NCBI GenBank assembly: GCA_913009895.1 | Contig: CAJVXY010000005.1 | Location: forward strand, 66,026 to 130,025 | Direction: 5' to 3' | DNA: 64,000 nucleotides | From: an uncultured Acidiferrobacteraceae bacterium | GTDB lineage: Bacteria > Pseudomonadota > Gammaproteobacteria > Acidiferrobacterales > SZUA-150 | Shown here: positions 1 to 64,000 of the stretch, piece after piece | Position numbering within the stretch: the first letter of the stretch is position 1 | Layout: each line of letters opens with the position of its first letter | Program-made: the position numbers and the translations under genes | Notes under the pieces: generated by a model | Database searches by the model: none | The model's input: the letters and a program-made list of their open reading frames with translations, nothing else | What the model was told of the DNA's origin: nothing

Positions 1-67
1 CCGTAATACATACCAGCGGAGAGGCACCCATCACCTCCCCGCTTTCTATTTGAAAAGGAGATGCGAC

Positions 68-907
68 ATGAACACCAAAACAATCTTTCTGGCAAGCATC
101 GTTATCTTGTTTGTGCTGACGCCAATTACTTACGCGGGCAACGTCACCATCCCGAATAATTTTACCAGTGGTACGCCGGCTGTGGCGGCGGATGTGAATG
201 CCAATTTTAACGCCGTAGCTGTTGAAATAAACGATAACGACTCCCGAATCTCTTTAATAAATTCACAAATACCTTCGGTGCCAGTTTATGACTTTAACAA
301 CTACATCGGTAATACAGTCAATAGCCATACTTATGATTATTATCAAGAAGGTTATGCCTGTGATCGTGAAGTACGCAATTACACACGCACCAGTATTACT
401 GGTGGTACCCGACTGATTACGACTGTTGATCGTACACCCTCAGGTGGTGGAGCACGCTGCCATTACCGAGTAGCGGAACATTTGCAAACAGCCCAGGATT
501 TAAAGCTGGTATCTCGCAGTCTGCGTGATACGGTGAATACAGCGACAGAATTAACCTTTGCAACTATTAATTTTCCAGTTACTAAATTAACGAATGTTAT
601 GCGAGTGGGTGTCCCTTGGGGAGATGCCTCCGGCACACAATGGACTCCTGCCGGAAGCCCTACCGAACGTGGGCACATTGTCGAGATTCATACATTGCTT
701 GCTGTGGAAGATGTACCAGCTTCACAAGTGCCAGCTGGACCATTCACCGGGTGTTTAAAAATTCATACTTCACGCCGGGTTCAGAATAATCATTTCGGTC
801 GTCAAACGGTAATGTCCTGGTACTGTCCGAATGTGGGTTTGGTTCGCCAGATTAAAAATTTTAATAATGGCGGCAGTTATCGCATTAAATTACTTTCATA
901 TAATTAA
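68..907 (+). CDS. secreted protein of unknown function
   Basis: Exported protein of about 279 residues that I cannot assign to a family. The ATG at 68 is preferred over the upstream in-frame TTG at 50 because AGGAG (56-60) sits seven bases before it and the protein then opens with a clean Sec signal peptide (Lys near the start, hydrophobic core, likely cut after TYA near residue 23). After the signal comes a Thr-Ser-Gly-Thr-Pro stretch leading into DVNANFNAV, a recurring N-terminal motif I associate with secreted proteins of aquatic proteobacteria. The rest is beta-rich, with four or five Cys that could form disulfides. No catalytic motif is visible. Confidence 0.75.
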   Translation: MNTKTIFLASIVILFVLTPITYAGNVTIPNNFTSGTPAVAADVNANFNAVAVEINDNDSRISLINSQIPSVPVYDFNNYIGNTVNSHTYDYYQEGYACDREVRNYTRTSITGGTRLITTVDRTPSGGGARCHYRVAEHLQTAQDLKLVSRSLRDTVNTATELTFATINFPVTKLTNVMRVGVPWGDASGTQWTPAGSPTERGHIVEIHTLLAVEDVPASQVPAGPFTGCLKIHTSRRVQNNHFGRQTVMSWYCPNVGLVRQIKNFNNGGSYRIKLLSYN

Positions 908-940
908 TTCTGATACTTGATTATGGGTAGCCAGTTTTTT

Positions 941-1096
941 GTTCGAGGACTTTTAACATGAAGCACTAAACACCTGAACAAAAAGGCAAGAGGTCGGAAT
1001 CATGAAAACTCATATCGCGAAACTACCGGTTCTGTTAGGACTCCTGATTGTACTGGGCTTGCTCTCTGCCTGTGGTAACAGCAGTAGTGGCGGTGG
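941..1096 (+). repeat. duplicated 5' region, copy 1
   Basis: Stretch from GTTCGAGGACTTTTAAC through the signal peptide codons of the beta-propeller lipoprotein. It is nearly identical to 3214-3369 ahead of the next lipoprotein. The shared block covers the upstream leader, ribosome-binding region, signal peptide, lipobox and a short Ser/Gly linker; the mature proteins are unrelated. Confidence 0.8.
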
Positions 1097-3179
1097 GTCT
1101 CCTTCACCTTCATCAGTACCACCAGTCTACGGGCGTTTTGCATATGTCGCGAATTCCTCTCTTAATACACTCTCGATCTATGCAGTTGACTCTACCAGTG
1201 GGCAATTGCGTGCTCGCGGTTACGTGGCAACAGGCTCGTTTCCCTATTCAGTCAGTATTGATCCGACTGGCCAGTTCGTTTACGTGGCGAATTACAACTC
1301 GAACAACATATCTGCCTACACGATAAATGCCAACACAGGCTCGCTAACGGAAGTAGTAGGCAGTCCGTTTGCAGCGGGTAGTAATCCATTCTCTGTCAAT
1401 GTCGATCCGCTTGGACGTTTTGTCTACGCGGTCAATGGAAACTCAAATAATATCTCTGCCTACAAGATTGATCCTGGCACAGGGGCACTCACAGCTGTGG
1501 TCGGTAGCCCGTTTACAACAGGATCACTTCCCTACTCTATCGTCGTCGATCCGGCAGGAAAGTTTGCTTACGTGGCAAATGGTCTTTCGCACAACATTTC
1601 GGTTTATTCAATTGACGTTATCACTGGTACGCTTTTTGATGTAGCTGGTAGTCCGTTTACTACTGGTTCGTTTCCCACTTCTGTAGTCATCAGTCCTTCT
1701 GGCCGGTTTATCTACGCGACAAACGGGCTCTCGAATAATGTTTCGGCATATATGGTTAATACCACCACCGGTGCGCTCACGGAAGTAGCGGGCAGCCCGT
1801 TCGCAGCCGGTTTAGGGCCATTTTACTTAAGCATTACTCCGAACGGCAAGTTTGCCTATGTTACGAATAGTGGATCAGATAATATCTCGGCCTACAAAAT
1901 CGATTCCGGTACTGGCGCGCTTACTGAGCTGCCTGCCAGTCCACTCGCGGCAGGGGATGACCCACGCGGTATCACAACTGATCCATCTGGTAAATATGTT
2001 TAGGTAACAAATTTAATCTCGGACAACATTTCAGTTTATGAAATCAATACTGTTACTGGCGAACTCACGAATCCCGTCGATACCGCCCCGCTGGTGGCGA
2101 CACGTAACGGCCCAATTTCATTGGCCATGATCAAGGGCATGACGCCAGTGATATTCAAACCAAGGTTCGTATACACTGCTAATTATAGTTCGAATGATGT
2201 CTCGGCCTACACGATTGACGTAAGTACCGGTGCACTCACAGAGTTAGCCGGAAGTCCGTTTGCTGCTGGTACAAAACCGTTTTCTGTTAGCACCAACCTG
2301 ACAGGCCAATATGTCTATATAGTGAATCAAGATTCCCAGGACATCTTAGCTTATACAATTGATGCAAACACTGGTGCGCTTACTACAATACCCGGTAGTC
2401 CGTTCGCTACGAATGTGTTTGGCTCTAACTATATCAGCATTGACCCATCAAGTCGTTTTGCCTACGTAGCAAGCTCAAGCTCGGGAATCCTGGCCTATAC
2501 AGTTAATGCAAACAATGGCGTACTAACACCAGTCCCAGGCAGCCCCTTTGCAGCGGGAACTTGGGCGTGGTCTGTTAATGTCGATCCAACCGGTCGTTTT
2601 GTCTACGCTGCAAACCACGGTTCAGACAATTTTTCAGCTTACTTAATTAACGCTGATACTGGTGCACTTTTAAATATTCCCGGAAATCCATTTGCAGCAG
2701 GTGCTCTCCCTGATTCAATAGCGGTGGATCCAAGCGGCCGTTTCATTTATGTAGCAAACTATGGTGTTAGTCATGATATCTCTGGCTATACAATTAATTC
2801 CAGCACCGGCGCACTCACTGAAATGACTGGTAGCCCATTCGCAGGAGGTACTAACCAGAATTCCATTACTATTGATCCTGCTGGCAGGTTTGTATATGTG
2901 ACAAATTTCAGCTCACAATCTGTCTCTGCTTATAAAATAAATTTTAGCACCGGTGCACTCTCAGCCGTGGTCGGCAGTCCGTTCCCTGCAGGTACTGCAC
3001 CAAACTTTGTAAGCGTCGATCCATCTGGCAAGTATGCCTATGTAGCGAATAGAGACTCAAACAATATATCGACCTATACGATTGACACTAATACTGGTGC
3101 GCTTACAGAATTAACAGCCAGTCCGTTCGCAACAGGTACATGGCCGTTTTCCGTCAGCGTTACAGGAACGCTGGAATAA
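1002..3179 (+). pseudogene. beta-propeller (YVTN/lactonase-type) lipoprotein split by an in-frame TAG
   Basis: Lipoprotein with a type II signal peptide (lipobox LSAC near residue 24), a Ser/Gly/Pro linker and then about 14 repeats of roughly 50 residues built on a (G)RFVYVAN...NNISAYxID...TGALT...GSPFAAG...VDPxG theme, as in YncE/6-phosphogluconolactonase-like propellers. The reading frame is interrupted by TAG at 2001-2003, where the repeat demands Tyr (GKYV-stop-VTN instead of GKYVYVTN). The same frame stays open to 3179 with intact repeats on both sides, so one substitution explains the break. The first part alone would be a 333-residue lipoprotein. The second part has no signal peptide or ribosome site at its nominal start (2094). 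Read-through or a sequencing error are alternatives. Confidence 0.8.
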
Positions 3180-3213
3180 TGCTGCCTTGAGGGTTATTGA
3201 AATTTGAAATGTT

Positions 3214-3369
3214 GTTCGAGGATTTTTAACGCTATGTACTATATGCACGAACAAAAAGACAGGAGCACGAAATCATGAAAACTCATATCGCGAAACTACC
3301 GGGGCTGTTAGGACTCCTGATTGTACTGGGCTTGCTCTCTGCCTGTGGTAATAGCAGTAGTAAGGGTGG
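3214..3369 (+). repeat. duplicated 5' region, copy 2
   Basis: Second copy of the leader, ribosome-binding and lipoprotein-signal block described at 941-1096. It is joined here to an unrelated mature protein; similarity stops in the Ser/Gly linker after the lipobox. Confidence 0.8.
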
Positions 3370-4846
3370 TAGCCAAACGCTCCTGACCGGCCGTTTCATC
3401 GACGGTTCCGTCTCTGGTCTACGCTACCAAACGATTACCCGATCCGGGGAGACCAATGCCAATGGCGAGTTCTTCTACTATTCGGGAGAAACAGTGAGTT
3501 TCTATGTTGGTGATATCCTGATTGGCCAGGCTAGTGGAGCGGCAACACTGTCGCCGTTTGATCTCGCTGGCATTACTCCGCCTACCACTAGTGCCGATAT
3601 CCGTCGGTCTGTGAACCGGATGAACAGCTTCAAACCGGGAACGCCACTGGGGGTAGCTACTAACATTGCCGTGTTCCTGCAAACTTTGGATAATGATGGT
3701 GATGTTAGTAACGGCATTCAGATTCCTGCAGCCATACATAGTCTCGCTACAGGGACAAGTCTCAATTTCGAGCAGTCGTGGGTGAGATTCCCACACGATT
3801 TCCCATTGCGAAAGCTTATGGCAGCAGGCAGGGCTGCGGGAGTGTGGGGTGGGTCGCGTGCCATCCGCAATCCGGCCTATGCACTCGATGCCCTGTATAC
3901 CAGCCTGGGACTGACAACGTCGATACAGGCCATTTCCCAACAGGAGTCCGACACCAATGCTGACGGTACTGTGGATTCGCGTAGTACCTATACCTATGAT
4001 GTTAATGGCAACACAACGCTGTATGAATACGATTCCAACGCCGATGGAACTGTGGATTTTCGTATGGCCTACTCCTACGACACCAACGGTGTTAAAACAC
4101 TGGAAGAGACCGATAGCAACGGCGACGGTACAGCAAATTCCCGCAGTACCTTTACCTATGATGCCAATGGTAACTGGACACTACGGGAATTCGACAACAA
4201 TGCTGACGGTGCAGTGGATGAACGCATAATCCTGGCCTACGACGCCAACGGTAACAGGACATTACAAGAAATAGATAACAACGGTAATGGTACAATAAAT
4301 TCCCGCGCCACTTATACCTATGATGCCAATGGTAACCGGATACTTATAGAATATGATACCAATGTCGATGGCTCAGTAGATGTCCGTGATGCTTACACAT
4401 ATGATGTCAATGGTAATCAGACGCTTTATGAACGGGATTCCAATGCTGATGGTATAACGGATTCCCGCACGACTTATGTCTACGATGCCAATGGTGAGCA
4501 AACGCTCACCGAAACTGACGCTAATGCAGATGGCACCGTGGATGAACGCAAGACTTACACCTACGATGCCAATGGTAATCAAACGCTCTATGAACAGGAT
4601 TCCAATGCCGACGGTACGGTTGATCAACGTTACACCTACACCTATGACGCCAATGGTAGCTTGACACTGACAGAATACGATTCCAACGGTGATGGCACGG
4701 TAAATACCCGCTACGTTAATTCCTACGACGCCAATGGCAACCAGACGCTCTATGAACGGGATACCAACGCAGACGGTATAGTGGATTACCGCACGACCTA
4801 TATATCAGCTGTGATCAATCGCTGGATGGCGCTGTGGCCACTGTAA
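3275..4846 (+). CDS. lipoprotein with 27-residue Asp-rich tandem repeats
   Basis: Surface or periplasmic lipoprotein (523 residues). Residues 1-24 are a lipoprotein signal almost identical to that of the preceding gene (lipobox LSAC). Residues about 35-100 form a small beta domain (GRFIDGSVSGLRY ... GETVSFYVGDILIG) that recurs in bacterial cell-surface lipoproteins. From residue 226 there are ten 27-residue repeats and a partial eleventh, each opening with DxNxDGxxD, an EF-hand/dockerin-like calcium loop, and continuing with a YTYDANGNxTLYE segment that resembles YD/RHS repeats. Calcium binding is inferred from the loop. The last 13 residues depart from the repeat. Partner and function are unknown. 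Confidence 0.8.
   Translation: MKTHIAKLPGLLGLLIVLGLLSACGNSSSKGGSQTLLTGRFIDGSVSGLRYQTITRSGETNANGEFFYYSGETVSFYVGDILIGQASGAATLSPFDLAGITPPTTSADIRRSVNRMNSFKPGTPLGVATNIAVFLQTLDNDGDVSNGIQIPAAIHSLATGTSLNFEQSWVRFPHDFPLRKLMAAGRAAGVWGGSRAIRNPAYALDALYTSLGLTTSIQAISQQESDTNADGTVDSRSTYTYDVNGNTTLYEYDSNADGTVDFRMAYSYDTNGVKTLEETDSNGDGTANSRSTFTYDANGNWTLREFDNNADGAVDERIILAYDANGNRTLQEIDNNGNGTINSRATYTYDANGNRILIEYDTNVDGSVDVRDAYTYDVNGNQTLYERDSNADGITDSRTTYVYDANGEQTLTETDANADGTVDERKTYTYDANGNQTLYEQDSNADGTVDQRYTYTYDANGSLTLTEYDSNGDGTVNTRYVNSYDANGNQTLYERDTNADGIVDYRTTYISAVINRWMALWPL
3950..4801 (+). repeat. 81-bp coding tandem repeat (10.5 copies)
   Basis: Ten complete 81-bp units plus a 14-codon partial unit, all in frame, starting at the GAC of 3950. 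Each unit encodes one Asp-rich loop and one YDANGN segment. Units differ by many synonymous and conservative changes, so the array is old rather than freshly amplified. Confidence 0.9.
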
Positions 4847-5065
4847 AGGCTCCAGTACGAATATGTGGCCAGAATAAGGAGACGCCCTTTAGCAGGCTAC
4901 TTGCATGAAAAACCAGGTAAAAGGAGAGAATTACAAATAGATATGTTTACTTGTGAGCCCCTATTGCAATCGAACTAGGCAGTGGCGATAGAGTGATTGC
5001 AAATAAATAAAGATGGTTATCTGGAGATATTGTTCACAAGTATATTTATATAAAAGGAGTCTGTG

Positions 5066-5719
5066 ATGAAAAACAAACGACCTATTAGAATCTTTACAAC
5101 ATTGCTTTTATTGAGCGCCCTGGTGTTAACAGGTGGCTGCGCCCTCACCCGTGGTGTCATGGACATTAAGGGCAAACCAGTGGCCAATCCGGAGTCAGGC
5201 AAGGCCATTAAAATCGTCAGTGTCACTGATAATCGCGTATTTGAAGTGGCGCCGAGCAGTGCCTCTACCCCTTCCCTGCAGGGTGATGAAATCAATGACA
5301 AGGCCATCACCAGTCGGGCAGTTGCCCGAAAACGCAATACAGTTGGCGCGGCATTAGGTGATATTGTTTTGCCAGAAAATCGAACCGTAACCATGGTTGC
5401 ACAAGAGCGGATCACGCGTGTATTCAGGGAATCCGGTTATCGCGTCCTGGAAGTCGGAGACAGCGATTACGACCGTGCGATCCCGGTAACGGTTAATATC
5501 GAGAAATTCTGGTCCTGGTTTTCACCTGGCTTCTGGAAAGTTTCACTTGAATTTGACGCCGATATGCACATCCAGGGGTCTATTGGCAACCTGGGAAAGG
5601 GTAAGAACATTAAGGGGTACGCGCGCCTGAAGAGCAGCACTGGCAGCAGTGGTGCATTTCGTAAAACAATTATTAAAGGCCTGGATGACTTTGCCAGTAA
5701 TTTGAAAAAAGAAATATGA
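5066..5719 (+). CDS. YajG-like lipoprotein
   Basis: Lipoprotein of 217 residues. The ATG at 5066 is preferred over the GTG at 5063 because AAGGAG (5054-5059) lies six bases upstream. The signal peptide ends in lipobox LTGGC. The mature part has the pattern of YajG-type outer-membrane lipoproteins: KIVSVTDNRVFE, then VTMVAQERITRVFRESGYRVLE and an alternating beta-strand C-terminal half. This resemblance is from memory of the family and is moderate at best. It stands alone between a 220-bp gap and convergent minus-strand genes. No enzymatic role is suggested. Confidence 0.7.
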   Translation: MKNKRPIRIFTTLLLLSALVLTGGCALTRGVMDIKGKPVANPESGKAIKIVSVTDNRVFEVAPSSASTPSLQGDEINDKAITSRAVARKRNTVGAALGDIVLPENRTVTMVAQERITRVFRESGYRVLEVGDSDYDRAIPVTVNIEKFWSWFSPGFWKVSLEFDADMHIQGSIGNLGKGKNIKGYARLKSSTGSSGAFRKTIIKGLDDFASNLKKEI

Positions 5720-5753
5720 AATAGAGATTATAATTATCGGCAAAGTTTTTTAA

Positions 5754-5930
5754 TTATACAGGCTCTGCTATTTCAGTATCCTCTGCATGTGCAATCGGCA
5801 CAGGTGTTTGGTTCTCGACATACGGCATCCTGGGCTTGGGTGCGCCTCCGTGTCTTGGGCGGTATGGACAACCTGTTAACAGGCCGGTAGTGACAAAAAC
5901 CAGTATAAGTACAGAGATAATTCTTTTCAT
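5754..5930 (-). CDS. small proline-rich lipoprotein (58 aa)
   Basis: Short gene on the minus strand. It encodes a Lys-Arg start, a hydrophobic core and lipobox LLTGC (Cys21), followed by a basic, proline-rich tail ending EIAEPV. The start ATG (5930) lies 10 bases after the stop of the upstream alpha/beta hydrolase gene, with AGGGG a few bases before it, so the two probably share a transcript. Its length and composition resemble entericidin-like or other small outer-membrane lipoproteins, but no family is recognised. Confidence 0.6.
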   Translation of the reverse strand: MKRIISVLILVFVTTGLLTGCPYRPRHGGAPKPRMPYVENQTPVPIAHAEDTEIAEPV

Positions 5931-5940
5931 GATTGCACCC

Positions 5941-6753
5941 CTATTCTGCTGTGATGAATTCAGCTATGTGTTTGACTACCTCTTTTTCAATTCCAAGAAA
6001 TCCGTGATAAGACCTGGCCTTACAGGCACTTGAGATTGGCTCATCGCCGCCAGTAAACATTCTCAGGGCCTTTCGTGGTGTATTTTTTAATTTATCCATT
6101 ATAATTTCTGCACCAATGGGCGGGGTTACCCAGCAAGCATCTTTTTCATGGGCAACCACATAAACAGGTATTGTTATTTTTTCCAGCGCCATATCGGTGA
6201 CTGCGGTGCCGTTGTTATTTTCTTTTGCCATGCTTGAAGTAAGCACAATACCATCAGGATGTTGCTTTGAATTATAAGCGATATAGGCAGCAGATTCTGT
6301 TCCCCTGCTGGTACCAACCAGCCACACCGGGACGGCTGCCAGCTTGCGTAAATATTTTATTATCTGGTCGATATCTTCAACATGATCCCTGGTTGTTCTG
6401 AAACCGCCCTTCATGCCCTGGTATAATTTTTGGTCAGAAGGCGCATCAATTACGGCTACCATGAAGCCCTGTTTGGCAAATAACGCCCTTGAGCGTACAA
6501 GAAAATTATTTTTACCCCAGCCAATCACTGGCGTACCGCCATCAGATGAAAGTTCCAGGTTACCCTTACCACCTGCGAACAAGATGACACTGGCTTTTGG
6601 TTTGTCTGATCCAGGTCTTTCTGGCTTAATCAGAATAAAATTCTGGGTCACGCCCGGTCTTGTTTGAAGTGTTACTAATTGTTCAGCTTTTGCACTGTTC
6701 GGCAAAATAGCAAGCGTCAAAAGAAAAATAATAATTTTACCAGGCGTATTCAT
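5941..6753 (-). CDS. secreted alpha/beta hydrolase
   Basis: Periplasmic alpha/beta-hydrolase of 270 residues with a Sec signal peptide (cut near AKA-EQ, residue 23). The expected fold landmarks are present: an oxyanion strand ASVILFAGG, the nucleophile elbow G-T-S-R-G with Ser149, an acid in HEKD (Asp205) and a catalytic His in SYHGF (His250). Substrate is unknown; the family covers esterases, peptidases and dienelactone hydrolases. The small lipoprotein 5754-5930 follows it immediately and a secreted protein precedes it by 21 bases. Confidence 0.8.
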   Translation of the reverse strand: MNTPGKIIIFLLTLAILPNSAKAEQLVTLQTRPGVTQNFILIKPERPGSDKPKASVILFAGGKGNLELSSDGGTPVIGWGKNNFLVRSRALFAKQGFMVAVIDAPSDQKLYQGMKGGFRTTRDHVEDIDQIIKYLRKLAAVPVWLVGTSRGTESAAYIAYNSKQHPDGIVLTSSMAKENNNGTAVTDMALEKITIPVYVVAHEKDACWVTPPIGAEIIMDKLKNTPRKALRMFTGGDEPISSACKARSYHGFLGIEKEVVKHIAEFITAE

Positions 6754-6774
6754 CCTGTTTGTTATTTTTATTTT

Positions 6775-7266
6775 TCAGGGCTCGTTTGTAAATGTACCAC
6801 TACTGCCTTTGCAATTACCTGTACACCTGACGACCCGACGGGCGCAGGTAATTTTCTCGAATGATTTTTTTAGTTCAGGTGCTTTCTCATAAACCAGGTG
6901 TTTTAAAACAGCATTATTACACTGGCTTTTTGGTACACTGAATTGTGGATTATTTTTCCATTCGACATTAATACAACCTGGTGAACCTATGCCAAATTGC
7001 ACCCCGATGCTATACCTGCCACACAGTATCCCGGCATGTCGTATCCAGCCTTTTGCTGACCACTCGCCATTTGATTGTAGTGTCACTTCACCATCAGAAA
7101 ATGCAAAAGCAACAGACTTGTCATCTCCTGGTGGTGACCAGCTTGAACCTGGCTTGATAGTGGCAGTTTCGGCACGGTCTGTTGGTGGTTCGGCAAAAAC
7201 AGCACCTGTTAACCCTATAGACACCAATATAGTTAAGGCAGTATTTATAATTGATATTTTTCTCAT
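6775..7266 (-). CDS. secreted cysteine-containing protein, unknown
   Basis: Exported protein of 163 residues with a signal peptide ending AVFA-EP. The mature part contains seven Cys in its last two thirds, which suggests disulfides, and a central GEWSAKGWIRHAG segment. It lies between the DUF4136 lipoprotein and the hydrolase in the same direction. I recognise no family and see no active-site motif. Confidence 0.65.
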   Translation of the reverse strand: MRKISIINTALTILVSIGLTGAVFAEPPTDRAETATIKPGSSWSPPGDDKSVAFAFSDGEVTLQSNGEWSAKGWIRHAGILCGRYSIGVQFGIGSPGCINVEWKNNPQFSVPKSQCNNAVLKHLVYEKAPELKKSFEKITCARRVVRCTGNCKGSSGTFTNEP

Positions 7267-7318
7267 TTAATTAATCCACGTAATTCGTTATTAAGTATTT
7301 CTCTATATGAAAGAAACA

Positions 7319-7891
7319 TTATTTTTTTATTGGTGGAAATTCTGCAAGAATTTTATTTACATATTTTCTAATACGATCTTTGGTGTCTTGATCAGCTGTA
7401 TTCGTATTGAAAACATCTGTGCTCGTGGCTCGCCAGGTAACCGTATTTGTTACACCATCTGAAATTTCGATGACCAGTGTAAGTTGTTTTTCTATGGTTC
7501 CACTTGTTAATGGAAAGGACATGCCAACACCAACAGAGGTGTTGCCACTGTGAGTACCAGTTCCAAAACCAATCCTGGTATTACTTTGACGCTGCCTGGT
7601 ATCAATCGTCAGGTAGTAGTCAATAATGAAATCAGACTTATCATTAATTTCTTTTTTAAAATATTTCCTGTTCATCAATTCGTTATCTACTTCCTTAACG
7701 ATCGCTGAGTGGACAAAAGGATTTTTTGCCTGGGTTTTGATATTCGCTTTGTCACTCTTCCAGCGATAACTTTTATACTGACTGAAATCAACATCAGGAT
7801 CATAATCTGGCCGGACCTTATTACCTGCACAAGCAGATAACAACGCGATGCTTAATATGAGAATTACAGTCTTGAAAGTTAGTACACTCAT
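7319..7891 (-). CDS. DUF4136 lipoprotein
   Basis: Lipoprotein of 190 residues with lipobox LSAC and the hallmark DUF4136 opening, YDPDVDFSQYKSYRW, followed by a VDNELMNRKYFKK helix region, a Gly/Ser-rich turn and the C-terminal VTWRATSTDVFN...IRKYVNKILAEFPP segment. The family is common in the envelope of proteobacteria and has no known activity. A second member lies at 8567-9133, so the locus holds a pair of paralogues separated by a MITE and another lipoprotein gene. Confidence 0.85.
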   Translation of the reverse strand: MSVLTFKTVILILSIALLSACAGNKVRPDYDPDVDFSQYKSYRWKSDKANIKTQAKNPFVHSAIVKEVDNELMNRKYFKKEINDKSDFIIDYYLTIDTRQRQSNTRIGFGTGTHSGNTSVGVGMSFPLTSGTIEKQLTLVIEISDGVTNTVTWRATSTDVFNTNTADQDTKDRIRKYVNKILAEFPPIKK

Positions 7892-7980
7892 GAATTTAAT
7901 CCTTATAAAAAGTGCTGGCCCAGCTCCAGAATTCTGCTATTACTTACCCGTTTCAGTTTTTTATAAAACCGAATATACCC

Positions 7981-8145
7981 GAATGGCACTTACTTAAGCC
8001 TAATATCTGGTTTAAACATGGTTCTCCGTAGGTTGGACTGAGGAACGAAGTCCAACAGCGGCGCTTTATTTAACACTTGCGTTGGACTTCGTTCCTCAGT
8101 CCAACCTACAAAAAAAGACTTATTGGGCTTGAGTCAATGCCATTA
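7981..8145. mobile_element. MITE copy A with 10-bp target duplication
   Basis: Non-coding 165-bp element. Its ends are GAATGGCACTTACTTAAGCC and an imperfect inverse (17 of 20). It is flanked by a perfect direct repeat GAATATACCC at 7971-7980 and 8146-8155, the signature of transposition. Inside are two perfect 29-bp inverted arms (8028-8056 and 8081-8109) around a 24-nt loop (8057-8080), so the core can form a long cruciform. A second copy lies at 14255-14423. The parent transposase is not in the window; 10-11-bp duplications would suit an IS4-type element, which is inference. Confidence 0.85.
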
Positions 8146-8179
8146 GAATATACCCCATATTACACGTTATTTCAGCATG

Positions 8180-8560
8180 CTATTCCAGGTACGGTCTGAT
8201 ATTACCATTGCCCAGTATATCCAGCTTGCCCCTAAGGGGAGCCGTGTTATCTGCCCCGGGTGGAACAGGAATAATGATATTTTCTGCAGATTTATTAATC
8301 CCGTAAATCGACCACTTGATAGAGACTGGATTTCCCAGCACCTTCTTTGGCGGGAATTTACTCGAACAAACGCGCCGGGGGGCGATAAAACTGCAGCTAA
8401 AGACACCGCCATTATTTTTCGTTGATATTACCACACCGGTAACATTGCTTGCTGTGGTGTTTCTTAGAATAATTTCGTTGTAATAATATTCTTTTTTATT
8501 GGCTGAAGTGCAGGCAGATAATATTATTATGCTTGCGAGAAATGTGAATACTCTAAACAC
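8180..8560 (-). CDS. small lipoprotein, unknown
   Basis: Lipoprotein of 126 residues with lipobox LSAC. The mature sequence resembles a small beta-sandwich: NEIILRNTTASNVTGVVISTK, a Cys pair (FSCSF ... RRVCSSKF) and a final GKLDILGNGNIRPYLE. No family is recognised. It follows the DUF4136 gene at 8567 by only six bases, so co-transcription is likely. Confidence 0.65.
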   Translation of the reverse strand: MFRVFTFLASIIILSACTSANKKEYYYNEIILRNTTASNVTGVVISTKNNGGVFSCSFIAPRRVCSSKFPPKKVLGNPVSIKWSIYGINKSAENIIIPVPPGADNTAPLRGKLDILGNGNIRPYLE

Positions 8561-8566
8561 ACTATT

Positions 8567-9133
8567 TTATTTATTTTTCGATGCAGGCGGAAAAGATTTA
8601 ATAACATTTGTTATAGTATTTTTTATGCTTTTCAGACGAGCCTCCATGCCAGGATTTCGCAAAAGTTCTTTCGTAGCAATGCTCTGAAATATCATTTCTT
8701 TTCTTTTACTGTCATAAAAGTCCAGCACCAATGTACCTTCTTTATATTCGTAAACATCAACCCTGCTGCCGGCAAAACCCCCGCCACCGAAACCTCCGGT
8801 GTACCAACCTCCATAGTGGTAGCCACTATAGGTATTCCGAACACTGACTTTATCCTCGGAACCGCCATACACTGCTATCCGGAAATCAGGATTAGCGTCT
8901 ACAAACCTGAAACCCTTGACAACCAACTGAGATTTCAATTCTTTTTCAACTTGCCTTATTGTTAATTCATTTTTCTTGTCTTCAGATGGAATAAAATTGA
9001 ATGTCTTTAGTTTGCTAAAATCGTAGTTGGTATCATAATTCTCGGAGACTTTAAGTGTACTGCAAGCTGAAATAAACAATACGGCCAAAACAGACAGGCC
9101 GACAACTCTTGTTATTTTCAGGGTATTTACCAT
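8567..9133 (-). CDS. DUF4136 lipoprotein (second paralogue)
   Basis: Lipoprotein of 188 residues. The ATG at 9133 is preferred over the longer ORF start (9193) because it gives a normal lipoprotein signal (MVNTLKITR..., lipobox ISAC) and has AAGGA upstream. It shows the DUF4136 signature YDTNYDFSKLKTFNF, a Gly/Tyr-rich central loop (GGWYTGGFGGGGFAG) and the conserved end RLKSIKNTITNVIKSFPP. It is paralogous to 7319-7891. Envelope location follows from the lipobox; the function of the family is unknown. Confidence 0.85.
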   Translation of the reverse strand: MVNTLKITRVVGLSVLAVLFISACSTLKVSENYDTNYDFSKLKTFNFIPSEDKKNELTIRQVEKELKSQLVVKGFRFVDANPDFRIAVYGGSEDKVSVRNTYSGYHYGGWYTGGFGGGGFAGSRVDVYEYKEGTLVLDFYDSKRKEMIFQSIATKELLRNPGMEARLKSIKNTITNVIKSFPPASKNK

Positions 9134-9271
9134 GGGTATTTTTCCTTTTTCCATTTGCATATTGATTCCAGAATTGACCAATTCTTGCCTCATATTATAA
9201 AGCTATTCTGTCAATCTGGCACCCCACGCACTCCAACCTGAAAATAGCGGTAAATATAGTCCCGATTAGCG

Positions 9272-9661
9272 CTAGAACATCGTATTTGCGTTTACAGTTT
9301 CTGTTGGCACAATTTGCAGGACATCCCAATGTTCAACAATCTTGCCATTTGCATCCAGTCGAAATATATCAATGCCGGCCCAATTCTGTGCTTCGTCTGT
9401 CGGCCACACCTGGTGGCAATGCATTACCACCTTGTCGCCTTCAGCAAGGATCCGCTTGAATATTACCTTTTTTCCCGGGTATTCCTTCGCCATAAGCTCA
9501 AAATACTCGATAAAAGCTTTTTTACCATTTGCCACAGCTGGGTTGTGCTGAATGTACTCCGGGCCAACATATAATTCGACAGCCTCACGGGGCTTGCACT
9601 GGTTAAACATAAGATCATAAAAGGCTTTTACTATTTTTTTATTTTTTTCTAATTGATCCAT
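9272..9661 (-). CDS. SnoaL-like (NTF2-fold) protein
   Basis: Cytosolic protein of 129 residues with the SnoaL/ester-cyclase layout: an N-terminal helix pair ([13 protein letters not shown]...[15 protein letters not shown]) and a curved sheet ending [21 protein letters not shown]. Members are cyclases, hydratases or ligand-binding NTF2-fold proteins, and the small group with IQHNP and EHWDV has no fixed reaction. It stands apart from its neighbours, so its context gives no clue. Confidence 0.8.
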
Positions 9662-9815
9662 CGCAAACAGCTCTCATATTTTTCAAAAATGGCCTGCCGT
9701 TACCTGGTTTTGCGAATTAACACTGTGTAGGATAATAGTTACCACAAACGATTCATTTATGTTTTACCTTGTGTTTATTGAACCGGGCTCTAAAACTCTC
9801 CGTCGCCTTTAGATT

Positions 9816-10013
9816 CTATTCGGCATCTTTAACTTTATCCTGGTATGATTCGTAGCTTTCTCTCTCGGTACAATTCTCTGGCGATTCTTCAGTACATTTC
9901 TGGTACTTGATATTTTGCATGGTTTCATAACCCGCCCTGTTCCAGGTTTCGGTGCTGCAACCAGAAACAACAAAAACGATACTAACCATAAAAAGTAGTC
10001 GATAATTCATCAC
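9816..10013 (-). CDS. small lipoprotein (65 aa)
   Basis: Short lipoprotein: a hydrophobic signal ending VSGC (Cys19) followed by a highly charged 45-residue mature part rich in Glu, Lys and Tyr with two further Cys. Two ATG codons in a row open the frame and either could be used. It is similar in type to the many small envelope lipoproteins around it. No family is recognised. Confidence 0.6.
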   Translation of the reverse strand: MMNYRLLFMVSIVFVVSGCSTETWNRAGYETMQNIKYQKCTEESPENCTERESYESYQDKVKDAE

Positions 10014-10070
10014 TATGTCTCATAGAGGAAATTAAACTAATTTACCGGGCCTGCTAATAAATTTAGGCTA

Positions 10071-10442
10071 TTATGCGGTGACCGCCTTGGGATTTAATCC
10101 GTAATTATTTTCTTCTGGTTTACTATCCAGTATAAAGAAAACAATAAGCACGATGGTGCCTAATATCGGGATCAAGGCTATCAATATCCACCAGCCACTT
10201 CGATCAGTATCGTGCAACCTTCTAACTGCCACCGCGATACTAGGTATTAAAACCGCCAGTCCATATACTCCACTCAGGAGACCTATACCAGCTTCAACAT
10301 CCAGTGTTCCAATGAAGCCATCAATAAATATAAGAATTACACTAATAATCGTGCTAAATAATACGAAGTACCAATATTCTTTTCGTCTCGCCCGTCCCTG
10401 AAATACTGCATACTTTTTTAATACTTCAATATACCAATTCAT
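10071..10442 (-). CDS. DUF805 inner-membrane protein
   Basis: Membrane protein of 123 residues of the DUF805 (YhaH/YhaI) family. It shows the typical start (YIEVLKKYAVFQGRARRKEYW), four predicted membrane helices, the conserved VAVRRLHDTDRSGWW loop and a C-terminal NNYGLNP tail. The length fits the family. Its function is not established. It has a purine-rich ribosome-binding site upstream and no obvious operon partner. Confidence 0.9.
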   Translation of the reverse strand: MNWYIEVLKKYAVFQGRARRKEYWYFVLFSTIISVILIFIDGFIGTLDVEAGIGLLSGVYGLAVLIPSIAVAVRRLHDTDRSGWWILIALIPILGTIVLIVFFILDSKPEENNYGLNPKAVTA

Positions 10443-10522
10443 TTTTATCTCCTTTTTTATCCCAGTATGTAATTAATCTACTTTCCTCAAGTATGAGAAC
10501 CTTGAGATTGTCTTTTTGGTGC

Positions 10523-11002
10523 TTATGATCTTTCTGCTGTCTCTTTAAGCTTTAAATGGGCATTCAACACCTGTTTTGTTACCAGTTTCTTGCCGATTAT
10601 AAAATTGAGTAAACGCCCCAAAATCCCTAATCTAAATTTGTAATCTATTTTTTCGTATGAAACCGTTTTATCCCCGTCAACTATAAATTTATTTTCATAC
10701 CTGAGCGCTTCAAAAACCGGATCCTTGCCGTACAACTCTGCTGACATTATTGCATTAGGTTCAAGTTTCCGCACTCGATAAGTACTCCAGTTTTTTGTGC
10801 CTTTTTGACGAGTATAGTAAGTACTGCCCACTTTAATCGGGTCTATTGTGTCCAGTTTGAATTCAACTTGCGGAAAAAACTGTGAAAGATTCTTGATATC
10901 AGTCAGATATTTATACAATTTCTCTGGTGATGACTTTATGGCAACAGAGGCAACAACAAAATCACCAAAACCTTCTGAAAGATTTTCGTGTGCAATGCCC
11001 AT
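10523..11002 (-). CDS. SRPBCC-family (START-like) protein
   Basis: Protein of 159 residues with the polyketide-cyclase/SRPBCC pattern: an N-terminal strand (DFVVASVAIKSSPEKLYKYL), a DIKNLSQFFPQV helix, a run of beta strands and a long C-terminal helix (NAHLKLKETAER). Such proteins bind lipids or other hydrophobic ligands. No catalytic residues can be assigned and the neighbouring genes are unrelated. Confidence 0.75.
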   Translation of the reverse strand: MGIAHENLSEGFGDFVVASVAIKSSPEKLYKYLTDIKNLSQFFPQVEFKLDTIDPIKVGSTYYTRQKGTKNWSTYRVRKLEPNAIMSAELYGKDPVFEALRYENKFIVDGDKTVSYEKIDYKFRLGILGRLLNFIIGKKLVTKQVLNAHLKLKETAERS

Positions 11003-11096
11003 CAGGATCTCCTTATTGACCTAAAGCCAGTTTATACTAGCTAAATGTCCCCATGTCGTCTATCTTTAGCTAAGATAATAATACGATCAAGCGCGC

Positions 11097-11132
11097 ATGA
11101 GCACCCCATGAATATCCCATGAATATCCCATG
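11097..11132 (+). other. chain of overlapping four-codon mini-ORFs before a pilin start
   Basis: Three four-codon ORFs run directly into the pilin start: ATG AGC ACC CCA TGA at 11097, then ATG AAT ATC CCA TGA at 11108 and again at 11119. Each stop overlaps the next start as ATGA, and the last overlaps the pilin ATG at 11130. The cause is an 11-bp direct repeat (ATGAATATCCC). No good Shine-Dalgarno sequence is visible before the chain. Confidence 0.75.
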
Positions 11133-11603
11133 AATATCAAGGGCTTCTCCTTAATAGAACTAATGGTTGTGTTGCTGATTGTTGCAATCCTGGCAGCAAT
11201 GGCAATTCCGGTTAACATCCTGCCAAAAGGCCGCAAGCAGGTTCTTCATGCCCTGGAAATTCCCGAATCCTACAAGAGTGCAGTCACTGCCTATTATCGC
11301 ATTCGTGGCAAGTTCCCAGACTCCAACGAAGACCTGGGCATTCCCCTGCCTGATAAACTCATCAGCACCGCAGTTGTTCGTATGACATTGGAAAAAGGTG
11401 CCATGCATGTGGAGATGGGCAATAAAGTGCTTGAAGTTTTAAATGGCAAAATTATTAGCGTCCAGCCCGTGGTCGTTACAGACAGTCCCAATAGCCCCAT
11501 TGACTGGGTCTGTGCGTTTGCGGCCGCGCCCGAAGGTATGGAAAAGGTGGGCGAAAATCGAACCACTATTGGTCCAAAATTCGCGCCCTCGGTTTGTCGT
11601 TAA
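11130..11603 (+). CDS. type IV pilin-like protein
   Basis: Type IV pilin or minor pilin of 157 residues. It has a short leader MNIKG ending in Gly, then the prepilin peptidase site with Phe at +1 and Glu at +5 (FSLIELMVVLLIVAILAAMA), which is the canonical N-terminal helix. The C-terminal domain has a Cys pair (WVCAFAAAPEG ... PSVCR) typical of the PilE disulfide loop, and INxTTIGPKF-like text seen in pilins. It stands alone, away from pil operons. The start ATG at 11130 is the only one of three repeated ATGs in the open frame. Confidence 0.9.
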   Translation: MNIKGFSLIELMVVLLIVAILAAMAIPVNILPKGRKQVLHALEIPESYKSAVTAYYRIRGKFPDSNEDLGIPLPDKLISTAVVRMTLEKGAMHVEMGNKVLEVLNGKIISVQPVVVTDSPNSPIDWVCAFAAAPEGMEKVGENRTTIGPKFAPSVCR

Positions 11604-11678
11604 TTGCTCGAGATAACTATCGGTGACAGCCGAAAATAAATAACACCTGTCACCGACCCATTCCCCTTTAATTCGTTT

Positions 11679-11928
11679 TTAGCTGGTTTCTTTTGTCTGC
11701 GGCTCGCCGTAGTCCAGCCAGGCAATAAATAATTCATACCCTAAAGCCAGAATTACCGCACCAATAAACAAACCAATAATACCTGATAACATCATGCCGC
11801 CGATGGCACCCAATAAAATCACTAACATTGGTGTCGACATGCCTCGACCTAAAAATAATGGTTTTAAGAAACCATCGCTAGCGCTAACGACGACACTCCA
11901 TATAGTAAATATCACAGCCGGTGTGGTG
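11679..11928 (-). pseudogene. AI-2E family transporter, C-terminal remnant cut by IS3
   Basis: Last roughly 83 codons of a PerM/YdiK-type AI-2E exporter: FTIWSVVVSASDGFLKPL, then the family core MLVILLGAIGGM and GLFIGAVILALGYELF. The family is about 350 residues long. The coding sequence ends at the left end of the IS3 element (11929), and no N-terminal part of an AI-2E protein is found on the far side of the IS (13126 onward), so the first three quarters are lost from this locus. Confidence 0.8.
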
Positions 11929-12000
11929 TGGTAATCACCCCCAAAAACAACTGACCTCAAAAGTAGAATTTTCCCGTAAACTGAACGAAGGAGATTCTGC

Positions 12001-12267
12001 ATGAAAACATCAAGATATAGCGACAGTCAGATCCTGGCGATACTGAAACAGGCCGAAGCAGGCACCCCGGTTCCGGCCTTGTGTCGGGAACATGGTATGA
12101 GCAACGCCAGCTTCTACAAATGGCGAGCCAAATTCGGCGGTATGGATGCCTCGCTGATGAAGCGAATGAAGGAACTCGAAGACGAAAACCGACGACCAAA
12201 GAAAATGTATGCCGACGAGCGACTCAAAGCCGAGATGGTCAAGGAGGCGCTGGCAAAAAAGTGGTGA
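12001..12267 (+). CDS. IS3-family transposase OrfA
   Basis: Helix-turn-helix DNA-binding subunit of 88 residues: [17 protein letters not shown], then [22 protein letters not shown], then a leucine-zipper-like helix. GGAG lies seven bases before the ATG. The last codons, GCA AAA AAG TGG TGA, contain the shift site, so most active transposase would be made as a fused OrfAB. Confidence 0.92.
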
Positions 12268-12293
12268 GGCCATCTCGGCGTAAAGAGATGGCC
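12255..12293 (+). promoter_or_regulatory. programmed -1 frameshift signal
   Basis: Slippery heptamer A AAA AAG (12255-12261) in the correct phase for OrfA, followed seven bases later by a perfect 9-bp hairpin (GGCCATCTC, 8-nt loop, GAGATGGCC; 12268-12293). The OrfA stop lies between them. This is the classical IS3-family recoding module joining OrfA to OrfB. Confidence 0.9.
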
Positions 12294-13085
12294 CGGGATG
12301 CCGTGTCAGCACACGGGTTCAGCATTCATCTGGTTTGCTCAGCATTTGGTGTCAGTGAAACCTGTTACCGTTACCAGCCAATGTTGTCCGATGAGAATGC
12401 GGAAATTGCGGACTGGCTGATTCGGCTAACACACAACCAAAAAAACTGGGGGTTTGGTCTATGCCGTGACTATCTGCGTAATGTCAAAGGCTTTGACTGG
12501 AACCACAAGCGCATTGACCGGATTTACTGCGAGCTGTCGCTGAACCTGCGGATAAAACCCAGGCGACGCATCAAGCGGGAAAAACCGTTACCGCTGGCCG
12601 TCCCGGATGCGCCTAACGAGATCTGGTCAATGGATTTCATGCATGACCAGCTGACCGATGGCCGACCGTTTCGGTTATTTAACGTGCTGGATGATTTTAA
12701 TCGTGAGGGCTTGGGCATTGAGGCAGATTTTTCCCTGCCAGCGAGTCGCGTTATTCGCGCACTGGAGAGAATTATCGAGTGGCGAGGCAAGCCAGACAGA
12801 CTTCGTTGTGATAACGGCCCGGAGTTTATCAGCCATGATCTGAAAAAATGGACAGACAAACACGGTATCCAGCTTGAGTTTATCCAACCAGGTAACCCGC
12901 AACAAAACGCTTACGTCGAACGTTACAACCGAACTGTGCGATATAGCTGGCTGAGTCAATATCTGTTTGACTCAATCGAGGAGGTACAGGACACTGCCAC
13001 ACGCTGGCTTTGGTTTTACAACCATGAGCGGCCTAACAAGGCCAATGGTGGATTGCCACCAAAACGAATGCTGACAGCAGCATGA
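12261..13085 (+). CDS. IS3-family transposase OrfB (integrase core)
   Basis: Catalytic subunit read in the -1 frame after the shift ([13 protein letters not shown]). It has an HTH_21-like segment, then the rve/DDE domain: first Asp in IWSMDFMHD, second in LRCDNGPEF, and Glu in [12 protein letters not shown]. The usual [11 protein letters not shown] end is present. All catalytic residues are intact and no stop interrupts it, so the IS may still be active. A GTG at 12261 gives a nominal independent start. Confidence 0.92.
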
Positions 13086-13214
13086 TCTCTACTTTTGGTG
13101 TCAGTTAAAAAAGGGGTGATTACCAAAGTACTGTTATGCGGGAACCGTAGATTCATCAACATAGCAGTGAATTGTACGAGTTCCCGCTTAATTTCACATA
13201 ATGGGGAAATTTCC

Positions 13215-14012
13215 CTATTTGTAAAACTGTGTATTAAGCCCAACAAACACCTGCCATTTTGGCAGGCCCGGCCCATCATCAAACACCGAGTATTGTGGTT
13301 CAATAAACACGTTGAATACGGTTTTGCCTTTCTTGAATACCTGTCCGACACCGATGCCCAGTGGAACGCTATAGCTATCACTATCAAAGTTGTAAAACCA
13401 TATACCGGTCGTACGCAGATATGTTCCCTTTCCCAACTGCATCATGCCAAATGGTTGGAAAGCACCGAGGCTAACATCGTTTCGCTTATCGTTCCCGGCA
13501 AAGCTGCCTTGCCAGGTAAGCAAATACCCATACTGGAACTTTCGAGATGAGGCATTAAACAGAACATTGGCTATACCGGCTGAATACTTCTCACTTCCCA
13601 GGGCATCAACGGTAGCGGTTGGCAGGTTTAACAGTGGACCGACACCAAAAGTGACGCCAGGCTTACCGATATCAAGAAGATAAGCGGCAAATATATTAAA
13701 ATCCCCTATACCCGTTTCTTTTCTGTTGTCAGGCGGCGTTGGAAAACTATTAATCGGTAGTGAACCACGGACAAGCCAGTTGGTTTTTCCAATTGAAACA
13801 GGCTGGGCGTAACGCATCCAGAGCTGGTTAGCGTCTTTCTTTGACTCAGTTAAATCACCAATATAGTAGTTATGTACATTGAATGCCTTCATGTTGGCCA
13901 GCGGGTTATTGGCCTGGGCCTGAACATTAGCCTCCTCTTGCGTCCCTGCTGTTGCGGTCATGGTTACAGACATGAGCGCCAGTGGTAAAATTACTATATA
14001 TTTATTTTTCAT
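13215..14012 (-). CDS. outer-membrane beta-barrel protein (phenol-degradation MetA/transporter-like)
   Basis: Exported protein of 265 residues with a signal peptide ending TATA-GT. It is followed by alternating hydrophobic strands with porin-type turns: [56 protein letters not shown] and a final strand [11 protein letters not shown] ending near an aromatic. This matches the family annotated as MetA-pathway transporter (PF13557-like). Substrate is unknown. A frameshifted paralogue lies at 16400-17334, so the locus held two related barrels. Confidence 0.75.
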
Positions 14013-14254
14013 ATTTTCCCCTTATTGAGCTAACTGTAAAAACATGTTTAATACGATTTGAACCCCTGGAAGGTACGTATTGTTGTAGTTAGTGTATTTT
14101 CAAGTCGATGGAGTCTGGTCGTGCCTCTGAACATTTCCCACTATGGCCAATGTTATAATGTGGCTGTCTTTTATCTGACCTGGGCTTCCTCCGTTTTTAC
14201 GGACACCATTATTGATTAAATTTAAACTATACAGGGATAACAGGGAACAGACCA

Positions 14255-14423
14255 GAATGGCACTTACTTAAGCCCAATAAGTCTTTTTTTGTTTGTAGGT
14301 TGGACTGAGGAACGAAGTCCAACAGCGGCGCTTTATTTAACACTTGCGTTGGACTTCGTTCCTCAGTCCAACCTACGGAGAACCATGTTTAAACCAGATA
14401 GCAGGCTTAAGTCAGTGCCATTC
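14255..14423. mobile_element. MITE copy B with 11-bp target duplication
   Basis: Second copy of the element at 7981-8145, inserted in the opposite orientation. It starts GAATGGCACTTACTTAAGCC and ends GGCTTAAGTCAGTGCCATTC, and is flanked by perfect GGAACAGACCA direct repeats (14244-14254 and 14424-14434). The 29-bp inner arms (14295-14323, 14348-14376) and the 24-nt loop are the same as in copy A. The loop reads the same way on the + strand in both copies although the outer arms are reversed. Confidence 0.88.
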
Positions 14424-14569
14424 GGAACAGACCACGGTTTTTGTAGAGGATAATCCAGAGGGTAATCCGTGGTCTGTTCCCAGTTATTCGCTTGCCATGC
14501 GTTCGCGAGTGAACTGATAGTCCAACTCAGTAGCGCGATAAATACGGGAAACCTGGCGTTCAAATTCAC
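14363..14569 (-). CDS. doubtful small secreted peptide running into MITE B
   Basis: A GTG start follows the stop of the phosphatase gene directly, and the first 24 codons look like a signal peptide (basic Arg, hydrophobic core, ANA-W). The coding part then runs through an inverted repeat and into MITE B. Before the insertion the frame would have stopped after about 55 codons. The open frame may be accidental, and I keep it only because of the convincing N-terminus. Confidence 0.25.
   Translation of the reverse strand: MNLNARFPVFIALLSWTISSLANAWQANNWEQTTDYPLDYPLQKPWSVPNGTDLSLLSGLNMVLRRLD
14424..14480. repeat. 14-bp inverted repeat used as MITE target
   Basis: GGAACAGACCACGG (14424-14437) and CCGTGGTCTGTTCC (14467-14480) form a hairpin just past the 3' end of the phosphatase gene. 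MITE B inserted into the outer arm and duplicated 11 bp of it. It may have been the terminator of the phosphatase gene, though there is no T-run. Confidence 0.7.
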
Positions 14570-16270
14570 TCACCGCTTCAGCACTTCCGGCAGCGGCACG
14601 CCGATGGCACCGGAGGGTGGCTTCACATTGAGGTAGTCCGCCAGGGTAGGTGCAATATCATAGGGCGTAACAGGACGGCTTACCTTTGCGGCCGACAAAC
14701 CCGCCCCGGCAAAAATAATCGGAACGAAAGTATCGTAACGCCAGGGTGAGCCATGGTCCGAGGCCACCGTCAAACCGTCGAAGTCGTTAATGAATATGTT
14801 GGATTCAAACACCAGGTAAATGTCGCCGGAGCGCTTGGGGTGAAAGTTACCCAGGATCGAACGCATCAACGGGGTGTCCGGCAGACTGCCTGTGCGCAGC
14901 ACCGTACTGGATACCGCGTAGGCCACGCCCGGGAACTTCAACAGCTCGGCAACAACCGCTTGCTCAACCACTGCCTGGTCAAGACCCCTGGCACGGATCA
15001 GGTCATGGTTGAGATAAACATAGGGGTGGAAGTAGGCCTCTATCAGTTCCTTACCGATACCGAACCGTTTCTTCAGTCTCGCCATGGCCGGCGTCTTATC
15101 CAATGTTTTGATGTCAAAGTAACGGGCCTTGTTAATGCCCAGATTGTTGAGATAACCTGGCGCTTCCGGCTGACCATGGTCAGCAGACAGAACAATCAAG
15201 GTATTGGCCAGCCCAACTTTTTTATCAATATAGGCAAACAGGTTCGCCAGTGTACGATCAAGGCGTGCGATGTTGTCTTCGCTTTCCAGGCTGGAAGGAC
15301 CAAACACATGGCCAACGTAATCGGTGGATGAAAAACTGATGGCGAGATAATCCGGCACCTCATCCTGGCCAAGTTGTTCCTGTTCCAGCAAGGTCTTGAC
15401 AAAATCCAGGGTCAATTCGTCACCGACAGGACTCAGTGTCAGCCTGGTGGTGAAGTATTTATCATCTGCTTTACCATAAGCATGGGGGAAAACCCGTCCA
15501 AAACCTGCGAGGTCGATCTCATACTTGCGGTCGTCGGCGTCACCGAACAGATACCTTGCTGGCTTGTGTTTCAACTCCCAGCGCTTGCCCGCGTAGGACG
15601 ATGCAAGCTTTTGTGCATTCCACTCGTTCACCCAGGCAGGATATTTATCATAATAGTAATTGCTGGTAACGAACTCGCCGTTGGCCTTGGAAAACCAAAA
15701 GGCCTTGCCCACATGTCCGGCCATCGAGACCGCGCTGCGATCCTTCACCGAGACAGCAAAAATTTTTGACTGCCCGGCATAATGGGCTGCCAGCTCATCG
15801 CTAAAGGTCGAAGTCAGGATATTATCCGGCGAACGACCATCCGACCTGGCCGCTTTCTGGGTGTGATCGATCTCGTTCTGCTTGTCTATACCTGCTGTGG
15901 CTGTGAGCAGATAATAATCAGGATCTTCAATGTTATAAACAAGGCGGCCCCGCTCGCGATCGAACCAGACGTTCGCCACCATGCCGTGTGTCGCAGGCAC
16001 GGTTCCCGTGGCCAGCGACGTGTGACCGACGATGGTCTCGGTGTTGGCATGCTGGTAGTGGGCATTGGTGTAGTGGATGCCCTGCTTCATCAGGTAACGG
16101 AAACCACCGTCACCCAACACGTTGGAAAAACGGCCTGGCAAGTCCCCACGCAGGGCATCGACAGTGATCTGGAGAATTAATTTTGGGGCTTTTTGTCCTG
16201 TACCATTAACTTGAGTTGAACACGCCTGAACCGCGAGCAAAATAATGGAAATGAAGAATTTTGATTTCAT
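14570..16270 (-). CDS. alkaline phosphatase/nucleotide pyrophosphatase-superfamily enzyme (PafA-like)
   Basis: Exported metallophosphatase of about 566 residues. Landmarks run in order: LQITVDALRGD (first metal Asp), the nucleophile Thr in NTETIVGHTSLATG, then ATHGMVANVWFD, SFSSTDYVGHVFGPSS (metal ligands Asp and His), LSADHGQ (Asp-His) and a late HGSPWRYDTFVPIIF His. This matches the type I phosphodiesterase/PafA layout with two zinc sites; it would hydrolyse phosphate monoesters or nucleotides in the periplasm. The start is uncertain: MKSKFF (16270) gives the best signal peptide, while in-frame starts at 16291 and 16321 are longer. The signal ends VQAC, an atypical lipobox. An inverted repeat with MITE B lies just after the stop. 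Confidence 0.85.
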   Translation of the reverse strand: MKSKFFISIILLAVQACSTQVNGTGQKAPKLILQITVDALRGDLPGRFSNVLGDGGFRYLMKQGIHYTNAHYQHANTETIVGHTSLATGTVPATHGMVANVWFDRERGRLVYNIEDPDYYLLTATAGIDKQNEIDHTQKAARSDGRSPDNILTSTFSDELAAHYAGQSKIFAVSVKDRSAVSMAGHVGKAFWFSKANGEFVTSNYYYDKYPAWVNEWNAQKLASSYAGKRWELKHKPARYLFGDADDRKYEIDLAGFGRVFPHAYGKADDKYFTTRLTLSPVGDELTLDFVKTLLEQEQLGQDEVPDYLAISFSSTDYVGHVFGPSSLESEDNIARLDRTLANLFAYIDKKVGLANTLIVLSADHGQPEAPGYLNNLGINKARYFDIKTLDKTPAMARLKKRFGIGKELIEAYFHPYVYLNHDLIRARGLDQAVVEQAVVAELLKFPGVAYAVSSTVLRTGSLPDTPLMRSILGNFHPKRSGDIYLVFESNIFINDFDGLTVASDHGSPWRYDTFVPIIFAGAGLSAAKVSRPVTPYDIAPTLADYLNVKPPSGAIGVPLPEVLKR

Positions 16271-16399
16271 ATGCATGGGTAGATTACTCATTGAGACCAC
16301 GCCTGCACAAGGGCGAGGCACCGTGAACTACCGAAACCCGAAACTCCACGTACTGCGTTTAGGTAGTTCAAAATAACTTTTACTAATTCATTTAATCAT

Positions 16400-17334
16400 T
16401 TAAAAAGGATTCTTTAGTACTGGCGTGATAGTAAAGCTAACTTCCCAATTATTGCCCCAGTTTTCGTTACCCTTTACAAAATACCTGGGAGTCAAACCAA
16501 AGCGCCACGCCGTACTCCCTATTTTTGTCGTTTTGAATACACCCAAACCAAGTGGAATGTTATATTTCTCACGATTGCTCATGTCCCATCTAATGCTCGA
16601 TGTGGGATTATCACCTATTTGCCAGCCACCCCCAAGTTGCATGTAATACAAAGGCTGGATTTGGGTTTGGTTAACATCTGCTCTGCTATTATCTCCGGCA
16701 TACGACCATACATGATTTGCCACCACGCCAAAGGTATAATTATCTGTAAACCCGAGTAACATTCCCGACGGACCGGCTGAGTATTTTCCTGAACCTAAAC
16801 TACTATTACTGGCCGTTGGAAACATCAATGCCGCACGACTCCCCACATGTACATTCCAAAGCTGGCTTTTGGCATACTACCAATTGCAGTCATAATCATC
16901 AGATCACCAATACCTGAAACATTGTCAAATTCAGTAAAATTTCCCAGCGCGTCTGTTTGGGGTATTGAATTATCAAGTATAATTGGCAAGGTGGGTCTGT
17001 TCATGAGTGTCAGCCCCATCGGCTTATCATCTAATGGTATTGGCATTACTGGTTGAATCAACCATTCCGTATTAGTGCGCGATTTACCAGTAATATCACC
17101 CTTTTTTTCTGTAACGTTTAGATAAGTATTGATGAGCCAATTAGGTCCGACGGGGTTTATAATCTCCTTACTGAGCTGGTCCACGTCTACTGCACCACCC
17201 ATTGTATCACTCTTAGTATCGCCCATTGCGCCCATCGCAATAACCTGAATAGGTAAACCAATGGCGGTTAGCAACATGATCAAAGAAGACAATCTGATTA
17301 TCGCGGATCGATAATTTGTACAATAGTTAAGCAT
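16400..17334 (-). pseudogene. outer-membrane beta-barrel protein with frameshift
   Basis: Two reading frames together make one barrel protein homologous to 13215-14012. The first part (17334 to about 16840) has a signal peptide and reaches MPKASFGMYMWGV. The second (from 16846 to 16400) continues with RAALMFPTASNSSLGSGKYSAGPSGML, matching [10 protein letters not shown]...[14 protein letters not shown] in the paralogue. The frames change within 16826-16846. A single-base indel therefore breaks the gene, unless the assembly is wrong here. The last strand ends FTITPVLKNPF as expected for an intact barrel. Confidence 0.75.
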
Positions 17335-17627
17335 ATATGTTTACTCCTTCTTTGTTATTTATTTTCCATTTTCGCAGCCCAGGAAGCTTTGTCTAACTTC
17401 TCGGTATTGTATACAAACTAGAGAGTTATAATGGTGCCTGTGCCTTTTCTGACCTCGCAGACTAAATCGTTTGTTAGCTGATTACTTGACTCGTTTGGCT
17501 ACAGGTATTTTGTACTTGCCGTTAATCACAGATTTCCCCTAATAACAAACGAAAACCTGGCAAAACGCGCTGCTTTGTTTTTCATTCTATTCTCATTATA
17601 TATAATGATAGGTGTTTTCTTTTTTGC

Positions 17628-17880
17628 TCACGACAATTCGAGATCCTGAAATGTCCGTTTGCAAGCACCCATAAAAACTGATTGTTTCAATATCTTGTAT
17701 TCTAACCTGATATAGACATATTGCCCGTGTGCTCTATATGAATCAATACCCCACTCCCGCCAGTCCTGCAATAACGGGAAATACAGCCCTAACTTGATCT
17801 GGCTGTTTTGTAGTCGATAATCCAGCGGGTATTGGTTTTGTCGATAAACGTGCGGTCAAACCGCTGATAAAATTTCTGCT
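17628..17880 (-). pseudogene. dispersed fragment of the addA-like gene 3' end (copy 1)
   Basis: Non-coding remnant. Positions 17742-17858 match the end of the addA-like gene at 27643-27690 and 27793-27847 almost word for word, including codons for FIDKTNTRWIIDYKTA joined to RQIKLG-type codons. About 106 bp are missing, exactly between two 9-bp direct repeats (CTGGCGGTT at 27682 and 27788 in the intact gene). The flank downstream of the gene is also recognisable (AATTCGA...CCGTT near 17635 and 27520). The rest of the 17335-17627 gap holds nothing I recognise beyond a CTGACC motif near 17450. Confidence 0.75.
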
Positions 17881-18642
17881 AAGGACAATAATCCTGGTGT
17901 TTCATTTCAGACCCATTGGTTTCCTTTTTAAGTTCACTTAATTCTGCTAATAACTTATTGGAGCCAGGATTCCATTTTAGCCCTTCTACAAGGATGCTAA
18001 TTGCTTTATTTTGTTCATTCAGGATTGTATGTAAACGTGACATATCTAGATAAATTTCTTCCTCGGCAGGGCTATAACATGATTTATCGCCTCGGGAGCA
18101 TGTGTTTCTAACATGCATTTTTTTAAGTGCTTCCCAGTAATCTTTTAATGCTAAATTAATCGAGTCATTCTCTTCATAAATTTTGCCCTTAAAATAAGTC
18201 CATCAAACCCTGTCTTGTCCAGTTGAATTACAGCAGTTGCATATTTAATAGCCAATTCATAATTTTCTTTCTTATAATGAATTCTGGCTAGCGCATGTTT
18301 TATGTTTATATCATCAGGAAGATTCTTATTTGCGTCAGTATAATCTTTAAGTGCTTCCTGATTTCGTCCTAATCCCTCATAACATTGCCCACGAAGATAC
18401 AAGTATTTCTCTTTACCTGGGCATTGTAAACTCATTTTTTCCAGTTTCTGTAAAACAACTTCCGCAGAGTTAGGTCCCGCTTTATTATTGATACATTTAG
18501 CAACAGACAGCCTGGCTTTTTTTGAATCACATGAGATTTTTTCAACATCGGAAGATGATTCATTGGGACTGGCAAAAAGAATTGCGCCAGGGAAAAGAAT
18601 TACGACACTTGCAATTACAAGTTTAGTCTGCCAATTGTCCAC
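17879..18642 (-). pseudogene. secreted TPR-repeat protein with frameshift
   Basis: Signal peptide (ending LFA-SP) and tetratricopeptide-like helices: CPGKEKYLYLRGQCYEGLGRNQEALKDY, then HALARIHYKKENYELAIKYA. The frame then stops after KFMKRMTRLI. The adjacent frame carries on without a break: GKIYEENDSINLALKDYWEAL, then YLDMSRLHTILNEQNKAISILVEGLKWNPG. Loss of one G in the run at 18186-18188 (AGGGC instead of AGGGGC on the coding strand) would account for the shift. Intact length would be about 254 residues. The gene's end touches the addA debris. Confidence 0.7.
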
Positions 18643-18773
18643 GTTGTTGCCTCGCTATTAAATATAAAAATTTATTTTAATGGTAACAGAATAATAACAG
18701 GGGGAGTTCAGAGAACATTTTTTTCTAATAGTTAGAAACAATTATTCTCTGTCCCGGGTTTTTCACAGCGTCG

Positions 18774-19343
18774 TCAATCGAACTCGACGACGCCCGTCGT
18801 AAAGTGCAGGAATGCCGTGACGATCATGACATCGTTATTGTCTACCGCCTGACGTAGAATGTCTGACTGCTCGACTAATCGATTGGCGGAAAGCACCGCG
18901 TTCCGCCTTACAACGACATTGCTGTCATCCGAGCCTTCAACCGCCGGCTGGATGTACCCTGTCAAGCGATTCAGGTTCGGACCCAAATCGCCACCCTTGA
19001 TCGTTGCGGCGACCGCGCCACAGCTTTCATGTCCCATGACCACCACGAGCTTTGTCCCAAGCGTCGCTACGGCAAACTCTATGCTCGCGATACTCGATAC
19101 ATTTGCCACGTTACCAGCGACCCGCACTACAAACAGATCGCCAAGCCTGGTATCGAAAATAATCTCTGGTGGTGCCCTGCTGTCGGAACAACACAGCAGA
19201 ATGGCGAACGGCCACTGGCCCTTGAGTAATTCCTGATGACGTGATCCGACCAGGCCGGGACCTTTCGCAAGGGCATTTGAGAAGCGCTCGTTTCCCTCCT
19301 GGAGTCGCTCGAGAGCTGCTTGCGCTGATATGAGTTTTTCCAT
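18774..19343 (-). CDS. beta-class carbonic anhydrase
   Basis: Zinc enzyme interconverting CO2 and bicarbonate (189 residues). The family signature is complete: Cys52-x-Asp54-x-Arg56 in CCSDSR, and His105 with Cys108 in GHESCGAV. The RVAGNVAN segment and the SIEFAVATLG helix also fit. There is no signal peptide, so it is cytosolic. Its codons are more GC-rich than those of the neighbouring AT-rich genes, which suggests a different history. AAGGTG precedes the ATG. A CTCTGTCCCGGG copy of the regional repeat lies just past the stop. Confidence 0.9.
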   Translation of the reverse strand: MEKLISAQAALERLQEGNERFSNALAKGPGLVGSRHQELLKGQWPFAILLCCSDSRAPPEIIFDTRLGDLFVVRVAGNVANVSSIASIEFAVATLGTKLVVVMGHESCGAVAATIKGGDLGPNLNRLTGYIQPAVEGSDDSNVVVRRNAVLSANRLVEQSDILRQAVDNNDVMIVTAFLHFTTGVVEFD

Positions 19344-19466
19344 GACACCTTAAATGATTGATTGATCGTCAGCAATTTACCAGCCGCCATTGACACTTAT
19401 ATATAGTATCTGATGATCTCAACTTACCTGTTAACGCATTTCATAATAAATCATTCTCGATAGGAA

Positions 19467-19688
19467 TCAAGGGATCAGAACATTCCCCGATAATCGCTCG
19501 ACGGCATACTCCTTAGTTATGAGCGATGACCGGGCGGCCGATTCTTCTTTGGCAACTTGCTCCGGCGTCTTGTGGGCAATGCCCTTGTGGCAGCTGATAC
19601 AGGTCTTGCCTTCTTCGGGTCCGCGCTGATGGGCGCGTGCGGCGCGTTCAGCCTGCTTTGACAATATGAAATGTTCTGCACTATGGCA
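19467..19688 (-). pseudogene. NapC/NirT-type cytochrome c, C-terminal fragment
   Basis: C-terminal piece of a membrane-anchored multihaem cytochrome of the NapC/NirT/CymA family: CHSAEHFILSKQAERAARAH, then GKTCISCHKGIAHKTPEQ with the last haem motif CxxCH. No N-terminal anchor or other haem sites are present. The upstream sequence belongs to a different gene fragment in another frame, so this cannot be an intact gene. Confidence 0.75.
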
Positions 19689-19819
19689 ACGTTTCCATTA
19701 TCAGTTCTTCCATATATCTTTACAGAATTTGTAACACCTTCGTCAGTTATAATCATTTCTTTTATCCCAGTGTTGGTTCCTCCACCTCCACTGTTACTAT
19801 TACCGCAGGCGCTAAGTAT
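19689..19819 (-). pseudogene. lipoprotein N-terminal fragment
   Basis: Codons for ILSACGNSNSGGGG followed by TGIKEMIITDEGVTNSVKIYG form a lipobox, a Ser/Gly linker and the start of a beta domain. The signal peptide upstream is replaced by a CCCTGACCCT copy of the regional repeat, and the downstream end runs into the NapC/NirT fragment in a different frame. Only a middle slice of the original gene survives. Confidence 0.6.
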
Positions 19820-19868
19820 CCCCTGACCCTAAATATTTTTCTCTGACCTGGGTTTTTCGGGTTTTTTT

Positions 19869-20498
19869 TCAATTGATCTGTGTGTGTTTATTGACTGTTT
19901 CATATAATTCTTCACTATTTATTATACCGTCAAAATTAAGCTCTGCTCTTGCTTTAGCTTGCCCGATTTGCATACTTGCTGTGCCAGGTGTAAAAATTTG
20001 GACGTTCCATATCCCAAGCATGCGCTCTATGATATTTTGAGACCTTTGAATGTCGGTTATTTTTTTATATGGTACTGTTCTTTCAATTCTTTTTAAAATT
20101 CCACCGAAAAAAATAAACCTTCGATTAGTAATAATATAGCGATAAGTCTTCCTAAGAAAAATTAAATATATTTGTATGATTACAACAGCAAGCCCTACAA
20201 AAGCAAGCGACCAAACCCAGTAATCAGTCATAATGGTGAAAGGGTAATCGATTATATTTTTGGATTTATCTTCTGTGTTTTCTTTTTTTGTGATGTTTTG
20301 ATTTATTTCGGTTTTATTTTTTTCTTCTAATTCGTCTCCCGAAACCAAATTAATAGTGTTAATAAAAAATAATACCGTAAAAACAAAAAACGTTGTCGCG
20401 ACTGAATAAGTTATTGTTTTTGTAAGAAACCAAATAATTAATATTTATTTATCTGGCTGTATGTCAAGTTCTAGTGTTTCTCCGGTATCCAATTTCAT
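19869..20498 (-). pseudogene. bacterial PH-domain (bPH2/YdbS-like) membrane protein with an in-frame TAA
   Basis: The C-terminal 159 residues contain a membrane helix and a bPH2 domain (KTYRYIITNRRFIFFGGILKR, VPYKKITDIQ, LGIWNVQIFTPGTA). The usual start at 20348 (TTG) omits upstream in-frame codons for a hydrophobic segment (TFFVFTVLFFINT). A strong start, AGGAGATATT then ATG at 20498, opens the same frame with KLDTGETLELDIQPDK, typical of a PH-protein N-terminus, but TAA at 20445-20447 (codon 18) interrupts it. One substitution (for example AAA to TAA) would explain this. Translation might also restart at 20348, leaving a shortened protein. Confidence 0.65.
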
Positions 20499-20770
20499 AA
20501 TATCTCCTAATATTCCCTAACATTCATTGTTGCATAGAATTTTGACTCGGGCCCTAAATGATTCGCCTTGGGGTTTTTGCATTTCAATCGACTCTGTCTT
20601 TTATCCGACTTTGACTGACAGACTATCATTGCGATTTTATCCTAACATACGTTGTTTCAGTTTTTCATAAGGTGTCTTGACCATGTGCGCTGAATGCGAT
20701 CTCAGGAAGTTGTAGCAGTCTTCCCACTGACCCGGGTTTTACGGGTTTTCAGCAATGCGAATGGTTTGAT

Positions 20771-21013
20771 TTACTTGTTAGCGCTTTTTTGATGCTCCAC
20801 ATATTCATCAAGTAACTGCCGAATTATTTTTTGATACTGCATGTGATGTTTTTTTGCAGCATCTTTAAAATAAGCAACACTTTCTGAACTTAATGAAATA
20901 GTGACTTTAGTATTTTGCTTTTTAAGTGCCAGCTCCTCTGGTGATGGCAGAAAGTCAGAGACTAGCTTGATTTCACCAATAGGTTCTTCGCTATATTGAA
21001 TTTGCTTGTTCAT
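20771..21013 (-). CDS. brnA: BrnA-like antitoxin
   Basis: Ribbon-helix-helix antitoxin of 80 residues. The ATG at 21013 is chosen over the longer frame because it overlaps the toxin end by 23 bases, as usual in brnTA, and starts the conserved part. The C-terminal VTISLSSESVAYFKDAAKK, then YQKIIRQLLDEYV, is the CopG/Arc-type fold that dimerises and binds the operator. It should neutralise the toxin encoded just upstream and repress the pair. Confidence 0.85.
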   Translation of the reverse strand: MNKQIQYSEEPIGEIKLVSDFLPSPEELALKKQNTKVTISLSSESVAYFKDAAKKHHMQYQKIIRQLLDEYVEHQKSANK

Positions 21014-21281
21014 AGATTTTTTTACCTTTACGCCAATAACCTGCACCGATAATTCGAATACAACCAGATCGAAATGTGAACCGAACAGTAAGAATTCCAT
21101 TTCTATCTTTATTGAGGCCAAAACAATAATAGCGCTGTTCTGCTTGGCTATGACTCATGTCCTCAGCAATAACACGATTAGCATCTAAAAATGCGTACTG
21201 CGCTTCATAGAATGTAACACTATGTTTTTCCTGGTTTTCTCTATTTTTGGCTTCATCCCACTCAAAATTCCGCTCCTTCAT
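20991..21281 (-). CDS. brnT: BrnT-like toxin (DUF497)
   Basis: Small ribonuclease-type toxin of 96 residues. Family landmarks are FEWDEAKNRENQEKHSVTF near the start, AEQRYYCFGLNK in the middle and a conserved VRFTFRSGCIRIIGAGYWRKGKKIYE end, where the Arg and Tyr/Trp residues correspond to the active-site region of DUF497 toxins. The length fits the family. It is the first gene of the pair, with a perfect palindrome 19 bases ahead of its start. Confidence 0.9.
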   Translation of the reverse strand: MKERNFEWDEAKNRENQEKHSVTFYEAQYAFLDANRVIAEDMSHSQAEQRYYCFGLNKDRNGILTVRFTFRSGCIRIIGAGYWRKGKKIYEQANSI

Positions 21282-21299
21282 GGGATAATTATAGACTAG

Positions 21300-21319
21300 G
21301 TATGGCTAAATAGCCATAC
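21300..21319. promoter_or_regulatory. palindromic operator before brnT
   Basis: GTATGGCTA-AA-TAGCCATAC, a perfect 9-bp inverted repeat with a 2-bp centre, ends 19 bases upstream of the brnT ATG. The position is as expected for the site bound by the BrnA dimer in autoregulation. The palindrome is seen; the binding is inferred. Confidence 0.65.
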
Positions 21320-21414
21320 GATTTTTCAACTTACTCTGACCCGGGTTTTAATTGAATTGTAATGTTAGTCTGTCTGACCAAGTCGGTTCAAAGACACTTG
21401 ACCCCATTTATTTT

Positions 21415-22335
21415 TTAAGCGGCGTATTTTTTTCGTCTGCTTGAGTTATTTGTTAGATTTCTTTTTACAACTGCAATAAGTAATAATATTGCTAGTACAT
21501 ATAAGCTAATACCGCCACCGCCACCGCCACTTGAATAATTTTTGCTACGGACAATTTTAACCTGCTCTGGGTTTCTTTTTATTTTCTCCTTGAAATAATC
21601 AAGTTGTGTTTTTAAATTTTCCGTCATTTTATCAGCTGCAAGGTCAAAGCCATGAATACTATCAGCCCTAAGTTCCTCACTAAGATTAACAGGCGTGGCG
21701 TTACCTTTTACTACACTTGTTCCTGGAGCTCGAAAAAGCATTTTTTTACTTTTGATATCATATACGACAGTATCTAACATTGTATTTGTATCATTTTTCT
21801 CACCTGCTACAACATAAGCACCTACAATCGTCCAGTATGTTAATGATAAAAACCCTTCATCTGTAAACTGTACTTGATCATATGAAACTAATGCAATCAC
21901 ATCAATTCCGTACATTGTTTTAATTTGTTCTAGATTTGAAAATCCACCATTAGCTGTTAAGTAGTCAGAAGGAATAACTTCAATATCACTCACGAACTTA
22001 AGTTCTCTAAAGTTGCTTGCTACCCTATCAAGAAGTTTTGATTTATTTGCTGATGTAAGTGTGGCGCCTGTAAATGCAATACTGTTTCCTGTAATGTTTT
22101 TCCATATGTTTCGACCTCGACTTGATTTTTCTTGTTCTGGAACAAAAGCGATACCAATTTTAAGCGGCAGTTTTAGTGTGGGTACTGACGGTTGAATTAT
22201 CACTTCTGACCCATTTGGATATAAATAATCAACAACACTACTTCTTGCTCTTGTTTGTTGGCCTGCACAGCCTGATATTGAAACAATAAATATCAGCACG
22301 AGGAAAAGCGACAGTGTTTTATTATTTATATTCAT
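21415..22335 (-). CDS. rhombotarget-type lipoprotein with GlyGly-CTERM tail
   Basis: Lipoprotein of 306 residues with lipobox ISGC (Cys23). The body (LPLKIGIAFVPEQEKSSRG, DYLTANGGFSNLEQIKTMYGID, YWTIVGAYVVAGEKNDTNTMLD) matches what I know of the rhombotarget lipoprotein family. The C-terminus has six glycines, a hydrophobic helix (ISLYVLAILLLIAVV) and a basic end (KRN...SRRKK): a GlyGly-CTERM sorting signal cleaved by rhombosortase. It would thus carry an N-terminal lipid and a cleavable C-terminal anchor. No rhombosortase gene is in the window. A repeat copy (GACCCGGGTTTT) lies past the stop. Confidence 0.75.
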   Translation of the reverse strand: MNINNKTLSLFLVLIFIVSISGCAGQQTRARSSVVDYLYPNGSEVIIQPSVPTLKLPLKIGIAFVPEQEKSSRGRNIWKNITGNSIAFTGATLTSANKSKLLDRVASNFRELKFVSDIEVIPSDYLTANGGFSNLEQIKTMYGIDVIALVSYDQVQFTDEGFLSLTYWTIVGAYVVAGEKNDTNTMLDTVVYDIKSKKMLFRAPGTSVVKGNATPVNLSEELRADSIHGFDLAADKMTENLKTQLDYFKEKIKRNPEQVKIVRSKNYSSGGGGGGISLYVLAILLLIAVVKRNLTNNSSRRKKYAA

Positions 22336-22375
22336 ATTACTATCCTTAAAGTTGTTTTATTAAATCATATTAATC

Positions 22376-22626
22376 TAACTACAATTCGAGAACCTATAAT
22401 ACCCGTTTGTAACGAACATTTTAGGCCCTATTAAAAACTAACTTGATACTAATTAACGATTTAGCTAATTTTATCGGACTTTTTATATTAAATTTCTGTA
22501 CCTCAATGCGCAGTATAGCCCCATTACCTGCATGTTCTCTACGATTCATAGCCCCACCCCGCCACCCTTTCAATAACGGGAAATACAGACCTAATTTGAT
22601 CTGACGACTATCTATTTTACCCATAA
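22376..22626 (-). pseudogene. dispersed fragment of the addA-like gene 3' end (copy 2)
   Basis: Codons for GKIDSRQIKLGLYFPLLKGW are preserved here (about 22555-22626), matching the last residues of the intact gene (GKIDNRQIKLGLYFPLLKGW). The downstream flank is also recognisable: ACTACAATTCG...AATACCCGTT at 22379-22410 against ACTATAATTCG...AATACCCGTT at 27517-27548. The sequence between is diverged. It cannot encode a functional protein. Confidence 0.75.
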
Positions 22627-22635
22627 AATTTTCAG

Positions 22636-22812
22636 TTATCTCTGACCCCATTGGTTTTGATTATCTGGATGATCGTGAAATTTCACATCAACACTGTTAT
22701 TTCGATTGTAGGCTTTCTGAGAATCTTTTCTGTAACAATTGTCACCATTTGGAGCGCTAAATCCAGAATGCCCTCGATACCATGCATTAAATGCACCGAA
22801 CAACGATGATTT
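22636..22812 (-). pseudogene. unidentified coding fragment ending in the regional repeat
   Basis: Open stretch encoding SLFGAFNAWYRGHSGFSAPN, then NCYRKDSQKAYNRNNSVDVKF and a stop supplied by the repeat (NQWGQR-stop, from AACCAATGGGGTCAGAGATAA read in segments). It has protein-like composition but no start codon in context and no recognised family. It is probably the 3' end of a lost gene. Confidence 0.4.
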
Positions 22813-22893
22813 TCAATGATTGTCTTTAACATTTTAGACTCTGGTCCCATTAATTCTCTTGCATTTCAATCGAGTCAGGCCCTTTTGACTCCC

Positions 22894-23490
22894 CTACTCC
22901 CGGTATTTATTTTTCTGTTTCTCAAGTAAAGCAATCAACCGATCCAGGTCCGTCGCGCCTTCCGCTTTTAGCGCATCATCATTCCTCATCAGCAGAAAGG
23001 CGTATGCCTTTTTGCTGCCGTCCTGGCTTGTATATTCAATGCGGACAGAGTTAGGTAATTGCTGTCCCCTTTTTACATCGGTTACCTGAGAAAATTCTAT
23101 TATGGTCTCACTCTCGGGTCCTCCAGAAGCATTGGCCAGAATATAATCATCGTAAACTGTAAAAATATTTCCCCCGCCACCACTCTCGTAATGCGCCAAA
23201 GCCCCCTTAGGTCGTTTATAGGTATTGCCAAGAAAGCTGGTGTTGGCCTTGTCCAGCCCCAGGCGTGCGGCACGTGCCTTGCTACATTTTTCTGCTTGTA
23301 TCAGCTCATCTTCTGTAGCGTCGGGGTGCTCATACATATAACGGTCAATGGGCACACAATTATTATCTGCTGGCTGGCGAAAACTGCTGTCAGTGAGGAT
23401 GGGCTTTTCAGTATTATTCTCGTTTTTGAGAAAAAACTTAAGGGCAAGCAAGAGGCCTAGAATAACAAGAATTGGAATCAACTTACCCAT
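22894..23490 (-). CDS. membrane-anchored protein, unknown
   Basis: Protein of 198 residues: an uncleaved N-terminal membrane helix (LIPILVILGLLLALKFFL) and a soluble domain. The domain has a CVPIDRYMYEHPDATEDELIQAEKC helix segment with two Cys and a beta-rich C-terminal half (FTVYDDYILANASGG ... VRIEYTSQDGSKKAYAFLLM) that could be PH-like. No family is assigned. Copies of the regional repeat lie both before (22830-22890) and after the gene on the chromosome. Confidence 0.65.
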   Translation of the reverse strand: MGKLIPILVILGLLLALKFFLKNENNTEKPILTDSSFRQPADNNCVPIDRYMYEHPDATEDELIQAEKCSKARAARLGLDKANTSFLGNTYKRPKGALAHYESGGGGNIFTVYDDYILANASGGPESETIIEFSQVTDVKRGQQLPNSVRIEYTSQDGSKKAYAFLLMRNDDALKAEGATDLDRLIALLEKQKNKYRE

Positions 23491-23597
23491 GGCGGTATTC
23501 CTTATCCGTTGGTTTGTTTGACTATATTGGACAATATATATACTGGTTCAGGGTAGATGTTAGTTTCAATCGACTCTGATCCCATTGATTTGCCATT

Positions 23598-24182
23598 TTA
23601 AATACCACTTTCTTTGCGTAAGATTTGCTTATCCTCGTCTGGTTTTTCATCCCATGCCATCATGTACTCTTCTTTTTTTTCCATAATACTTGATCGATTT
23701 TCTTTCGCCCATACTCGCCCCTCTTCGTTGGCCGTAACCTGGCGAGTCGTGTTAATCCATTTATCCAACTGCGTCTGGGTAAACTGCCCATTACTCGGTA
23801 CCAAACTAAATCGTGCCTTCCAGAAACCTATTCGTGCTAACACCTGCGCATAGTAGGTTTTACCCTCGCTCAAGTCTGCGCTCATGAAATCAGCACTTTC
23901 ACCAACAACCATAAACATATGCCTTCCCGGTGTCGCCTGATAGGCAACATGTGTTTTGGCCGAGACCGTCCCAATATACTCATTGCCATCGTAAATGGTA
24001 GATTGAATCGCACCACCATAAGTATTAGGACGAACAAAGTAGACAAGCGCCTTGCCAGGAGCCGGTTTTGAGGAACGTTGTTCTTGCCTAACTGTATTCA
24101 TGTGGGAGCTTGGAGTCGCACAACCGCCAAGAGTCACTAAGCCAACCAGTAATATAATTGCTTTTCCTACATTTTTTCTCAA
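23598..24182 (-). CDS. DUF2846-like lipoprotein
   Basis: Lipoprotein of about 194 residues. The TTG at 24182 is preferred because AGGGAG lies nine bases upstream and the protein then starts with a normal lipoprotein signal (RKNVGKAIILL...LGGC); an ATG at 24218 would extend it by 12 residues. The mature part has the DUF2846 pattern GKALVYFVRPNTYGG, then YDGNEYIGTVSAKTHVAYQATPGRHMFMV and YYAQVLARIGFWK. The C-terminal 60 residues are highly charged. The repeat CGACTCTGATCCCATTG lies directly past the stop. Confidence 0.75.
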   Translation of the reverse strand: MRKNVGKAIILLVGLVTLGGCATPSSHMNTVRQEQRSSKPAPGKALVYFVRPNTYGGAIQSTIYDGNEYIGTVSAKTHVAYQATPGRHMFMVVGESADFMSADLSEGKTYYAQVLARIGFWKARFSLVPSNGQFTQTQLDKWINTTRQVTANEEGRVWAKENRSSIMEKKEEYMMAWDEKPDEDKQILRKESGI

Positions 24183-24249
24183 TGGAATGTCTCCCTGTTT
24201 GTTGTTGTTTAGCGGCATAATAAAATACTTCGTTGATAATATTAGGGCC

Positions 24250-24345
24250 AGTGGCAGTTCAATCGACTCTGAACCCATTGGTTTGGTTGTTCATGTTGCA
24301 CGGCTTTTCAATTTACTCTGACCCCTTTGATTTGCTCTGGCCCCT
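24250..24345 (+). repeat. CTCTGACCC-type dispersed repeat, long copy
   Basis: Two units in tandem: TCAATCGACTCTGAACCCAT and, after GGTTGTTCATGTTGCACGG, TCAATTTACTCTGACCCC. The same arrangement recurs at 25985-26095. Single units occur past most gene 3' ends between 18.7 and 26.1 kb, always in the same orientation. On the coding strand each reads GGGGTCAGAG. Confidence 0.75.
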
Positions 24346-24379
24346 TTTTATTTAGGCTATTGGATGAAGTGTTATTAGA

Positions 24380-25186
24380 TCAGTCCTGGCGGAAAACATT
24401 GACTGAATAACCATTTCTCAGAGTACGAAAGAATAGGAATAGGATAAGTTTCGGCAACCGAATCAGTCTGTACTCCACTGCTTTACCAATTACCGAGAGT
24501 CGTTTTACCAGGCGATAGTTTGATATAGAAAATATATCGTGTGGTCTTTTTGCTGTAAAACGAAATTCAGCACCAAATTCCCCTAATACCTGGTGCAGGG
24601 CGGAACTGTATGTTTCAAAAAACCCTTTTGTCATGAGGTCGCATACCAGATCATGTTTCGGGAAAACGCGGCTAAGTGTTGCCAGAGTTGTCTTGATAGT
24701 CTCCCTGTGCAGGTACATAAACACACCTTCGATAATAACCAGCACAGCTTCATTTGTAGAAAATCTTCGTAGTTTTTCTTCCAGACTTTCTTTGTCATAA
24801 TCAATTGGGATACGTTTCAGGGGGTTGATACATTCTTCTAATGGTAGTTTTTCATTTTTATATTGAATGATCTGCGGTTCGTCCAGCTCAATCCAGTTTC
24901 CTCCTTTCAAACGATAGGCGCGACTATCAAAGCCGGCACCAATAAGGAAAATAGAAAGATCAGGATTCTCAACTAACGCTTCTCTGATAATGTCATCAAT
25001 AATACGGTGGCGGACAACATTACTTGCATTGGCTCTTTTTTCTGACCGGAATAAACTAAAAAGCGTTTCTCCCTTCTTCCCCATTAACTGCCTGGCATAG
25101 GTGTCATTACATACAGGATTGGCCGCTTGGCTGTCTTGCATGCGTACACCACAACAATAGAAAGCTGTGTTAGATATAGGTTTCAT
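24380..25186 (-). CDS. leucine carboxyl methyltransferase-type SAM methyltransferase
   Basis: Class I methyltransferase of 268 residues in the LCM/PPM1 family (PF04072, TIGR00027-like). The SAM site GAGFDSRAYRL is the family signature, followed by WIELDEPQIIQYK (acidic residue binding the ribose), PIDYDKESLEEKL and VLVIIEGVFMYLHRETI. Actinobacterial and proteobacterial members methylate unknown small carboxylates or polyketide-like compounds. A second, unrelated methyltransferase gene precedes it 130 bp upstream. Confidence 0.88.
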   Translation of the reverse strand: MKPISNTAFYCCGVRMQDSQAANPVCNDTYARQLMGKKGETLFSLFRSEKRANASNVVRHRIIDDIIREALVENPDLSIFLIGAGFDSRAYRLKGGNWIELDEPQIIQYKNEKLPLEECINPLKRIPIDYDKESLEEKLRRFSTNEAVLVIIEGVFMYLHRETIKTTLATLSRVFPKHDLVCDLMTKGFFETYSSALHQVLGEFGAEFRFTAKRPHDIFSISNYRLVKRLSVIGKAVEYRLIRLPKLILFLFFRTLRNGYSVNVFRQD

Positions 25187-25319
25187 AGAACGACGCTAAT
25201 AGGTATTTTCATAAAGTTTTTTCTCTGACCTTAAATATACTAAATATCATATATAAACATAAATATTTACAAACGATTATCTAAACAGCCTTTGATCATG
25301 GCCTCATGGACTATGCTTC

Positions 25320-25937
25320 TTACAGGCATCTACTGACGATAGCCAGCCAGGGTTGTTTGTGGACAGGCTGACCCGTTGGCCGATAATAATGATGAAGCAC
25401 TTCAAATCCCGCGGCTTCCAGGAAGGATTGATTGGTATCCAGCTCCATATAATGGCCGTATCGTTGCCCCTGCCATCCCTCGTTATTACCTCGAGGGTTG
25501 GACGAAAATAAAATACCGCCCGGTCGCAGCGCTTCATGCAATGCTTTGAGGACACCCGCTAATTCCTGGCTGGGCACATGGAAGAGCGAAGCATTTGCAA
25601 AAATACCGTCGAATGCCCGTGATGGTAATGCCAGGTTAAGAAAGTTCTGCTGCAGAGTCGGGCACTGGGTATATTGCCGAACCATTTTACAGAAGACCTC
25701 ACTGCCATCCAGGCCAACAGGCCGGTGTCCTAATGACTTAAATGATTTAACATCTCGACCCGGACCGCATCCAAAGTCCAGGATATCCAGCATCATACCC
25801 TCAGGAAACGGCGCTAAAAATTCTTCAATATTTTGACTGACGTCGTGGTCTTTCGTGCCATCCCAAAAAGATTCGGCATTGTCATTGTAATGACCAAGGG
25901 TGGTCGTTTCGATTGTATGTAGTTCTTTGGGCGTCAT
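25320..25937 (-). CDS. class I SAM-dependent methyltransferase
   Basis: Protein of 205 residues with motif I LDILDFGCGPGRD (near residue 50), an acidic residue at the end of strand 2 (VGLDGSEVF), motif post I and AFDGIFANASLFHVP, as in Methyltransf_11/25 enzymes. Substrate is unknown; the closest general types modify small molecules such as quinone precursors or metabolites. It has no operon partner with informative function. Confidence 0.85.
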   Translation of the reverse strand: MTPKELHTIETTTLGHYNDNAESFWDGTKDHDVSQNIEEFLAPFPEGMMLDILDFGCGPGRDVKSFKSLGHRPVGLDGSEVFCKMVRQYTQCPTLQQNFLNLALPSRAFDGIFANASLFHVPSQELAGVLKALHEALRPGGILFSSNPRGNNEGWQGQRYGHYMELDTNQSFLEAAGFEVLHHYYRPTGQPVHKQPWLAIVSRCL

Positions 25938-25984
25938 ACTAACTTATCATTAATTTAATATGAGGCAATATTTAAAAACTGGTA

Positions 25985-26095
25985 TCCGACCCGGGTTTTT
26001 CAATCGACTCTGACTCCTTTGAACTCGTAAATGGGATGGAGAGATTGCAATGGTTGTTCATATCGTATGGATTTTCAATTCATTCTGACCCCTTT
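25985..26095 (+). repeat. CTCTGACCC-type dispersed repeat, long copy overlapping a gene end
   Basis: Contains GACCCGGGTTTTTCAATCG, a CTCTGACTCCTTTG unit and, after GGTTGTTCATATCGTATGG, a second unit TTCTGACCCCTTTGG. It is homologous over about 60 bp to 24285-24345. The gene at 26058-26918 takes its last codons from it. Confidence 0.75.
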
Positions 26096-26918
26096 GGTTT
26101 TGCCCTTTGGTTTTTTCAAGTTCGATACTTACTATAAATTCTGCATATTCTTCATAACCATCTAACAAATCATCTAAAGCTGATTTTTCCAATATGTATG
26201 TATTTGTATAAGACTCATCTACTAGAGGAACAACAGTCCTAACTTTGTATTTTGCGTTAGCAAATTCATCTCGCTTCTGTTGGGTTATAACTTTTGTTTC
26301 AATTGGGCTTACTACTTTTTCTCGATATATATAGCGGAGTTCGTCAAGTAACCGCACTCCTATAGTAGCTAAATCCTCAGCATCTTTGTCTCGTATAAAT
26401 TCGCCGTGAACTGCTCTGTTAGCAAGATGAGTAACATCATTAAGACTTGAAACAATATAGGTTGGAATAATTCCACCTTTACTCAGTTCATGTATCATTT
26501 TCCCGAGACCTACAATTTTTTTGTGTTTCTTATCGGGAAAACCATTTACATAAAGCGCTCTCAAAAAACGCTCCAACTCTATACGCAGTTTTGCCAGGCC
26601 GAGAGGTGCATCGTTTCTTACGATATCAAGAATATCTGAATATGCTTCTTGGGTATGGGGATCATGTTCTTTTTCTACTAATTGTTTTTGAATTTTATTT
26701 CCGACCTCTGTAATTTCACGAGATTCTATTTCAGCCTCAAACTCCCCAATTTTAATTTTTCTAATAAGTTCAATTAATGGTGCCAGCGCTACAATTGCTA
26801 ATAATAATATCGTTACAGTATCGACATGTATTTCTTTCCATTTAAGCGTATGGCCGACTAGGAGGATAAAAGCTAATAATCCTACGAACCATGGAATTAG
26901 TTTTGTGAGTATTTTCAT
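26058..26918 (-). CDS. membrane protein with DUF4145-like domain
   Basis: Protein of about 286 residues: two N-terminal membrane helices (ILTKLIPWFVGLLAFILLV, TVTILLLAIVALAPLIEL), a charged coiled segment, then a helical domain reminiscent of DUF4145 (APLGLAKLRIELERFLRALY, VSSLNDVTHLANRAVHGEF, ATIGVRLLDELRYIY), which in other proteins accompanies nucleases or defence genes. The start at 26918 is chosen for GAGAT upstream; a GTG at 26933 is possible. The last residues (KGQNQRGQNELKIHTI) are encoded by the dispersed repeat, so the original C-terminus has probably been replaced. Confidence 0.65.
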   Translation of the reverse strand: MKILTKLIPWFVGLLAFILLVGHTLKWKEIHVDTVTILLLAIVALAPLIELIRKIKIGEFEAEIESREITEVGNKIQKQLVEKEHDPHTQEAYSDILDIVRNDAPLGLAKLRIELERFLRALYVNGFPDKKHKKIVGLGKMIHELSKGGIIPTYIVSSLNDVTHLANRAVHGEFIRDKDAEDLATIGVRLLDELRYIYREKVVSPIETKVITQQKRDEFANAKYKVRTVVPLVDESYTNTYILEKSALDDLLDGYEEYAEFIVSIELEKTKGQNQRGQNELKIHTI

Positions 26919-26945
26919 TATCTCAGTAGGCACCTAAAGTCGACA

Positions 26946-27224
26946 CTAAGCCGCGCCGCTTTTTGGCGTCGGCTTGAGCTCATAGTTAGGGCATAATTGT
27001 TGATAAAGAAACTCTGGCGCAAAATCAGCCCCATTTGGCCAGACAATAGTCTCGAGTTCCTTATCCAACGATAACTCCGCAAACCGGGCTTTATCCTTCA
27101 GTGGCTGGAACACCTCGCCCCACAGTTCTTTTTCAAAGTCGACTTCTCCTTCTACTCCATCAGAAAATCTTAGCCATAACCGGTATTCACCCTTATACTT
27201 GACTTCTAGTAATTTCGGCAACAT
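26946..27224 (-). CDS. DUF2442 protein
   Basis: Small protein of 92 residues from the ATG at 27224, four bases after the end of the DUF4160 gene. It has the family pattern LLEVKYKGEYRLWLRFSDGVEGEVDF, then FAELSLDKELETIVWPNGADFAPEFLY. DUF2442 and DUF4160 genes often occur as a translationally linked pair that behaves like a toxin-antitoxin module, which is what the arrangement here suggests. Confidence 0.88.
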   Translation of the reverse strand: MLPKLLEVKYKGEYRLWLRFSDGVEGEVDFEKELWGEVFQPLKDKARFAELSLDKELETIVWPNGADFAPEFLYQQLCPNYELKPTPKSGAA

Positions 27225-27228
27225 AGCA

Positions 27229-27489
27229 CTACTCCAAAGGTTCAATTTTCTTTAATGATTTTCTCTCACGAGCCAAATTCCAATCTTCACCCAGATCACT
27301 TTTATGATACTCACGCCACTCCTGAACCAGTCCCAAAACTCGTGGCGGCAAACGGCCCTCGACAACTTCTCCCGTATCAATCGCTATTACAGCCTCATAA
27401 TCACCGTACTTCGCATGAAAGTGTGGTGGGTTATGATCGTTGTAGTACATAGCAATAATAATACCCAGGAATCTACTTATCTCCGGCAA
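27229..27489 (-). CDS. DUF4160 protein
   Basis: Small protein of 86 residues with the DUF4160 signature MPEISRFLGIIIAMYYNDHN, then PPHFHAKYGDYEAVIAI and RVLGLVQEWREYHKSDLGEDW. It is the upstream member of the DUF4160-DUF2442 pair, four bases apart. The pair is commonly carried on mobile or genomic-island DNA; the activity of either protein is not established. Confidence 0.88.
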   Translation of the reverse strand: MPEISRFLGIIIAMYYNDHNPPHFHAKYGDYEAVIAIDTGEVVEGRLPPRVLGLVQEWREYHKSDLGEDWNLARERKSLKKIEPLE

Positions 27490-27621
27490 ATCATTTCTCC
27501 TGCTTGCTTGCCCTAACTATAATTCGATGGCTAAATAATACCCGTTGGCAGCGGGCCGTGTTTGCGAAAAATAGTAGCTCCGTATAATTATAGCCTCTAA
27601 TGGGCATGAGTTCTCATCAAA

Positions 27622-30600
27622 TTATACCACCCCCCACTCCCGCCACCCTTTCAATAACGGGAAATACAGCCCTAGCTTGATCTGGCGGTTGTCTATTTTA
27701 CCCATATATTGGGCATAACGGTTTAACTGGGCCTGGTATCGTTGCTGTTCCTGATCAAGAAATTTATCCAGCTCACCACCTTCGTGGCTGGCGGTTTTGT
27801 AGTCGATAATCCAGCGGGTATTGGTTTTGTCGATAAACGTGCGGTCTATGATTAGGGTTTTGATCTTACCTGCCTCTAGCCCGCCAATAGCAAATTCTGA
27901 CCGGGCCTGTTGGTGACTTTTGTCCAGTATCCATTGGCCTTTTTCGTCTGCCAGGGTATTGCTGATTGCCAGGGATACCCTGGTGACGGCGGCTTTTAAT
28001 TCTGCTGCTGGTACGCCGAGACTGGTAAGGGCGTTGGCGTAATAACTCTCACTATCGCGCGCATGGTGCTGCCCGTTTGATAAACCCATGAGCACCCGGT
28101 GGACCACGGTGCCCACGTGGCGGGCCGTCGCACTGGCCCATTCAAATTCAATTTCCGGGATTGCTTTTGGTGTCGCTGGTGAGGCGCCAGCTATTTTTAT
28201 GGAGGCTGGCGCTGGCGGTACTGACCAGTCCGCGGGCAAACGCTGGATGCCCTGCACTTGCAGGTAATCCATGGTGTTGTTTGAAATATTAGCGTCAATC
28301 CCTGGCCCGGTATTTTGAGCTTGATTGATTTGTGTAGACTGTTCGGTTTGTAAACTCAGCGCTTTTTCATATTCCGGGGCCAACTCATGCCAGAGTAATT
28401 TAAGCAATGAGCCGGCGATAGGTGCCTGTAGTTCAAGGTCATCATTTTTTTCCCTGGCATTGGTTGTACCCAGTATATGCAGGGATTTTTTAGCGCGGGT
28501 GGCGGCCACATATAACAGGCGGGCATTTTCATTGTGGCCCCGCTCTTTGTCGGATCGTTTTAAATAATTATAAATCACATCCTCTTTTGACTCACTGGCG
28601 GCAATGGGTGCCAGTAATAAATCATTGTGCTGTTCACTGCTGGTGCGCTCAGACCAGAGCAGGAGTTGCTTGCTGGCGGGCGGTGTTTTTTGACCAAGGC
28701 CGGGCAGGATCACCACGTCAAATTCCAGGCCCTTGGCCTTGTGTATGGTCATGACTTGCAGGTGATCATCGGCCAGGTTATCGGGCCGGGCGAACAGGCT
28801 GGTAATGGCCTCGTGCAAGCGGGACACATCCTGGATACTGCCCGCCTCGTCCACGCCATCGAGTAAATCGAGGTAAACAAGCACGTCTTCAAGATCGGTC
28901 TCGTTAGTAATACATCCCGGCCCGCCCAGGGCCAGCCAGGCACCTGTTACCAGGGCGCGCAGGTTTTGCCGTTGCCGGTTTTGCAACACGGTTTGTAAAA
29001 TTTCTCTGGTGCGTTTTAATCTTGACTGGCCATCGGCTGATAATTGGCTGGTTATTTCTGCATTGGTCAAACGCGCCATTAAGGTGCTGCTGGCCTCACT
29101 GCCTGCCAGCAATTCCAGGTCGGTGAGGCTCAAACCACACCAGGGTGCCCGTAAAATCGCCAACCAGGCGATGCGATCACCCGGGTGCAGCAAGGCGCGG
29201 GTCAGTGCCAGCAAATCCTGCACTACCTGACGCTCGCCAAGGTGTTCGATGTCCAGTGCCAGGAAGGGTAAACCGGCCTTGCGTAATAAGGGCAGGATGT
29301 GACTCAAGATAGAACGACTGCGTACCAGGATGGCGATTTTATTTTCAGGCGTCTTTTCTTTTTCAGTTTTTATTATTTGTAAAATTTCCCTGGCTTCTTC
29401 TGACTTTATATTATTTGGGGGATTATTTTGATCCTGATTATTATTAAATTTAATCAATGGATGAACCGTAACGGCTTGCCCGGTTTCGGGGCCATGCCAG
29501 GCATGGGAAGGGCTATAGGTGACGGCACCGAGGCTGATATTTTCTTCAGCGGGAAATACTTGACTAAAAACCGAGTTGACCCAGTCGACAATGCCTTGCT
29601 GAGATCGAAAGTTGACGCTTAATGTCAGCGGTTCAAGTTTGACGTTGCCAATGCCTTCATGGCGGGCGCGCAAATATAATCCCACTTCTGCTTCCCGAAA
29701 CCGGTAAATGGATTGCATGGGATCACCCACCACAAACAGGGTGCGGCCATCATCCACTGACCAGCCGGCGGTGAGCCGTTGCAGGAGTTCGTATTGACTG
29801 AGCGAGGTGTCCTGGAATTCATCGATCAGGATATGACTAATGCGATAATCCAGTGCCAATGCCAGGTCCGTGGGTTGTTGTTCGCTGCCCAGTGCCCTGA
29901 GGGCCGCTTGTGATACTTCCGTGTAATCAACGCTGCCGGTTTCGGTGAACACCAGCTTTAACTGGGCGGCGGCGATGGGTAATAACTCGACAAGGGCATC
30001 GATGGCCAACCATTGCTGGTCGTCATAGTTGGCCGGTGGCAAGTAACGGACATCGTCGAGCAGTTCACGCAGTGTTTCATGTTCCTGTAACTGGCCGAGT
30101 AATTGTTTAATGTTTTCTTTTGCCTGGGTTAACTGCGCTTTTTCATCTTTGTTTTTACTGCTACTGGGTGCGGGGAAACCCTGTGATTTATTGATTGCCT
30201 TGCGCCATGCTCCATCCTTGGTTAAGAGTAACCCTGCAATACCAGCCCAGTAATCCTGTTCCGGCAAGGTGGCGCCGGGTAACTCGGTGAGCTCGGCACA
30301 GATGGCAATAGGCGAAGTGCTTTTTTCTAATGCCAGATTTTGTGAAGCATATTGCAAATTACTGTATAGGTTTGCTTTTAACGGGGCCGGTATACTTAAT
30401 AATACTGCCTGCAGTGAATCGATAATGGCACGCTGCATTGCCAGCTCCAGGCTGGCCCGTTCCAGGCGCGGGTTTTCCCGGTCGGCCACATGGCGCAACC
30501 ATTGATCACGGCGCTTGAGCATGCTCACCAGCAAGGACTCGACCCGAACTAAATCATTGTCCAGGTGGCTGAGTAAAAATGCGATGGCGTTTGACCATGA

Positions 30601-31113
30601 TTCGCCCGCTTCCAGTTGGGCCAGGGTGCGCCGCGCCGCCTCTTTGTAAAGGGGTTCCGTGTCATCGGCAATAGTGGGCTGGGCACCAAAACGGGACAAC
30701 AAGGGCATTTGCCGGGTGAGCGCACTACACAATGCATCAATGGTCTGGATGCGAATGCGGGCCGGGTGATCGGCCAGGGCCCAGTCATTTTTATCTGCCT
30801 GTTTTAATACGGCTTTGGCTAAAGTCCAGGTATGGGCGTCCGGGTCTTTTGCGGGCTGCTCGCCCTGGGCAGAATCCAGGGCCTTGATTACCCGGGCCCG
30901 CATTTCACCGGCGGCCTTGTTGGTAAAGGTAATGGCCAGTACTTCTTCCGGGTTTTGTACCCGCGCCAGCAAAACCAGGTAACGCTGGATGAGTAATTCT
31001 GTTTTGCCGGAACCTGCCGGGGCCTGGACAATAAATGAAGTTGCAGGGTCAAGGGCCCGTTGCCGGGCTTCGAGGTCAACAACCTTAGCGACGACTTGTT
31101 TGTTTTTTTTCAT
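27622..31113 (-). CDS. AddA-like UvrD-family helicase-nuclease
   Basis: Large subunit (1163 residues) of an AddAB/RecB-like recombination complex that unwinds and degrades DNA ends. Helicase motifs run in order: Walker A APAGSGKTELL (about 30-40), motif Ia ITFTNKAAGEMR, Walker B LIDEFQDTS, motif III GDPMQSIYRFRE, motif IV LSVNFRS, motif V TIHKAKGLEFDVV and motif VI LLYVAATRAKK. The C-terminal PD-(D/E)XK nuclease has IIDYKTA. The addB-like gene lies 66 bases upstream, so both are probably co-transcribed. Pieces of this gene's 3' end are scattered at 17.6-17.9 and 22.4-22.6 kb. Confidence 0.92.
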   Translation of the reverse strand: MKKNKQVVAKVVDLEARQRALDPATSFIVQAPAGSGKTELLIQRYLVLLARVQNPEEVLAITFTNKAAGEMRARVIKALDSAQGEQPAKDPDAHTWTLAKAVLKQADKNDWALADHPARIRIQTIDALCSALTRQMPLLSRFGAQPTIADDTEPLYKEAARRTLAQLEAGESWSNAIAFLLSHLDNDLVRVESLLVSMLKRRDQWLRHVADRENPRLERASLELAMQRAIIDSLQAVLLSIPAPLKANLYSNLQYASQNLALEKSTSPIAICAELTELPGATLPEQDYWAGIAGLLLTKDGAWRKAINKSQGFPAPSSSKNKDEKAQLTQAKENIKQLLGQLQEHETLRELLDDVRYLPPANYDDQQWLAIDALVELLPIAAAQLKLVFTETGSVDYTEVSQAALRALGSEQQPTDLALALDYRISHILIDEFQDTSLSQYELLQRLTAGWSVDDGRTLFVVGDPMQSIYRFREAEVGLYLRARHEGIGNVKLEPLTLSVNFRSQQGIVDWVNSVFSQVFPAEENISLGAVTYSPSHAWHGPETGQAVTVHPLIKFNNNQDQNNPPNNIKSEEAREILQIIKTEKEKTPENKIAILVRSRSILSHILPLLRKAGLPFLALDIEHLGERQVVQDLLALTRALLHPGDRIAWLAILRAPWCGLSLTDLELLAGSEASSTLMARLTNAEITSQLSADGQSRLKRTREILQTVLQNRQRQNLRALVTGAWLALGGPGCITNETDLEDVLVYLDLLDGVDEAGSIQDVSRLHEAITSLFARPDNLADDHLQVMTIHKAKGLEFDVVILPGLGQKTPPASKQLLLWSERTSSEQHNDLLLAPIAASESKEDVIYNYLKRSDKERGHNENARLLYVAATRAKKSLHILGTTNAREKNDDLELQAPIAGSLLKLLWHELAPEYEKALSLQTEQSTQINQAQNTGPGIDANISNNTMDYLQVQGIQRLPADWSVPPAPASIKIAGASPATPKAIPEIEFEWASATARHVGTVVHRVLMGLSNGQHHARDSESYYANALTSLGVPAAELKAAVTRVSLAISNTLADEKGQWILDKSHQQARSEFAIGGLEAGKIKTLIIDRTFIDKTNTRWIIDYKTASHEGGELDKFLDQEQQRYQAQLNRYAQYMGKIDNRQIKLGLYFPLLKGWREWGVV

Positions 31114-31160
31114 GATCCCCTCACCCCAACCCTCTCCCTGAGGGAGAGGGGGTTAACGGA
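31114..31160. repeat. intergenic CCCTCTCCCT palindrome (REP-like)
   Basis: Between the two helicase genes lies CCCCTCACCCCAACCCTCTC running into a perfect palindrome, CCCTCTCCCT-G-AGGGAGAGGG (31130-31150). This sequence type is a very common intergenic repeat in gammaproteobacteria. It may act as an mRNA hairpin within the operon. Confidence 0.7.
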
Positions 31161-31179
31161 GCGGCGGTGATTATTTGCA

Positions 31180-33942
31180 TTAATCATTATCAGGCTGCTC
31201 CGCTTCCATCAAATGACCGAGGCGTTGATTGAGTTCGTTAATGCGGCACAATTCCGGGTAAGGACAATAGGTGCAGCTGTTATCATCTTTAGGATCAACG
31301 ACTGCCACGCCATCGACGTATTCCCGGGCCAGGCGCTCGAGAACATTTTTCCAGTCGTTGATTTGTGTTGACCAGTCGGCAGCGCCGCGCTTGTCATCAC
31401 TACTAATGTCTTTAATACCATTGCTTATGCCATCGCGATCACCGAGGCCAATAAACCTGAGATCACCGGGCACCAGTTGGGCAAAGGCCAGTGCCGCTGG
31501 CGGCTGGCCTGTTTCGTTGCCCAGGTAGCTATACATGGGAAGCTGCGGCTCCCGGGGTCGCTCATCAAACCAGTTGTTGAGATTGTTATTGGCGCCGGTT
31601 TTGTAGTCGATCAACAAACGATCGCCGTTTTCCAGTTCGTCAATGCGATCAATAATCAGCTTTAAGGTCAATCCGGCAATGGTAACAAACTGTTGTTCTT
31701 CTGGTGCCACCACCTTGAAAGGCGGCCGTTGTTTTTCCAGTTCAAGCCACTGGCTGATTAGTCGTGTTAAACGGACTGTTTCTATTTCAACAAATCGTTT
31801 TGTGAAGGTTTCCGGATTAAAACGTGCCTGTTCGTTTATGGCTTGTTCGATACTGCTTGTGATTGTTGTATTTAATTCTTCGTCTGAAAGCTTGAGTAAA
31901 TTTGCCTGGTTTTTTAGTTCGCCCCATAACAACTCAAGCACACGATGCACCAGGCTACCCCGCTCCATGGCTGATAAACCCGCCTGGTTATCCGCGAACG
32001 GTTGGGCGCCGAGACGATAACGGGCAAAGGCACTGAATGGACAATTGGCCTGGTGTTTGATCAGGCCGGTGCCACCACGACCACTTACACCGTCGGCCCC
32101 GGTAGATAAGGGCGGCGGTTGATCTTCCGTGAGTAGTTCAAGACTACCCTGTTTGTGAATCGTTTGAATATAATCTTCTGGAACTGATGTGATAATTTTT
32201 TCTCTCGTGGCTTCCGGAATTTCCATGATCAGTGGACTGGGGCGAAGTTTTTTATCGTCTTCGCGCTCGGGGGAGCTGACAACAACTTCACTGGCACTAT
32301 TTAATAATACATTGGTTAAATATCGTGAAAATTCCAGCTCCCGTTCGGCCGAGGCATGGGGCATGGCCAACTCCCGTTGTAGTCGGGTGGGCAACAAGGG
32401 ATGGGGTCGCGGTGCCTGGGGCCAGGTTTCATCATCCAGGCCCAGTAGCCACAGGTAATCAAAGGTCAGGCCTTTGGCTTCGAGCACGCCGAGCACAGTA
32501 ATGGCCACGGCTTCACTCTCCGGTTGAAAGATTGTTTCATTGGCCAGGTTGCGTAACTGGCCCATGGCTTCATGCAAGGTAACAAGGCCACTAATACTTT
32601 CCAAACCAGCGAAGATTTCCAGGAGCTTGCGCCAACGTTCAACGGTTTGAAATTCAGCGCTGTTTAACGGCCGGTCTCCAGGCCAGCCGAATATATTTAA
32701 TGTTTTGGTAAAGTGCTTTGCCCAGTCATGGCTTGATTGCCGGGTTGGGCTGCTTTCTTTTAATTCAAGCAACGCGCTTAACCTGGTCGCCAGTTGTGGG
32801 CAGGCATGGGGGCCGACAGTACCGTTTTTGTCCAGGCCTTTTGCGAGGCGGGCCAGTAAGTCAATTCGAACATGGGTCGAACCCTGCTCTCTTAACCAGG
32901 CATCGAGCAAGGCCCGGGCATTGGTTTCATTACCCGTATTGGTTTCATCCGGGTGCTCACTATTCTGTTCCCCATGGCCAATAAAAACTGAGGCCAGTAA
33001 ACGACTCACTTTTTCCAGGCTCATGCGGTGTTGCAAACACTCGAGCATTAACAATGCATCAAACACCAGTGGGTACTGGCTCATGGGCAGGCCCAGGGAA
33101 ATATCATAAGGACGGACTTGATCCTGGTTACCGGGCAAGCTAACGGCGGGACATAATTCCTGGTCCAGGATCCTGGCCACGTCGGCCCGGACACTGGCCA
33201 GTTGGGGAATAACAATGGCGACCTTGGCCGCCGGTTCGTTCGTCAGACATTGTTTGGCCCATTGGGCGGCGGCCTGGATCTCATCCCGGGTGGTGGGCAG
33301 GCTTAGCCGGTATTGTTTACCGGGTTGATTATTTTCTTGCAATTGACCGACCGCAAGACCTTTGGCCTTGAACTGGTCAAATATTTTTTGCTGGATCGGG
33401 CTTGGCTCTTCGAATCCGGCCAGTAAAACCTCGCTGGGCAGGCTGAGTTGGTCGGCGGCTATACTATAATATAGGTGCTCAGCGAGGCGGGCCTCATCGA
33501 GCCAGTGTCGTTGGGCGCATTTTTCACTATAAACCCGGGCCCATGCCTTAAAAACAAGCACATCTTCATCTGCTGCTGTCCCCAAATCTGTGAGTGTTAA
33601 GACCCAGTCATGGAGTAATAACCAGGCCTGTTGGGCCGATTTGGCACTGGCGTGGAGATTAAGCAGGGACAAATGTTCGGATTCAGCACTAATGGCCTGT
33701 TCCCAAACCAGCCTGGCCTGGGCTTCGCTCAATAACCGGGCCTCGCTTAAATGCTCAATTTCCTGCCAGCTTTGATTTAACCAACTTTGCCAATGCAAAA
33801 TCTTCGGTTGTTCCCATGCCTCATGACCGGCAGCAATCTGGATCTGGCCGTATTGTTCCTGCAAAAAACGGGCGAGCCGGAGATTGCCGGTAAGTACCAG
33901 CGAGCCTGGGCCAAGTTTTGCTAATTGTGAATATTGAAACAC
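31180..33942 (-). CDS. AddB-like PD-(D/E)XK nuclease (TIGR03623-type DNA repair protein)
   Basis: Partner subunit (920 residues) of the AddA-like protein. The N-terminal two thirds have a helicase-like layout without a clear Walker A (LVLTGNLRLARFLQEQYG). The C-terminal nuclease has NCPFSAFARYRLG, RLLIDYKTG and a terminal CTYCPYPELCRI. Together with the Cys of NCPF these give the four cysteines of the AddB-type iron-sulfur cluster. The length and order match the proteobacterial addB-like genes that accompany short AddA proteins. It would recognise and process double-strand breaks. Confidence 0.88.
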   Translation of the reverse strand: MFQYSQLAKLGPGSLVLTGNLRLARFLQEQYGQIQIAAGHEAWEQPKILHWQSWLNQSWQEIEHLSEARLLSEAQARLVWEQAISAESEHLSLLNLHASAKSAQQAWLLLHDWVLTLTDLGTAADEDVLVFKAWARVYSEKCAQRHWLDEARLAEHLYYSIAADQLSLPSEVLLAGFEEPSPIQQKIFDQFKAKGLAVGQLQENNQPGKQYRLSLPTTRDEIQAAAQWAKQCLTNEPAAKVAIVIPQLASVRADVARILDQELCPAVSLPGNQDQVRPYDISLGLPMSQYPLVFDALLMLECLQHRMSLEKVSRLLASVFIGHGEQNSEHPDETNTGNETNARALLDAWLREQGSTHVRIDLLARLAKGLDKNGTVGPHACPQLATRLSALLELKESSPTRQSSHDWAKHFTKTLNIFGWPGDRPLNSAEFQTVERWRKLLEIFAGLESISGLVTLHEAMGQLRNLANETIFQPESEAVAITVLGVLEAKGLTFDYLWLLGLDDETWPQAPRPHPLLPTRLQRELAMPHASAERELEFSRYLTNVLLNSASEVVVSSPEREDDKKLRPSPLIMEIPEATREKIITSVPEDYIQTIHKQGSLELLTEDQPPPLSTGADGVSGRGGTGLIKHQANCPFSAFARYRLGAQPFADNQAGLSAMERGSLVHRVLELLWGELKNQANLLKLSDEELNTTITSSIEQAINEQARFNPETFTKRFVEIETVRLTRLISQWLELEKQRPPFKVVAPEEQQFVTIAGLTLKLIIDRIDELENGDRLLIDYKTGANNNLNNWFDERPREPQLPMYSYLGNETGQPPAALAFAQLVPGDLRFIGLGDRDGISNGIKDISSDDKRGAADWSTQINDWKNVLERLAREYVDGVAVVDPKDDNSCTYCPYPELCRINELNQRLGHLMEAEQPDND

Positions 33943-34230
33943 GCCAGCAGTATAACGATGATGGTGGCCAATGAATATTGAAACCGATGCGTAAACCGGG
34001 CATTGACAGCGGCCATTGATTAACTCTATGCTGGCGCCATGAGCATCAATTCAAAAACAGTGAAAAAACTATGGTGGCTGAAACCATCATGGCTGGCTGT
34101 TTGATCTCATCCTCGAAGTTAATTAATTACAAAAAACTTTAACATATCAATTCAGCGGCCACGGATCTCACCGTGATGCCCGTCTTGTCTGTTCACGCTG
34201 AAATCTTTGGTCCAGGCAGGTATCAATATA

Positions 34231-35166
34231 ATGGCAACAATAAGAACAAGGCTCATGGAAATGCAGAATTACGATAACCGGTTAACGGGCATCCTGTTCG
34301 TGCTTGCTGGCGCCCTGGGATTTTCCGCCAAGGCGGTATTGGTCAAACTGGCCTTTGCTACCCAACCAGAAATTGATGTTATTACATTGATGGCATTACG
34401 CATGGGCATGGCCCTGCCCTTTTTTGTTGTGATTGCTTTATTTTTAAAACGTAAAGACAGTGGTCAACTTACCAGTGACATTCTTGTCCCTGTTTTTGCG
34501 CTGGGTTTGCTTGGATATTACCTGGCCAGTTACCTGGATTTCTGGGGATTAAAATTTATCCCGGCCGGTCTTGAGCGGGCAATTTTATTTACTTACCCAA
34601 CCATTGTTGTGCTGTTGTCAGCACTGGTTTACAAAACGAGACTGACTGGCAAAACGATGCTGGCCCTGGTGATCAGTTATGGCGGTATTGTGCTGGCCTT
34701 CTCATCTTATGCGGCACTCAGTACGGCGGGTAATTTTGATAATCTCAAAACCGGTAGTTTGCTGGTATTTTCCGCTGCAATCAGTTTTGCGATTTTTATA
34801 CTCGGTAGTGCAAGAATGATTCATAAAATAGGCTCAATACAGTTCACTGCCTGGTCAATGATCGTGGCCTGTATCGCGACACTCATTCATTTTTTCGTGG
34901 TGAACGATATCAGTGACATTTTGGTGCCGGGCAAGGTGCTTTTTATTGCTGCGATTCTGGCCATATTTTCAACGGTCATCCCGTCATTTTTTATTGCCGC
35001 GGGTATTAAAAGAATTGGTGCCAGCACCGCTTCCATTGTGAATTCTACGGGGCCGATTATTACAATAATATTGGGATATTATTTACTGGACGAACACCTG
35101 GCAGTAACCCAGTTTATTGGCATAATATTAGTGATTGCCGGTGCCGCATTGGTGAGCAGAAAGTAA
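34231..35166 (+). CDS. EamA-family (DMT) transporter
   Basis: Inner-membrane permease with ten predicted helices in two EamA halves of about 140 residues each: GILFVLAGALGFSAKAVLVKLA in the first, TGSLLVFSAAISFAIFILGSA opening the second. The end TGPIITIILGYYLLDEHL, then FIGIILVIAGAALVSRK, is typical of the family. It exports or imports metabolites; the substrate cannot be read. The start is uncertain among ATGs at 34231, 34255 and 34261. The 33943-34230 gap before it holds no recognisable gene, only a 21-codon open stretch rich in Trp. Confidence 0.85.
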   Translation: MATIRTRLMEMQNYDNRLTGILFVLAGALGFSAKAVLVKLAFATQPEIDVITLMALRMGMALPFFVVIALFLKRKDSGQLTSDILVPVFALGLLGYYLASYLDFWGLKFIPAGLERAILFTYPTIVVLLSALVYKTRLTGKTMLALVISYGGIVLAFSSYAALSTAGNFDNLKTGSLLVFSAAISFAIFILGSARMIHKIGSIQFTAWSMIVACIATLIHFFVVNDISDILVPGKVLFIAAILAIFSTVIPSFFIAAGIKRIGASTASIVNSTGPIITIILGYYLLDEHLAVTQFIGIILVIAGAALVSRK

Positions 35167-35189
35167 TGAATTTAAAACTTGCTATAAAG

Positions 35190-35214
35190 GCAGGGTGAGT
35201 ATTACCCACCCTGC
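35190..35214. terminator. hairpin between convergent genes
   Basis: GCAGGGTG (35190-35197) and CACCCTGC (35207-35214) form an 8-bp stem with a 9-nt loop midway between the EamA gene stop and the convergent DUF4139 gene stop. There is no long T-run on either side, so bidirectional termination is likely but not certain. Confidence 0.55.
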
Positions 35215-35220
35215 AAGCTG

Positions 35221-36681
35221 TTAGTAACGAACCAGCACCCGGTACTTCAACACGGTCTCGCCCTCTGCCGGTACTTTAATGAACCACTCGGCGGTGCCCG
35301 CAGCTGCCCTTTTGTACTTGTGGCTGCTGGCCAGCATTTTCCAGTCACCGGGTACCGGTTCCAGTACACGTACGGTGACGGCTTCTGATTTTGCATTCTT
35401 GAGCACAAGTTCAAAACTACTCTCGAAGGCATAATGATACTTGCCTTCTGCTTTGTGTTTGCGAAATTTAGTCTGTTTTTTATGGGCGGTAATATCAAAG
35501 GCATTACCCAGTTTTAACTTCGCAGTTTCGTTTTTTGGTGTGTGGTCAATACGATCTTCACCAATAAACTGGGCGTTACCGGACTGGTCTTTTTTATAAA
35601 CCCGTACCACGCCTTTTGGCAGTGGCATGCCGAGACCATGGGACTCCCTGTTTTGCAGTTTCATAAATACACCCACTTTTAGTTTTTGGCCAAGATCGCC
35701 ATAACTGCTGCGGTAGTAATAATCCTTACCTTTTAGCAAAAACTCTTTTTTTACCGGTACGCTACTCACACTTAACATGCTCACTTGTTTGGTTTGATTA
35801 TTTGCAATCGTGGTGGGTTTATCCAGGGAGTACATGTGGTACTCAAACAGGGCCTGCTGTTTCATTTTGGCGGCGCGGGCATATTTCACAGGCGCTCTTG
35901 ATTCGAGCGCCATGGGCATGTCTCGTACAACAGGCGCCTGGTTCACATCACCGGCAACCAGTTGCAGTTTGGCATTTTTATAAGTTGTACCGCTGGTATT
36001 ATTCAGTGTTACCCAGCCAGTCAGGTTGATTTGCGAATCATCGGCGCTGAGTTCGGCCACGTAATCGGCCTTCCAGGACAGGCCGCCGGTCAAATAACTC
36101 AGCTCCACGTCCTGTTTTTCTTTCGCATCATTATTTAATTTCATGACCAGGGTCGGTCGGTCTCGTAAATTTTCTGGTACCTTGTCAAAAACAATACGAC
36201 CGGGCACGCCGGTCTCAATACGATCACCAATCTTGAGCACCACACCGTTATTGACACTGAGTACCGTCGCCTCGATGCGAGTCTCTTTGCCGGTACGGGG
36301 GTGGGTTTTGATAATGCCTACCTGTCGGCCAACATATTTTTCCAGTAACTTCGTTGGCGTTAGCAAATCATAATCAAAGTTCTGCTCGATCAAGGACAAA
36401 CTACCGGCATTATTCAGGCTACGTAACAAGGCGGTTTCCGGCCGGATGCGACCACTGACGTCACGGAAAGCCAGGTAATTCAGACCCTGTTCCAGTGATA
36501 TCTTGCGCTGGTCTTTTACCAGGGCCAGGTTCTCATTATATATAGTCACGGCCACGCTATATTGATCATCCAGGGTGCTGCGAATTTCCTTGTTTTTGGC
36601 CAGTACCGGCGTGCTGACAAAAACCAGTGTGGTCATGGCAATAACCAGGTCAAACAAACGTTTTCTTATGGGTGTTATCAT
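35221..36681 (-). CDS. exported DUF4139-domain protein
   Basis: Periplasmic or outer-membrane protein of 486 residues with a signal peptide ending VLA-KN. The ATG at 36681 follows GGAG by six bases and is preferred to the one at 36693. The body shows the DUF4139 layout: VAVTIYNENLALVKDQRKI, an N-terminal domain with LLEKYVGRQVGII, then ELSYLTGGLSWKADYVAEL and, near the end, HYAFESSFELVLKNAKSEAV with a final KVPAEGETVLKYRVLVRY. The function of the family is unknown; it is thought to be structural rather than enzymatic. Confidence 0.85.
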   Translation of the reverse strand: MITPIRKRLFDLVIAMTTLVFVSTPVLAKNKEIRSTLDDQYSVAVTIYNENLALVKDQRKISLEQGLNYLAFRDVSGRIRPETALLRSLNNAGSLSLIEQNFDYDLLTPTKLLEKYVGRQVGIIKTHPRTGKETRIEATVLSVNNGVVLKIGDRIETGVPGRIVFDKVPENLRDRPTLVMKLNNDAKEKQDVELSYLTGGLSWKADYVAELSADDSQINLTGWVTLNNTSGTTYKNAKLQLVAGDVNQAPVVRDMPMALESRAPVKYARAAKMKQQALFEYHMYSLDKPTTIANNQTKQVSMLSVSSVPVKKEFLLKGKDYYYRSSYGDLGQKLKVGVFMKLQNRESHGLGMPLPKGVVRVYKKDQSGNAQFIGEDRIDHTPKNETAKLKLGNAFDITAHKKQTKFRKHKAEGKYHYAFESSFELVLKNAKSEAVTVRVLEPVPGDWKMLASSHKYKRAAAGTAEWFIKVPAEGETVLKYRVLVRY

Positions 36682-36737
36682 GATGTGCTCCAATTAGCTG
36701 TGATTGTGGATTCAGTTACTAGTAACGCGAGGACACC

Positions 36738-37655
36738 ATGAAAGGGTTAAATTATTTTCAGGTAATTTACAGTTTGTTTGTTTTCGGGCTAATTTTCCTG
36801 CCGGGCACTATCATGGCCGCGGAAAATAGCAATATTGCCGATGTCCATTTGCACTACACCTGGGACCAGCAAGGTGAGACTTCACCCCAGGATGCCATCA
36901 AAATTCTAAAAAAGAACAATGTCGTGTTTGGCATTGTCTCGGGCACACCGCCCGAGCTTGCCCTGGAATTATCGAACCAGACCGATGGCTGGTTAAAGGC
37001 AATATTTTCCCCCTACTTAACACCGGCTCATCGCATGGACTGGTTTGCAGATAAAAATGTTGTTACCAGGGCCCGGACCGGGCTTAAAAGCGGCCAGTAC
37101 CATGGCATTGGTGAAGTACATTTAATCGCCGGTCTCGGTCCACGGCTCACTAACCCGGTGTTAACAGGTTTGATCGATCTCGCAATTGAATATGACGTGC
37201 CCTTCCTGGTTCACATCGAGACGTCCAGTTACAAATATTTTTTACCCCTGTGCAAAAAATATTCTAAAGCGCGTTTTTTACTGGCCCATGCTGGTGGCCT
37301 GCTGGATGCTGAAAATATTTCTGCATTAATGCAGGCCTGCAATAATGTTTGGGTGGAGTTCTCTGCAAGGGACTCGTTGCGTTATATTGACTCGGCCATT
37401 GTCGATGACAAGGGCAGGTTATTGCCCGGTTGGCTGGCTTTAATTAAACGTTATCCAAACCGATTCATGATTGGTTCGGACCCGGTCTGGCCGGTGGATA
37501 ATCGCCACCAGTGGGACACCCCGGATACCGGCTGGTTAAAAGTGGATGAATACCTGGCGTTCCATCGTACCTGGTTGAGTTATTTACCAGAAAAACTGGC
37601 GCGCAGGATCAGGCTTGAAAATGCCCGGGGATTATTTCGTGATCGAGGAAAATAA
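36738..37655 (+). CDS. exported amidohydrolase-family protein
   Basis: Protein of 305 residues with a signal peptide ending IMA-AE and a TIM-barrel amidohydrolase pattern: ADVHLHYTW (metal HxH), FLVHIET (His), LLAHAGG (His) and FMIGSDPVWP (catalytic Asp). It is closest in type to the amidohydrolase_2 group (decarboxylases, lactonases). Periplasmic location is unusual for the group. It is divergent from the DUF4139 gene with a 56-bp gap that must hold both promoters. Confidence 0.8.
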   Translation: MKGLNYFQVIYSLFVFGLIFLPGTIMAAENSNIADVHLHYTWDQQGETSPQDAIKILKKNNVVFGIVSGTPPELALELSNQTDGWLKAIFSPYLTPAHRMDWFADKNVVTRARTGLKSGQYHGIGEVHLIAGLGPRLTNPVLTGLIDLAIEYDVPFLVHIETSSYKYFLPLCKKYSKARFLLAHAGGLLDAENISALMQACNNVWVEFSARDSLRYIDSAIVDDKGRLLPGWLALIKRYPNRFMIGSDPVWPVDNRHQWDTPDTGWLKVDEYLAFHRTWLSYLPEKLARRIRLENARGLFRDRGK

Positions 37656-37684
37656 AAAAACCCAATGCAAGGTGGTATCTGTAA

Positions 37685-38269
37685 TTACTCGTCGTCGTTT
37701 ATAATTTCAGACGAGTCACACTTACCCCAGCCATAACCCCAACGCCAGGGAAACGGGCTACAGGGGCCACCACCGATACGCACTGCCCGGTACATTTGCG
37801 ACGCCACTTGTTCGAATGCATTGTCAAAAAGGATTTGATTAAAATCGACATCTTTCTGGCGTGCCAGACTTTTTTTCCTGCCTGTTGCCAGTACGCATTG
37901 TTTTAATTCCCTGTCGGCTTGTTTGCGTAAATTGAATCCGTCCCCGGCCGGGCCTTGCCAGTAGGCCTTGTCGTGGTTGACACAACAATGTTGCCAGGGC
38001 GGTTCACTATCATAGCTCAGCTTAAAATCGGGAAATGTTTCAGCCAACCATAACCATGTCAGTGACAGGCCGCCGCTACAGCCGTCTGATGTAAATTCAG
38101 CCAGTCTGTTCTTTGGGTTGTTCTGGAGCTCTGCCAGTGGTGCCAGCATTTTTTCTTCCTGCAAACGACTGGTTTTATCAATTATATTCTCGGCACTGGC
38201 GATATTTACCAGCGAGCCTGATAACAAAAAAATAAAAATTGTTCTCCGGAATAACCCTGAGAAAATCAT
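37685..38269 (-). CDS. secreted phospholipase A2-like protein
   Basis: Exported protein of 194 residues with a signal peptide (ending ASA-EN). The central DGCSGG ... HCCVNHDKAYW matches the CCxxHD catalytic core and the calcium-loop position of phospholipase A2 folds; the His-Asp pair would be catalytic and the adjacent Cys would form disulfides. The C-terminal part (RIGGGPCSPFPWRWGYGWGKC) adds two Cys. Lipid hydrolysis is inferred from the motif. Its start codon lies at the end of a three-fold 14-bp repeat. Confidence 0.75.
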   Translation of the reverse strand: MIFSGLFRRTIFIFLLSGSLVNIASAENIIDKTSRLQEEKMLAPLAELQNNPKNRLAEFTSDGCSGGLSLTWLWLAETFPDFKLSYDSEPPWQHCCVNHDKAYWQGPAGDGFNLRKQADRELKQCVLATGRKKSLARQKDVDFNQILFDNAFEQVASQMYRAVRIGGGPCSPFPWRWGYGWGKCDSSEIINDDE

Positions 38270-38311
38270 TAGGAGAAGATCATTAGGAGAAGATCATTAG
38301 GAGAAGATCAC
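38267..38311 (-). other. chain of overlapping four-codon mini-ORFs before the phospholipase-like gene
   Basis: Reading on the minus strand from 38311: GTG ATC TTC TCC TAA, then twice ATG ATC TTC TCC TAA (starts 38297, 38283), then the gene's own ATG ATT TTC TCA at 38269. Every stop overlaps the next start as TAATG. The chain results from a 14-bp repeat and each mini-ORF encodes MIFS, the same as the first four residues of the gene. Confidence 0.75.
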
Positions 38312-38331
38312 GATTGTGAAGCTTCGTAATT

Positions 38332-40182
38332 TTAGTGGCTGTCAGGTACCACGCCCACTTGCGGCATGTCTGCCAGACCGGTCTCCCGTGCATGGTCCTG
38401 GAAACCCTGGTTGCGCCAGAAGAAGGCACCGGGCATGGTCGTGGGGATCACAAGTACATAAAACAGGGCACGACCAACCAGCATGGTCATAATAATCAGG
38501 AATGATAAAACACTCCATGAAGCAAGTCCGAGCCAACCTTGCGGGCTACTGAAACCAATAACCATCATGGCAACAATCGCAATGAGTAAGCCGGCATTGC
38601 GCAACAGGTAGGATTTCCCAAAACGGGTTGTTTGTTCATACTGGGATGCGGCACCCTCCCCGCCGCGACGGTTTAACTGGCGCGCATGCACAAACAGGCC
38701 GATTGCTTCCATCACCAAACCAAAAACAACTGGCCAGGCCAGCCACTGGTAAAATGCTGCCAGGGGTTGACCATCTATAATAAGTGTAACGCCGTAAATA
38801 ATACCAGTCACCAGCGCACCGAGAACAAGCGTATTGCCCATAAAAGTCGTCAAGGTCTGCCAGTGATCCCAGAACGGACGGGCCTTGATGCGATAAGCCA
38901 GGTACATCAGGTAAATAGATATCGGCCCACTAATCAATGCACCCCAACCAAGAAACACTTGTGTCGAATCGATCAGGCCCACGGGTAACCATGTTAACAA
39001 TTGCGGAAACAATATCGGCGCCAGGTCCAGTACTGCGTAGGCGCCCAGTAAGTTCATAAACACCACAATACCGGCCGCTTCACGACTCACGGGTGAATAA
39101 CGTAAATTATTAAAACCTCTATAAAATCGATGGGGCTTGCCCAGGTGCATGGCAGACAATGCCAAAGCGATCACCTGCAGGGTGACCGTGCCAAATAACA
39201 CGGCGGAATAAAGCAGCGGATGGGAAGTCACAGAAATACCTGGCAGGCCAAACCATGACGCCAGGAACAACACCGTAAAAATTCCAACTGCACCCTGGGT
39301 TAACAGGGTAAACAATACCAGTGGATTTTCCCGGGAGCTGAGTTGTTTAATATTCCACTGTCGTTCTTTTTTTAACACACGAACTTTTGTCTTGTACTCA
39401 CCTTCGCCCTGTTCGTCACGTTCATAACGAATGGGCATGGAATCCGGTCGTGTCATTTCACGGGGCAGGCTTTTGGTTTGCTGAAAACGAATATTAGGAT
39501 GGGTAATCTCCGGTGTGGGAAAACCGGGTATTTGTGTTTCCAGTTGATCGCGGTTCTCGGGTTTGGTTTCAATGACACCAAAATCCAGGGCCCCGGCCAG
39601 GCAGGCCGAAACACAAGCCGGTTTTAATCCGACTTCGAGTCGGTCAACACACATGTTACATTTTTCCACATGGCCCTGGATCGGATCCAGTTGCGGCGCA
39701 TTATAGGGACAGACCCAGGTGCAGTAACCGCAACCAAAACAAATATCCGGGTCCTGCAACACGGCACCATACTCGGCAAACTTGGTATAGGCACGGGTCG
39801 GACAGCCCTTGAGGCAAACCGGGTCGTCGCAATGGTTACAGGCCATGGAAATATTCATGCGATGGTAATCCGGGTAAGTACCGCCCTCGACGTAACCTAC
39901 CGCCCGAAATGCCAGGTGTGGCTCAAGATTATTTTTTTCACTACAGGCCGATTCACAAGCGTGACAGGCAATGCAGTTGTCGGCATTAAAATAAAATCCG
40001 TGCTGTTTATAACGATCAGGATTGTTGCTGACAGTGTTATCGCCATTAATGTTGAGGCTCTTGCCTGCCAGGGCATCTGATTCCCGAATCAGTTCAATAA
40101 ATTTACCGTAACGATTTTTTTCCGGCGCCTCTGTCTTCGGGACAAAGGCATAATCTGGTTCGTCATCACGTACTTTAAACAT
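38332..40182 (-). CDS. fused DmsB-DmsC-type electron-transfer and membrane-anchor subunit
   Basis: Single protein of 616 residues combining two usual subunits. Residues about 60-205 are a DmsB/NrfC-type ferredoxin with four [4Fe-4S] clusters (NCIACHACESAC, CNHCDDPVCLKGCP, CFGCGYCTWVCP, CNMCVDRLEVGLKPACVSAC). Residues about 290-600 are a DmsC-like anchor with eight or nine membrane helices that would bind quinol. It follows the nasA-like gene by 15 bases, so it probably passes electrons from quinol to that molybdoenzyme. Separate dmsB and dmsC genes are the norm; a fusion in an assimilatory nitrate operon is notable. Confidence 0.88.
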   Translation of the reverse strand: MFKVRDDEPDYAFVPKTEAPEKNRYGKFIELIRESDALAGKSLNINGDNTVSNNPDRYKQHGFYFNADNCIACHACESACSEKNNLEPHLAFRAVGYVEGGTYPDYHRMNISMACNHCDDPVCLKGCPTRAYTKFAEYGAVLQDPDICFGCGYCTWVCPYNAPQLDPIQGHVEKCNMCVDRLEVGLKPACVSACLAGALDFGVIETKPENRDQLETQIPGFPTPEITHPNIRFQQTKSLPREMTRPDSMPIRYERDEQGEGEYKTKVRVLKKERQWNIKQLSSRENPLVLFTLLTQGAVGIFTVLFLASWFGLPGISVTSHPLLYSAVLFGTVTLQVIALALSAMHLGKPHRFYRGFNNLRYSPVSREAAGIVVFMNLLGAYAVLDLAPILFPQLLTWLPVGLIDSTQVFLGWGALISGPISIYLMYLAYRIKARPFWDHWQTLTTFMGNTLVLGALVTGIIYGVTLIIDGQPLAAFYQWLAWPVVFGLVMEAIGLFVHARQLNRRGGEGAASQYEQTTRFGKSYLLRNAGLLIAIVAMMVIGFSSPQGWLGLASWSVLSFLIIMTMLVGRALFYVLVIPTTMPGAFFWRNQGFQDHARETGLADMPQVGVVPDSH

Positions 40183-40197
40183 ATGCTGTGCCCTGCC

Positions 40198-42378
40198 CTA
40201 GTAAGTGCGCGCAGCTTTATTGCGGACACTGGCAGCCTGTTGATCCGCAGCCGGTTCTATGTGGACACCGCACTGTTTAAAAGCAGGCTGGCGTGAATGG
40301 GGGTCGAGCAGTCCAAGCGTTAACCGGTTGACACAGTCGTGGTAATGAAACGGCACAAAAACCATATTGGGTGGCACCCGCTGGGTCAGCTGTACCAAAA
40401 CCACCGCATCACCTCGTCGTGAGGTCAGGCGCGCATAACTGCCATGTTCGATGCCCAGCTCACTTGCCGCATCCGGATTCATTTCCATGTAAGGCGTTGG
40501 GCTGAATTTATTGAGATTACCGATTTTGCCGGTACGGGTGCGGGTATGAAAATGTTCAACCACCCGGCCACTGTTGAGCCAGAAAGGATAATCTTCATCA
40601 GGTCGTTCGTTATTATCAACAAAAGGCAAAGGAATTAATTTGGCCTTGCCATCGGCATGCTGAAATTTTCCATCCGTATATAAACGCGGCGATCCCGTTT
40701 CATCGCCTTCAGTACACGGCCACTGGATACCGCTTTGGGCTTCTATTTTTTCATAAGTCATGCCCGAGTAATCAAGCATTCGTCCTTTTGATAATTCACG
40801 CAACTCCTGAAACACCCCTTCCGCGGTTTCCGGGAATTTTATTTTTTTACCCTGGTCAAAACGTTTGGCCATTTGATTAAAAATCCAGAGGTCGGGTTTG
40901 GATTCCGCATGGGGCGCAACAACATTACGAGTCAAGTTAACGCGACGTTCGGTATTGGTAAAACAGCCCTCTTTCTCCGCCCACACGGCAGCAGGCAAAT
41001 AGGCGTGTGCGTACTCATTGGTCTCAACATCGGCATAGGCATCCTGTACCACCAGGAACTCAAGGCTCTCCAGGGTCTTGCGAATACGCGGTGTATTTGT
41101 CATGGACGTCATGGGGTTAGTGGCAATCAACCACAGGCCTTTAATCTGGCCAGATTCTATGGCCGGGAAAATATCGGTCTGAAACAGGCCGCGTTTTTCT
41201 GGAAAAAAATTTTCGTTAATGCCCCAGTAATCCGCAATATCTTTTCGGTCCTGCTGGTTCTCCAGTGCCCGGTAACCAGGCAGGCCGGAACAGGATGACC
41301 ACTCCCGTGTACCCATGGCATTACACTGGCCTGTAATTGAAAGCGAAGTGCCACCGGGCTTGCCAATATTGCCCGTGATTAAATTCAGATTATTAATGCC
41401 GACCACGCCATCGGAGCCGTGTGTACTTTGATTAATGCCCATGGTCCAGATGGTCATGGCGGCGCCGGCCCGGGCATAAGTGCGGGCCACGTTACGAATA
41501 GAATCTTCATCGATACCACAAATGCGCGAGGCACTGATGGGATCATATTGTTCCACCAGTTTGGCAAATGATTCGTAGTCCGAGGTACGGGAATCGATAA
41601 AGGCTCTGTCTTCCAGGCCTTCGTCGAGAATCACGTGGGCCAGGCTGTTCAATAACACCAGGTCCGTGCCGGGGGTGACGGGCAAATGAATATCGGCTTT
41701 TTGCGCCAGCATGGTGACCCGGGGATCAACCACGATGAGTGGAAATTTTCGTTTTTCCATGGCCTGTTGCAGGCGCCAGTAAATAATAGGATGTTGTTCC
41801 GGCAAGTTAGAGCCAATGGCTAACAGGCATTCGGTATCGTCAAAATCATCGTAACATCCGGGCGGTCCATCACTACCGAATGAACGTTTGTAGCCGGAGA
41901 CCGCCGACGACATGCACAGTGTTGTGTTGCCATCATAGTTATTGGTGCCAATGACACCGCGGGAAAGTTTACCAAGGGTATAAAATTCCTCGGTCATAAT
42001 CTGGCCGGTTGAAACAATGGCAAATGAATCTGGTCCGTGTTCGGCCTGGATACGTTTAATCTCGGATGCGACTTTATCCAGGGATTGATCCCAGGAGGCC
42101 GCTTTAAATGGATCGTGGAATTTATCGCGCAGTAAGGGTGTGCTGCCACGACCAGCGGAGTCAAACAATTCGTGTTCAAAAATACCTTTCAGGCAAAGCT
42201 TGCCCTGGTTCACGGGTGCAGAACCAACGCCACGACTGGTGACGGCCTGGCCTGTTTTATTCAGGCCAACTTCGATAGAACAGCCGGTCGAGCAATAACC
42301 GCAAGTGGTATATTTCCACTCAACGACGCCCTTGTCGGCTATCTTGATCGGGTTTTTTTTACCGCGCCCAAAAAGCAT
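40198..42378 (-). CDS. nasA: assimilatory nitrate reductase catalytic subunit (NasA/NarB-like)
   Basis: Molybdopterin oxidoreductase of 726 residues reducing nitrate to nitrite in the cytoplasm. N-terminal [4Fe-4S] ligands are Cys26, Cys29, Cys33 and Cys62 (TTCGYCSTGC ... KLCLKG). A Cys in NTTLCMSSAVSGYK is the likely Mo ligand, as in periplasmic/assimilatory reductases. The cofactor domains GINQSTHGSDGVVGINNLNL, TGNIGKPGG and the C-terminal MEMNPDAASELGIEHG, then DPHSRQPAFKQCGV, all fit NasA. It lacks the C-terminal [2Fe-2S] domain found in some NasA. There is no Tat signal. It sits in the operon nirB-nirD-nasA-DmsBC fusion. Confidence 0.9.
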   Translation of the reverse strand: MLFGRGKKNPIKIADKGVVEWKYTTCGYCSTGCSIEVGLNKTGQAVTSRGVGSAPVNQGKLCLKGIFEHELFDSAGRGSTPLLRDKFHDPFKAASWDQSLDKVASEIKRIQAEHGPDSFAIVSTGQIMTEEFYTLGKLSRGVIGTNNYDGNTTLCMSSAVSGYKRSFGSDGPPGCYDDFDDTECLLAIGSNLPEQHPIIYWRLQQAMEKRKFPLIVVDPRVTMLAQKADIHLPVTPGTDLVLLNSLAHVILDEGLEDRAFIDSRTSDYESFAKLVEQYDPISASRICGIDEDSIRNVARTYARAGAAMTIWTMGINQSTHGSDGVVGINNLNLITGNIGKPGGTSLSITGQCNAMGTREWSSCSGLPGYRALENQQDRKDIADYWGINENFFPEKRGLFQTDIFPAIESGQIKGLWLIATNPMTSMTNTPRIRKTLESLEFLVVQDAYADVETNEYAHAYLPAAVWAEKEGCFTNTERRVNLTRNVVAPHAESKPDLWIFNQMAKRFDQGKKIKFPETAEGVFQELRELSKGRMLDYSGMTYEKIEAQSGIQWPCTEGDETGSPRLYTDGKFQHADGKAKLIPLPFVDNNERPDEDYPFWLNSGRVVEHFHTRTRTGKIGNLNKFSPTPYMEMNPDAASELGIEHGSYARLTSRRGDAVVLVQLTQRVPPNMVFVPFHYHDCVNRLTLGLLDPHSRQPAFKQCGVHIEPAADQQAASVRNKAARTY

Positions 42379-42417
42379 AATTTATTTCAAAAGATTAGAT
42401 TTAGACAATTACCAATA

Positions 42418-42783
42418 CTATTTATTTGGACAGCCTTTCTTGGGCGTCAAAGACAAATAAATGGCATCGCCATCAATGCGTACAGGGTAACTGGCGGCAC
42501 AACCTTCATCGGGCGCAACGGCCTCACCGGAATCGAGATGAATCTTCCAGTCATGCAAGGGACAGGCAACCCGTTTTCCATGGACAATGCCCTGGGATAA
42601 TGGCCCGCCTTTATGCGGGCATTCATCACGCAGGGCAAATATTTCATCGTTTTCTGTCCTGAAAACTGCAATATTAAAATCACCAGCCGATACCACGCGG
42701 GCACCCAGTCTGGGTATGTCATTTATGTGGCCAATCTCGATCCACTCTGAGGATTCTGTTTCTTTTTTAACAGCTGTTTGCAT
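42418..42783 (-). CDS. nirD: nitrite reductase (NADH) small subunit
   Basis: Rieske-type [2Fe-2S] protein of 121 residues. The cluster motifs are ECPHKGGPLSQG and CPLHDWKIHLDSG (Cys-x-His ... Cys-x2-His). It is 18 bases downstream of nirB and forms the NADH-dependent nitrite reductase with it. The N-terminal 20 residues are variable, as usual. Confidence 0.92.
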   Translation of the reverse strand: MQTAVKKETESSEWIEIGHINDIPRLGARVVSAGDFNIAVFRTENDEIFALRDECPHKGGPLSQGIVHGKRVACPLHDWKIHLDSGEAVAPDEGCAASYPVRIDGDAIYLSLTPKKGCPNK

Positions 42784-42801
42784 TATCTGGCTCCTGTTGG
42801 C

Positions 42802-45237
42802 TTAGCCGACTTGTTTCATGGGTACAAATTCGTGAGCTTCAGCGCCCTTGGCCCGTTGTGTCCATGGATCATCCTGTGAATATTTTTGTGAGAAATGAAA
42901 TCGTTCAGCCAGTTTCTGGCGCCCAACTTCATTGTCAACAATTTGCTCCTTGATAGAGGTAAGTCCGATTCTTTCAACCCAGGGCGCGGTACGTTCAAGG
43001 TAATGTGCATCTTCGCGATAGAGCTGGATAAAGGCAGCACTATATTCAATCACTTCTTCTGGCGTAGTTACATTGCAAAGAAAGTCGGTGGCCCGCACCT
43101 TGATGCCGCCATTGCCGCCAATGTGTAACTCGTAACCGGAATCAACACAGACCACACCAAAATCCTTAATGGTGGCTTCGGCACAATTTCGTGGACAACC
43201 GGACACAGCCATCTTGAATTTGTGGGGCATCCATGAACCCCAGGACATTTTCTCAAGATCAATTCCCATCTGGGTTGAATTCTGGGTACCAAAACGACAC
43301 CACTCAGAACCCACACAGGTCTTGACGGTACGCATGGCTTTGCCATAAGCGTGGCCGGAAACAAAACCGGCAGCAGAAAGATCACCCCAAATTTTGGGCA
43401 GGGTTTCTTTTTCTATGCCCAGGAAATCGATGCGCTGACCGCCAGTAACATGGATCGTGGGCACATCATATTTTTCAGCAATCTTCGCCAGCGACATAAG
43501 ATCTTTGGCCGTGGTATCACCGCCCCACATACGGGGGATAACCGAGTAAGTGCCGTCCTTTTGAATATTGGCGTGGACACGTTCGTTAATAAAACGGGAC
43601 TGGCCATCATCCTTATAGGTGTCAGGCCAGGCACAGACAAGATAATAGTTCAGTGCTGGCCGACATTTGGGGCAACCGTTTTCTGTTTTCCATTCAAAGT
43701 GCTTCATTACCTCGGGAATGGTTTTTATTTGATTGGCAATGATGCCGGTACGCACTTCGTCATGGGGATGATCAGTACAGGCACACATGGGTGTTTTCCT
43801 GGGTGCATCCGAGTAGTCACTGCCCAGGGTAGTGGCTAGTAGCTGCTCGACCAAACCGGTGCAGGAGCCGCAGGAACTGGAAGCCTTGGTATGGGCACGG
43901 ACGTCATCCAGGGTAAATAAACCCTTGGTGGTAATCGCTTTTACAATATCGCCCTTGCAGACACCATTACAGCCACAGATTTCCATGTCATCACTCATGG
44001 CCATCACAGCGTTTTCACCGCCATGGCCAGCATCACCCAGGTGGGCCTGACCATATAATAAATGATTGCGCATATCGCTGATGTCAGTGCCATCACGCAT
44101 TAATTGAAAATACCAGGCACCATCAATAGTATCGCCATACATGACGGCACCAATAATTTTATTGTCCCTGATAACAATCTTTTTGTAGACACCACCGGCC
44201 ACATCCTGCATGACCACTTCTTCAGTATCTTCATCGCCATGAAAGTCACCGGCAGAAAATAAATCGATGCCCGTCACTTTTAGTTTTGTCGATGTCATGG
44301 AACCTTCATACTTGGCGTAACCCAGGTGGGCCAGGTGATTGGCGCAAACCTTGGCCTGCTCAAACAAAGGCGCAACCAGGCCGTAAACTTCGTTTCTATG
44401 CTGGACGCATTCACCAAGGGCATAAACACGGGGATCGTAGGTTTGCATGGTGTCGTTCACCACCAACCCGCGTTCGCAATGTAACATCGCAGACTTTGCC
44501 AAATCTATATTTGGACGAATACCCACCGCCATGACCACCAGGTCGGCAGTCGCTTCACGACCATCTTCAAGCAACACGCCCTGGACACGTTTTTTGCCAA
44601 TGATTTCTTTTGTTGATGCTGCTAATAAAAATTCCAGGCCGCGCGCCTCCAGGGATTTTTTCAACATCTTGCCGGCGGCACTATCAAGCTGGCGTTCCAT
44701 TAAGGTATCCATTAAATGGATAACCGTGACCTTCATGCCTTGCTGGATTAGTCCATAAGCGGCCTCAAGGCCCAGCAGGCCACCACCAATGACAACTGCG
44801 TGTCGATGTTCTTTAGCGGCTGCCAACATGAAGTCAACATCATTAATGTCACGAAAGGCAATCACGCCGGGAAGATCATGGCCAGGCACTGGAATAATAA
44901 AAGGATGGGAACCGGTAGCGATTAATAAACGATCGTACTCAACCTCCGTACCATCATCGGCAATCACTTTTCGCTGCTTGCGATCGATCTTGGTGACCGT
45001 CTTGCCCTTATGCAGGGTGATCTTGTTTTCCGCGTACCATGCGTCATCATTAAGCATGATTTCGTCAATGGTTTTTTCGCCGGTTAAAACCGGGGATAAC
45101 AGGATACGGTTATAGTTGCCGTAGGGCTCGGAACCAAAAACCGTGATGTCGTACATATCAGGTTCCAGCTCCAGCAGGTTTTCCAGGGTCCGGACCCCGG
45201 CCATGCCGTTTCCTATTAAAACAAGTTTTTCCTTCAT
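42802..45237 (-). CDS. nirB: nitrite reductase (NADH) large subunit
   Basis: Assimilatory nitrite reductase of 811 residues making ammonium with NADH. The order is an FAD/NADH domain (VLIGNGMAGVRTLENLLE, VVIGGGLLGLEAAYGL), the BFD-type [2Fe-2S] region (CGCNGVCKGDI ... SCGSCTGLVEQLL), the ferredoxin-like half (DVPTIHVTGGQRIDFLGI), then the sirohaem/[4Fe-4S] site TCVGSEWCRFG and SGCPRNCAEATIKD with its four Cys. It is the first gene of the operon continuing to 38332. Its start faces narK across a 456-bp control region. Confidence 0.95.
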   Translation of the reverse strand: MKEKLVLIGNGMAGVRTLENLLELEPDMYDITVFGSEPYGNYNRILLSPVLTGEKTIDEIMLNDDAWYAENKITLHKGKTVTKIDRKQRKVIADDGTEVEYDRLLIATGSHPFIIPVPGHDLPGVIAFRDINDVDFMLAAAKEHRHAVVIGGGLLGLEAAYGLIQQGMKVTVIHLMDTLMERQLDSAAGKMLKKSLEARGLEFLLAASTKEIIGKKRVQGVLLEDGREATADLVVMAVGIRPNIDLAKSAMLHCERGLVVNDTMQTYDPRVYALGECVQHRNEVYGLVAPLFEQAKVCANHLAHLGYAKYEGSMTSTKLKVTGIDLFSAGDFHGDEDTEEVVMQDVAGGVYKKIVIRDNKIIGAVMYGDTIDGAWYFQLMRDGTDISDMRNHLLYGQAHLGDAGHGGENAVMAMSDDMEICGCNGVCKGDIVKAITTKGLFTLDDVRAHTKASSSCGSCTGLVEQLLATTLGSDYSDAPRKTPMCACTDHPHDEVRTGIIANQIKTIPEVMKHFEWKTENGCPKCRPALNYYLVCAWPDTYKDDGQSRFINERVHANIQKDGTYSVIPRMWGGDTTAKDLMSLAKIAEKYDVPTIHVTGGQRIDFLGIEKETLPKIWGDLSAAGFVSGHAYGKAMRTVKTCVGSEWCRFGTQNSTQMGIDLEKMSWGSWMPHKFKMAVSGCPRNCAEATIKDFGVVCVDSGYELHIGGNGGIKVRATDFLCNVTTPEEVIEYSAAFIQLYREDAHYLERTAPWVERIGLTSIKEQIVDNEVGRQKLAERFHFSQKYSQDDPWTQRAKGAEAHEFVPMKQVG

Positions 45238-45693
45238 TTAAGGCCTCGCTTAATGCTTAAATAATTGCTTAATACAAATGTAGATTGCGTTGGGCATCAT
45301 ATAGATTGGTCATATATAAGCAACCACCGTGCCAGTATTTAATCAAACCCTGATATTCCAATAACTATTTGTTTTTGTTAATATTAATCACGACATTTCA
45401 GTAAATATCGTTGCTGTATTAGGTGCTTATGCACTATTAAGGTGCAATACTGGATTTTTTGCATCCTGACCGGACAAAATTACCGGTCCTCCAACCTGGC
45501 GCTATTTGAGTTTAATCTGGATACCAAAAAAGATGGCGCTGCTTTTATGCGCAATACAAAGCATCAAATAAAAATTCTTACAATAAATTTATCTGCAGTG
45601 GCCGAAAAAAAAAGCAATAAAAAACTTGGCACGGCGATTGCTAACAACGGTTTGAGTGCTTTTATTCTCTAACAAATTACAGGAGTAGTTTTG
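45238..45693. other. control region between nirB and narK
   Basis: This AT-rich gap separates the divergent nirB operon and narK. I see no FNR-type or sigma-54 site. A small inverted repeat (GACCGG 45468-45473, CCGGTC 45483-45488) lies in the likely narK leader. An open frame at 45442-45672 has no ribosome site and no protein-like features, so I do not call it a gene. Confidence 0.5.
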
Positions 45694-47163
45694 GTGTCAG
45701 TACAGAAAATAAATTTGTTTTCATTCTCGGGAAATATCCGCATTTTGCATTTGAGCTGGTTTGCGTTTTTCCTGACTTTTGTGATGTGGTTTAGTTATGC
45801 ACCACTACTGGCATCGATCAGGGAAACACTGCAGTTAACTGATCAACAGGTAAAGGCCTTATTGATCCTGAATGTGGCGCTGGCCATTCCCGCCCGGATC
45901 ATTGTCGGCATGCTGGTGGACGCCTTTGGTCCCCGGCGCATGTTCGCATTGTTACTCGTAATCTCCAGCTTTATCAGTTTTGGTTTTGCCTTTGCCGAGG
46001 ATTATGAACAGCTGGCGCTCATGCGTTTTTTGATGGGATTTACCGGCGCCGGTTTTGTCATCGGCATACGCATGATCAGCGAATGGTTCCCGGCCAAACA
46101 ACTTGGGCTAGCCGAAGGCATTTACGGTGGCTGGGGAAACTTTGGATCTGCGGCAGCGGCCATTAGCCTGCCCACGCTCGCGCTCCTGTTCGGCGGTGAA
46201 AATGGCTGGCGTTATGCCATTGCCAGTACCGGTGTCATTGCTGCCATCTATGCCGTGATCTGGTTTTTTTCAGTTAGTGATACACCCAAGGGCTCGACTT
46301 ATTTCAAACCCAAAAAAAGCGGTGCCATGGAAATTTCCAGTCCGGGTGATTTTTTCCTGTACCTGGTTGTACTGGTGCCCTTGTTTGCCGCCCTGGCCGT
46401 ACTGACCTGGAAGCTGGGGCCGACAAACCTGGCCATGTTAAGCGCCAATACGACTTATCTTATTTATGCCAGTTTGCTGGCTATTTATATATTCCAGGTT
46501 ATTCGCATATACCAGATTAACCGGCATATATTTAAGGCACCGGTCCCGGAAATAGAGCGTTATAAATTTAAACAGGTTGCGGTATTGAATATCGCCTACA
46601 TGGTGACCTTTGGCTCAGAGCTGGCCGTTGTATCCATGTTGCCATTATTCTTTATGGATTCATTTAATTTATCAGCGGTCACGGCCGGGTTGATCGCATC
46701 CATATTTGCCGGCCTTAATTTAATCATGCGCCCTGCCGGTGGTTTGATTAGCGACAAGTACGGTCGTAAATCCTCCCTGCTCGTCATACTGGCTGGCCTG
46801 GCAGTGGGTTATGTGTTCATGAGTTTTATGGACGGTAGCTGGCCATTACTGGGCGCCGTTGCGGTGACGATTTTTAGCTCACTGTTTGTTAATGCTGGTA
46901 ACGGCGCAGTGTTCGCTGTCATTCCACTTGTGAAACGACGCCTCACTGGCCAGATTGCCGGTATGGCCGGCGCCTATGGCAATGTTGGTGCCGTAGCATT
47001 TCTGACCGTACTCTCGTTTGTGCCGACACAGGTATTTTTTCTGGTCATTGCAGGCACCTCGGTGTTTTCCTTGCTAGTCGTCGCTTTTTTTATGGATGAA
47101 CCCAGGGGACAAATGGCGGAAGTTTTGCCTGATGGTACTGTCCAAATGATTGATGTTCATTGA
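45694..47163 (+). CDS. narK: NarK/NasA-type nitrate/nitrite transporter (MFS)
   Basis: Major facilitator of 489 residues with 12 helices. Nitrate-porter signatures are present in both halves: GFTGAGFVIGIRMISEWFPA, then GIYGGWGNFGSAAAA, and later AGNGAVFAVIPLVKRRLTGQ, then GMAGAYGNVGAVAFL. The conserved Arg in the IGIRM region would bind the anion. GTG at 45694 is preferred, with AGGAG eight bases upstream. It supplies nitrate to the adjacent reductases and faces away from nirB. Confidence 0.9.
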   Translation: MSVQKINLFSFSGNIRILHLSWFAFFLTFVMWFSYAPLLASIRETLQLTDQQVKALLILNVALAIPARIIVGMLVDAFGPRRMFALLLVISSFISFGFAFAEDYEQLALMRFLMGFTGAGFVIGIRMISEWFPAKQLGLAEGIYGGWGNFGSAAAAISLPTLALLFGGENGWRYAIASTGVIAAIYAVIWFFSVSDTPKGSTYFKPKKSGAMEISSPGDFFLYLVVLVPLFAALAVLTWKLGPTNLAMLSANTTYLIYASLLAIYIFQVIRIYQINRHIFKAPVPEIERYKFKQVAVLNIAYMVTFGSELAVVSMLPLFFMDSFNLSAVTAGLIASIFAGLNLIMRPAGGLISDKYGRKSSLLVILAGLAVGYVFMSFMDGSWPLLGAVAVTIFSSLFVNAGNGAVFAVIPLVKRRLTGQIAGMAGAYGNVGAVAFLTVLSFVPTQVFFLVIAGTSVFSLLVVAFFMDEPRGQMAEVLPDGTVQMIDVH

Positions 47164-47258
47164 TCTGCATCGTTCAGGCGCGACATAATTCGCAATTACA
47201 ACGGTGACACCGATATACTGGCGTCACCTTCAGTAATTACGAGTTTTTGAGGATAGTC

Positions 47259-48968
47259 ATGGCAAGGCAACTCCAGGTATCAACTGCCCACATCAGTGAA
47301 GCAGGTATCAAACCCGGCAATGAAGATGCCTGTGGTTTGCATGTGCCTGACGATGAGGCCCAGCTGATAAACAAGGGTATTGTTGCGGTCATTGCCGATG
47401 GTGTCAGCGCCAGCGATGCCGGCAAGGAGGCCAGTGATGGCTGCGTGCAAGGATTCCTGACTGATTATTACAGCACCCCTGATTCCTGGACCGTTAAAAC
47501 CTCGGCCCACAAAGTATTGACCGCACTCAATCGCTGGTTGCATGGCCAGGGGCACAAACTCTATGGCTCTGAGCGTGGCATGGTCACGACACTGAGCGTA
47601 CTGATATTAAAGTCCACCACCACCCATCTATTCCACGTAGGCGATACTCGCATTTATCGCTTACGTAATAATGATTTTGAATGCCTGACCCGTGATCACA
47701 AGGTAAGAGTTGGCAATGACAAGGAATACCTGGGTCGCGCCATGGGCATTGATATCAATGTCGATATTGATTATCGCAAAGTCTCCGCCAAAAAAGACGA
47801 TTTATATCTAATGACAACAGACGGTGTTCATGATTTTGTCAGCAACGATTTCATGATCAAAACTTTAAAATCAACAAAAGATCTGGATCAAGCCTGCAAA
47901 ATACTAATCACCAGTGCGGCTGACAATAAAAGTCACGACAACCTCACCTGCCAGCTTGTTCGCATCGACTCCCTGCCTGACCAGGACCATGATGCCGCGT
48001 ACCAGGAGTTAACAAAACTACCTTTCCCGCCGGCACTGGACACGGGCATGATACTCGATGGTTATAAAATCCTCCGTGAAATTCATGCCAGCAAACGCAC
48101 GCAACTTTACCTGGCCGTGGACCAGGAGACCGGCAAACAGGTGGCACTGAAAACACCATCAATAAATTACGAGGATGACCCTGCTTATATCGATTTATTT
48201 TTACATGAAGAATGGGTCGGCAAACGACTGAATAATACCCACGTACTGAAGATTTGCGATCATATGCGCAAACGGCAATTCTTATATTGCGTCATGGAAT
48301 ATGTAGACGGGACAACCTTGCGCCAATGGATGCGCGATCACCCGAGACCGACAATTGTTGAGGTGCGTCATATTATCGAGCAAATTGCCCGTGGTTTAAG
48401 GGCGTTTCATCGACTGGAAATGATTCACCAGGACCTGAAGCCTGAAAACATCATGATTGATCAATATGGCGTGGTAAAGATTATTGATTTTGGTTCCACC
48501 AAAATAGCGGGCATTGAAGAAATCACTTCGCCGGTTGAACGGATAAGTTTACTGGGAACCGTCAACTACATGGCACCGGAATATGCACGCAATGAAATGC
48601 CCACTAATCGTTCAGATATTTTTTCTGTGGGCGTGATTGCCTATGAAATGTTGACCGGTGAACTGCCCTATAAAGAAAGATCGTTCAGGAAAATAATTAC
48701 CCGCCTGGATTACATACCAGCTGCCGAGCACAACCCGGAAGTCAGTGACTGGGTTGATGGTGCCCTGAAAAAAGCAGTTGACCCTGATAATCATCGTCGT
48801 TACGACACACTTTCTGAATTTATCCAGGACCTGACCAAACCCAATACATCGTTAATTAATACTGACACCCTGCCGCTCCTGGAACGCAACCCGATCGTCT
48901 TCTGGCGCACTGTTTCACTGGTCTTGTTTATTCTCAACCTGTTTTTAATTATTTATTTATTTAAGTAA
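47259..48968 (+). CDS. bifunctional PP2C phosphatase and Ser/Thr protein kinase
   Basis: Protein of 569 residues in three parts. Residues about 5-240 form a PP2C phosphatase (KPGNEDACGLH, VIADGVSASDAGKEAS, FHVGDTRIYRL, LMTTDGVHDFV, KSHDNLTCQLV metal-site Asp residues). Residues about 270-530 form a Hanks-type kinase (AVDQETGKQVALKTPS Lys, HQDLKPENIMID, IIDFGST, GTVNYMAPE); HQD replaces HRD. One C-terminal membrane helix follows (FWRTVSLVLFILNLFLIIYLF), so both domains face the cytoplasm. This fusion often accompanies nitrate transport genes, and regulation of nitrogen uptake is a reasonable inference. GAGGA precedes the ATG at 47259. Confidence 0.88.
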   Translation: MARQLQVSTAHISEAGIKPGNEDACGLHVPDDEAQLINKGIVAVIADGVSASDAGKEASDGCVQGFLTDYYSTPDSWTVKTSAHKVLTALNRWLHGQGHKLYGSERGMVTTLSVLILKSTTTHLFHVGDTRIYRLRNNDFECLTRDHKVRVGNDKEYLGRAMGIDINVDIDYRKVSAKKDDLYLMTTDGVHDFVSNDFMIKTLKSTKDLDQACKILITSAADNKSHDNLTCQLVRIDSLPDQDHDAAYQELTKLPFPPALDTGMILDGYKILREIHASKRTQLYLAVDQETGKQVALKTPSINYEDDPAYIDLFLHEEWVGKRLNNTHVLKICDHMRKRQFLYCVMEYVDGTTLRQWMRDHPRPTIVEVRHIIEQIARGLRAFHRLEMIHQDLKPENIMIDQYGVVKIIDFGSTKIAGIEEITSPVERISLLGTVNYMAPEYARNEMPTNRSDIFSVGVIAYEMLTGELPYKERSFRKIITRLDYIPAAEHNPEVSDWVDGALKKAVDPDNHRRYDTLSEFIQDLTKPNTSLINTDTLPLLERNPIVFWRTVSLVLFILNLFLIIYLFK

Positions 48969-49554
48969 GTCCTGAAATTAGTCTCTGGACTTTTTTTAAA
49001 TCTTTTTCTTCATTTACATTAATAAACAAATCCGGTTCATTGCTGAAATCGATTTCTGAATATTCCGCCTGTTGAATCCAGTCCTGCACCTTACGACCGC
49101 CGCCCTGCAAATAAGCCGTGATGGTTCTTGCATGTGTGACCGTCATTAACAAAACGGTGTTTTGCAGGCGCTTGCCATCGAATGCTACGGCCAGTTGCTG
49201 CCCGTCATGCAAGCCATCAAACAATCGTTTTACCAGGTTATCGGGTAATAGCGGCGCATCACAGGGTGCCACCATGAGGTATTTTGTTTTTAAATAAGGC
49301 AGGACACTGGCAATGCCCGCCAGTGGCCCCCAGTACGCACCCATCTCATCCTTGATCACGCGCTCACAATAGGGCTGGTATTGTTCGGCATTACGATTGG
49401 CACTAATAAATAACGTACTGACCTGGGGCAATAATTTTTGCTGCACATGTTCCACCAGTGGCCGCCCGGATAAAACCAGCAGGCCCTTATCGGCACCATC
49501 CATACGCAACCCGCGGCCGCCCGCCAGGATCAGGGCTGTGATTTCATTTTTCAT
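48961..49554 (-). CDS. mobA: molybdenum cofactor guanylyltransferase
   Basis: Enzyme of 197 residues attaching GMP to molybdopterin to give the bis-MGD cofactor needed by the nasA-like reductase. Motifs are LILAGGRGLRMDGADKGLL (GTP-binding loop), SANRNAEQY, APCDAPLLP (metal Asp) and INVNEEKDL near the end. The ATG at 49554 matches the conserved start. Its 3' end overlaps that of the kinase gene by eight bases in convergent orientation. It is the last gene of a minus-strand operon with 49575-50284. Confidence 0.93.
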   Translation of the reverse strand: MKNEITALILAGGRGLRMDGADKGLLVLSGRPLVEHVQQKLLPQVSTLFISANRNAEQYQPYCERVIKDEMGAYWGPLAGIASVLPYLKTKYLMVAPCDAPLLPDNLVKRLFDGLHDGQQLAVAFDGKRLQNTVLLMTVTHARTITAYLQGGGRKVQDWIQQAEYSEIDFSNEPDLFINVNEEKDLKKVQRLISGLT

Positions 49555-49574
49555 GTTTATATTTTTTGTACAAC

Positions 49575-49826
49575 TCAATCATGATCTTGTTGCAGCCACG
49601 CAGCCATTAATTTTTTAATTTGGGTCTGATATTTCTTATTTTCCAATTCACATTTTTTTCTAAATGTGCGTAATAATGTTTCCGGAACTTTAATGCTAAT
49701 TAGTCGTGACTTATCATGAGGTATTTGCAACTTTCTGAAATCTTCAAGAAATTGCACAATCTCATCTGGCGACATGGCTCGGCAGTTCTCAAGGTATTCA
49801 GACGAAAAATACTGTACCGGTCTCAT
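49575..49826 (-). CDS. small CopG-like protein, probable partner of the nucleotidyltransferase
   Basis: Protein of 83 residues: MSPDEIVQFLEDFRKLQ, then SRLISIKVPETLLRTFRKKCELENKKYQTQIKKLMAAWL, which resembles the ribbon-helix-helix antitoxins that start with a basic beta strand followed by two helices. Its start overlaps the stop of the nucleotidyltransferase gene (ATGA). The paired arrangement suggests an antitoxin role, which is inference. Confidence 0.7.
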   Translation of the reverse strand: MRPVQYFSSEYLENCRAMSPDEIVQFLEDFRKLQIPHDKSRLISIKVPETLLRTFRKKCELENKKYQTQIKKLMAAWLQQDHD

Positions 49827-50284
49827 TTTATTTTCTCAAGCGCTTTTACATCTTCCAGGTCTTGTGGGCGTGCTGACTTTTTCTTCATAGTTATCAAATC
49901 ATTGATCGAAATAACTTTAACTTTAAGACCGTACACTTCTTTGGTGACGCTATGTAATTTGCGCGCATCTTCGGTTATCAATATATCTACAACTTCCGCC
50001 AGATTGGCTGGGTTCTGAAATGACCAGGCAATCAAATTGCGGTTCTTGATGTACTCCTCCCGAAACTCAAACAATTCTTTTGCCACAATCGGCAGGCGTG
50101 GTTCGAGCCCAATTGCACACAATGCGGCCTCGGCGGCAATAAAACTTTTTTTATCCAGCTGAATGACAAAATCAATATCAACCGTCCCGCGAACAGCGCC
50201 ATGCAACGACACTGCATAACCACCTACGAGCGTATAAACCACGCCATGCTTTACCAAGCTTTCAACAATACGGTGCAAAAACAT
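49823..50284 (-). CDS. MNT/AbiEii-like nucleotidyltransferase
   Basis: Protein of 153 residues with the nucleotidyltransferase-fold pattern LVGGYAVSLHGAVRGTVDIDFV (GG, HG, R-x-T-x-DIDF), then a helix-rich C-terminus ending RPQDLEDVKALEKI, as in AbiEii-type or DUF6036-like proteins. Such enzymes modify RNA or tRNA and can be toxins. Together with the following small CopG-like gene it forms a two-gene module upstream of mobA. Confidence 0.82.
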   Translation of the reverse strand: MFLHRIVESLVKHGVVYTLVGGYAVSLHGAVRGTVDIDFVIQLDKKSFIAAEAALCAIGLEPRLPIVAKELFEFREEYIKNRNLIAWSFQNPANLAEVVDILITEDARKLHSVTKEVYGLKVKVISINDLITMKKKSARPQDLEDVKALEKIK

Positions 50285-50438
50285 ATTAATAGTATATACC
50301 GATATATACCTATAAGAAACTCGTCACTACTGGATAACCTGTAAATATTTAAAACAGCAGCAACAAAGACTTAGTGTTACTTTGCCTGTTTTATAGGCAT
50401 GTCCGTACTTAACCTGGCTTGATCGTAACAGGCCGGCA

Positions 50439-50451
50439 CTCTATCATAGAG
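50439..50451. promoter_or_regulatory. palindrome over the dinB ribosome-binding region
   Basis: CTCTAT-C-ATAGAG, a perfect 6-bp inverted repeat, ends seven bases before the dinB ATG at 50458 and overlaps its purine-rich ribosome site. It could be an operator or an mRNA hairpin limiting translation. I saw no canonical CTGT-N8-ACAG LexA box in this gap; CTGT and ACAG at 50339-50357 are spaced by 11 bases. Confidence 0.5.
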
Positions 50452-50457
50452 AACAAA

Positions 50458-51732
50458 ATGAGAACATTTATGAATGTATACCAAACCACAACAGGGCCAG
50501 ACCAACACTGGCAACGGGCCATTATCCTGGTAGATATGAATGCCTTTTTTGCTTCTATTGAGCAATACGATAAACCGGAATGGCGTGGTCGGCCGGTGGC
50601 CATTACCAATGGCGAAATCGGCACCTGCATCATCACCTGCTCTTATGAAGCACGCGCCTATGGCATCAAAACGGGCATGCGCCTGAAACAGGGGCGTGAA
50701 TTGTGCCCCGATCTGATCCAGTGCCCGGCCCGCCCAAAACGTTATGCCGAAGTGTCATCGCGCATCATGTCGGCCCTGGTTGATATCACCCCTGACCTGG
50801 AGGTGTTTTCTGTTGACGAAGCCTTTCTTGATGTGACCCACTGCCAGAACCTGTTTGGTCCACCGGCACACATCGCCAAAATGGCCAAACAAAAAGTTTT
50901 TGAGAGCTCGGGCATATTGTGCTCGGTTGGCGTCAGCGGCGATAAAACCACCGCCAAGTATGCCGCCAAACTAAACAAACCAGACGGCCTCACGGTGATT
51001 CCTCCCTGGGAAGCAAAAGCACGTTTACAAAATGTGCCGGTTACCGAATTATGCGGCATCGCCAAAGGCATTGGTCGTTTCCTGGCCGATCGTGGCGTCC
51101 ATGTTTGTGGTGACATGCAAAAACTGCCCATTAGCGCACTGGGAAAACGTTTTGGCAATCCGGGCCGACGTATCTGGTATATGTGCCAGGGACAGGATCC
51201 GGAGCCACTGCAAACCCATGTTGCCGCCCCCAAGTCTATTGGTCATGGCAAGGTAGTGCCGCCCAATACCAAAAACACCGAACTGTTACTGACTTACCTG
51301 TTACACATGAGCGAAAAAGTGGCCGCACGCCTGCGCAAACATGACATGCAGGCGGGCAAATTTTTTGTCGGTGTGCTGGGCTCCGAGGGCTGGATTGGCG
51401 ACAAGTTACGGACTGCCCTGCCTACCAATGACGGCCATGTGATTTTTGATTTGTGCCGAACAATATTGCGTGATTACTGGTCTGGTGAAGGTATTCGCCA
51501 GGTACAGGTGACCGCAATTGGTCCGCGCATGATCAATAACCAGCTTGAGTTTTTTACAGATGATATTGATAACAAGGGGCACGATAAACAAGTCAGCAAC
51601 AAGGTCATGGACATGATTAACCAGCGTTATGGCGAGTTTACCCTGGCACCGGCACGATTACTGAATCGTTCAAGTATGCCCAATGTCATTGCCCCGGCCT
51701 GGAAACCCTTTGGCCATCGTCAGACTATATAA
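50458..51732 (+). CDS. dinB: Y-family DNA polymerase (DinB/Pol IV type)
   Basis: Translesion polymerase of about 424 residues. Catalytic motifs are ILVDMNAFFASIEQ (first Asp), VFSVDEAFLDV (Asp-Glu), a fingers segment TCSYEARAYGIKTGM and LCSVGVSGDKTTAKYAAKLNKPDG. The thumb has an HhH-like ELCGIAKGIGRFLADRG, followed by the little-finger domain. It is longer than E. coli Pol IV (351) and ends with a distinct C-terminal part. The start at 50458 or 50470 is uncertain. A mini-SRAP gene follows after two bases, so the pair should act together in damage tolerance. Confidence 0.92.
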   Translation: MRTFMNVYQTTTGPDQHWQRAIILVDMNAFFASIEQYDKPEWRGRPVAITNGEIGTCIITCSYEARAYGIKTGMRLKQGRELCPDLIQCPARPKRYAEVSSRIMSALVDITPDLEVFSVDEAFLDVTHCQNLFGPPAHIAKMAKQKVFESSGILCSVGVSGDKTTAKYAAKLNKPDGLTVIPPWEAKARLQNVPVTELCGIAKGIGRFLADRGVHVCGDMQKLPISALGKRFGNPGRRIWYMCQGQDPEPLQTHVAAPKSIGHGKVVPPNTKNTELLLTYLLHMSEKVAARLRKHDMQAGKFFVGVLGSEGWIGDKLRTALPTNDGHVIFDLCRTILRDYWSGEGIRQVQVTAIGPRMINNQLEFFTDDIDNKGHDKQVSNKVMDMINQRYGEFTLAPARLLNRSSMPNVIAPAWKPFGHRQTI

Positions 51733-51734
51733 TT

Positions 51735-52145
51735 ATGTGTGGCGGCGTTTATTACACCATTGAAGGCCAGGATGTGCGGGTTTATTTCCCCAATCCGTCG
51801 GCCAAATTACCGGTCAAAAAAAAGCGTGGCAAAATTGCTTTATTGCCCTGGGGTCGGCGCAAGGAACAGGCCGGTCACCTGCCGCTGGGTGGCTGGGCCA
51901 GGCTGGATTCTATTTATGCCGGACGCTGGGATCGCTGGTTCCCGGTACCGGTCAAACTGGTGGTAAAAAGTTTTATGGAAAAAGACATTGAAGGACACAG
52001 CCACTGGTTTGATCTGACCAAGGGGCAGTTTATCCAGGGACTGATTGCACGAGACGACCACGAACAGCGTATTTACGTGGTCACGGTCACCCCGGAAATG
52101 GAAGATGCGGTACACGACCGCTGGCCAAGGATATTGAGCCAATAA
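51735..52145 (+). CDS. miniature SRAP/YedK-like protein
   Basis: Protein of 136 residues that begins MCGG, with Cys2 available as the N-terminal nucleophile after Met removal, as in SRAP/HMCES proteins that form thiazolidine crosslinks to abasic sites. KIALLPWGRR corresponds to the family's WGLIP-like region. The end VHDRWPRIL (His127) matches the conserved IHxRMPxIL segment. Full-length SRAP proteins are about 220 residues, and the usual substrate-binding Glu segment (YEW) is not visible. It is two bases from dinB, giving functional support. The assignment is by motif. Confidence 0.7.
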   Translation: MCGGVYYTIEGQDVRVYFPNPSAKLPVKKKRGKIALLPWGRRKEQAGHLPLGGWARLDSIYAGRWDRWFPVPVKLVVKSFMEKDIEGHSHWFDLTKGQFIQGLIARDDHEQRIYVVTVTPEMEDAVHDRWPRILSQ

Positions 52146-52220
52146 TAATCGATGTTTTCCACCTGCAATGATGACTCATTTGATCAACTTCTGTAAAAAT
52201 TACACAAATAGTTAAAAATA

Positions 52221-52234
52221 TTGATCTACATCAA
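52221..52234. promoter_or_regulatory. FNR/Anr-type site
   Basis: TTGATCTACATCAA is an exact match to the FNR consensus TTGAT-N4-ATCAA. It lies 94 bases before the start of the PAS-LuxR regulator gene, so the regulator and probably the genes behind it respond to oxygen limitation. Confidence 0.7.
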
Positions 52235-52252
52235 TGATGTTATTGCATCATT
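52233..52252. promoter_or_regulatory. AATGATG-N6-CATCATT inverted repeat, site 1
   Basis: Seven-base inverted arms around a six-base centre, sharing two bases with the FNR-type site. The identical arms with the same spacing recur at 53276-53295. They may be the binding site of the LuxR-type regulator encoded at 52329, which would then autoregulate. Confidence 0.65.
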
Positions 52253-52328
52253 AGTCTACAACGGTATCCTGGGGCGGTTCTTTTGAACGAGGGTTTTGGG
52301 CGCACGGTCGTAACGTAGGAGATCTACT

Positions 52329-52955
52329 ATGACTAACCTTGCAGACTTGCTTTTTCGCACAGTAGACGGTGTTTTTGCCGTCAATGCCCAGCAGAAAATC
52401 GTTTTCTGGAATTCTGGTTGCGCCCAGTTGTTTGGCACGCCTGCCAATGAAGCCCTCGGTCGCCCGTGTTGCCAGATTGTGCGGGGAAAAGATCCCACGG
52501 GACAACCCTTTTGCGGAGGGGGATGTTGCATGTCGCGATTGGGTCATGGTGAGGATATTCACGGAACATTTCCACTGCGGGTATATAACGACAAAAACGA
52601 AGAATTGAGATTCTCGGTAAATATCGTGCTAGTACCGTCCCGCCGCAAGGATCGATGGACGTGTGTACACCTGCTTCATCGAGAAGGCGCAGCAAATACC
52701 CTTGATATGCTGGAGTACAATTCAAATAACAGCAGTCACCCGGCTCCCCTTACGATCTCATCACTGACAGCACGGGAACAGGAGATACTCCAGTTGCTGG
52801 CGGAAGGCCTTGCCGTTTCGATAATGTCCGAATTATTGAACGTCAGTCGCGTGACCGTACGGAATCACCTGCAACATATCCAGGCGAAACTCGGTGTACA
52901 TAGCCAGGCAGAAACCGTGGCCTACGCATATCGACATAACCTGGTCCAGTATTAG
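52329..52955 (+). CDS. PAS-LuxR family transcription regulator with a cysteine cluster
   Basis: Protein of 208 residues: an N-terminal PAS domain (FRTVDGVFAVNAQQKIVFWN, GTPANEALGRPC) and a C-terminal LuxR/GerE helix-turn-helix (LTAREQEILQLLAEG, then VTVRNHLQHIQAKLGVHSQAE). The PAS domain holds six Cys (31, 47, 48, 62, 66, 67), four of them within CCQIV...FCGGGCC, which could sense redox state, metal or sulfane sulfur. There is no receiver domain. GGAG precedes the ATG. It heads the sulfur gene cluster, with a DsrE-like gene 25 bases downstream. Confidence 0.85.
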   Translation: MTNLADLLFRTVDGVFAVNAQQKIVFWNSGCAQLFGTPANEALGRPCCQIVRGKDPTGQPFCGGGCCMSRLGHGEDIHGTFPLRVYNDKNEELRFSVNIVLVPSRRKDRWTCVHLLHREGAANTLDMLEYNSNNSSHPAPLTISSLTAREQEILQLLAEGLAVSIMSELLNVSRVTVRNHLQHIQAKLGVHSQAETVAYAYRHNLVQY

Positions 52956-52980
52956 CCGTAACCGCTAACAGGAGATAACA

Positions 52981-53253
52981 ATGGTAAAAAAGATTGCCGT
53001 GCTTGTCAGGGACAGACAGGGCGAAGCGCTCAGGATGGCACTTGGACTCACCCTGGTGGACGACATCATTGACGTATATATGCTTAATGGCAAGTTTACG
53101 GAGACAGAACAGGACCACCTCAATCTTGAGTTAATGAAAGAGCTGGATATGAAAATTTACTCTAACGACAAGGATAATGTGGGTGTGGAGTACCTTGCAA
53201 CCCGGGAAATAGCGCATAAACTGCCCGAGTACGATCATGTTTTGCCTTATTAA
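52981..53253 (+). CDS. DsrE-like small protein
   Basis: Protein of 90 residues with the DsrE/F-like start KKIAVLVRDRQGEALRMALG, strand LVDDIIDVYMLN and a C-terminal HKLPEYDHVLPY. It lacks cysteine, so it could not itself carry persulfide in the way active DsrE subunits do; it may be a structural partner. AGGAG lies six bases before the ATG. It is followed by the second inverted-repeat site. Confidence 0.7.
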   Translation: MVKKIAVLVRDRQGEALRMALGLTLVDDIIDVYMLNGKFTETEQDHLNLELMKELDMKIYSNDKDNVGVEYLATREIAHKLPEYDHVLPY

Positions 53254-53275
53254 CCCAAAACCACCCTCCCGCAAA

Positions 53276-53295
53276 AATGATGCAAATGCATCATT
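53276..53295. promoter_or_regulatory. AATGATG-N6-CATCATT inverted repeat, site 2
   Basis: The same arms and spacing as at 52233-52252, here part of a longer perfect palindrome of 10-bp arms (53275-53296). It lies 136 bases before the DsrE-like gene at 53432 and marks a second, probably coregulated, promoter. Confidence 0.65.
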
Positions 53296-53431
53296 TCATT
53301 GGCCAACTTCTCGTTTTAGTATTTTTCATAGTTTATAGGGGCTGGCAAAGTCGTTTGTTTGTGAGTCAGGGTTGTCTGTGCATCTGCAATAAGTCCGCAA
53401 AAGCAGGCTGTCATTGGTTACGAGGCTGAAA

Positions 53432-53734
53432 ATGAAACTGGGAATCCTGGTAAATACGGATAAACATCTTGAGCACATCCTGGGAATTTCAAAGGCCGCC
53501 GTAGCCAAAAATCACGAGACAAGCATTTTTGTCATGGATGAGGGAACGAGGTTACTGGAAAATGATTTATTTGTTGCGCTGGCAAAACTGCCAGCCGTGT
53601 CGGTAACGCTTTGCGAGCACAGTGCAAAAAGTTACGGCATTAATACAAAAAACCTATCGGAGGACATCAGTTGTGCCAGCCAGTTTAACAACGCAATGAT
53701 GAACCACGATGCTGACAGGATGATTGTTTTGTAG
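53432..53734 (+). CDS. DsrE-family protein with conserved cysteine
   Basis: Protein of 100 residues in the DsrE/DsrF fold: KLGILVNTDKHLEHILGISKAA, a strand ETSIFVMDEGTRLL, and VSVTLCEHSAKSYGI, where Cys in LCEHSAK corresponds to the sulfur-carrying Cys of the DsrE type. The start at 53432 follows GAGG. It is seven bases from the 58-residue gene behind it, suggesting a small relay complex akin to TusBCD. Confidence 0.75.
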   Translation: MKLGILVNTDKHLEHILGISKAAVAKNHETSIFVMDEGTRLLENDLFVALAKLPAVSVTLCEHSAKSYGINTKNLSEDISCASQFNNAMMNHDADRMIVL

Positions 53735-53740
53735 CGTAGT

Positions 53741-53917
53741 ATGAAAATGAAAATACTTCATATTTTAAATGATGGTCCAACCGAATTGTCCGATCAAATG
53801 ATCGATGTACATTCCGGGGAATGCCAGGTTGAGATAGTAAATCTCGGGGAAAAGGAAATCTCCTATGACGAGCTCGTCGACAAAATATTTTCCAGCGAGC
53901 GGGTCATCTCCTGGTAA
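53741..53917 (+). CDS. 58-residue protein resembling TusB/DsrH
   Basis: Short gene encoding KMKILHILNDGPTELSDQMI, then ECQVEIVNLGEKEISYDELV and the end DKIFSSERVISW. The pattern of a short strand-helix protein with a Cys near the middle and VISW at the end fits a reduced DsrH/TusB partner. It starts seven bases after the DsrE-like gene. Confidence 0.7.
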   Translation: MKMKILHILNDGPTELSDQMIDVHSGECQVEIVNLGEKEISYDELVDKIFSSERVISW

Positions 53918-54002
53918 TGGGTCACAGAATAGTTTCGAAACGTACTCGTAAGAAAGAGTAAAGACGGGAAGATGTACCACGAGAATCGGAGGTATATTAT
54001 TA

Positions 54003-55832
54003 GTGAGCGGAACCGATCAAAGTCATGTTGGTGATTCGATCCCCTGGTTGCAGTGGCGGCCGTGGGCCGGTGTTTCTTTTCCTGTTGACCACAACATTTT
54101 TGGTTTAAACAAAAGCAAGCCAGAACAAAATATCGACACGCTCCTGGTTGTCCTGGTCTCCCTGTTAACCATTACGGTATTTCTTGCGCTTTTTGTCTTT
54201 CGTGCACTGGATGACAATCGCCTCACAAGCTGGCAGTGGGTATTCGCCGGCAATGATGCGCTTAAAGTTGTGTTTATACTTGTTGTCGGTGTTTTCCTTG
54301 CCTATGTAGTTGCCAGTATTTCCCTGCCAATACGCAAACCGGCGAGCTGGCTTTTTATTTTCTCGTTTCTTGTTTCCGCACTCTCCTGGGCAGAACCAGA
54401 GGTGATCGTGGATGCATCAAGGTATTTCGTGCAAGCCAAGTCTCTCGAACTGTATGGCATTGGATATTTCTTCAAGGAGTGGGGCAACGAAATCATGGTG
54501 TGGACGGATCTACCACTCGTGCCACTACTTTACGGCCTCGTTTTTAAATTTTTCGGTGAATACAGGATCGGCATCCAGTTATTAAACAGCTTGCTGTTTT
54601 CCGGAACGGTGGTGCTGACCTACCTGGTTGGCAAGACATTATGGAATAAAACTGTTGGTTTATACGGAGGCGTGTTACTTCTCGGCATACCTTTTTTGCT
54701 TACCCAGGTACCGCTCATGCTGGTTGATGTTGCCACCATGTTCTTTTTTACCCTCGCCCTGTTCACGACTATCAAGGCCGTCAAACAAGGGGGAACGACG
54801 CTGCTGTTATTAGCATCAGTCACGATTGTGCTTGCGATGTTAACCAAGTATTCGGTTTGGCTGATGCTCAGTGTACTTCCTGTCGTTTTTGTATCTCATT
54901 TTGAATACGGGAAAAAAATTCTTCTCCGACGTGCAACCGTAATAACACTGGTCACGGTTTTCCTGATCGGGATAGTTTTACTCTGGAATTTTAATGTATT
55001 TGCAGAGCAACTGAAGTTTCTCCTGAGTTACCAGGTGCCCGGGCTTAAACGCTGGGGTGAGAGCCTGACCTCGACCTTTTTCTTCCAGGTACATCCCTTC
55101 ATAACTCTGGCCGCATTGTTTTCAACCTATGTAGCTTTCAGGAAAAAAGATCTCAAGTTTTTAATTATTGGCTGGTTACTGCTGCTCGTCATTGTGCTGG
55201 AGATCAATCGAGCGCGATATCTCGTTGTGATTTTTCCGATGCTGGTTTTGATGGCGGCCTACGGGATTAATGAAATCAGGAATGTAAAAATAAGCAGGTT
55301 TGTTGTTTCATCTACTGTCGCCTCTGCACTCGTAATAACGTTCTTCGGATACCTGCCTTTTTTACAAAACACCAGTGCAATTAACCTGAGCCAGGCTGGG
55401 AAATATCTCGATTCCATAAATACCGGGGATGGACAAGTTATCGAAGTGATAACGCTGCCACAACCAGGCTCCATCGTTAACCCCGCGGTGTCAGTTCCTG
55501 TTCTCGATTTATTTACCCAAAAGACACTCGTGTATCGCTATGACAAAGATTTGATTCAAAGGCCGCGATCGGTTGCAAAATCGCCACTAAGATTTACATG
55601 GGCATACAGGAATCCAGAATTCTTTTCTGCCGATACCAACATATCCCCAGGCGTATTAAAAAAACGTACGCCAGTGGTTATCATTTTTGGTAACACCAGC
55701 CAGGTTAATTCGCAGAGTATTCCGGATCAAATAACTAAACGGATAGAGGGTTATCGCCTGGCCAAAGAGTTAACGGTACTCGATAAAGTGTTTAAGTATC
55801 AGACACTGATTCGGGTTTACCAACCAGTATAG
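54003..55832 (+). CDS. ArnT-like/PMT_2 membrane glycosyltransferase
   Basis: Integral membrane protein of 609 residues with about 12 helices and a soluble C-terminal part. The family signature is an acidic residue in the first periplasmic loop, here in PEVIVDASRYFVQAKSLE, followed by YGIGYFFKEWGNE and PLVPLLYGLVFKFFGEYRIG. Enzymes of this type (PF13231) move a sugar from a polyprenyl phosphate to a lipid, protein or glycan on the outer face of the inner membrane. The start is GTG with GGAGG ten bases upstream. It lies between the DsrE-like genes and the thiosulfate permease. Confidence 0.82.
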   Translation: MSGTDQSHVGDSIPWLQWRPWAGVSFPVDHNIFGLNKSKPEQNIDTLLVVLVSLLTITVFLALFVFRALDDNRLTSWQWVFAGNDALKVVFILVVGVFLAYVVASISLPIRKPASWLFIFSFLVSALSWAEPEVIVDASRYFVQAKSLELYGIGYFFKEWGNEIMVWTDLPLVPLLYGLVFKFFGEYRIGIQLLNSLLFSGTVVLTYLVGKTLWNKTVGLYGGVLLLGIPFLLTQVPLMLVDVATMFFFTLALFTTIKAVKQGGTTLLLLASVTIVLAMLTKYSVWLMLSVLPVVFVSHFEYGKKILLRRATVITLVTVFLIGIVLLWNFNVFAEQLKFLLSYQVPGLKRWGESLTSTFFFQVHPFITLAALFSTYVAFRKKDLKFLIIGWLLLLVIVLEINRARYLVVIFPMLVLMAAYGINEIRNVKISRFVVSSTVASALVITFFGYLPFLQNTSAINLSQAGKYLDSINTGDGQVIEVITLPQPGSIVNPAVSVPVLDLFTQKTLVYRYDKDLIQRPRSVAKSPLRFTWAYRNPEFFSADTNISPGVLKKRTPVVIIFGNTSQVNSQSIPDQITKRIEGYRLAKELTVLDKVFKYQTLIRVYQPV

Positions 55833-55882
55833 ACTTTATCCAGTAACGACCAGTGAAACTAACCACTGCAGGAGTTGATTAA

Positions 55883-57328
55883 ATGGCTAATAATCATGTA
55901 GTTGAAAATGGTGAAAGAAAAAATCGGTTCTGGGCCTTTTTCGTATTGGGCTTTTTTGTCCTGGTTAGCGTTGGGACCTTCGCCTATAACGAATATTACA
56001 TTTATCTTTCCATTTACCTGTGGTTTGGCCTGATTTATGGACTGGCCTTGCAGTATGGCCGGTTCTGTTTTTCCTCCGCTTTCCGGGACTTGTTTGCAGT
56101 TGGCGTTGCCAGGATGGCGGTTGGCATCACCATCGCTATTGTCCTTTTTGCGTTCGTTGCTTCCCTGGTCACGGCACAGGGTTTAAGCACCTTTCATCCT
56201 GCGCCTTCGGGTATCCACGCAGTGATTGCCGGATTTATCTTTGGAATGGGAATGGTGTTTGCCGGTGGTTGTGCCTCGGGCTCTTTATATAAAACCGGCG
56301 AAGGCAATATGAATGCCCTGATCGTGGTTATATCTATCAGTGTATCCCAGGCTTTATTTGTCGATGTCGGTGGATGGGCCAACAATCTTGTCCCGGAGTC
56401 ATGGCATCACTCGGCGATTGCTAAAGGACTGCCTGCATCAATCAACGTGGGCGACGGCTGGATGGATCAGTACCTGGCTGGTTATGTCTGGAACCACCCG
56501 GTGACAACCTTCGCAAAAATGCTGGGTTGGGACAATTCCTCGGCCTTAGGGGCAATCGTGGGTAACTTCTTCCTTGGCGTCCTGGTGCCCTCGGCATTAC
56601 TGCTGGCCGTGGTCTATTTTGTCTGGTCGCGCAAGGCCTTTGTCAGGAAAAGAGTCAAGGCGGGCCAGGATAAGATGACACTGCTTGATGAAGTAAAGGG
56701 CTATTGGGCGATGTTGTCGGCCTCCAAACGAACAGCAATCGCGGGCCTGATTATTGGTGTCGCAGCAGGGCTGCATATGCTGGTACTGCAAGGGGCGCGG
56801 GTTAAATTTGGCGTCAAAAACGCAGGCGCACTACTGGAGAGAATGGGTTTCGATTACGGCATATCGGTGAACGGAACCGTCTTCGATCCCGGTTACTGGT
56901 ATGTGACAACGCAAGAGGCGCAATGGGTCGGCTGGATGCTGCAGAAGTTTACCGGTGCCAATTATATGGATAACGTATTTTTCGGTTACGTGAATGGCAT
57001 CCCCAATCCTGCCGTTAATCCAGCGGACTGGATGTCCCTCGCTACCATTGGTGGGGCCACCATCATGGCGTTGTTATACAGTGAATTTAAATTCAAGAAA
57101 CCCACCCTTGAGCTTGCCACCTGGGCGATCATCGGCGGCACATTGATGGGCATTGGTGCACGGCTGGCGCTCGGTTGCAACATCGGCGCCTTTTTTATCC
57201 GGGTCGCGAATGGTGATCCCTCCGGGTGGTTATTTGGTATCGGCATGGTTCCCGGCGCGTATGTAGCAGTTAAATTCTTTAACTGGTGGACCGAAAGAAA
57301 AATGGAAAAACAAGGATTTGGTTTGTAA
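55883..57328 (+). CDS. YeeE/YedE-family sulfur transporter (thiosulfate-permease type)
   Basis: Membrane protein of 481 residues with about 12 helices in two YeeE halves. The conserved Cys sites of TsuA-type channels are present: GRFCFSSAFRD, AGGCASGSLYKTGEGN and ALGCNIGAFF. TsuA proteins relay thiosulfate through such cysteines to a TusA partner. It is longer than TsuA of about 350 residues, like the YedE-type proteins. A tusA-like gene follows 23 bases later, giving the usual pair. AGGAG is eight bases before the ATG. Confidence 0.88.
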   Translation: MANNHVVENGERKNRFWAFFVLGFFVLVSVGTFAYNEYYIYLSIYLWFGLIYGLALQYGRFCFSSAFRDLFAVGVARMAVGITIAIVLFAFVASLVTAQGLSTFHPAPSGIHAVIAGFIFGMGMVFAGGCASGSLYKTGEGNMNALIVVISISVSQALFVDVGGWANNLVPESWHHSAIAKGLPASINVGDGWMDQYLAGYVWNHPVTTFAKMLGWDNSSALGAIVGNFFLGVLVPSALLLAVVYFVWSRKAFVRKRVKAGQDKMTLLDEVKGYWAMLSASKRTAIAGLIIGVAAGLHMLVLQGARVKFGVKNAGALLERMGFDYGISVNGTVFDPGYWYVTTQEAQWVGWMLQKFTGANYMDNVFFGYVNGIPNPAVNPADWMSLATIGGATIMALLYSEFKFKKPTLELATWAIIGGTLMGIGARLALGCNIGAFFIRVANGDPSGWLFGIGMVPGAYVAVKFFNWWTERKMEKQGFGL

Positions 57329-57351
57329 TCTAAAAAACCAAAGGAGGCAAT

Positions 57352-57603
57352 ATGGCTATGAAATTCGAGAAAGTGAATGAAGGCAATTACCTGTTGGATG
57401 TAACAGGTTATGTTTGCCCTCACCCGCAGATTTATACCAAGAAGGCACTGGAAAGAATCGAGCCAGGCGATGTTTTAGAGGTGTTTTTCGATAACCCGTC
57501 TTCCGGAGAATCGATTTCAACCATGTGTGAAAATACGGGCGATGAGATTGTCGACAAGAAAAAAGAAGGCGGTCAATTTATATGGAAGATAGAAAAATGT
57601 TAA
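57352..57603 (+). CDS. TusA-like sulfur carrier
   Basis: Protein of 83 residues in the TusA/SirA/YedF fold with the persulfide-carrying motif TGYVCPHPQIYTKKAL (CPxP) and the end GGQFIWKIEKC. Partner of the YeeE protein: it would accept sulfur from the permease and pass it to the DsrE-like proteins or an enzyme. GGAGG precedes the ATG closely. Confidence 0.9.
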   Translation: MAMKFEKVNEGNYLLDVTGYVCPHPQIYTKKALERIEPGDVLEVFFDNPSSGESISTMCENTGDEIVDKKKEGGQFIWKIEKC

Positions 57604-57621
57604 TTAGAGAGGTAACGTGCA

Positions 57622-57807
57622 ATGAAAAGTGATCTTTGGGTTGTAATTATAATTACGCTGGGTTTCATTGGATTCCTGATGGGCTACAGTCTCCCGCCCC
57701 TGGTCGAGACAGGCATGTTAACCGGTAAAGGTGGACAGGCCCAGGCGGTACAAAATCTGGACAAGGACATGGCGCAGTATTACCGCGATTTGCTTAAGGA
57801 TGAATAA
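57622..57807 (+). CDS. small single-pass membrane protein (first of a pair)
   Basis: Protein of 61 residues: an N-terminal helix (DLWVVIIITLGFIGFLMGYSL), a Gly/Gln-rich linker and a charged end AQYYRDLLKDE. It is clearly related to the next gene, sharing W-x-GFL-GYS and YYR-L. The short tail probably lies in the periplasm. Family unknown. Position between tusA and the flavoenzyme suggests a membrane-docking or assembly role. Confidence 0.75.
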   Translation: MKSDLWVVIIITLGFIGFLMGYSLPPLVETGMLTGKGGQAQAVQNLDKDMAQYYRDLLKDE

Positions 57808-57849
57808 GATAACCCAAATCTATACGACCGTGGATAAAGGAGTTAAATA

Positions 57850-58059
57850 TTGAATAATAAAATCTGGGCGTTAATAGCGCTGGTAACGGGGCTGCTGGGT
57901 TTTCTCGCTGGTTACAGTATATCGTCAACCACTGGAGTCGAGCCGGGGTTTTTTGAGGCCGTGGAGACAGGCAGTTATGGCGGTGGTGGTGGCGAAGAAA
58001 CTATCGAGGGAGTGAGTGCGGAAGACCAGGAGTACTACCGTAAATTACAGGAAGAGTGA
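57850..58059 (+). CDS. small single-pass membrane protein (second of a pair)
   Basis: Protein of 69 residues from a TTG start with AAAGGAG upstream. It has an N-terminal helix (IWALIALVTGLLGFLAGYSI), a Gly-rich linker (SYGGGGGEE) and the end DQEYYRKLQEE. It is paralogous to 57622-57807. Unknown family; the two may form a heterodimer in the membrane. Confidence 0.75.
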   Translation: MNNKIWALIALVTGLLGFLAGYSISSTTGVEPGFFEAVETGSYGGGGGEETIEGVSAEDQEYYRKLQEE

Positions 58060-58072
58060 TACCAGGGTTTCC

Positions 58073-59539
58073 ATGGACGCCACCAGTGGCCAGACAAATG
58101 ATGTGATCATCCTGGGCGCAGGCCTTGCGGGTCTCGGCGCCGGTTATGCCCTGTCCCATTCCAGTCCCGTTTCTAATCCCAAAACAAATGTTCTGGTCAT
58201 CGAGGCAGGTAAAACTGTCGGTGGCCTGGCAATAACAAAAAACCATCACGGTTTTAGATTTGATTTGGGGGGTCACCGGTTTAAAACCAGCAAGCCAAAA
58301 ATAGAACAGTTAGTCAGGAATATCCTGGGAGATGAATTACTTGTCGTCAAACGATCCAGCAAAATCCTGCTGCGCGACAAATATTTTGACTACCCGTTAA
58401 AACCGCTTAATGCCATTTCCGGTTTTGGCATTCCGACGACTGCAAAAATCATCCTGGAATATTCAGCCGGACAATTAAAAAAACCCTTCGTGAACAAAAA
58501 GATTGTTTCTCTTGAAGACTGGGTTGTCCGCCATTTCGGCCGTACCCTGTTCAATATTTATTTCAGGGAATACAGCGAAAAAGTCTGGGGCATAAATTGC
58601 AACCGGATTTGCATGGAGTGGATGGAACAACGCATTCAGAAACTTTCACTTGGCAAGGCCATTAAAAAGGCACTGTTTAAAAACAACAGCAGGGATATGC
58701 ATACCCTGGCCAGTGAATTCCTCTATCCCTCCTTGGGCATCGGCCGCATATCCGACAGGTTGAAAGAAGAAATCGAAATAAACAATCGTATACTCACCCA
58801 TTCCCGTGTTGTGCGCATAAATCATATTGGCAACAGAATTGAAAACGTGACCACTCGCTCTGGAGCGGATAACCAGACCTGTGATCACAGCGGTAATGAA
58901 TTCATATCCAGTATTCCGGTGGCCACACTGGTGCAGTTGTTACATCCAAGGCCACCGACAGAGATACTTGAAGCCGCATCAAAACTCAAATACAGGGACC
59001 TGGTCATCGTGACCATCATGCTTGACCGCGAGCGAGTCACCGACCAAACCTGGATTTATCTCCCGGAACAAGAAATTCCCTTCGGCAGGATTCACGAACC
59101 AACCAACTGGAGCAACAAAATGGCACCGCAGGGCAAGACCTTGCTGGTCACCGAATATTTTTGTTTTCGGGGTGATGAGACCTGGAGTGCCAGTGACGGA
59201 GAGCTGGCGGAAAGAACCATTAGTAATCTGATCAAGCTGGGTTTTATCAAAAGACACGAGGTATTGGACAAGGTGGTGCTGCGCATCCCCAGGGCTTACC
59301 CGTTATTCGAAGTCGGCTACACCAGGCAACTGGAAAAGATATGCAGGTATCTCGATGATTATCGCAACCTGCGCTTGATTGGACGGGGTGGCATGTTCCG
59401 GTACTACAACATGGACCATACCCTTGAGTCTGGTATCAACGCCGCCGAATCGTTAATGGCCGACAGGCCCGAGTTATTCGACCCTGAATTATTCACCCGG
59501 GCATTAAATGAATATTCCCAGACAGGCACGGGCTCATGA
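58073..59539 (+). CDS. FAD-dependent oxidoreductase (UGM/protoporphyrinogen-oxidase-like)
   Basis: Flavoenzyme of 488 residues. The dinucleotide-binding start VIILGAGLAGLGAGYALS, then VLVIEAGKTVGGLAIT, and FDLGGHRFKTSKPKIEQLV are typical of the amine-oxidase/UDP-galactopyranose-mutase-like group, as is YFREYSEKVWGINC. The late GRGGMFRYYNMDHTLESG holds the FAD end. In this group sit mutases and desaturases acting on nucleotide sugars or lipids; the reaction here is unknown. The ATG at 58073 follows AGGG by six bases. The stop overlaps the next start (ATGA). Confidence 0.85.
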   Translation: MDATSGQTNDVIILGAGLAGLGAGYALSHSSPVSNPKTNVLVIEAGKTVGGLAITKNHHGFRFDLGGHRFKTSKPKIEQLVRNILGDELLVVKRSSKILLRDKYFDYPLKPLNAISGFGIPTTAKIILEYSAGQLKKPFVNKKIVSLEDWVVRHFGRTLFNIYFREYSEKVWGINCNRICMEWMEQRIQKLSLGKAIKKALFKNNSRDMHTLASEFLYPSLGIGRISDRLKEEIEINNRILTHSRVVRINHIGNRIENVTTRSGADNQTCDHSGNEFISSIPVATLVQLLHPRPPTEILEAASKLKYRDLVIVTIMLDRERVTDQTWIYLPEQEIPFGRIHEPTNWSNKMAPQGKTLLVTEYFCFRGDETWSASDGELAERTISNLIKLGFIKRHEVLDKVVLRIPRAYPLFEVGYTRQLEKICRYLDDYRNLRLIGRGGMFRYYNMDHTLESGINAAESLMADRPELFDPELFTRALNEYSQTGTGS

Positions 59540-61005
59540 AATGTGCATTAATCCATCCGGCATGGTCGCCTGAAGAAATATTTCCTTCCAAAACCGTTGC
59601 CTCACAAATCAATTACTGGCAACCGCTGGGTACCCTGTACGTGGGCGCCAGTCTGCTCAGGGCCGGTCATGAAGTAAAATTTTTTAACGGCGCATTCATG
59701 ACCCATGAAGAATTATTACAACAGCTAAAAGAATTCAAGCCGGATTTTGCCGGTCTTTATTCGACCACCTTCGGTTGGCCAAAGGCCGTAAAAACTGCCG
59801 ATGCCATTAAACAGATTGATAAAAAAATATTTACCTGTGTCGGCGGGCCTTACCCAATCGCCATGCAGGAGCAATGTCTAAACGACGAAAGTACAAACAT
59901 TGATGCGGTGATCACGGGCGAGGCAGAACTAACTATGGTCGAGTTACTGGCCCGGTTACAGCATGGTGAAGATCTCGAAGGTGTACTGGGCGTGGTTTTC
60001 AGGCAAGGTCTGAATATCATTAAAAACCCGCCGCGGCCGTTAAACGAAAACCTGGACGCACTGCCCTTCCCCGCCCGCGAGTTGTTAGGTGATATGAATC
60101 AATATATACCACCGCCGGCAACCTACAAACGAAAACCAGTGACCATTCTGATTACCTCCCGGGGATGCGATAGACGATGTATTTTTTGTTTTCAAATAGA
60201 TAAAGAAAGAAACAGTGGCAAGCGTGGCATCCGTTTCCGTAGTGTTGAAAATGTTTTGCTGGAAATCGAACTTTGCCTCAAGCAGGGTTACCGTGAGATC
60301 AAGTTTATTGACGATACCTTTACCGCCGATTATGACCGGGCCATGGCCATATGCCGGGAGATCAAAGCGCGGCGACTTGATTTCACCTGGTTCGCCTCTG
60401 CCTGTATTAACCAGGTGGACAAAACCCTGCTCCAGGCCATGAAGGACGCGGGTTGTTGGGCCATTCTGTTTGGTGCCGATAGTGGTGTCCAGAAAACCCT
60501 GAACGCACTCCGAAAAGCCACCACGCTCGAACAGATACGACGGGATGTGCGGGCAGCGAAAGCGGTTGGATTAAAAGTCAGCACCCCGTTTATATTCGGC
60601 GCACCGGGAGAAACGTTTGCCGACGGATTAAAAACCATAGACTTTGCCATCGAGCTGGACGCCGACCTGGCAAACTTTCATGCCCTGACACCTTTCCCCG
60701 GCACTTATCTTTATGACAACCTGGACAAGTTCGGGTCGGTCTCCGGCGACCTCTCGGATCGTAACTATCAATCAGCAGCGTTTGTCCCCTACTCCATGAC
60801 CCGCGATGAAATCCTGACCCTGCGGCAACTGGCGTTTAGACGCTTTTACTCCCGGCCGGCTTTTTTACTCAGAAAAGTACTGGCACTGAGAACATTAAAC
60901 GACTGCAAAGTCGCAGTCAGGGGAATCAAGAGCCTGTTCTGGTTATGGGCAGGTAAGCGCCTTTTTCAGAAACACAAACAGGGGGCGGTAACCCCAGCTA
61001 AATGA
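59536..61005 (+). CDS. B12-binding radical SAM enzyme
   Basis: Class B radical SAM protein of 489 residues. Residues about 1-180 form a cobalamin-binding domain (WQPLGTLYVGASLLRAGHEV, FAGLYSTTFGWPKAV, TGEAELTMVELL). The radical SAM core carries the cluster motif in SRGCDRRCIFCFQ (Cys-x3-Cys-x2-Cys), then EIKFIDDTFTADYDRAM and FGAPGETFADGLKTI. The C-terminal part is basic with aromatic patches. The family includes methyltransferases acting on unactivated carbons and BchE/HpnJ-type enzymes. Co-translation with the flavoenzyme suggests a common substrate. Confidence 0.9.
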   Translation: MKCALIHPAWSPEEIFPSKTVASQINYWQPLGTLYVGASLLRAGHEVKFFNGAFMTHEELLQQLKEFKPDFAGLYSTTFGWPKAVKTADAIKQIDKKIFTCVGGPYPIAMQEQCLNDESTNIDAVITGEAELTMVELLARLQHGEDLEGVLGVVFRQGLNIIKNPPRPLNENLDALPFPARELLGDMNQYIPPPATYKRKPVTILITSRGCDRRCIFCFQIDKERNSGKRGIRFRSVENVLLEIELCLKQGYREIKFIDDTFTADYDRAMAICREIKARRLDFTWFASACINQVDKTLLQAMKDAGCWAILFGADSGVQKTLNALRKATTLEQIRRDVRAAKAVGLKVSTPFIFGAPGETFADGLKTIDFAIELDADLANFHALTPFPGTYLYDNLDKFGSVSGDLSDRNYQSAAFVPYSMTRDEILTLRQLAFRRFYSRPAFLLRKVLALRTLNDCKVAVRGIKSLFWLWAGKRLFQKHKQGAVTPAK

Positions 61006-61086
61006 GTGCTCCTAATAGTTGACTAATTGGCAACTGTTGGCTATTAATGGCAAAGTTTGCAAACGATACGCGAGAGGTGGCTGACA

Positions 61087-61515
61087 ATGAACACTGTAAC
61101 ATTAAAAAATGCCTGTCATGATTTTGCAGAAGTTGCAGCGCCTTATTTGCATATTAATGATGACAAGCATTATGAAGAAACATTGCTTCTGATAGAAAGT
61201 CTCCTGCAAGAAACCGAAGACTCTTTAGACGATCCGATGAACGCCGTCATTGAACTACTCAGCCATTCCATCGAAGCTTACGAAAACAAGGATGACGCGT
61301 TAGCTGAATTTGAGGCTCGTACAATGGGACAACCTGCGGATCTGGCTATGTTACGCGTGCTAATGGATCAGCACGATCTTGGCACAGGAGATTTGCCAGA
61401 GATTGGTTCGAAGTCGATGGTCTCCCGTGTGTTATCAGGCGAAAGAAGCCTGAATAAAAAACACATTCAAGCACTATCACCACGCTTCAAAATAAACCCA
61501 GGACTTTTTTTCTGA
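61087..61515 (+). CDS. HigA-like antitoxin/regulator without a visible toxin
   Basis: Protein of 142 residues of the COG5499 HigA-type group: an N-terminal helical domain (YEETLLLIESLLQETEDS, VIELLSHSIEAYENKD) and a C-terminal Xre-like HTH (ADLAMLRVLMDQHDL, SKSMVSRVLSGERSL). GAGAGG precedes the ATG at 61087. Such genes normally follow a HigB or similar RNase toxin, but none is present within the 80 bases before it. It may be an orphan antitoxin. It lies next to the integron attC site, in the opposite direction to the cassette genes. Confidence 0.8.
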   Translation: MNTVTLKNACHDFAEVAAPYLHINDDKHYEETLLLIESLLQETEDSLDDPMNAVIELLSHSIEAYENKDDALAEFEARTMGQPADLAMLRVLMDQHDLGTGDLPEIGSKSMVSRVLSGERSLNKKHIQALSPRFKINPGLFF

Positions 61516-61574
61516 ACTTCAGCATCAAATAAATGGTGGTCTGTCCCTGATTGCCCTTTATAACTTCTAAACAA

Positions 61575-61647
61575 AATATAACGACCAAGCTGTGCGGCGT
61601 GAACGAAGCGCAGCGTAGTGAACGTCCGAACGAGCGCCTTGTTATGT
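61575..61647 (-). other. integron attC site (downstream of the OLD-family cassette)
   Basis: On the minus strand it begins with R'' ACATAAC (+ 61641-61647) and ends with R' GTTATAT (+ 61575-61581). The inner arms, GCTCGTTCGGACG and CGCCGCACAGC, pair with extra unpaired bases (GCT-C-GT-T-CGG-A-CG), the extrahelical bases typical of attC. It lies seven bases after the stop of the OLD-family gene. R'' is the exact complement of GTTATGT, the first bases of the same cassette at 63492-63498, as the cassette mechanism requires. Confidence 0.8.
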
Positions 61648-61653
61648 GCTGCT

Positions 61654-63468
61654 TTATACATTTACCATGCCAAGAAAATCTTGGAACATATCCGTAAACT
61701 CATATCTTTCTACTCCGTCCTCGGTATATTTTTCAACTTCTCTTATTTGTTCCGCACTCATTAAAACCCAATAGGTTTCTATTACATTAGATTGCCGTAT
61801 TCCTTTCTCTTGCCCGATAAGTGCTTTAGCATCATCGTTATCATTAAACGAAAATGTACTGCCTTCAGGAAGCTGTAGGCAGTCAATATGAATGTAATTT
61901 TCAGGTTCCCTGCGCCTTGTTAAGTATGCCTTGACATCTTCATTGTGAAGCTCGGCTAGATTTCGTATGTTTTGTTCTTCTTCTCTAGTTCCCTTGTCTG
62001 AATCCAGCAAGACACAGTAAGGTATATTGAATTGATCAGCGAGTTGCATAGTCCTCCAGTGCTTGATGTTTCCGCAACCTCCTATGGGTATAATCGCAAT
62101 GCGCTTATCTTCAAATGTATGCGCTAAATGACCCGCATCCTTCAGTTGAGATGCAGTATGATTTACAAACGCAACATCACCTTTCCCCTCCACAAGGAGC
62201 AAGGCTGTAGCATTTTGAGAAATTGGATCAGCCAATATCCCAAGCGAGTTTGCTATTTTCTCGAATACTTCATCAGTTCCTAAATCAACATTTATCTCTT
62301 CACCGTCTTTTTCAATAAACCTCAGACTTTCGAGTGGAAGCAGTCCTGCAAGTGCTGGAGTGTGAGTAGTAAGAAGTATTTGGCTATTTTCTGTGTGTGA
62401 TAATTCAAGGAATGCATTAATTAACATTTCTTGGTGATCGGGGTGTTGTGATGTCTCAGGTTCCTCGAAAGCAAAAATTATTTGATTACTTTGGCTTTCA
62501 CTTCGCCTTCTTTCAGCTTCAGCCCTGAAGAAATTAAGCAAAATTAGTCTTCTGACACCGCTACCTCTTTTATTGATACTAATATTATTTTCTGACTTTA
62601 TAGAAAGCTTAAATTGTGAGTCAAACTTTGGTTCTGACTTGAAGTCAGGTATTAATTGGCTAGCCAGATCAGGTGACATTTCTTGAAGTTTTTCTAGTGT
62701 TCTATTCGCCGTTTCAACTGCTTTTTCCCTGACTTGTTCTTTAATATATTCAAGTTCGTCATGTAGTTCTCCAAGAGCTTGTTGAACAGCAATTTTCATT
62801 GGGTCAGTCACTTCTCTATCATCATCTCTGCTTTGTCTATCTGATTGAAATAACGCATAGAGAGGCAGGTATGTTTTTATCGTGTCATATACTTTCTTAG
62901 TGTCTTCCTTATCAACCAATAATTCAGTAGTGATGTTATTAAGGTCACCAAGGCTTGCCCAAATTGCCTGTCGAATAGAAGAATTTAGATTGGCATTATA
63001 TGTATCAGAATCAATATCCAGCTCATTTGCCCTTGTTCGTAACTCAACCCTTTTAAGTGTCAATAAGTCTTGCCCTTGATTAACCGAGGGATGTTCGCAA
63101 ATTATGTAAACTTTATCTTTTGGCTTTGCAGCAGTTGCCGAAAAACTCTTCTTGATTTCTAACTTGCCATTTACGTTTAGTAAATGCTCTTCCCTTAATG
63201 CGGTGGGGTTGGCAGCATCAATAACTATTTCATCTGGCAGATCAGTGAAGATACAACTAATTTCTATTTTATTGTTGTTGGCGTTAATGTTTAAGTCATC
63301 TTTCTCACAAACAACCACAGAGTTATTAAAAAATATTTCAAGTGCCTCTAAAACTGATGACTTTCCTGCATCATTTTTCCCAATAAATGCGGTTAAATTA
63401 GATAAAGGAATTATTGTTTCAGTTTTGTAACCTCTGAAGTTACTAAGCTTGACACTTTCCAATCTCAT
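61654..63468 (-). CDS. OLD-family ATPase-TOPRIM nuclease in an integron cassette
   Basis: Protein of 604 residues. The N-terminal SMC-like ATPase has Walker A GKNDAGKSS (about 30-38), signature GSGVRRLILL, Walker B IIFAFEEPETSQHP and LLTTHTP. The C-terminal TOPRIM domain has LLVEGKGD and LLDSDKG metal-site acids. This layout is that of overcoming-lysogenisation-defect nucleases and their defence relatives (for example GajA), which cleave DNA on phage attack. AAGGA precedes the ATG. The start lies about 25 bases from the cassette boundary, as usual for cassettes. A promoter inside the cassette is not obvious. Confidence 0.9.
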   Translation of the reverse strand: MRLESVKLSNFRGYKTETIIPLSNLTAFIGKNDAGKSSVLEALEIFFNNSVVVCEKDDLNINANNNKIEISCIFTDLPDEIVIDAANPTALREEHLLNVNGKLEIKKSFSATAAKPKDKVYIICEHPSVNQGQDLLTLKRVELRTRANELDIDSDTYNANLNSSIRQAIWASLGDLNNITTELLVDKEDTKKVYDTIKTYLPLYALFQSDRQSRDDDREVTDPMKIAVQQALGELHDELEYIKEQVREKAVETANRTLEKLQEMSPDLASQLIPDFKSEPKFDSQFKLSIKSENNISINKRGSGVRRLILLNFFRAEAERRRSESQSNQIIFAFEEPETSQHPDHQEMLINAFLELSHTENSQILLTTHTPALAGLLPLESLRFIEKDGEEINVDLGTDEVFEKIANSLGILADPISQNATALLLVEGKGDVAFVNHTASQLKDAGHLAHTFEDKRIAIIPIGGCGNIKHWRTMQLADQFNIPYCVLLDSDKGTREEEQNIRNLAELHNEDVKAYLTRRREPENYIHIDCLQLPEGSTFSFNDNDDAKALIGQEKGIRQSNVIETYWVLMSAEQIREVEKYTEDGVERYEFTDMFQDFLGMVNV

Positions 63469-63491
63469 GATTAGTCCTTAGTTTCTATAGT

Positions 63492-63814
63492 ACATAACGA
63501 GGCTGTAGAAAAACCTCGAAAAACTGCCTTTTTTCAGCTTTTCGAGGCAATTGGCTTTTCTCTGGTCTATCAAATAATTTGCTCATGCGTTCACATATGA
63601 CTCTATGTGAAATGTTATTGTAAGCTTTAACAGAACCATTCAAATGCTTATTTTAAGCCCTTATTTCTTCTCTAAGAAATAATTCGAAAAAATTAGAGGT
63701 TTTTCTACAGCTTCAACGCCTGCTTCACCGGCTGCCGTGAGTGGCGCGTATTTTGCGGCTTTTTTGCAAAATGCGTGACGCTTACGGCAGTCCGCGTGCA
63801 AGCAATTGTTAGCC
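63492..63814 (-). other. integron attC site split by a MITE
   Basis: On the minus strand this site begins with R'' GGCTAAC (+ 63808-63814) and ends with R' GTTATGT (+ 63492-63498). Between are AATTGCTTGCACGCGGAC, which pairs with CCGGTGAAGCA leaving two extrahelical G, and the inner stem CTGCCGT / ACGGCAG with a GCATTTTGC / GCAAAAT loop stem. Removing the MITE (63499-63714) and one copy of its direct repeat restores a normal 104-bp attC ending GGCGTTATGT. Confidence 0.8.
63499..63714. mobile_element. MITE inserted in attC
   Basis: Non-coding 216-bp element with inverted ends GAGGCTGTAGAAAAACCTC and GAAGCTGTAGAAAAACCTC (18 of 19 match), flanked by AAC (63496-63498 and 63715-63717), or AACG if one end base is assigned to the target. 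The left subterminal region contains a further hairpin, CCTCGAAAA ... TTTTCGAGG. The ends are of a type seen in IS1182-like elements (inference). It interrupts attC exactly at the R' box. Confidence 0.78.
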
Positions 63815-63823
63815 TTGTTAATA

Positions 63824-64000
63824 TCATATTACTCTTGGTTTTATTTCTTTTTTTGCTATTTTTTGCAATATGATTTCTGTGATTGAAGCTACCAAAATGA
63901 ACCCAACAAGAATGTATACGACATAACCTGATCCCCTGCTTACATATATAAGAGCAAGGATCATTGCAATTAAACTTAATATAGCGGCAATCAAAACCAA
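63824..64000 (-). CDS. partial small membrane protein, probable cassette gene
   Basis: The minus-strand frame is open from the window edge to TGA at 63824-63826. It encodes a hydrophobic segment (LVLIAAILSLIAMILALIYV), then YVVYILVGFILVASITEIIL and a basic end (KIAKKEIKPRVI). There are two membrane helices in the visible part. The stop lies ten bases before the R'' of the split attC, so it is the gene of the upstream cassette. Its start is outside the window. Confidence 0.65.
   Translation of the reverse strand: MVLIAAILSLIAMILALIYVSRGSGYVVYILVGFILVASITEIILQKIAKKEIKPRVI

Follow-up and report, generated by a model that had tools for sequence, protein, structure and literature searches.

For sulfur oxidisers and disproportionators, the route by which elemental sulfur or polysulfide reaches the cytoplasm is still debated, and the locus described here bears on it. 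The locus occupies positions 52221-61005 of the window (the whole stretch of DNA that was analysed, 64,000 nucleotides) and places sulfur-carrier genes beside genes for a glycosyltransferase, a flavoenzyme and a radical SAM enzyme. Do these genes form one system, and what would a glycan have to do with sulfur? The initial annotation regarded them as a candidate undescribed system in which, on the simplest reading, imported sulfur feeds the modification of a membrane lipid, isoprenoid or glycan. The features of the system and its surroundings are listed below.

52221-52234, + strand: FNR/Anr-like box TTGATCTACATCAA, upstream of the regulator gene
52234-52251, no strand: operator 1, ATGATGTTATTGCATCAT, before the LuxR-PAS gene
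52329-52955, + strand: PAS-LuxR regulator (GerE 8.8e-15, PAS_9 1.8e-6)
52981-53253, + strand: DsrF-like subunit of DsrEFH type II (alignment to the host's own DsrF)
53277-53294, no strand: operator 2, ATGATGCAAATGCATCAT, before the relay operon
53432-53734, + strand: DsrE subunit of DsrEFH type II (PF02635, 4.8e-6)
53741-53917, + strand: third subunit, DsrH/F-like, 58 residues, C-terminus VISW
54003-55832, + strand: PMT_2/ArnT-like GT-C glycosyltransferase (PF13231, 1.5e-8)
55883-57328, + strand: YeeE/YedE sulfur transporter, Sulf_transp (PF04143, 1e-36)
57352-57603, + strand: TusA persulfide carrier, motif CPHP (PF01206, 2.9e-20)
57622-57807, + strand: small membrane protein SM1
57850-58059, + strand: small membrane protein SM2, with YG tail
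about 58073-59539, + strand: UGM-like flavoenzyme, PRK07208 family (NF005548, 434.7 bits)
59536-61005, + strand: B12-binding radical SAM enzyme (CxxxCxxC at residues 211-218)
61006-64000: unrelated DNA outside the system (HTH-like ORF and OLD-family AAA/TOPRIM protein)
Contig C32 (locus L117), 15745-16755, - strand: secreted rhodanese
Contig C32, 17039-17056: operator 3, before the GT2-SPASM and rhodanese promoters
Contig C32, 17141-18142, + strand: GT2 glycosyltransferase
Contig C32, 18145-19239, + strand: SPASM radical SAM enzyme

All genes reported for 52221-61005 are found on the + strand in the order first described. Open reading frames and Pfam/NCBIfam models, by which the protein families were assigned, confirm the genes, their order and strand and the ATGA overlap at 59536 that joins the flavoenzyme and B12 radical SAM genes. 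Because unrelated DNA follows the B12 radical SAM gene, the SPASM, GT2 and rhodanese genes are located on another contig in the host genome. A strict attC search found no integron site at this break.

The sulfur part of the locus is already known. YeeE, TusA and the three DsrE-like proteins are a YTD cluster, i.e. yeeE-tusA-dsrEFH type II (Umezawa 2020, as cited in PMC9751629 and PMC12998232). This cluster encodes the DsrEFH type II persulfide relay to DsrC (2026, PMC13293266), and transfer from TusA via DsrE to DsrC was demonstrated with a cable-bacterium homologue in the same study. The locus shares with YTD the YeeE/YedE transporter, a TusA with the CPxP motif (here CPHP), a DsrE with the active cysteine, a syntenic pair of DsrF/DsrH-like subunits, and the synteny as a whole. 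In YeeE, Cys62, Cys130 and Cys432 are conserved in the alignment. The DsrE trio that had been proposed is present. DsrE matches PF02635 and is identical to the host's own DsrE at 32/98 positions; its Cys61 aligns with the active cysteine of DsrE type I (Cys67 in the cable-bacterium study, PMC13293266), and the C.HSA motif is conserved throughout the family. The product of 52981-53253 has no Pfam match; the host's own DsrF gives its best alignment, and the gene is conserved in 47 of the 62 loci with enough upstream DNA. This protein and the DsrH/F-like product of 53741-53917 are syntenic with the YTD subunits and show weak identity to the host's DsrF (26/89 and 17/51, with the host's sequences as reference).

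YTD clusters are usually, but not by definition, accompanied by reductive dsrAB, and the host departs from this: its dsr locus is full and includes DsrEFH type I together with a DsrL-like NAD(P)-binding protein, a gene content of the oxidative type. Several other identities of the transporter were rejected. YeeE scores 105.9 and 69.3 bits against the TsuA models NF052577 and NF041049 (cut-offs 400 and 645), and scores for selenium YedE/YedF are under the cut-offs as well. The TsuA/TsuB (YeeE/YeeD) and SoxT importers share a YeeE transporter with a TusA-like partner (PMC11073785, PMC11582611), but the locus is below the TsuA cut-offs and its context is dissimilatory. Plasmid copies of the transporter were rejected too: it has only 32 distant matches of less than 60% identity, none reaching 80% coverage.

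Beyond YTD, the locus has the GT-C enzyme, the flavoenzyme, the B12 and SPASM radical SAM enzymes, GT2, the secreted rhodanese, two small membrane proteins and a PAS-LuxR regulon. The enzymes and the rhodanese form a fixed extension that appears to be undescribed: the word 'glycosyl' was not found in the YTD literature searched, and literature searches found no description of YeeE/YedE-TusA-DsrE with a glycosyltransferase or radical SAM enzyme. The claim of an undescribed system appears to hold for the extension; it is not supported for the relay, which is YTD or DsrEFH type II (PMC9751629, PMC13293266).

The order E1-E2-H3-PMT-YeeE-TusA-SM1-SM2-FAD-rSAM, followed by SPASM/GT2/rhodanese, is kept across Pseudomonadota, Nitrospirota, Rokubacteria and Desulfobacterota, nearly all genomes compared being MAGs. 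Among 48 loci with both flanks, the GT-C gene is present in 47, and GT-C and radical SAM genes accompany YeeE in 41. The proposed co-occurrence search was carried out in 274 Gammaproteobacteria. Of the genomes with the system's YeeE clade, 7/7 have GT-C, 6/7 the B12 radical SAM enzyme and 6/7 SPASM. Of the remaining genomes, 0/267 have GT-C and 0/267 the B12 radical SAM enzyme, and SPASM is represented there by one 38% paralogue. In 12 genomes the YeeE gene that was retrieved has no radical SAM gene next to it; an orthologue (61–69%) is located elsewhere in 11 of these, mostly next to a second YeeE-TusA copy, and was not found in genome G061. The shared operator is real. It is the palindrome ATGATG-N6-CATCAT, with exactly three exact sites in the 2.85-Mb genome, all within the system; the reversed pattern has no site in the genome, and the chance expectation in the window is 0.24 with one mismatch allowed. 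With at most one mismatch the operator is present in 25 of the 27 loci that have the PAS-LuxR regulator. The gene order conserved across phyla excludes chance and, together with co-occurrence and the genome-specific operator, rules out an accidental neighbourhood. The genes form a single unit, as had been proposed. Relay identity, gene linkage and shared operator are the solid parts of the explanation that follows. In several phyla the YTD cluster, which is debated as a marker of sulfur entry in sulfur oxidisers and disproportionators (PMC12998232, PMC13293266), is the mere core of a larger co-regulated unit.

In almost every locus the GT-C gene precedes YeeE in the same orientation. The invariant residues of the enzyme are D137, R140 and Y141 in the alignment, D137 being the conserved acidic residue of ArnT-type enzymes. 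The structure model (pLDDT 85) has ArnT as its nearest fold in the PDB, followed by oligosaccharyltransferases and ALG enzymes, and the sequence is only 12–13% identical to ArnT. Like other GT-C enzymes, it is expected to act across the membrane from TusA and DsrE. The flavoenzyme is a member of PRK07208 (cut-off of NF005548, 389 bits). In the PDB it matches UDP-galactopyranose mutases (eukaryotic UGM at about 1e-19), but it is far below the cut-off of the UDP-galactopyranose mutase model TIGR00031 (43.5 versus 303.75 bits). It is the least constant enzyme, found in 34 of the 48 loci; roughly one locus in three lacks it in the neighbourhood of YeeE. The B12 radical SAM enzyme is nearest to AprD4, OxsB, TsrM, CysS and TokK. 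The closest model is that of HpnJ, from the hopanoid side-chain pathway, and a GT2 is likewise in company; with 201.4 bits against the TIGR03471 cut-off of 577.6, the enzyme is not an HpnJ orthologue. A RimO/MiaB-type methylthiotransferase was also rejected, with scores far under the cut-offs.

SM1 and SM2 find each other by tblastn, which bears out their predicted paralogy. SM1 has an N-terminal transmembrane helix and a YY pair close to the C-terminus. The tail of SM2 carries the YG motif TGVEPGFF...TGSYGGGGG, and relatives have GGYGAP repeats. A small ORF with 1–12 copies of the motif lies directly 3' of TusA. Wherever the radical SAM gene is in cis, the small membrane proteins have the YG motif (67/67 loci); core-only loci do not have it (0/9), and a Nitrospirota group without this gene in cis retains a PAYG variant. 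This correlation is discounted because core and extended loci are essentially separated by one deep split in the YeeE tree. Sulfur globule proteins are Gly/Tyr-rich. By this general description they resemble the SM proteins in having Gly-Tyr repeats in a sulfur context, but the SM proteins are membrane-anchored. No description of GGYG in connection with sulfur globules or radical SAM enzymes turned up in the literature searches.

The SPASM protein begins directly with the radical SAM core. Among 349 genomes of the phylum, only paralogues of 29–32% were found outside the system. These distant paralogues outside sulfur loci adjoin a GT2 gene or are fused with it in frame, without a YG peptide nearby; the pairing argues for a common substrate of SPASM and GT2. 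One such fusion adjoins a FemAB-like gene, as judged by eye.

Taken together, the joining of the sulfur relay with a glycan module suggests a special outer-face structure for handling sulfur. The added enzymes and the peptide point to an unknown structure there. We infer the function of the module as a whole, and with it the sugar chemistry, the acceptor and the role in sulfur capture. By homology, YeeE brings a reduced sulfur species inward, TusA receives it as a persulfide and DsrEFH type II hands it on to DsrC and the Dsr pathway. The attached module may follow the logic of ArnC/ArnT (Und-P-L-Ara4N), with a GT2, cytoplasmic sugar modification and transfer by an ArnT-like GT-C, but with radical SAM and UGM-like modifiers in place of ArnA/B/D. 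On the cytoplasmic side, GT2 would load a sugar onto polyprenyl phosphate. Both radical SAM enzymes (SPASM and B12) and the UGM-like flavoenzyme would modify this sugar, and GT-C would move it to an acceptor at the outer face of the membrane. The likeliest acceptors would be the YG-tailed SM1/SM2 next to YeeE or a lipid there. Lipid A and other lipids also serve as GT-C substrates, so that no more than a correlation points to the YG tail as acceptor. The product, together with the secreted rhodanese, would help to capture zero-valent sulfur or polysulfide and present it to YeeE. That this extended YTD island makes a modified polyprenyl-linked sugar which, transferred at the outer face, aids sulfur capture for the Dsr pathway has, in our estimate, slightly less than an even chance. 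The more specific proposal of a new type of import device for sulfur, in which a YG-tailed membrane peptide next to YeeE, modified by the two radical SAM enzymes and glycosylated, serves uncultured lithotrophs of several phyla as a dedicated extracytoplasmic binder or relay of zero-valent sulfur feeding TusA-DsrEFH-DsrC, is doubtful, though worth stating.

The modification could instead take place on the peptide itself. The SPASM and B12 radical SAM enzymes would then act in the cytoplasm and alter Tyr/Gly of the (G)GYG motif, while GT2 and GT-C would decorate a RiPP-like peptide that binds or relays sulfur, anchored in the membrane next to YeeE. The locus contains a candidate precursor gene with a conserved or repeated YG/GGYGAP core motif, the small ORF behind TusA, and no locus that has the radical SAM gene in cis lacks YG, which is missing from all core loci. 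The SPASM enzyme is nearest in fold and sequence to the peptide- and protein-modifying CteB, SkfB, SuiB and anSME. A SPASM enzyme, a GT2 and a Tyr-containing small peptide also occur in mycofactocin and other SPASM peptide maturation systems, but here the peptide is membrane-anchored, which is rare for precursors of this type, and its modification is putative. Against peptide-maturation models, SPASM and GT2 are all under the cut-offs (84 bits for GT2 with the MftF model). Furthermore, distant SPASM paralogues are paired with GT2 where YG peptides are lacking, and the YG contrast corresponds to one phylogenetic split. We consider this reading unlikely. It is improbable that the module produces a glycolipid of the cell surface or an exopolysaccharide by which cells attach to solid sulfur, without direct contact to YeeE or the SM proteins: the idea accords with the ArnT-like, GT2 and UGM-like genes and with the FemAB-like neighbour of the fusion noted by eye, but polymerase, flippase and export genes are not recurrent in the neighbourhoods and GT-C keeps its place upstream of YeeE.

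The use originally envisaged for the sulfur, thiolation or another sulfur modification of a membrane lipid, isoprenoid or glycan by the module, draws on sulfur-carrier genes being physically linked to, and co-regulated with, those for radical SAM enzymes and glycosyltransferases. Several results oppose it, and it is quite improbable. GT-C is expected across the membrane from the carriers, nine core-only loci have the relay without the glycan module, and dsrA was found in 10/10 genomes checked. A homologue of the relay delivers sulfur to DsrC (PMC13293266). With methylthiotransferases, the B12 radical SAM enzyme gives no more than weak scores. A glycan module that serves sulfur acquisition fits better, given the relay without module, the delivery to DsrC, the host's full dsr locus and the membrane side of GT-C.

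In the sulfur-capture reading the whole set would be one regulon, with PAS-LuxR, the presumed binder of the operator, acting at ATGATG-N6-CATCAT and an FNR-type input on the regulator gene. The operator can be used to locate the rest of this regulon. The FNR/Anr-like box is the sole match in the window (0.11 expected), and boxes of a similar kind are present in loci L021, L023, L025, L029, L053 and L088.

All genes named in the initial annotation are present in the window. The genome (gammaproteobacterial, 2.85 Mb, 90% complete) carries them on contig C5, and its closest named cluster-bearing relative is an Acidiferrobacteraceae MAG (locus L021; YeeE 95%). The sulfur part, consisting of YeeE, TusA and three DsrE-like genes, is the already known yeeE-tusA-dsrEFH type II (YTD) cluster. 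This cluster is a proposed marker of sulfur disproportionation and is commoner in thiosulfate disproportionation (PMC9751629, PMC12998232). In a cable bacterium, the three small proteins were shown in 2026 to be a DsrEFH type II complex, with sulfur passing from TusA via this complex to DsrC (PMC13293266). The protein encoded at 52981 (E1) gave no Pfam match; its best alignment is to the DsrF of this genome. The 53432 protein (E2) aligns to DsrE with Cys61 at the position of the active cysteine, and the "third DsrE" at 53741 (H3) is a 58-aa protein with a C-terminal VISW.

A full dsr locus is present on contig C13 (8000-27900), which encodes DsrEFH type I, DsrAB, DsrK, DsrO, DsrP-like and DsrL-like proteins and includes parts of DsrMKJOP. 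Together with the type II genes of the window, both DsrEFH types thus coexist in this genome. DsrEFH type II was mostly accompanied by reductive dsrAB in the 2026 survey (PMC13293266). A YeiH-like putative sulfate exporter family (~550 aa) is repeatedly found near YeeE (L037, L038, L040, L041, L060, L068, L075, L080, L082, L084, L093, L095 and L096). Elsewhere in the window, the following neighbors were observed.

50419-52145, upstream of the cluster: gene for a Y-family DNA polymerase, plus an ORF of 136 aa, found beside the cluster in a same-genus relative only
38332-45237, minus strand, consecutive: molybdopterin oxidoreductase, fused Fer4/DmsC-like protein and 811-aa NirB-like nitrite/sulfite reductase; in the sister genome G001, the contig that carries the cluster also shows a similar NirB-like match

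The extension of the YTD cluster is fixed and old. Scanning one genome per species yielded 80 loci, nearly all genomes compared being MAGs. The recurring order is E1-E2-H3-GT-C-YeeE-TusA-SM1-SM2-(USP)-flavoenzyme-B12 radical SAM, with a SPASM radical SAM, GT2 and a secreted rhodanese coming next (SM1 and SM2 are small membrane proteins). It is found across Alpha-, Beta- and Gammaproteobacteria, Nitrospirota, Rokubacteria and Desulfobacterota. Of the 48 loci with sufficient flanking sequence on either side, 38 combine DsrE, GT-C and radical SAM, and three more have GT-C and radical SAM. Co-occurrence was counted in 274 evenly drawn Gammaproteobacteria. Seven of these have a YeeE of the window's clade; GT-C is present in 7/7 and the B12 radical SAM in 6/7, whereas each is found in 0/267 others. 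SPASM is encoded in six of the seven and in one genome elsewhere, as a 38% paralogue. More distant YeeE-TusA-DsrE genes occur in four of these 267 genomes, without GT-C or B12 radical SAM.

For 12 genomes, the retrieved YeeE locus had no radical SAM gene; whole-genome searches showed that 11 of them do encode it. In most of these 11 it adjoins a second YeeE-TusA copy, several times also with GT-C, SPASM and GT2. It was not found in five genomes carrying only the relay (core-only), likewise searched whole. Two loci (L043, L049) contain a tandem pair of YeeE copies with a small YG-tailed protein after each.

In the window, the radical SAM gene is the last of the cluster, and unrelated DNA follows (61006-64000; tail of contig C5, L119:9083-13291); the break may reflect an insertion or an assembly join. 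This DNA encodes an HTH-like ORF, an OLD-family AAA/TOPRIM protein and, by eye, an apparent amino-acid permease. By eye, the tails look cassette-like, but a strict attC search at the break found no site. The SPASM-GT2-rhodanese part lies near the end of contig C32 and is collinear with the sister genome (L021).

The operator ATGATG-N6-CATCAT has exactly three sites in the genome:

Site 1, window: before the PAS-LuxR regulator gene
Site 2, window: in the gap separating the DsrE-like genes E1 and E2
Site 3, contig C32: between GT2-SPASM and rhodanese

The reversed pattern gave no site in this genome. With one mismatch allowed, the operator is present in 25 of the 27 regulator-bearing loci, usually upstream of E2 and in the stretch separating GT2 from the rhodanese gene. 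Loci lacking the regulator show few sites, and these belong to truncated contigs (L027, L033, L036) or are misplaced (L073). An FNR-like box precedes the regulator gene. The pattern suggests that relay and module genes form one putative regulon, with the operator presumably bound by the regulator.

The small membrane proteins after TusA are the most informative part. A transmembrane protein whose tail carries one or more [GSAT][GSA]YG or PAYG motifs is encoded in 67/67 loci with the B12 radical SAM in cis. The motif occurs 2-12 times in 14 of them, in the longer proteins as GGYGAP-like units. As background, the simpler [GSA]YG is present in 19/196 other small transmembrane ORFs of a mechanically compiled set. 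The core-only loci L016-L020 encode a transmembrane peptide of 39-75 aa lacking the YG motif, and a search for such a peptide in core-only L171-L174 found none. Core and extended loci represent two sides of one deep split of the YeeE tree; the YG contrast is therefore one evolutionary contrast, not many. Near the contig end of L094 (~9960-10446), another small membrane ORF, rich in DYGDSG repeats, lies next to and downstream of a GGYG-repeat protein.

In predicted structure (pLDDT 85), GT-C is closest to ArnT, followed by oligosaccharyltransferases and Dol-P-Man ALG enzymes. The SPASM model (pLDDT 85) is closest to CteB, SkfB, SuiB and anSME. The B12 enzyme most resembles AprD4, OxsB, TsrM, CysS and TokK and scores far below the HpnJ cut-off. 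By homology, YeeE, TusA and DsrEFH type II would feed the Dsr pathway. The module may make a modified polyprenyl-linked sugar at the inner membrane face, which GT-C would transfer at the outer face onto the YG tails or onto lipid adjoining YeeE. The outer-face product could help to capture zero-valent sulfur. We propose this reading tentatively, at somewhat less than even chances.

The main rival, in which the YG peptide itself undergoes RiPP-like modification, seems rather unlikely. Distant SPASM paralogues elsewhere have GT2 adjacent or in frame whereas YG peptides are absent, which favors a shared substrate of glycan type over a pure peptide maturase. The initial proposal that imported sulfur flows into the glycan is improbable, since the relay by homology would supply the Dsr pathway. 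In one of the distant paralogue loci (L180, contig C111 of G446), GT2 and a SPASM-like radical SAM share an open frame of ~741 aa, and the neighboring ORF looks FemAB-like.
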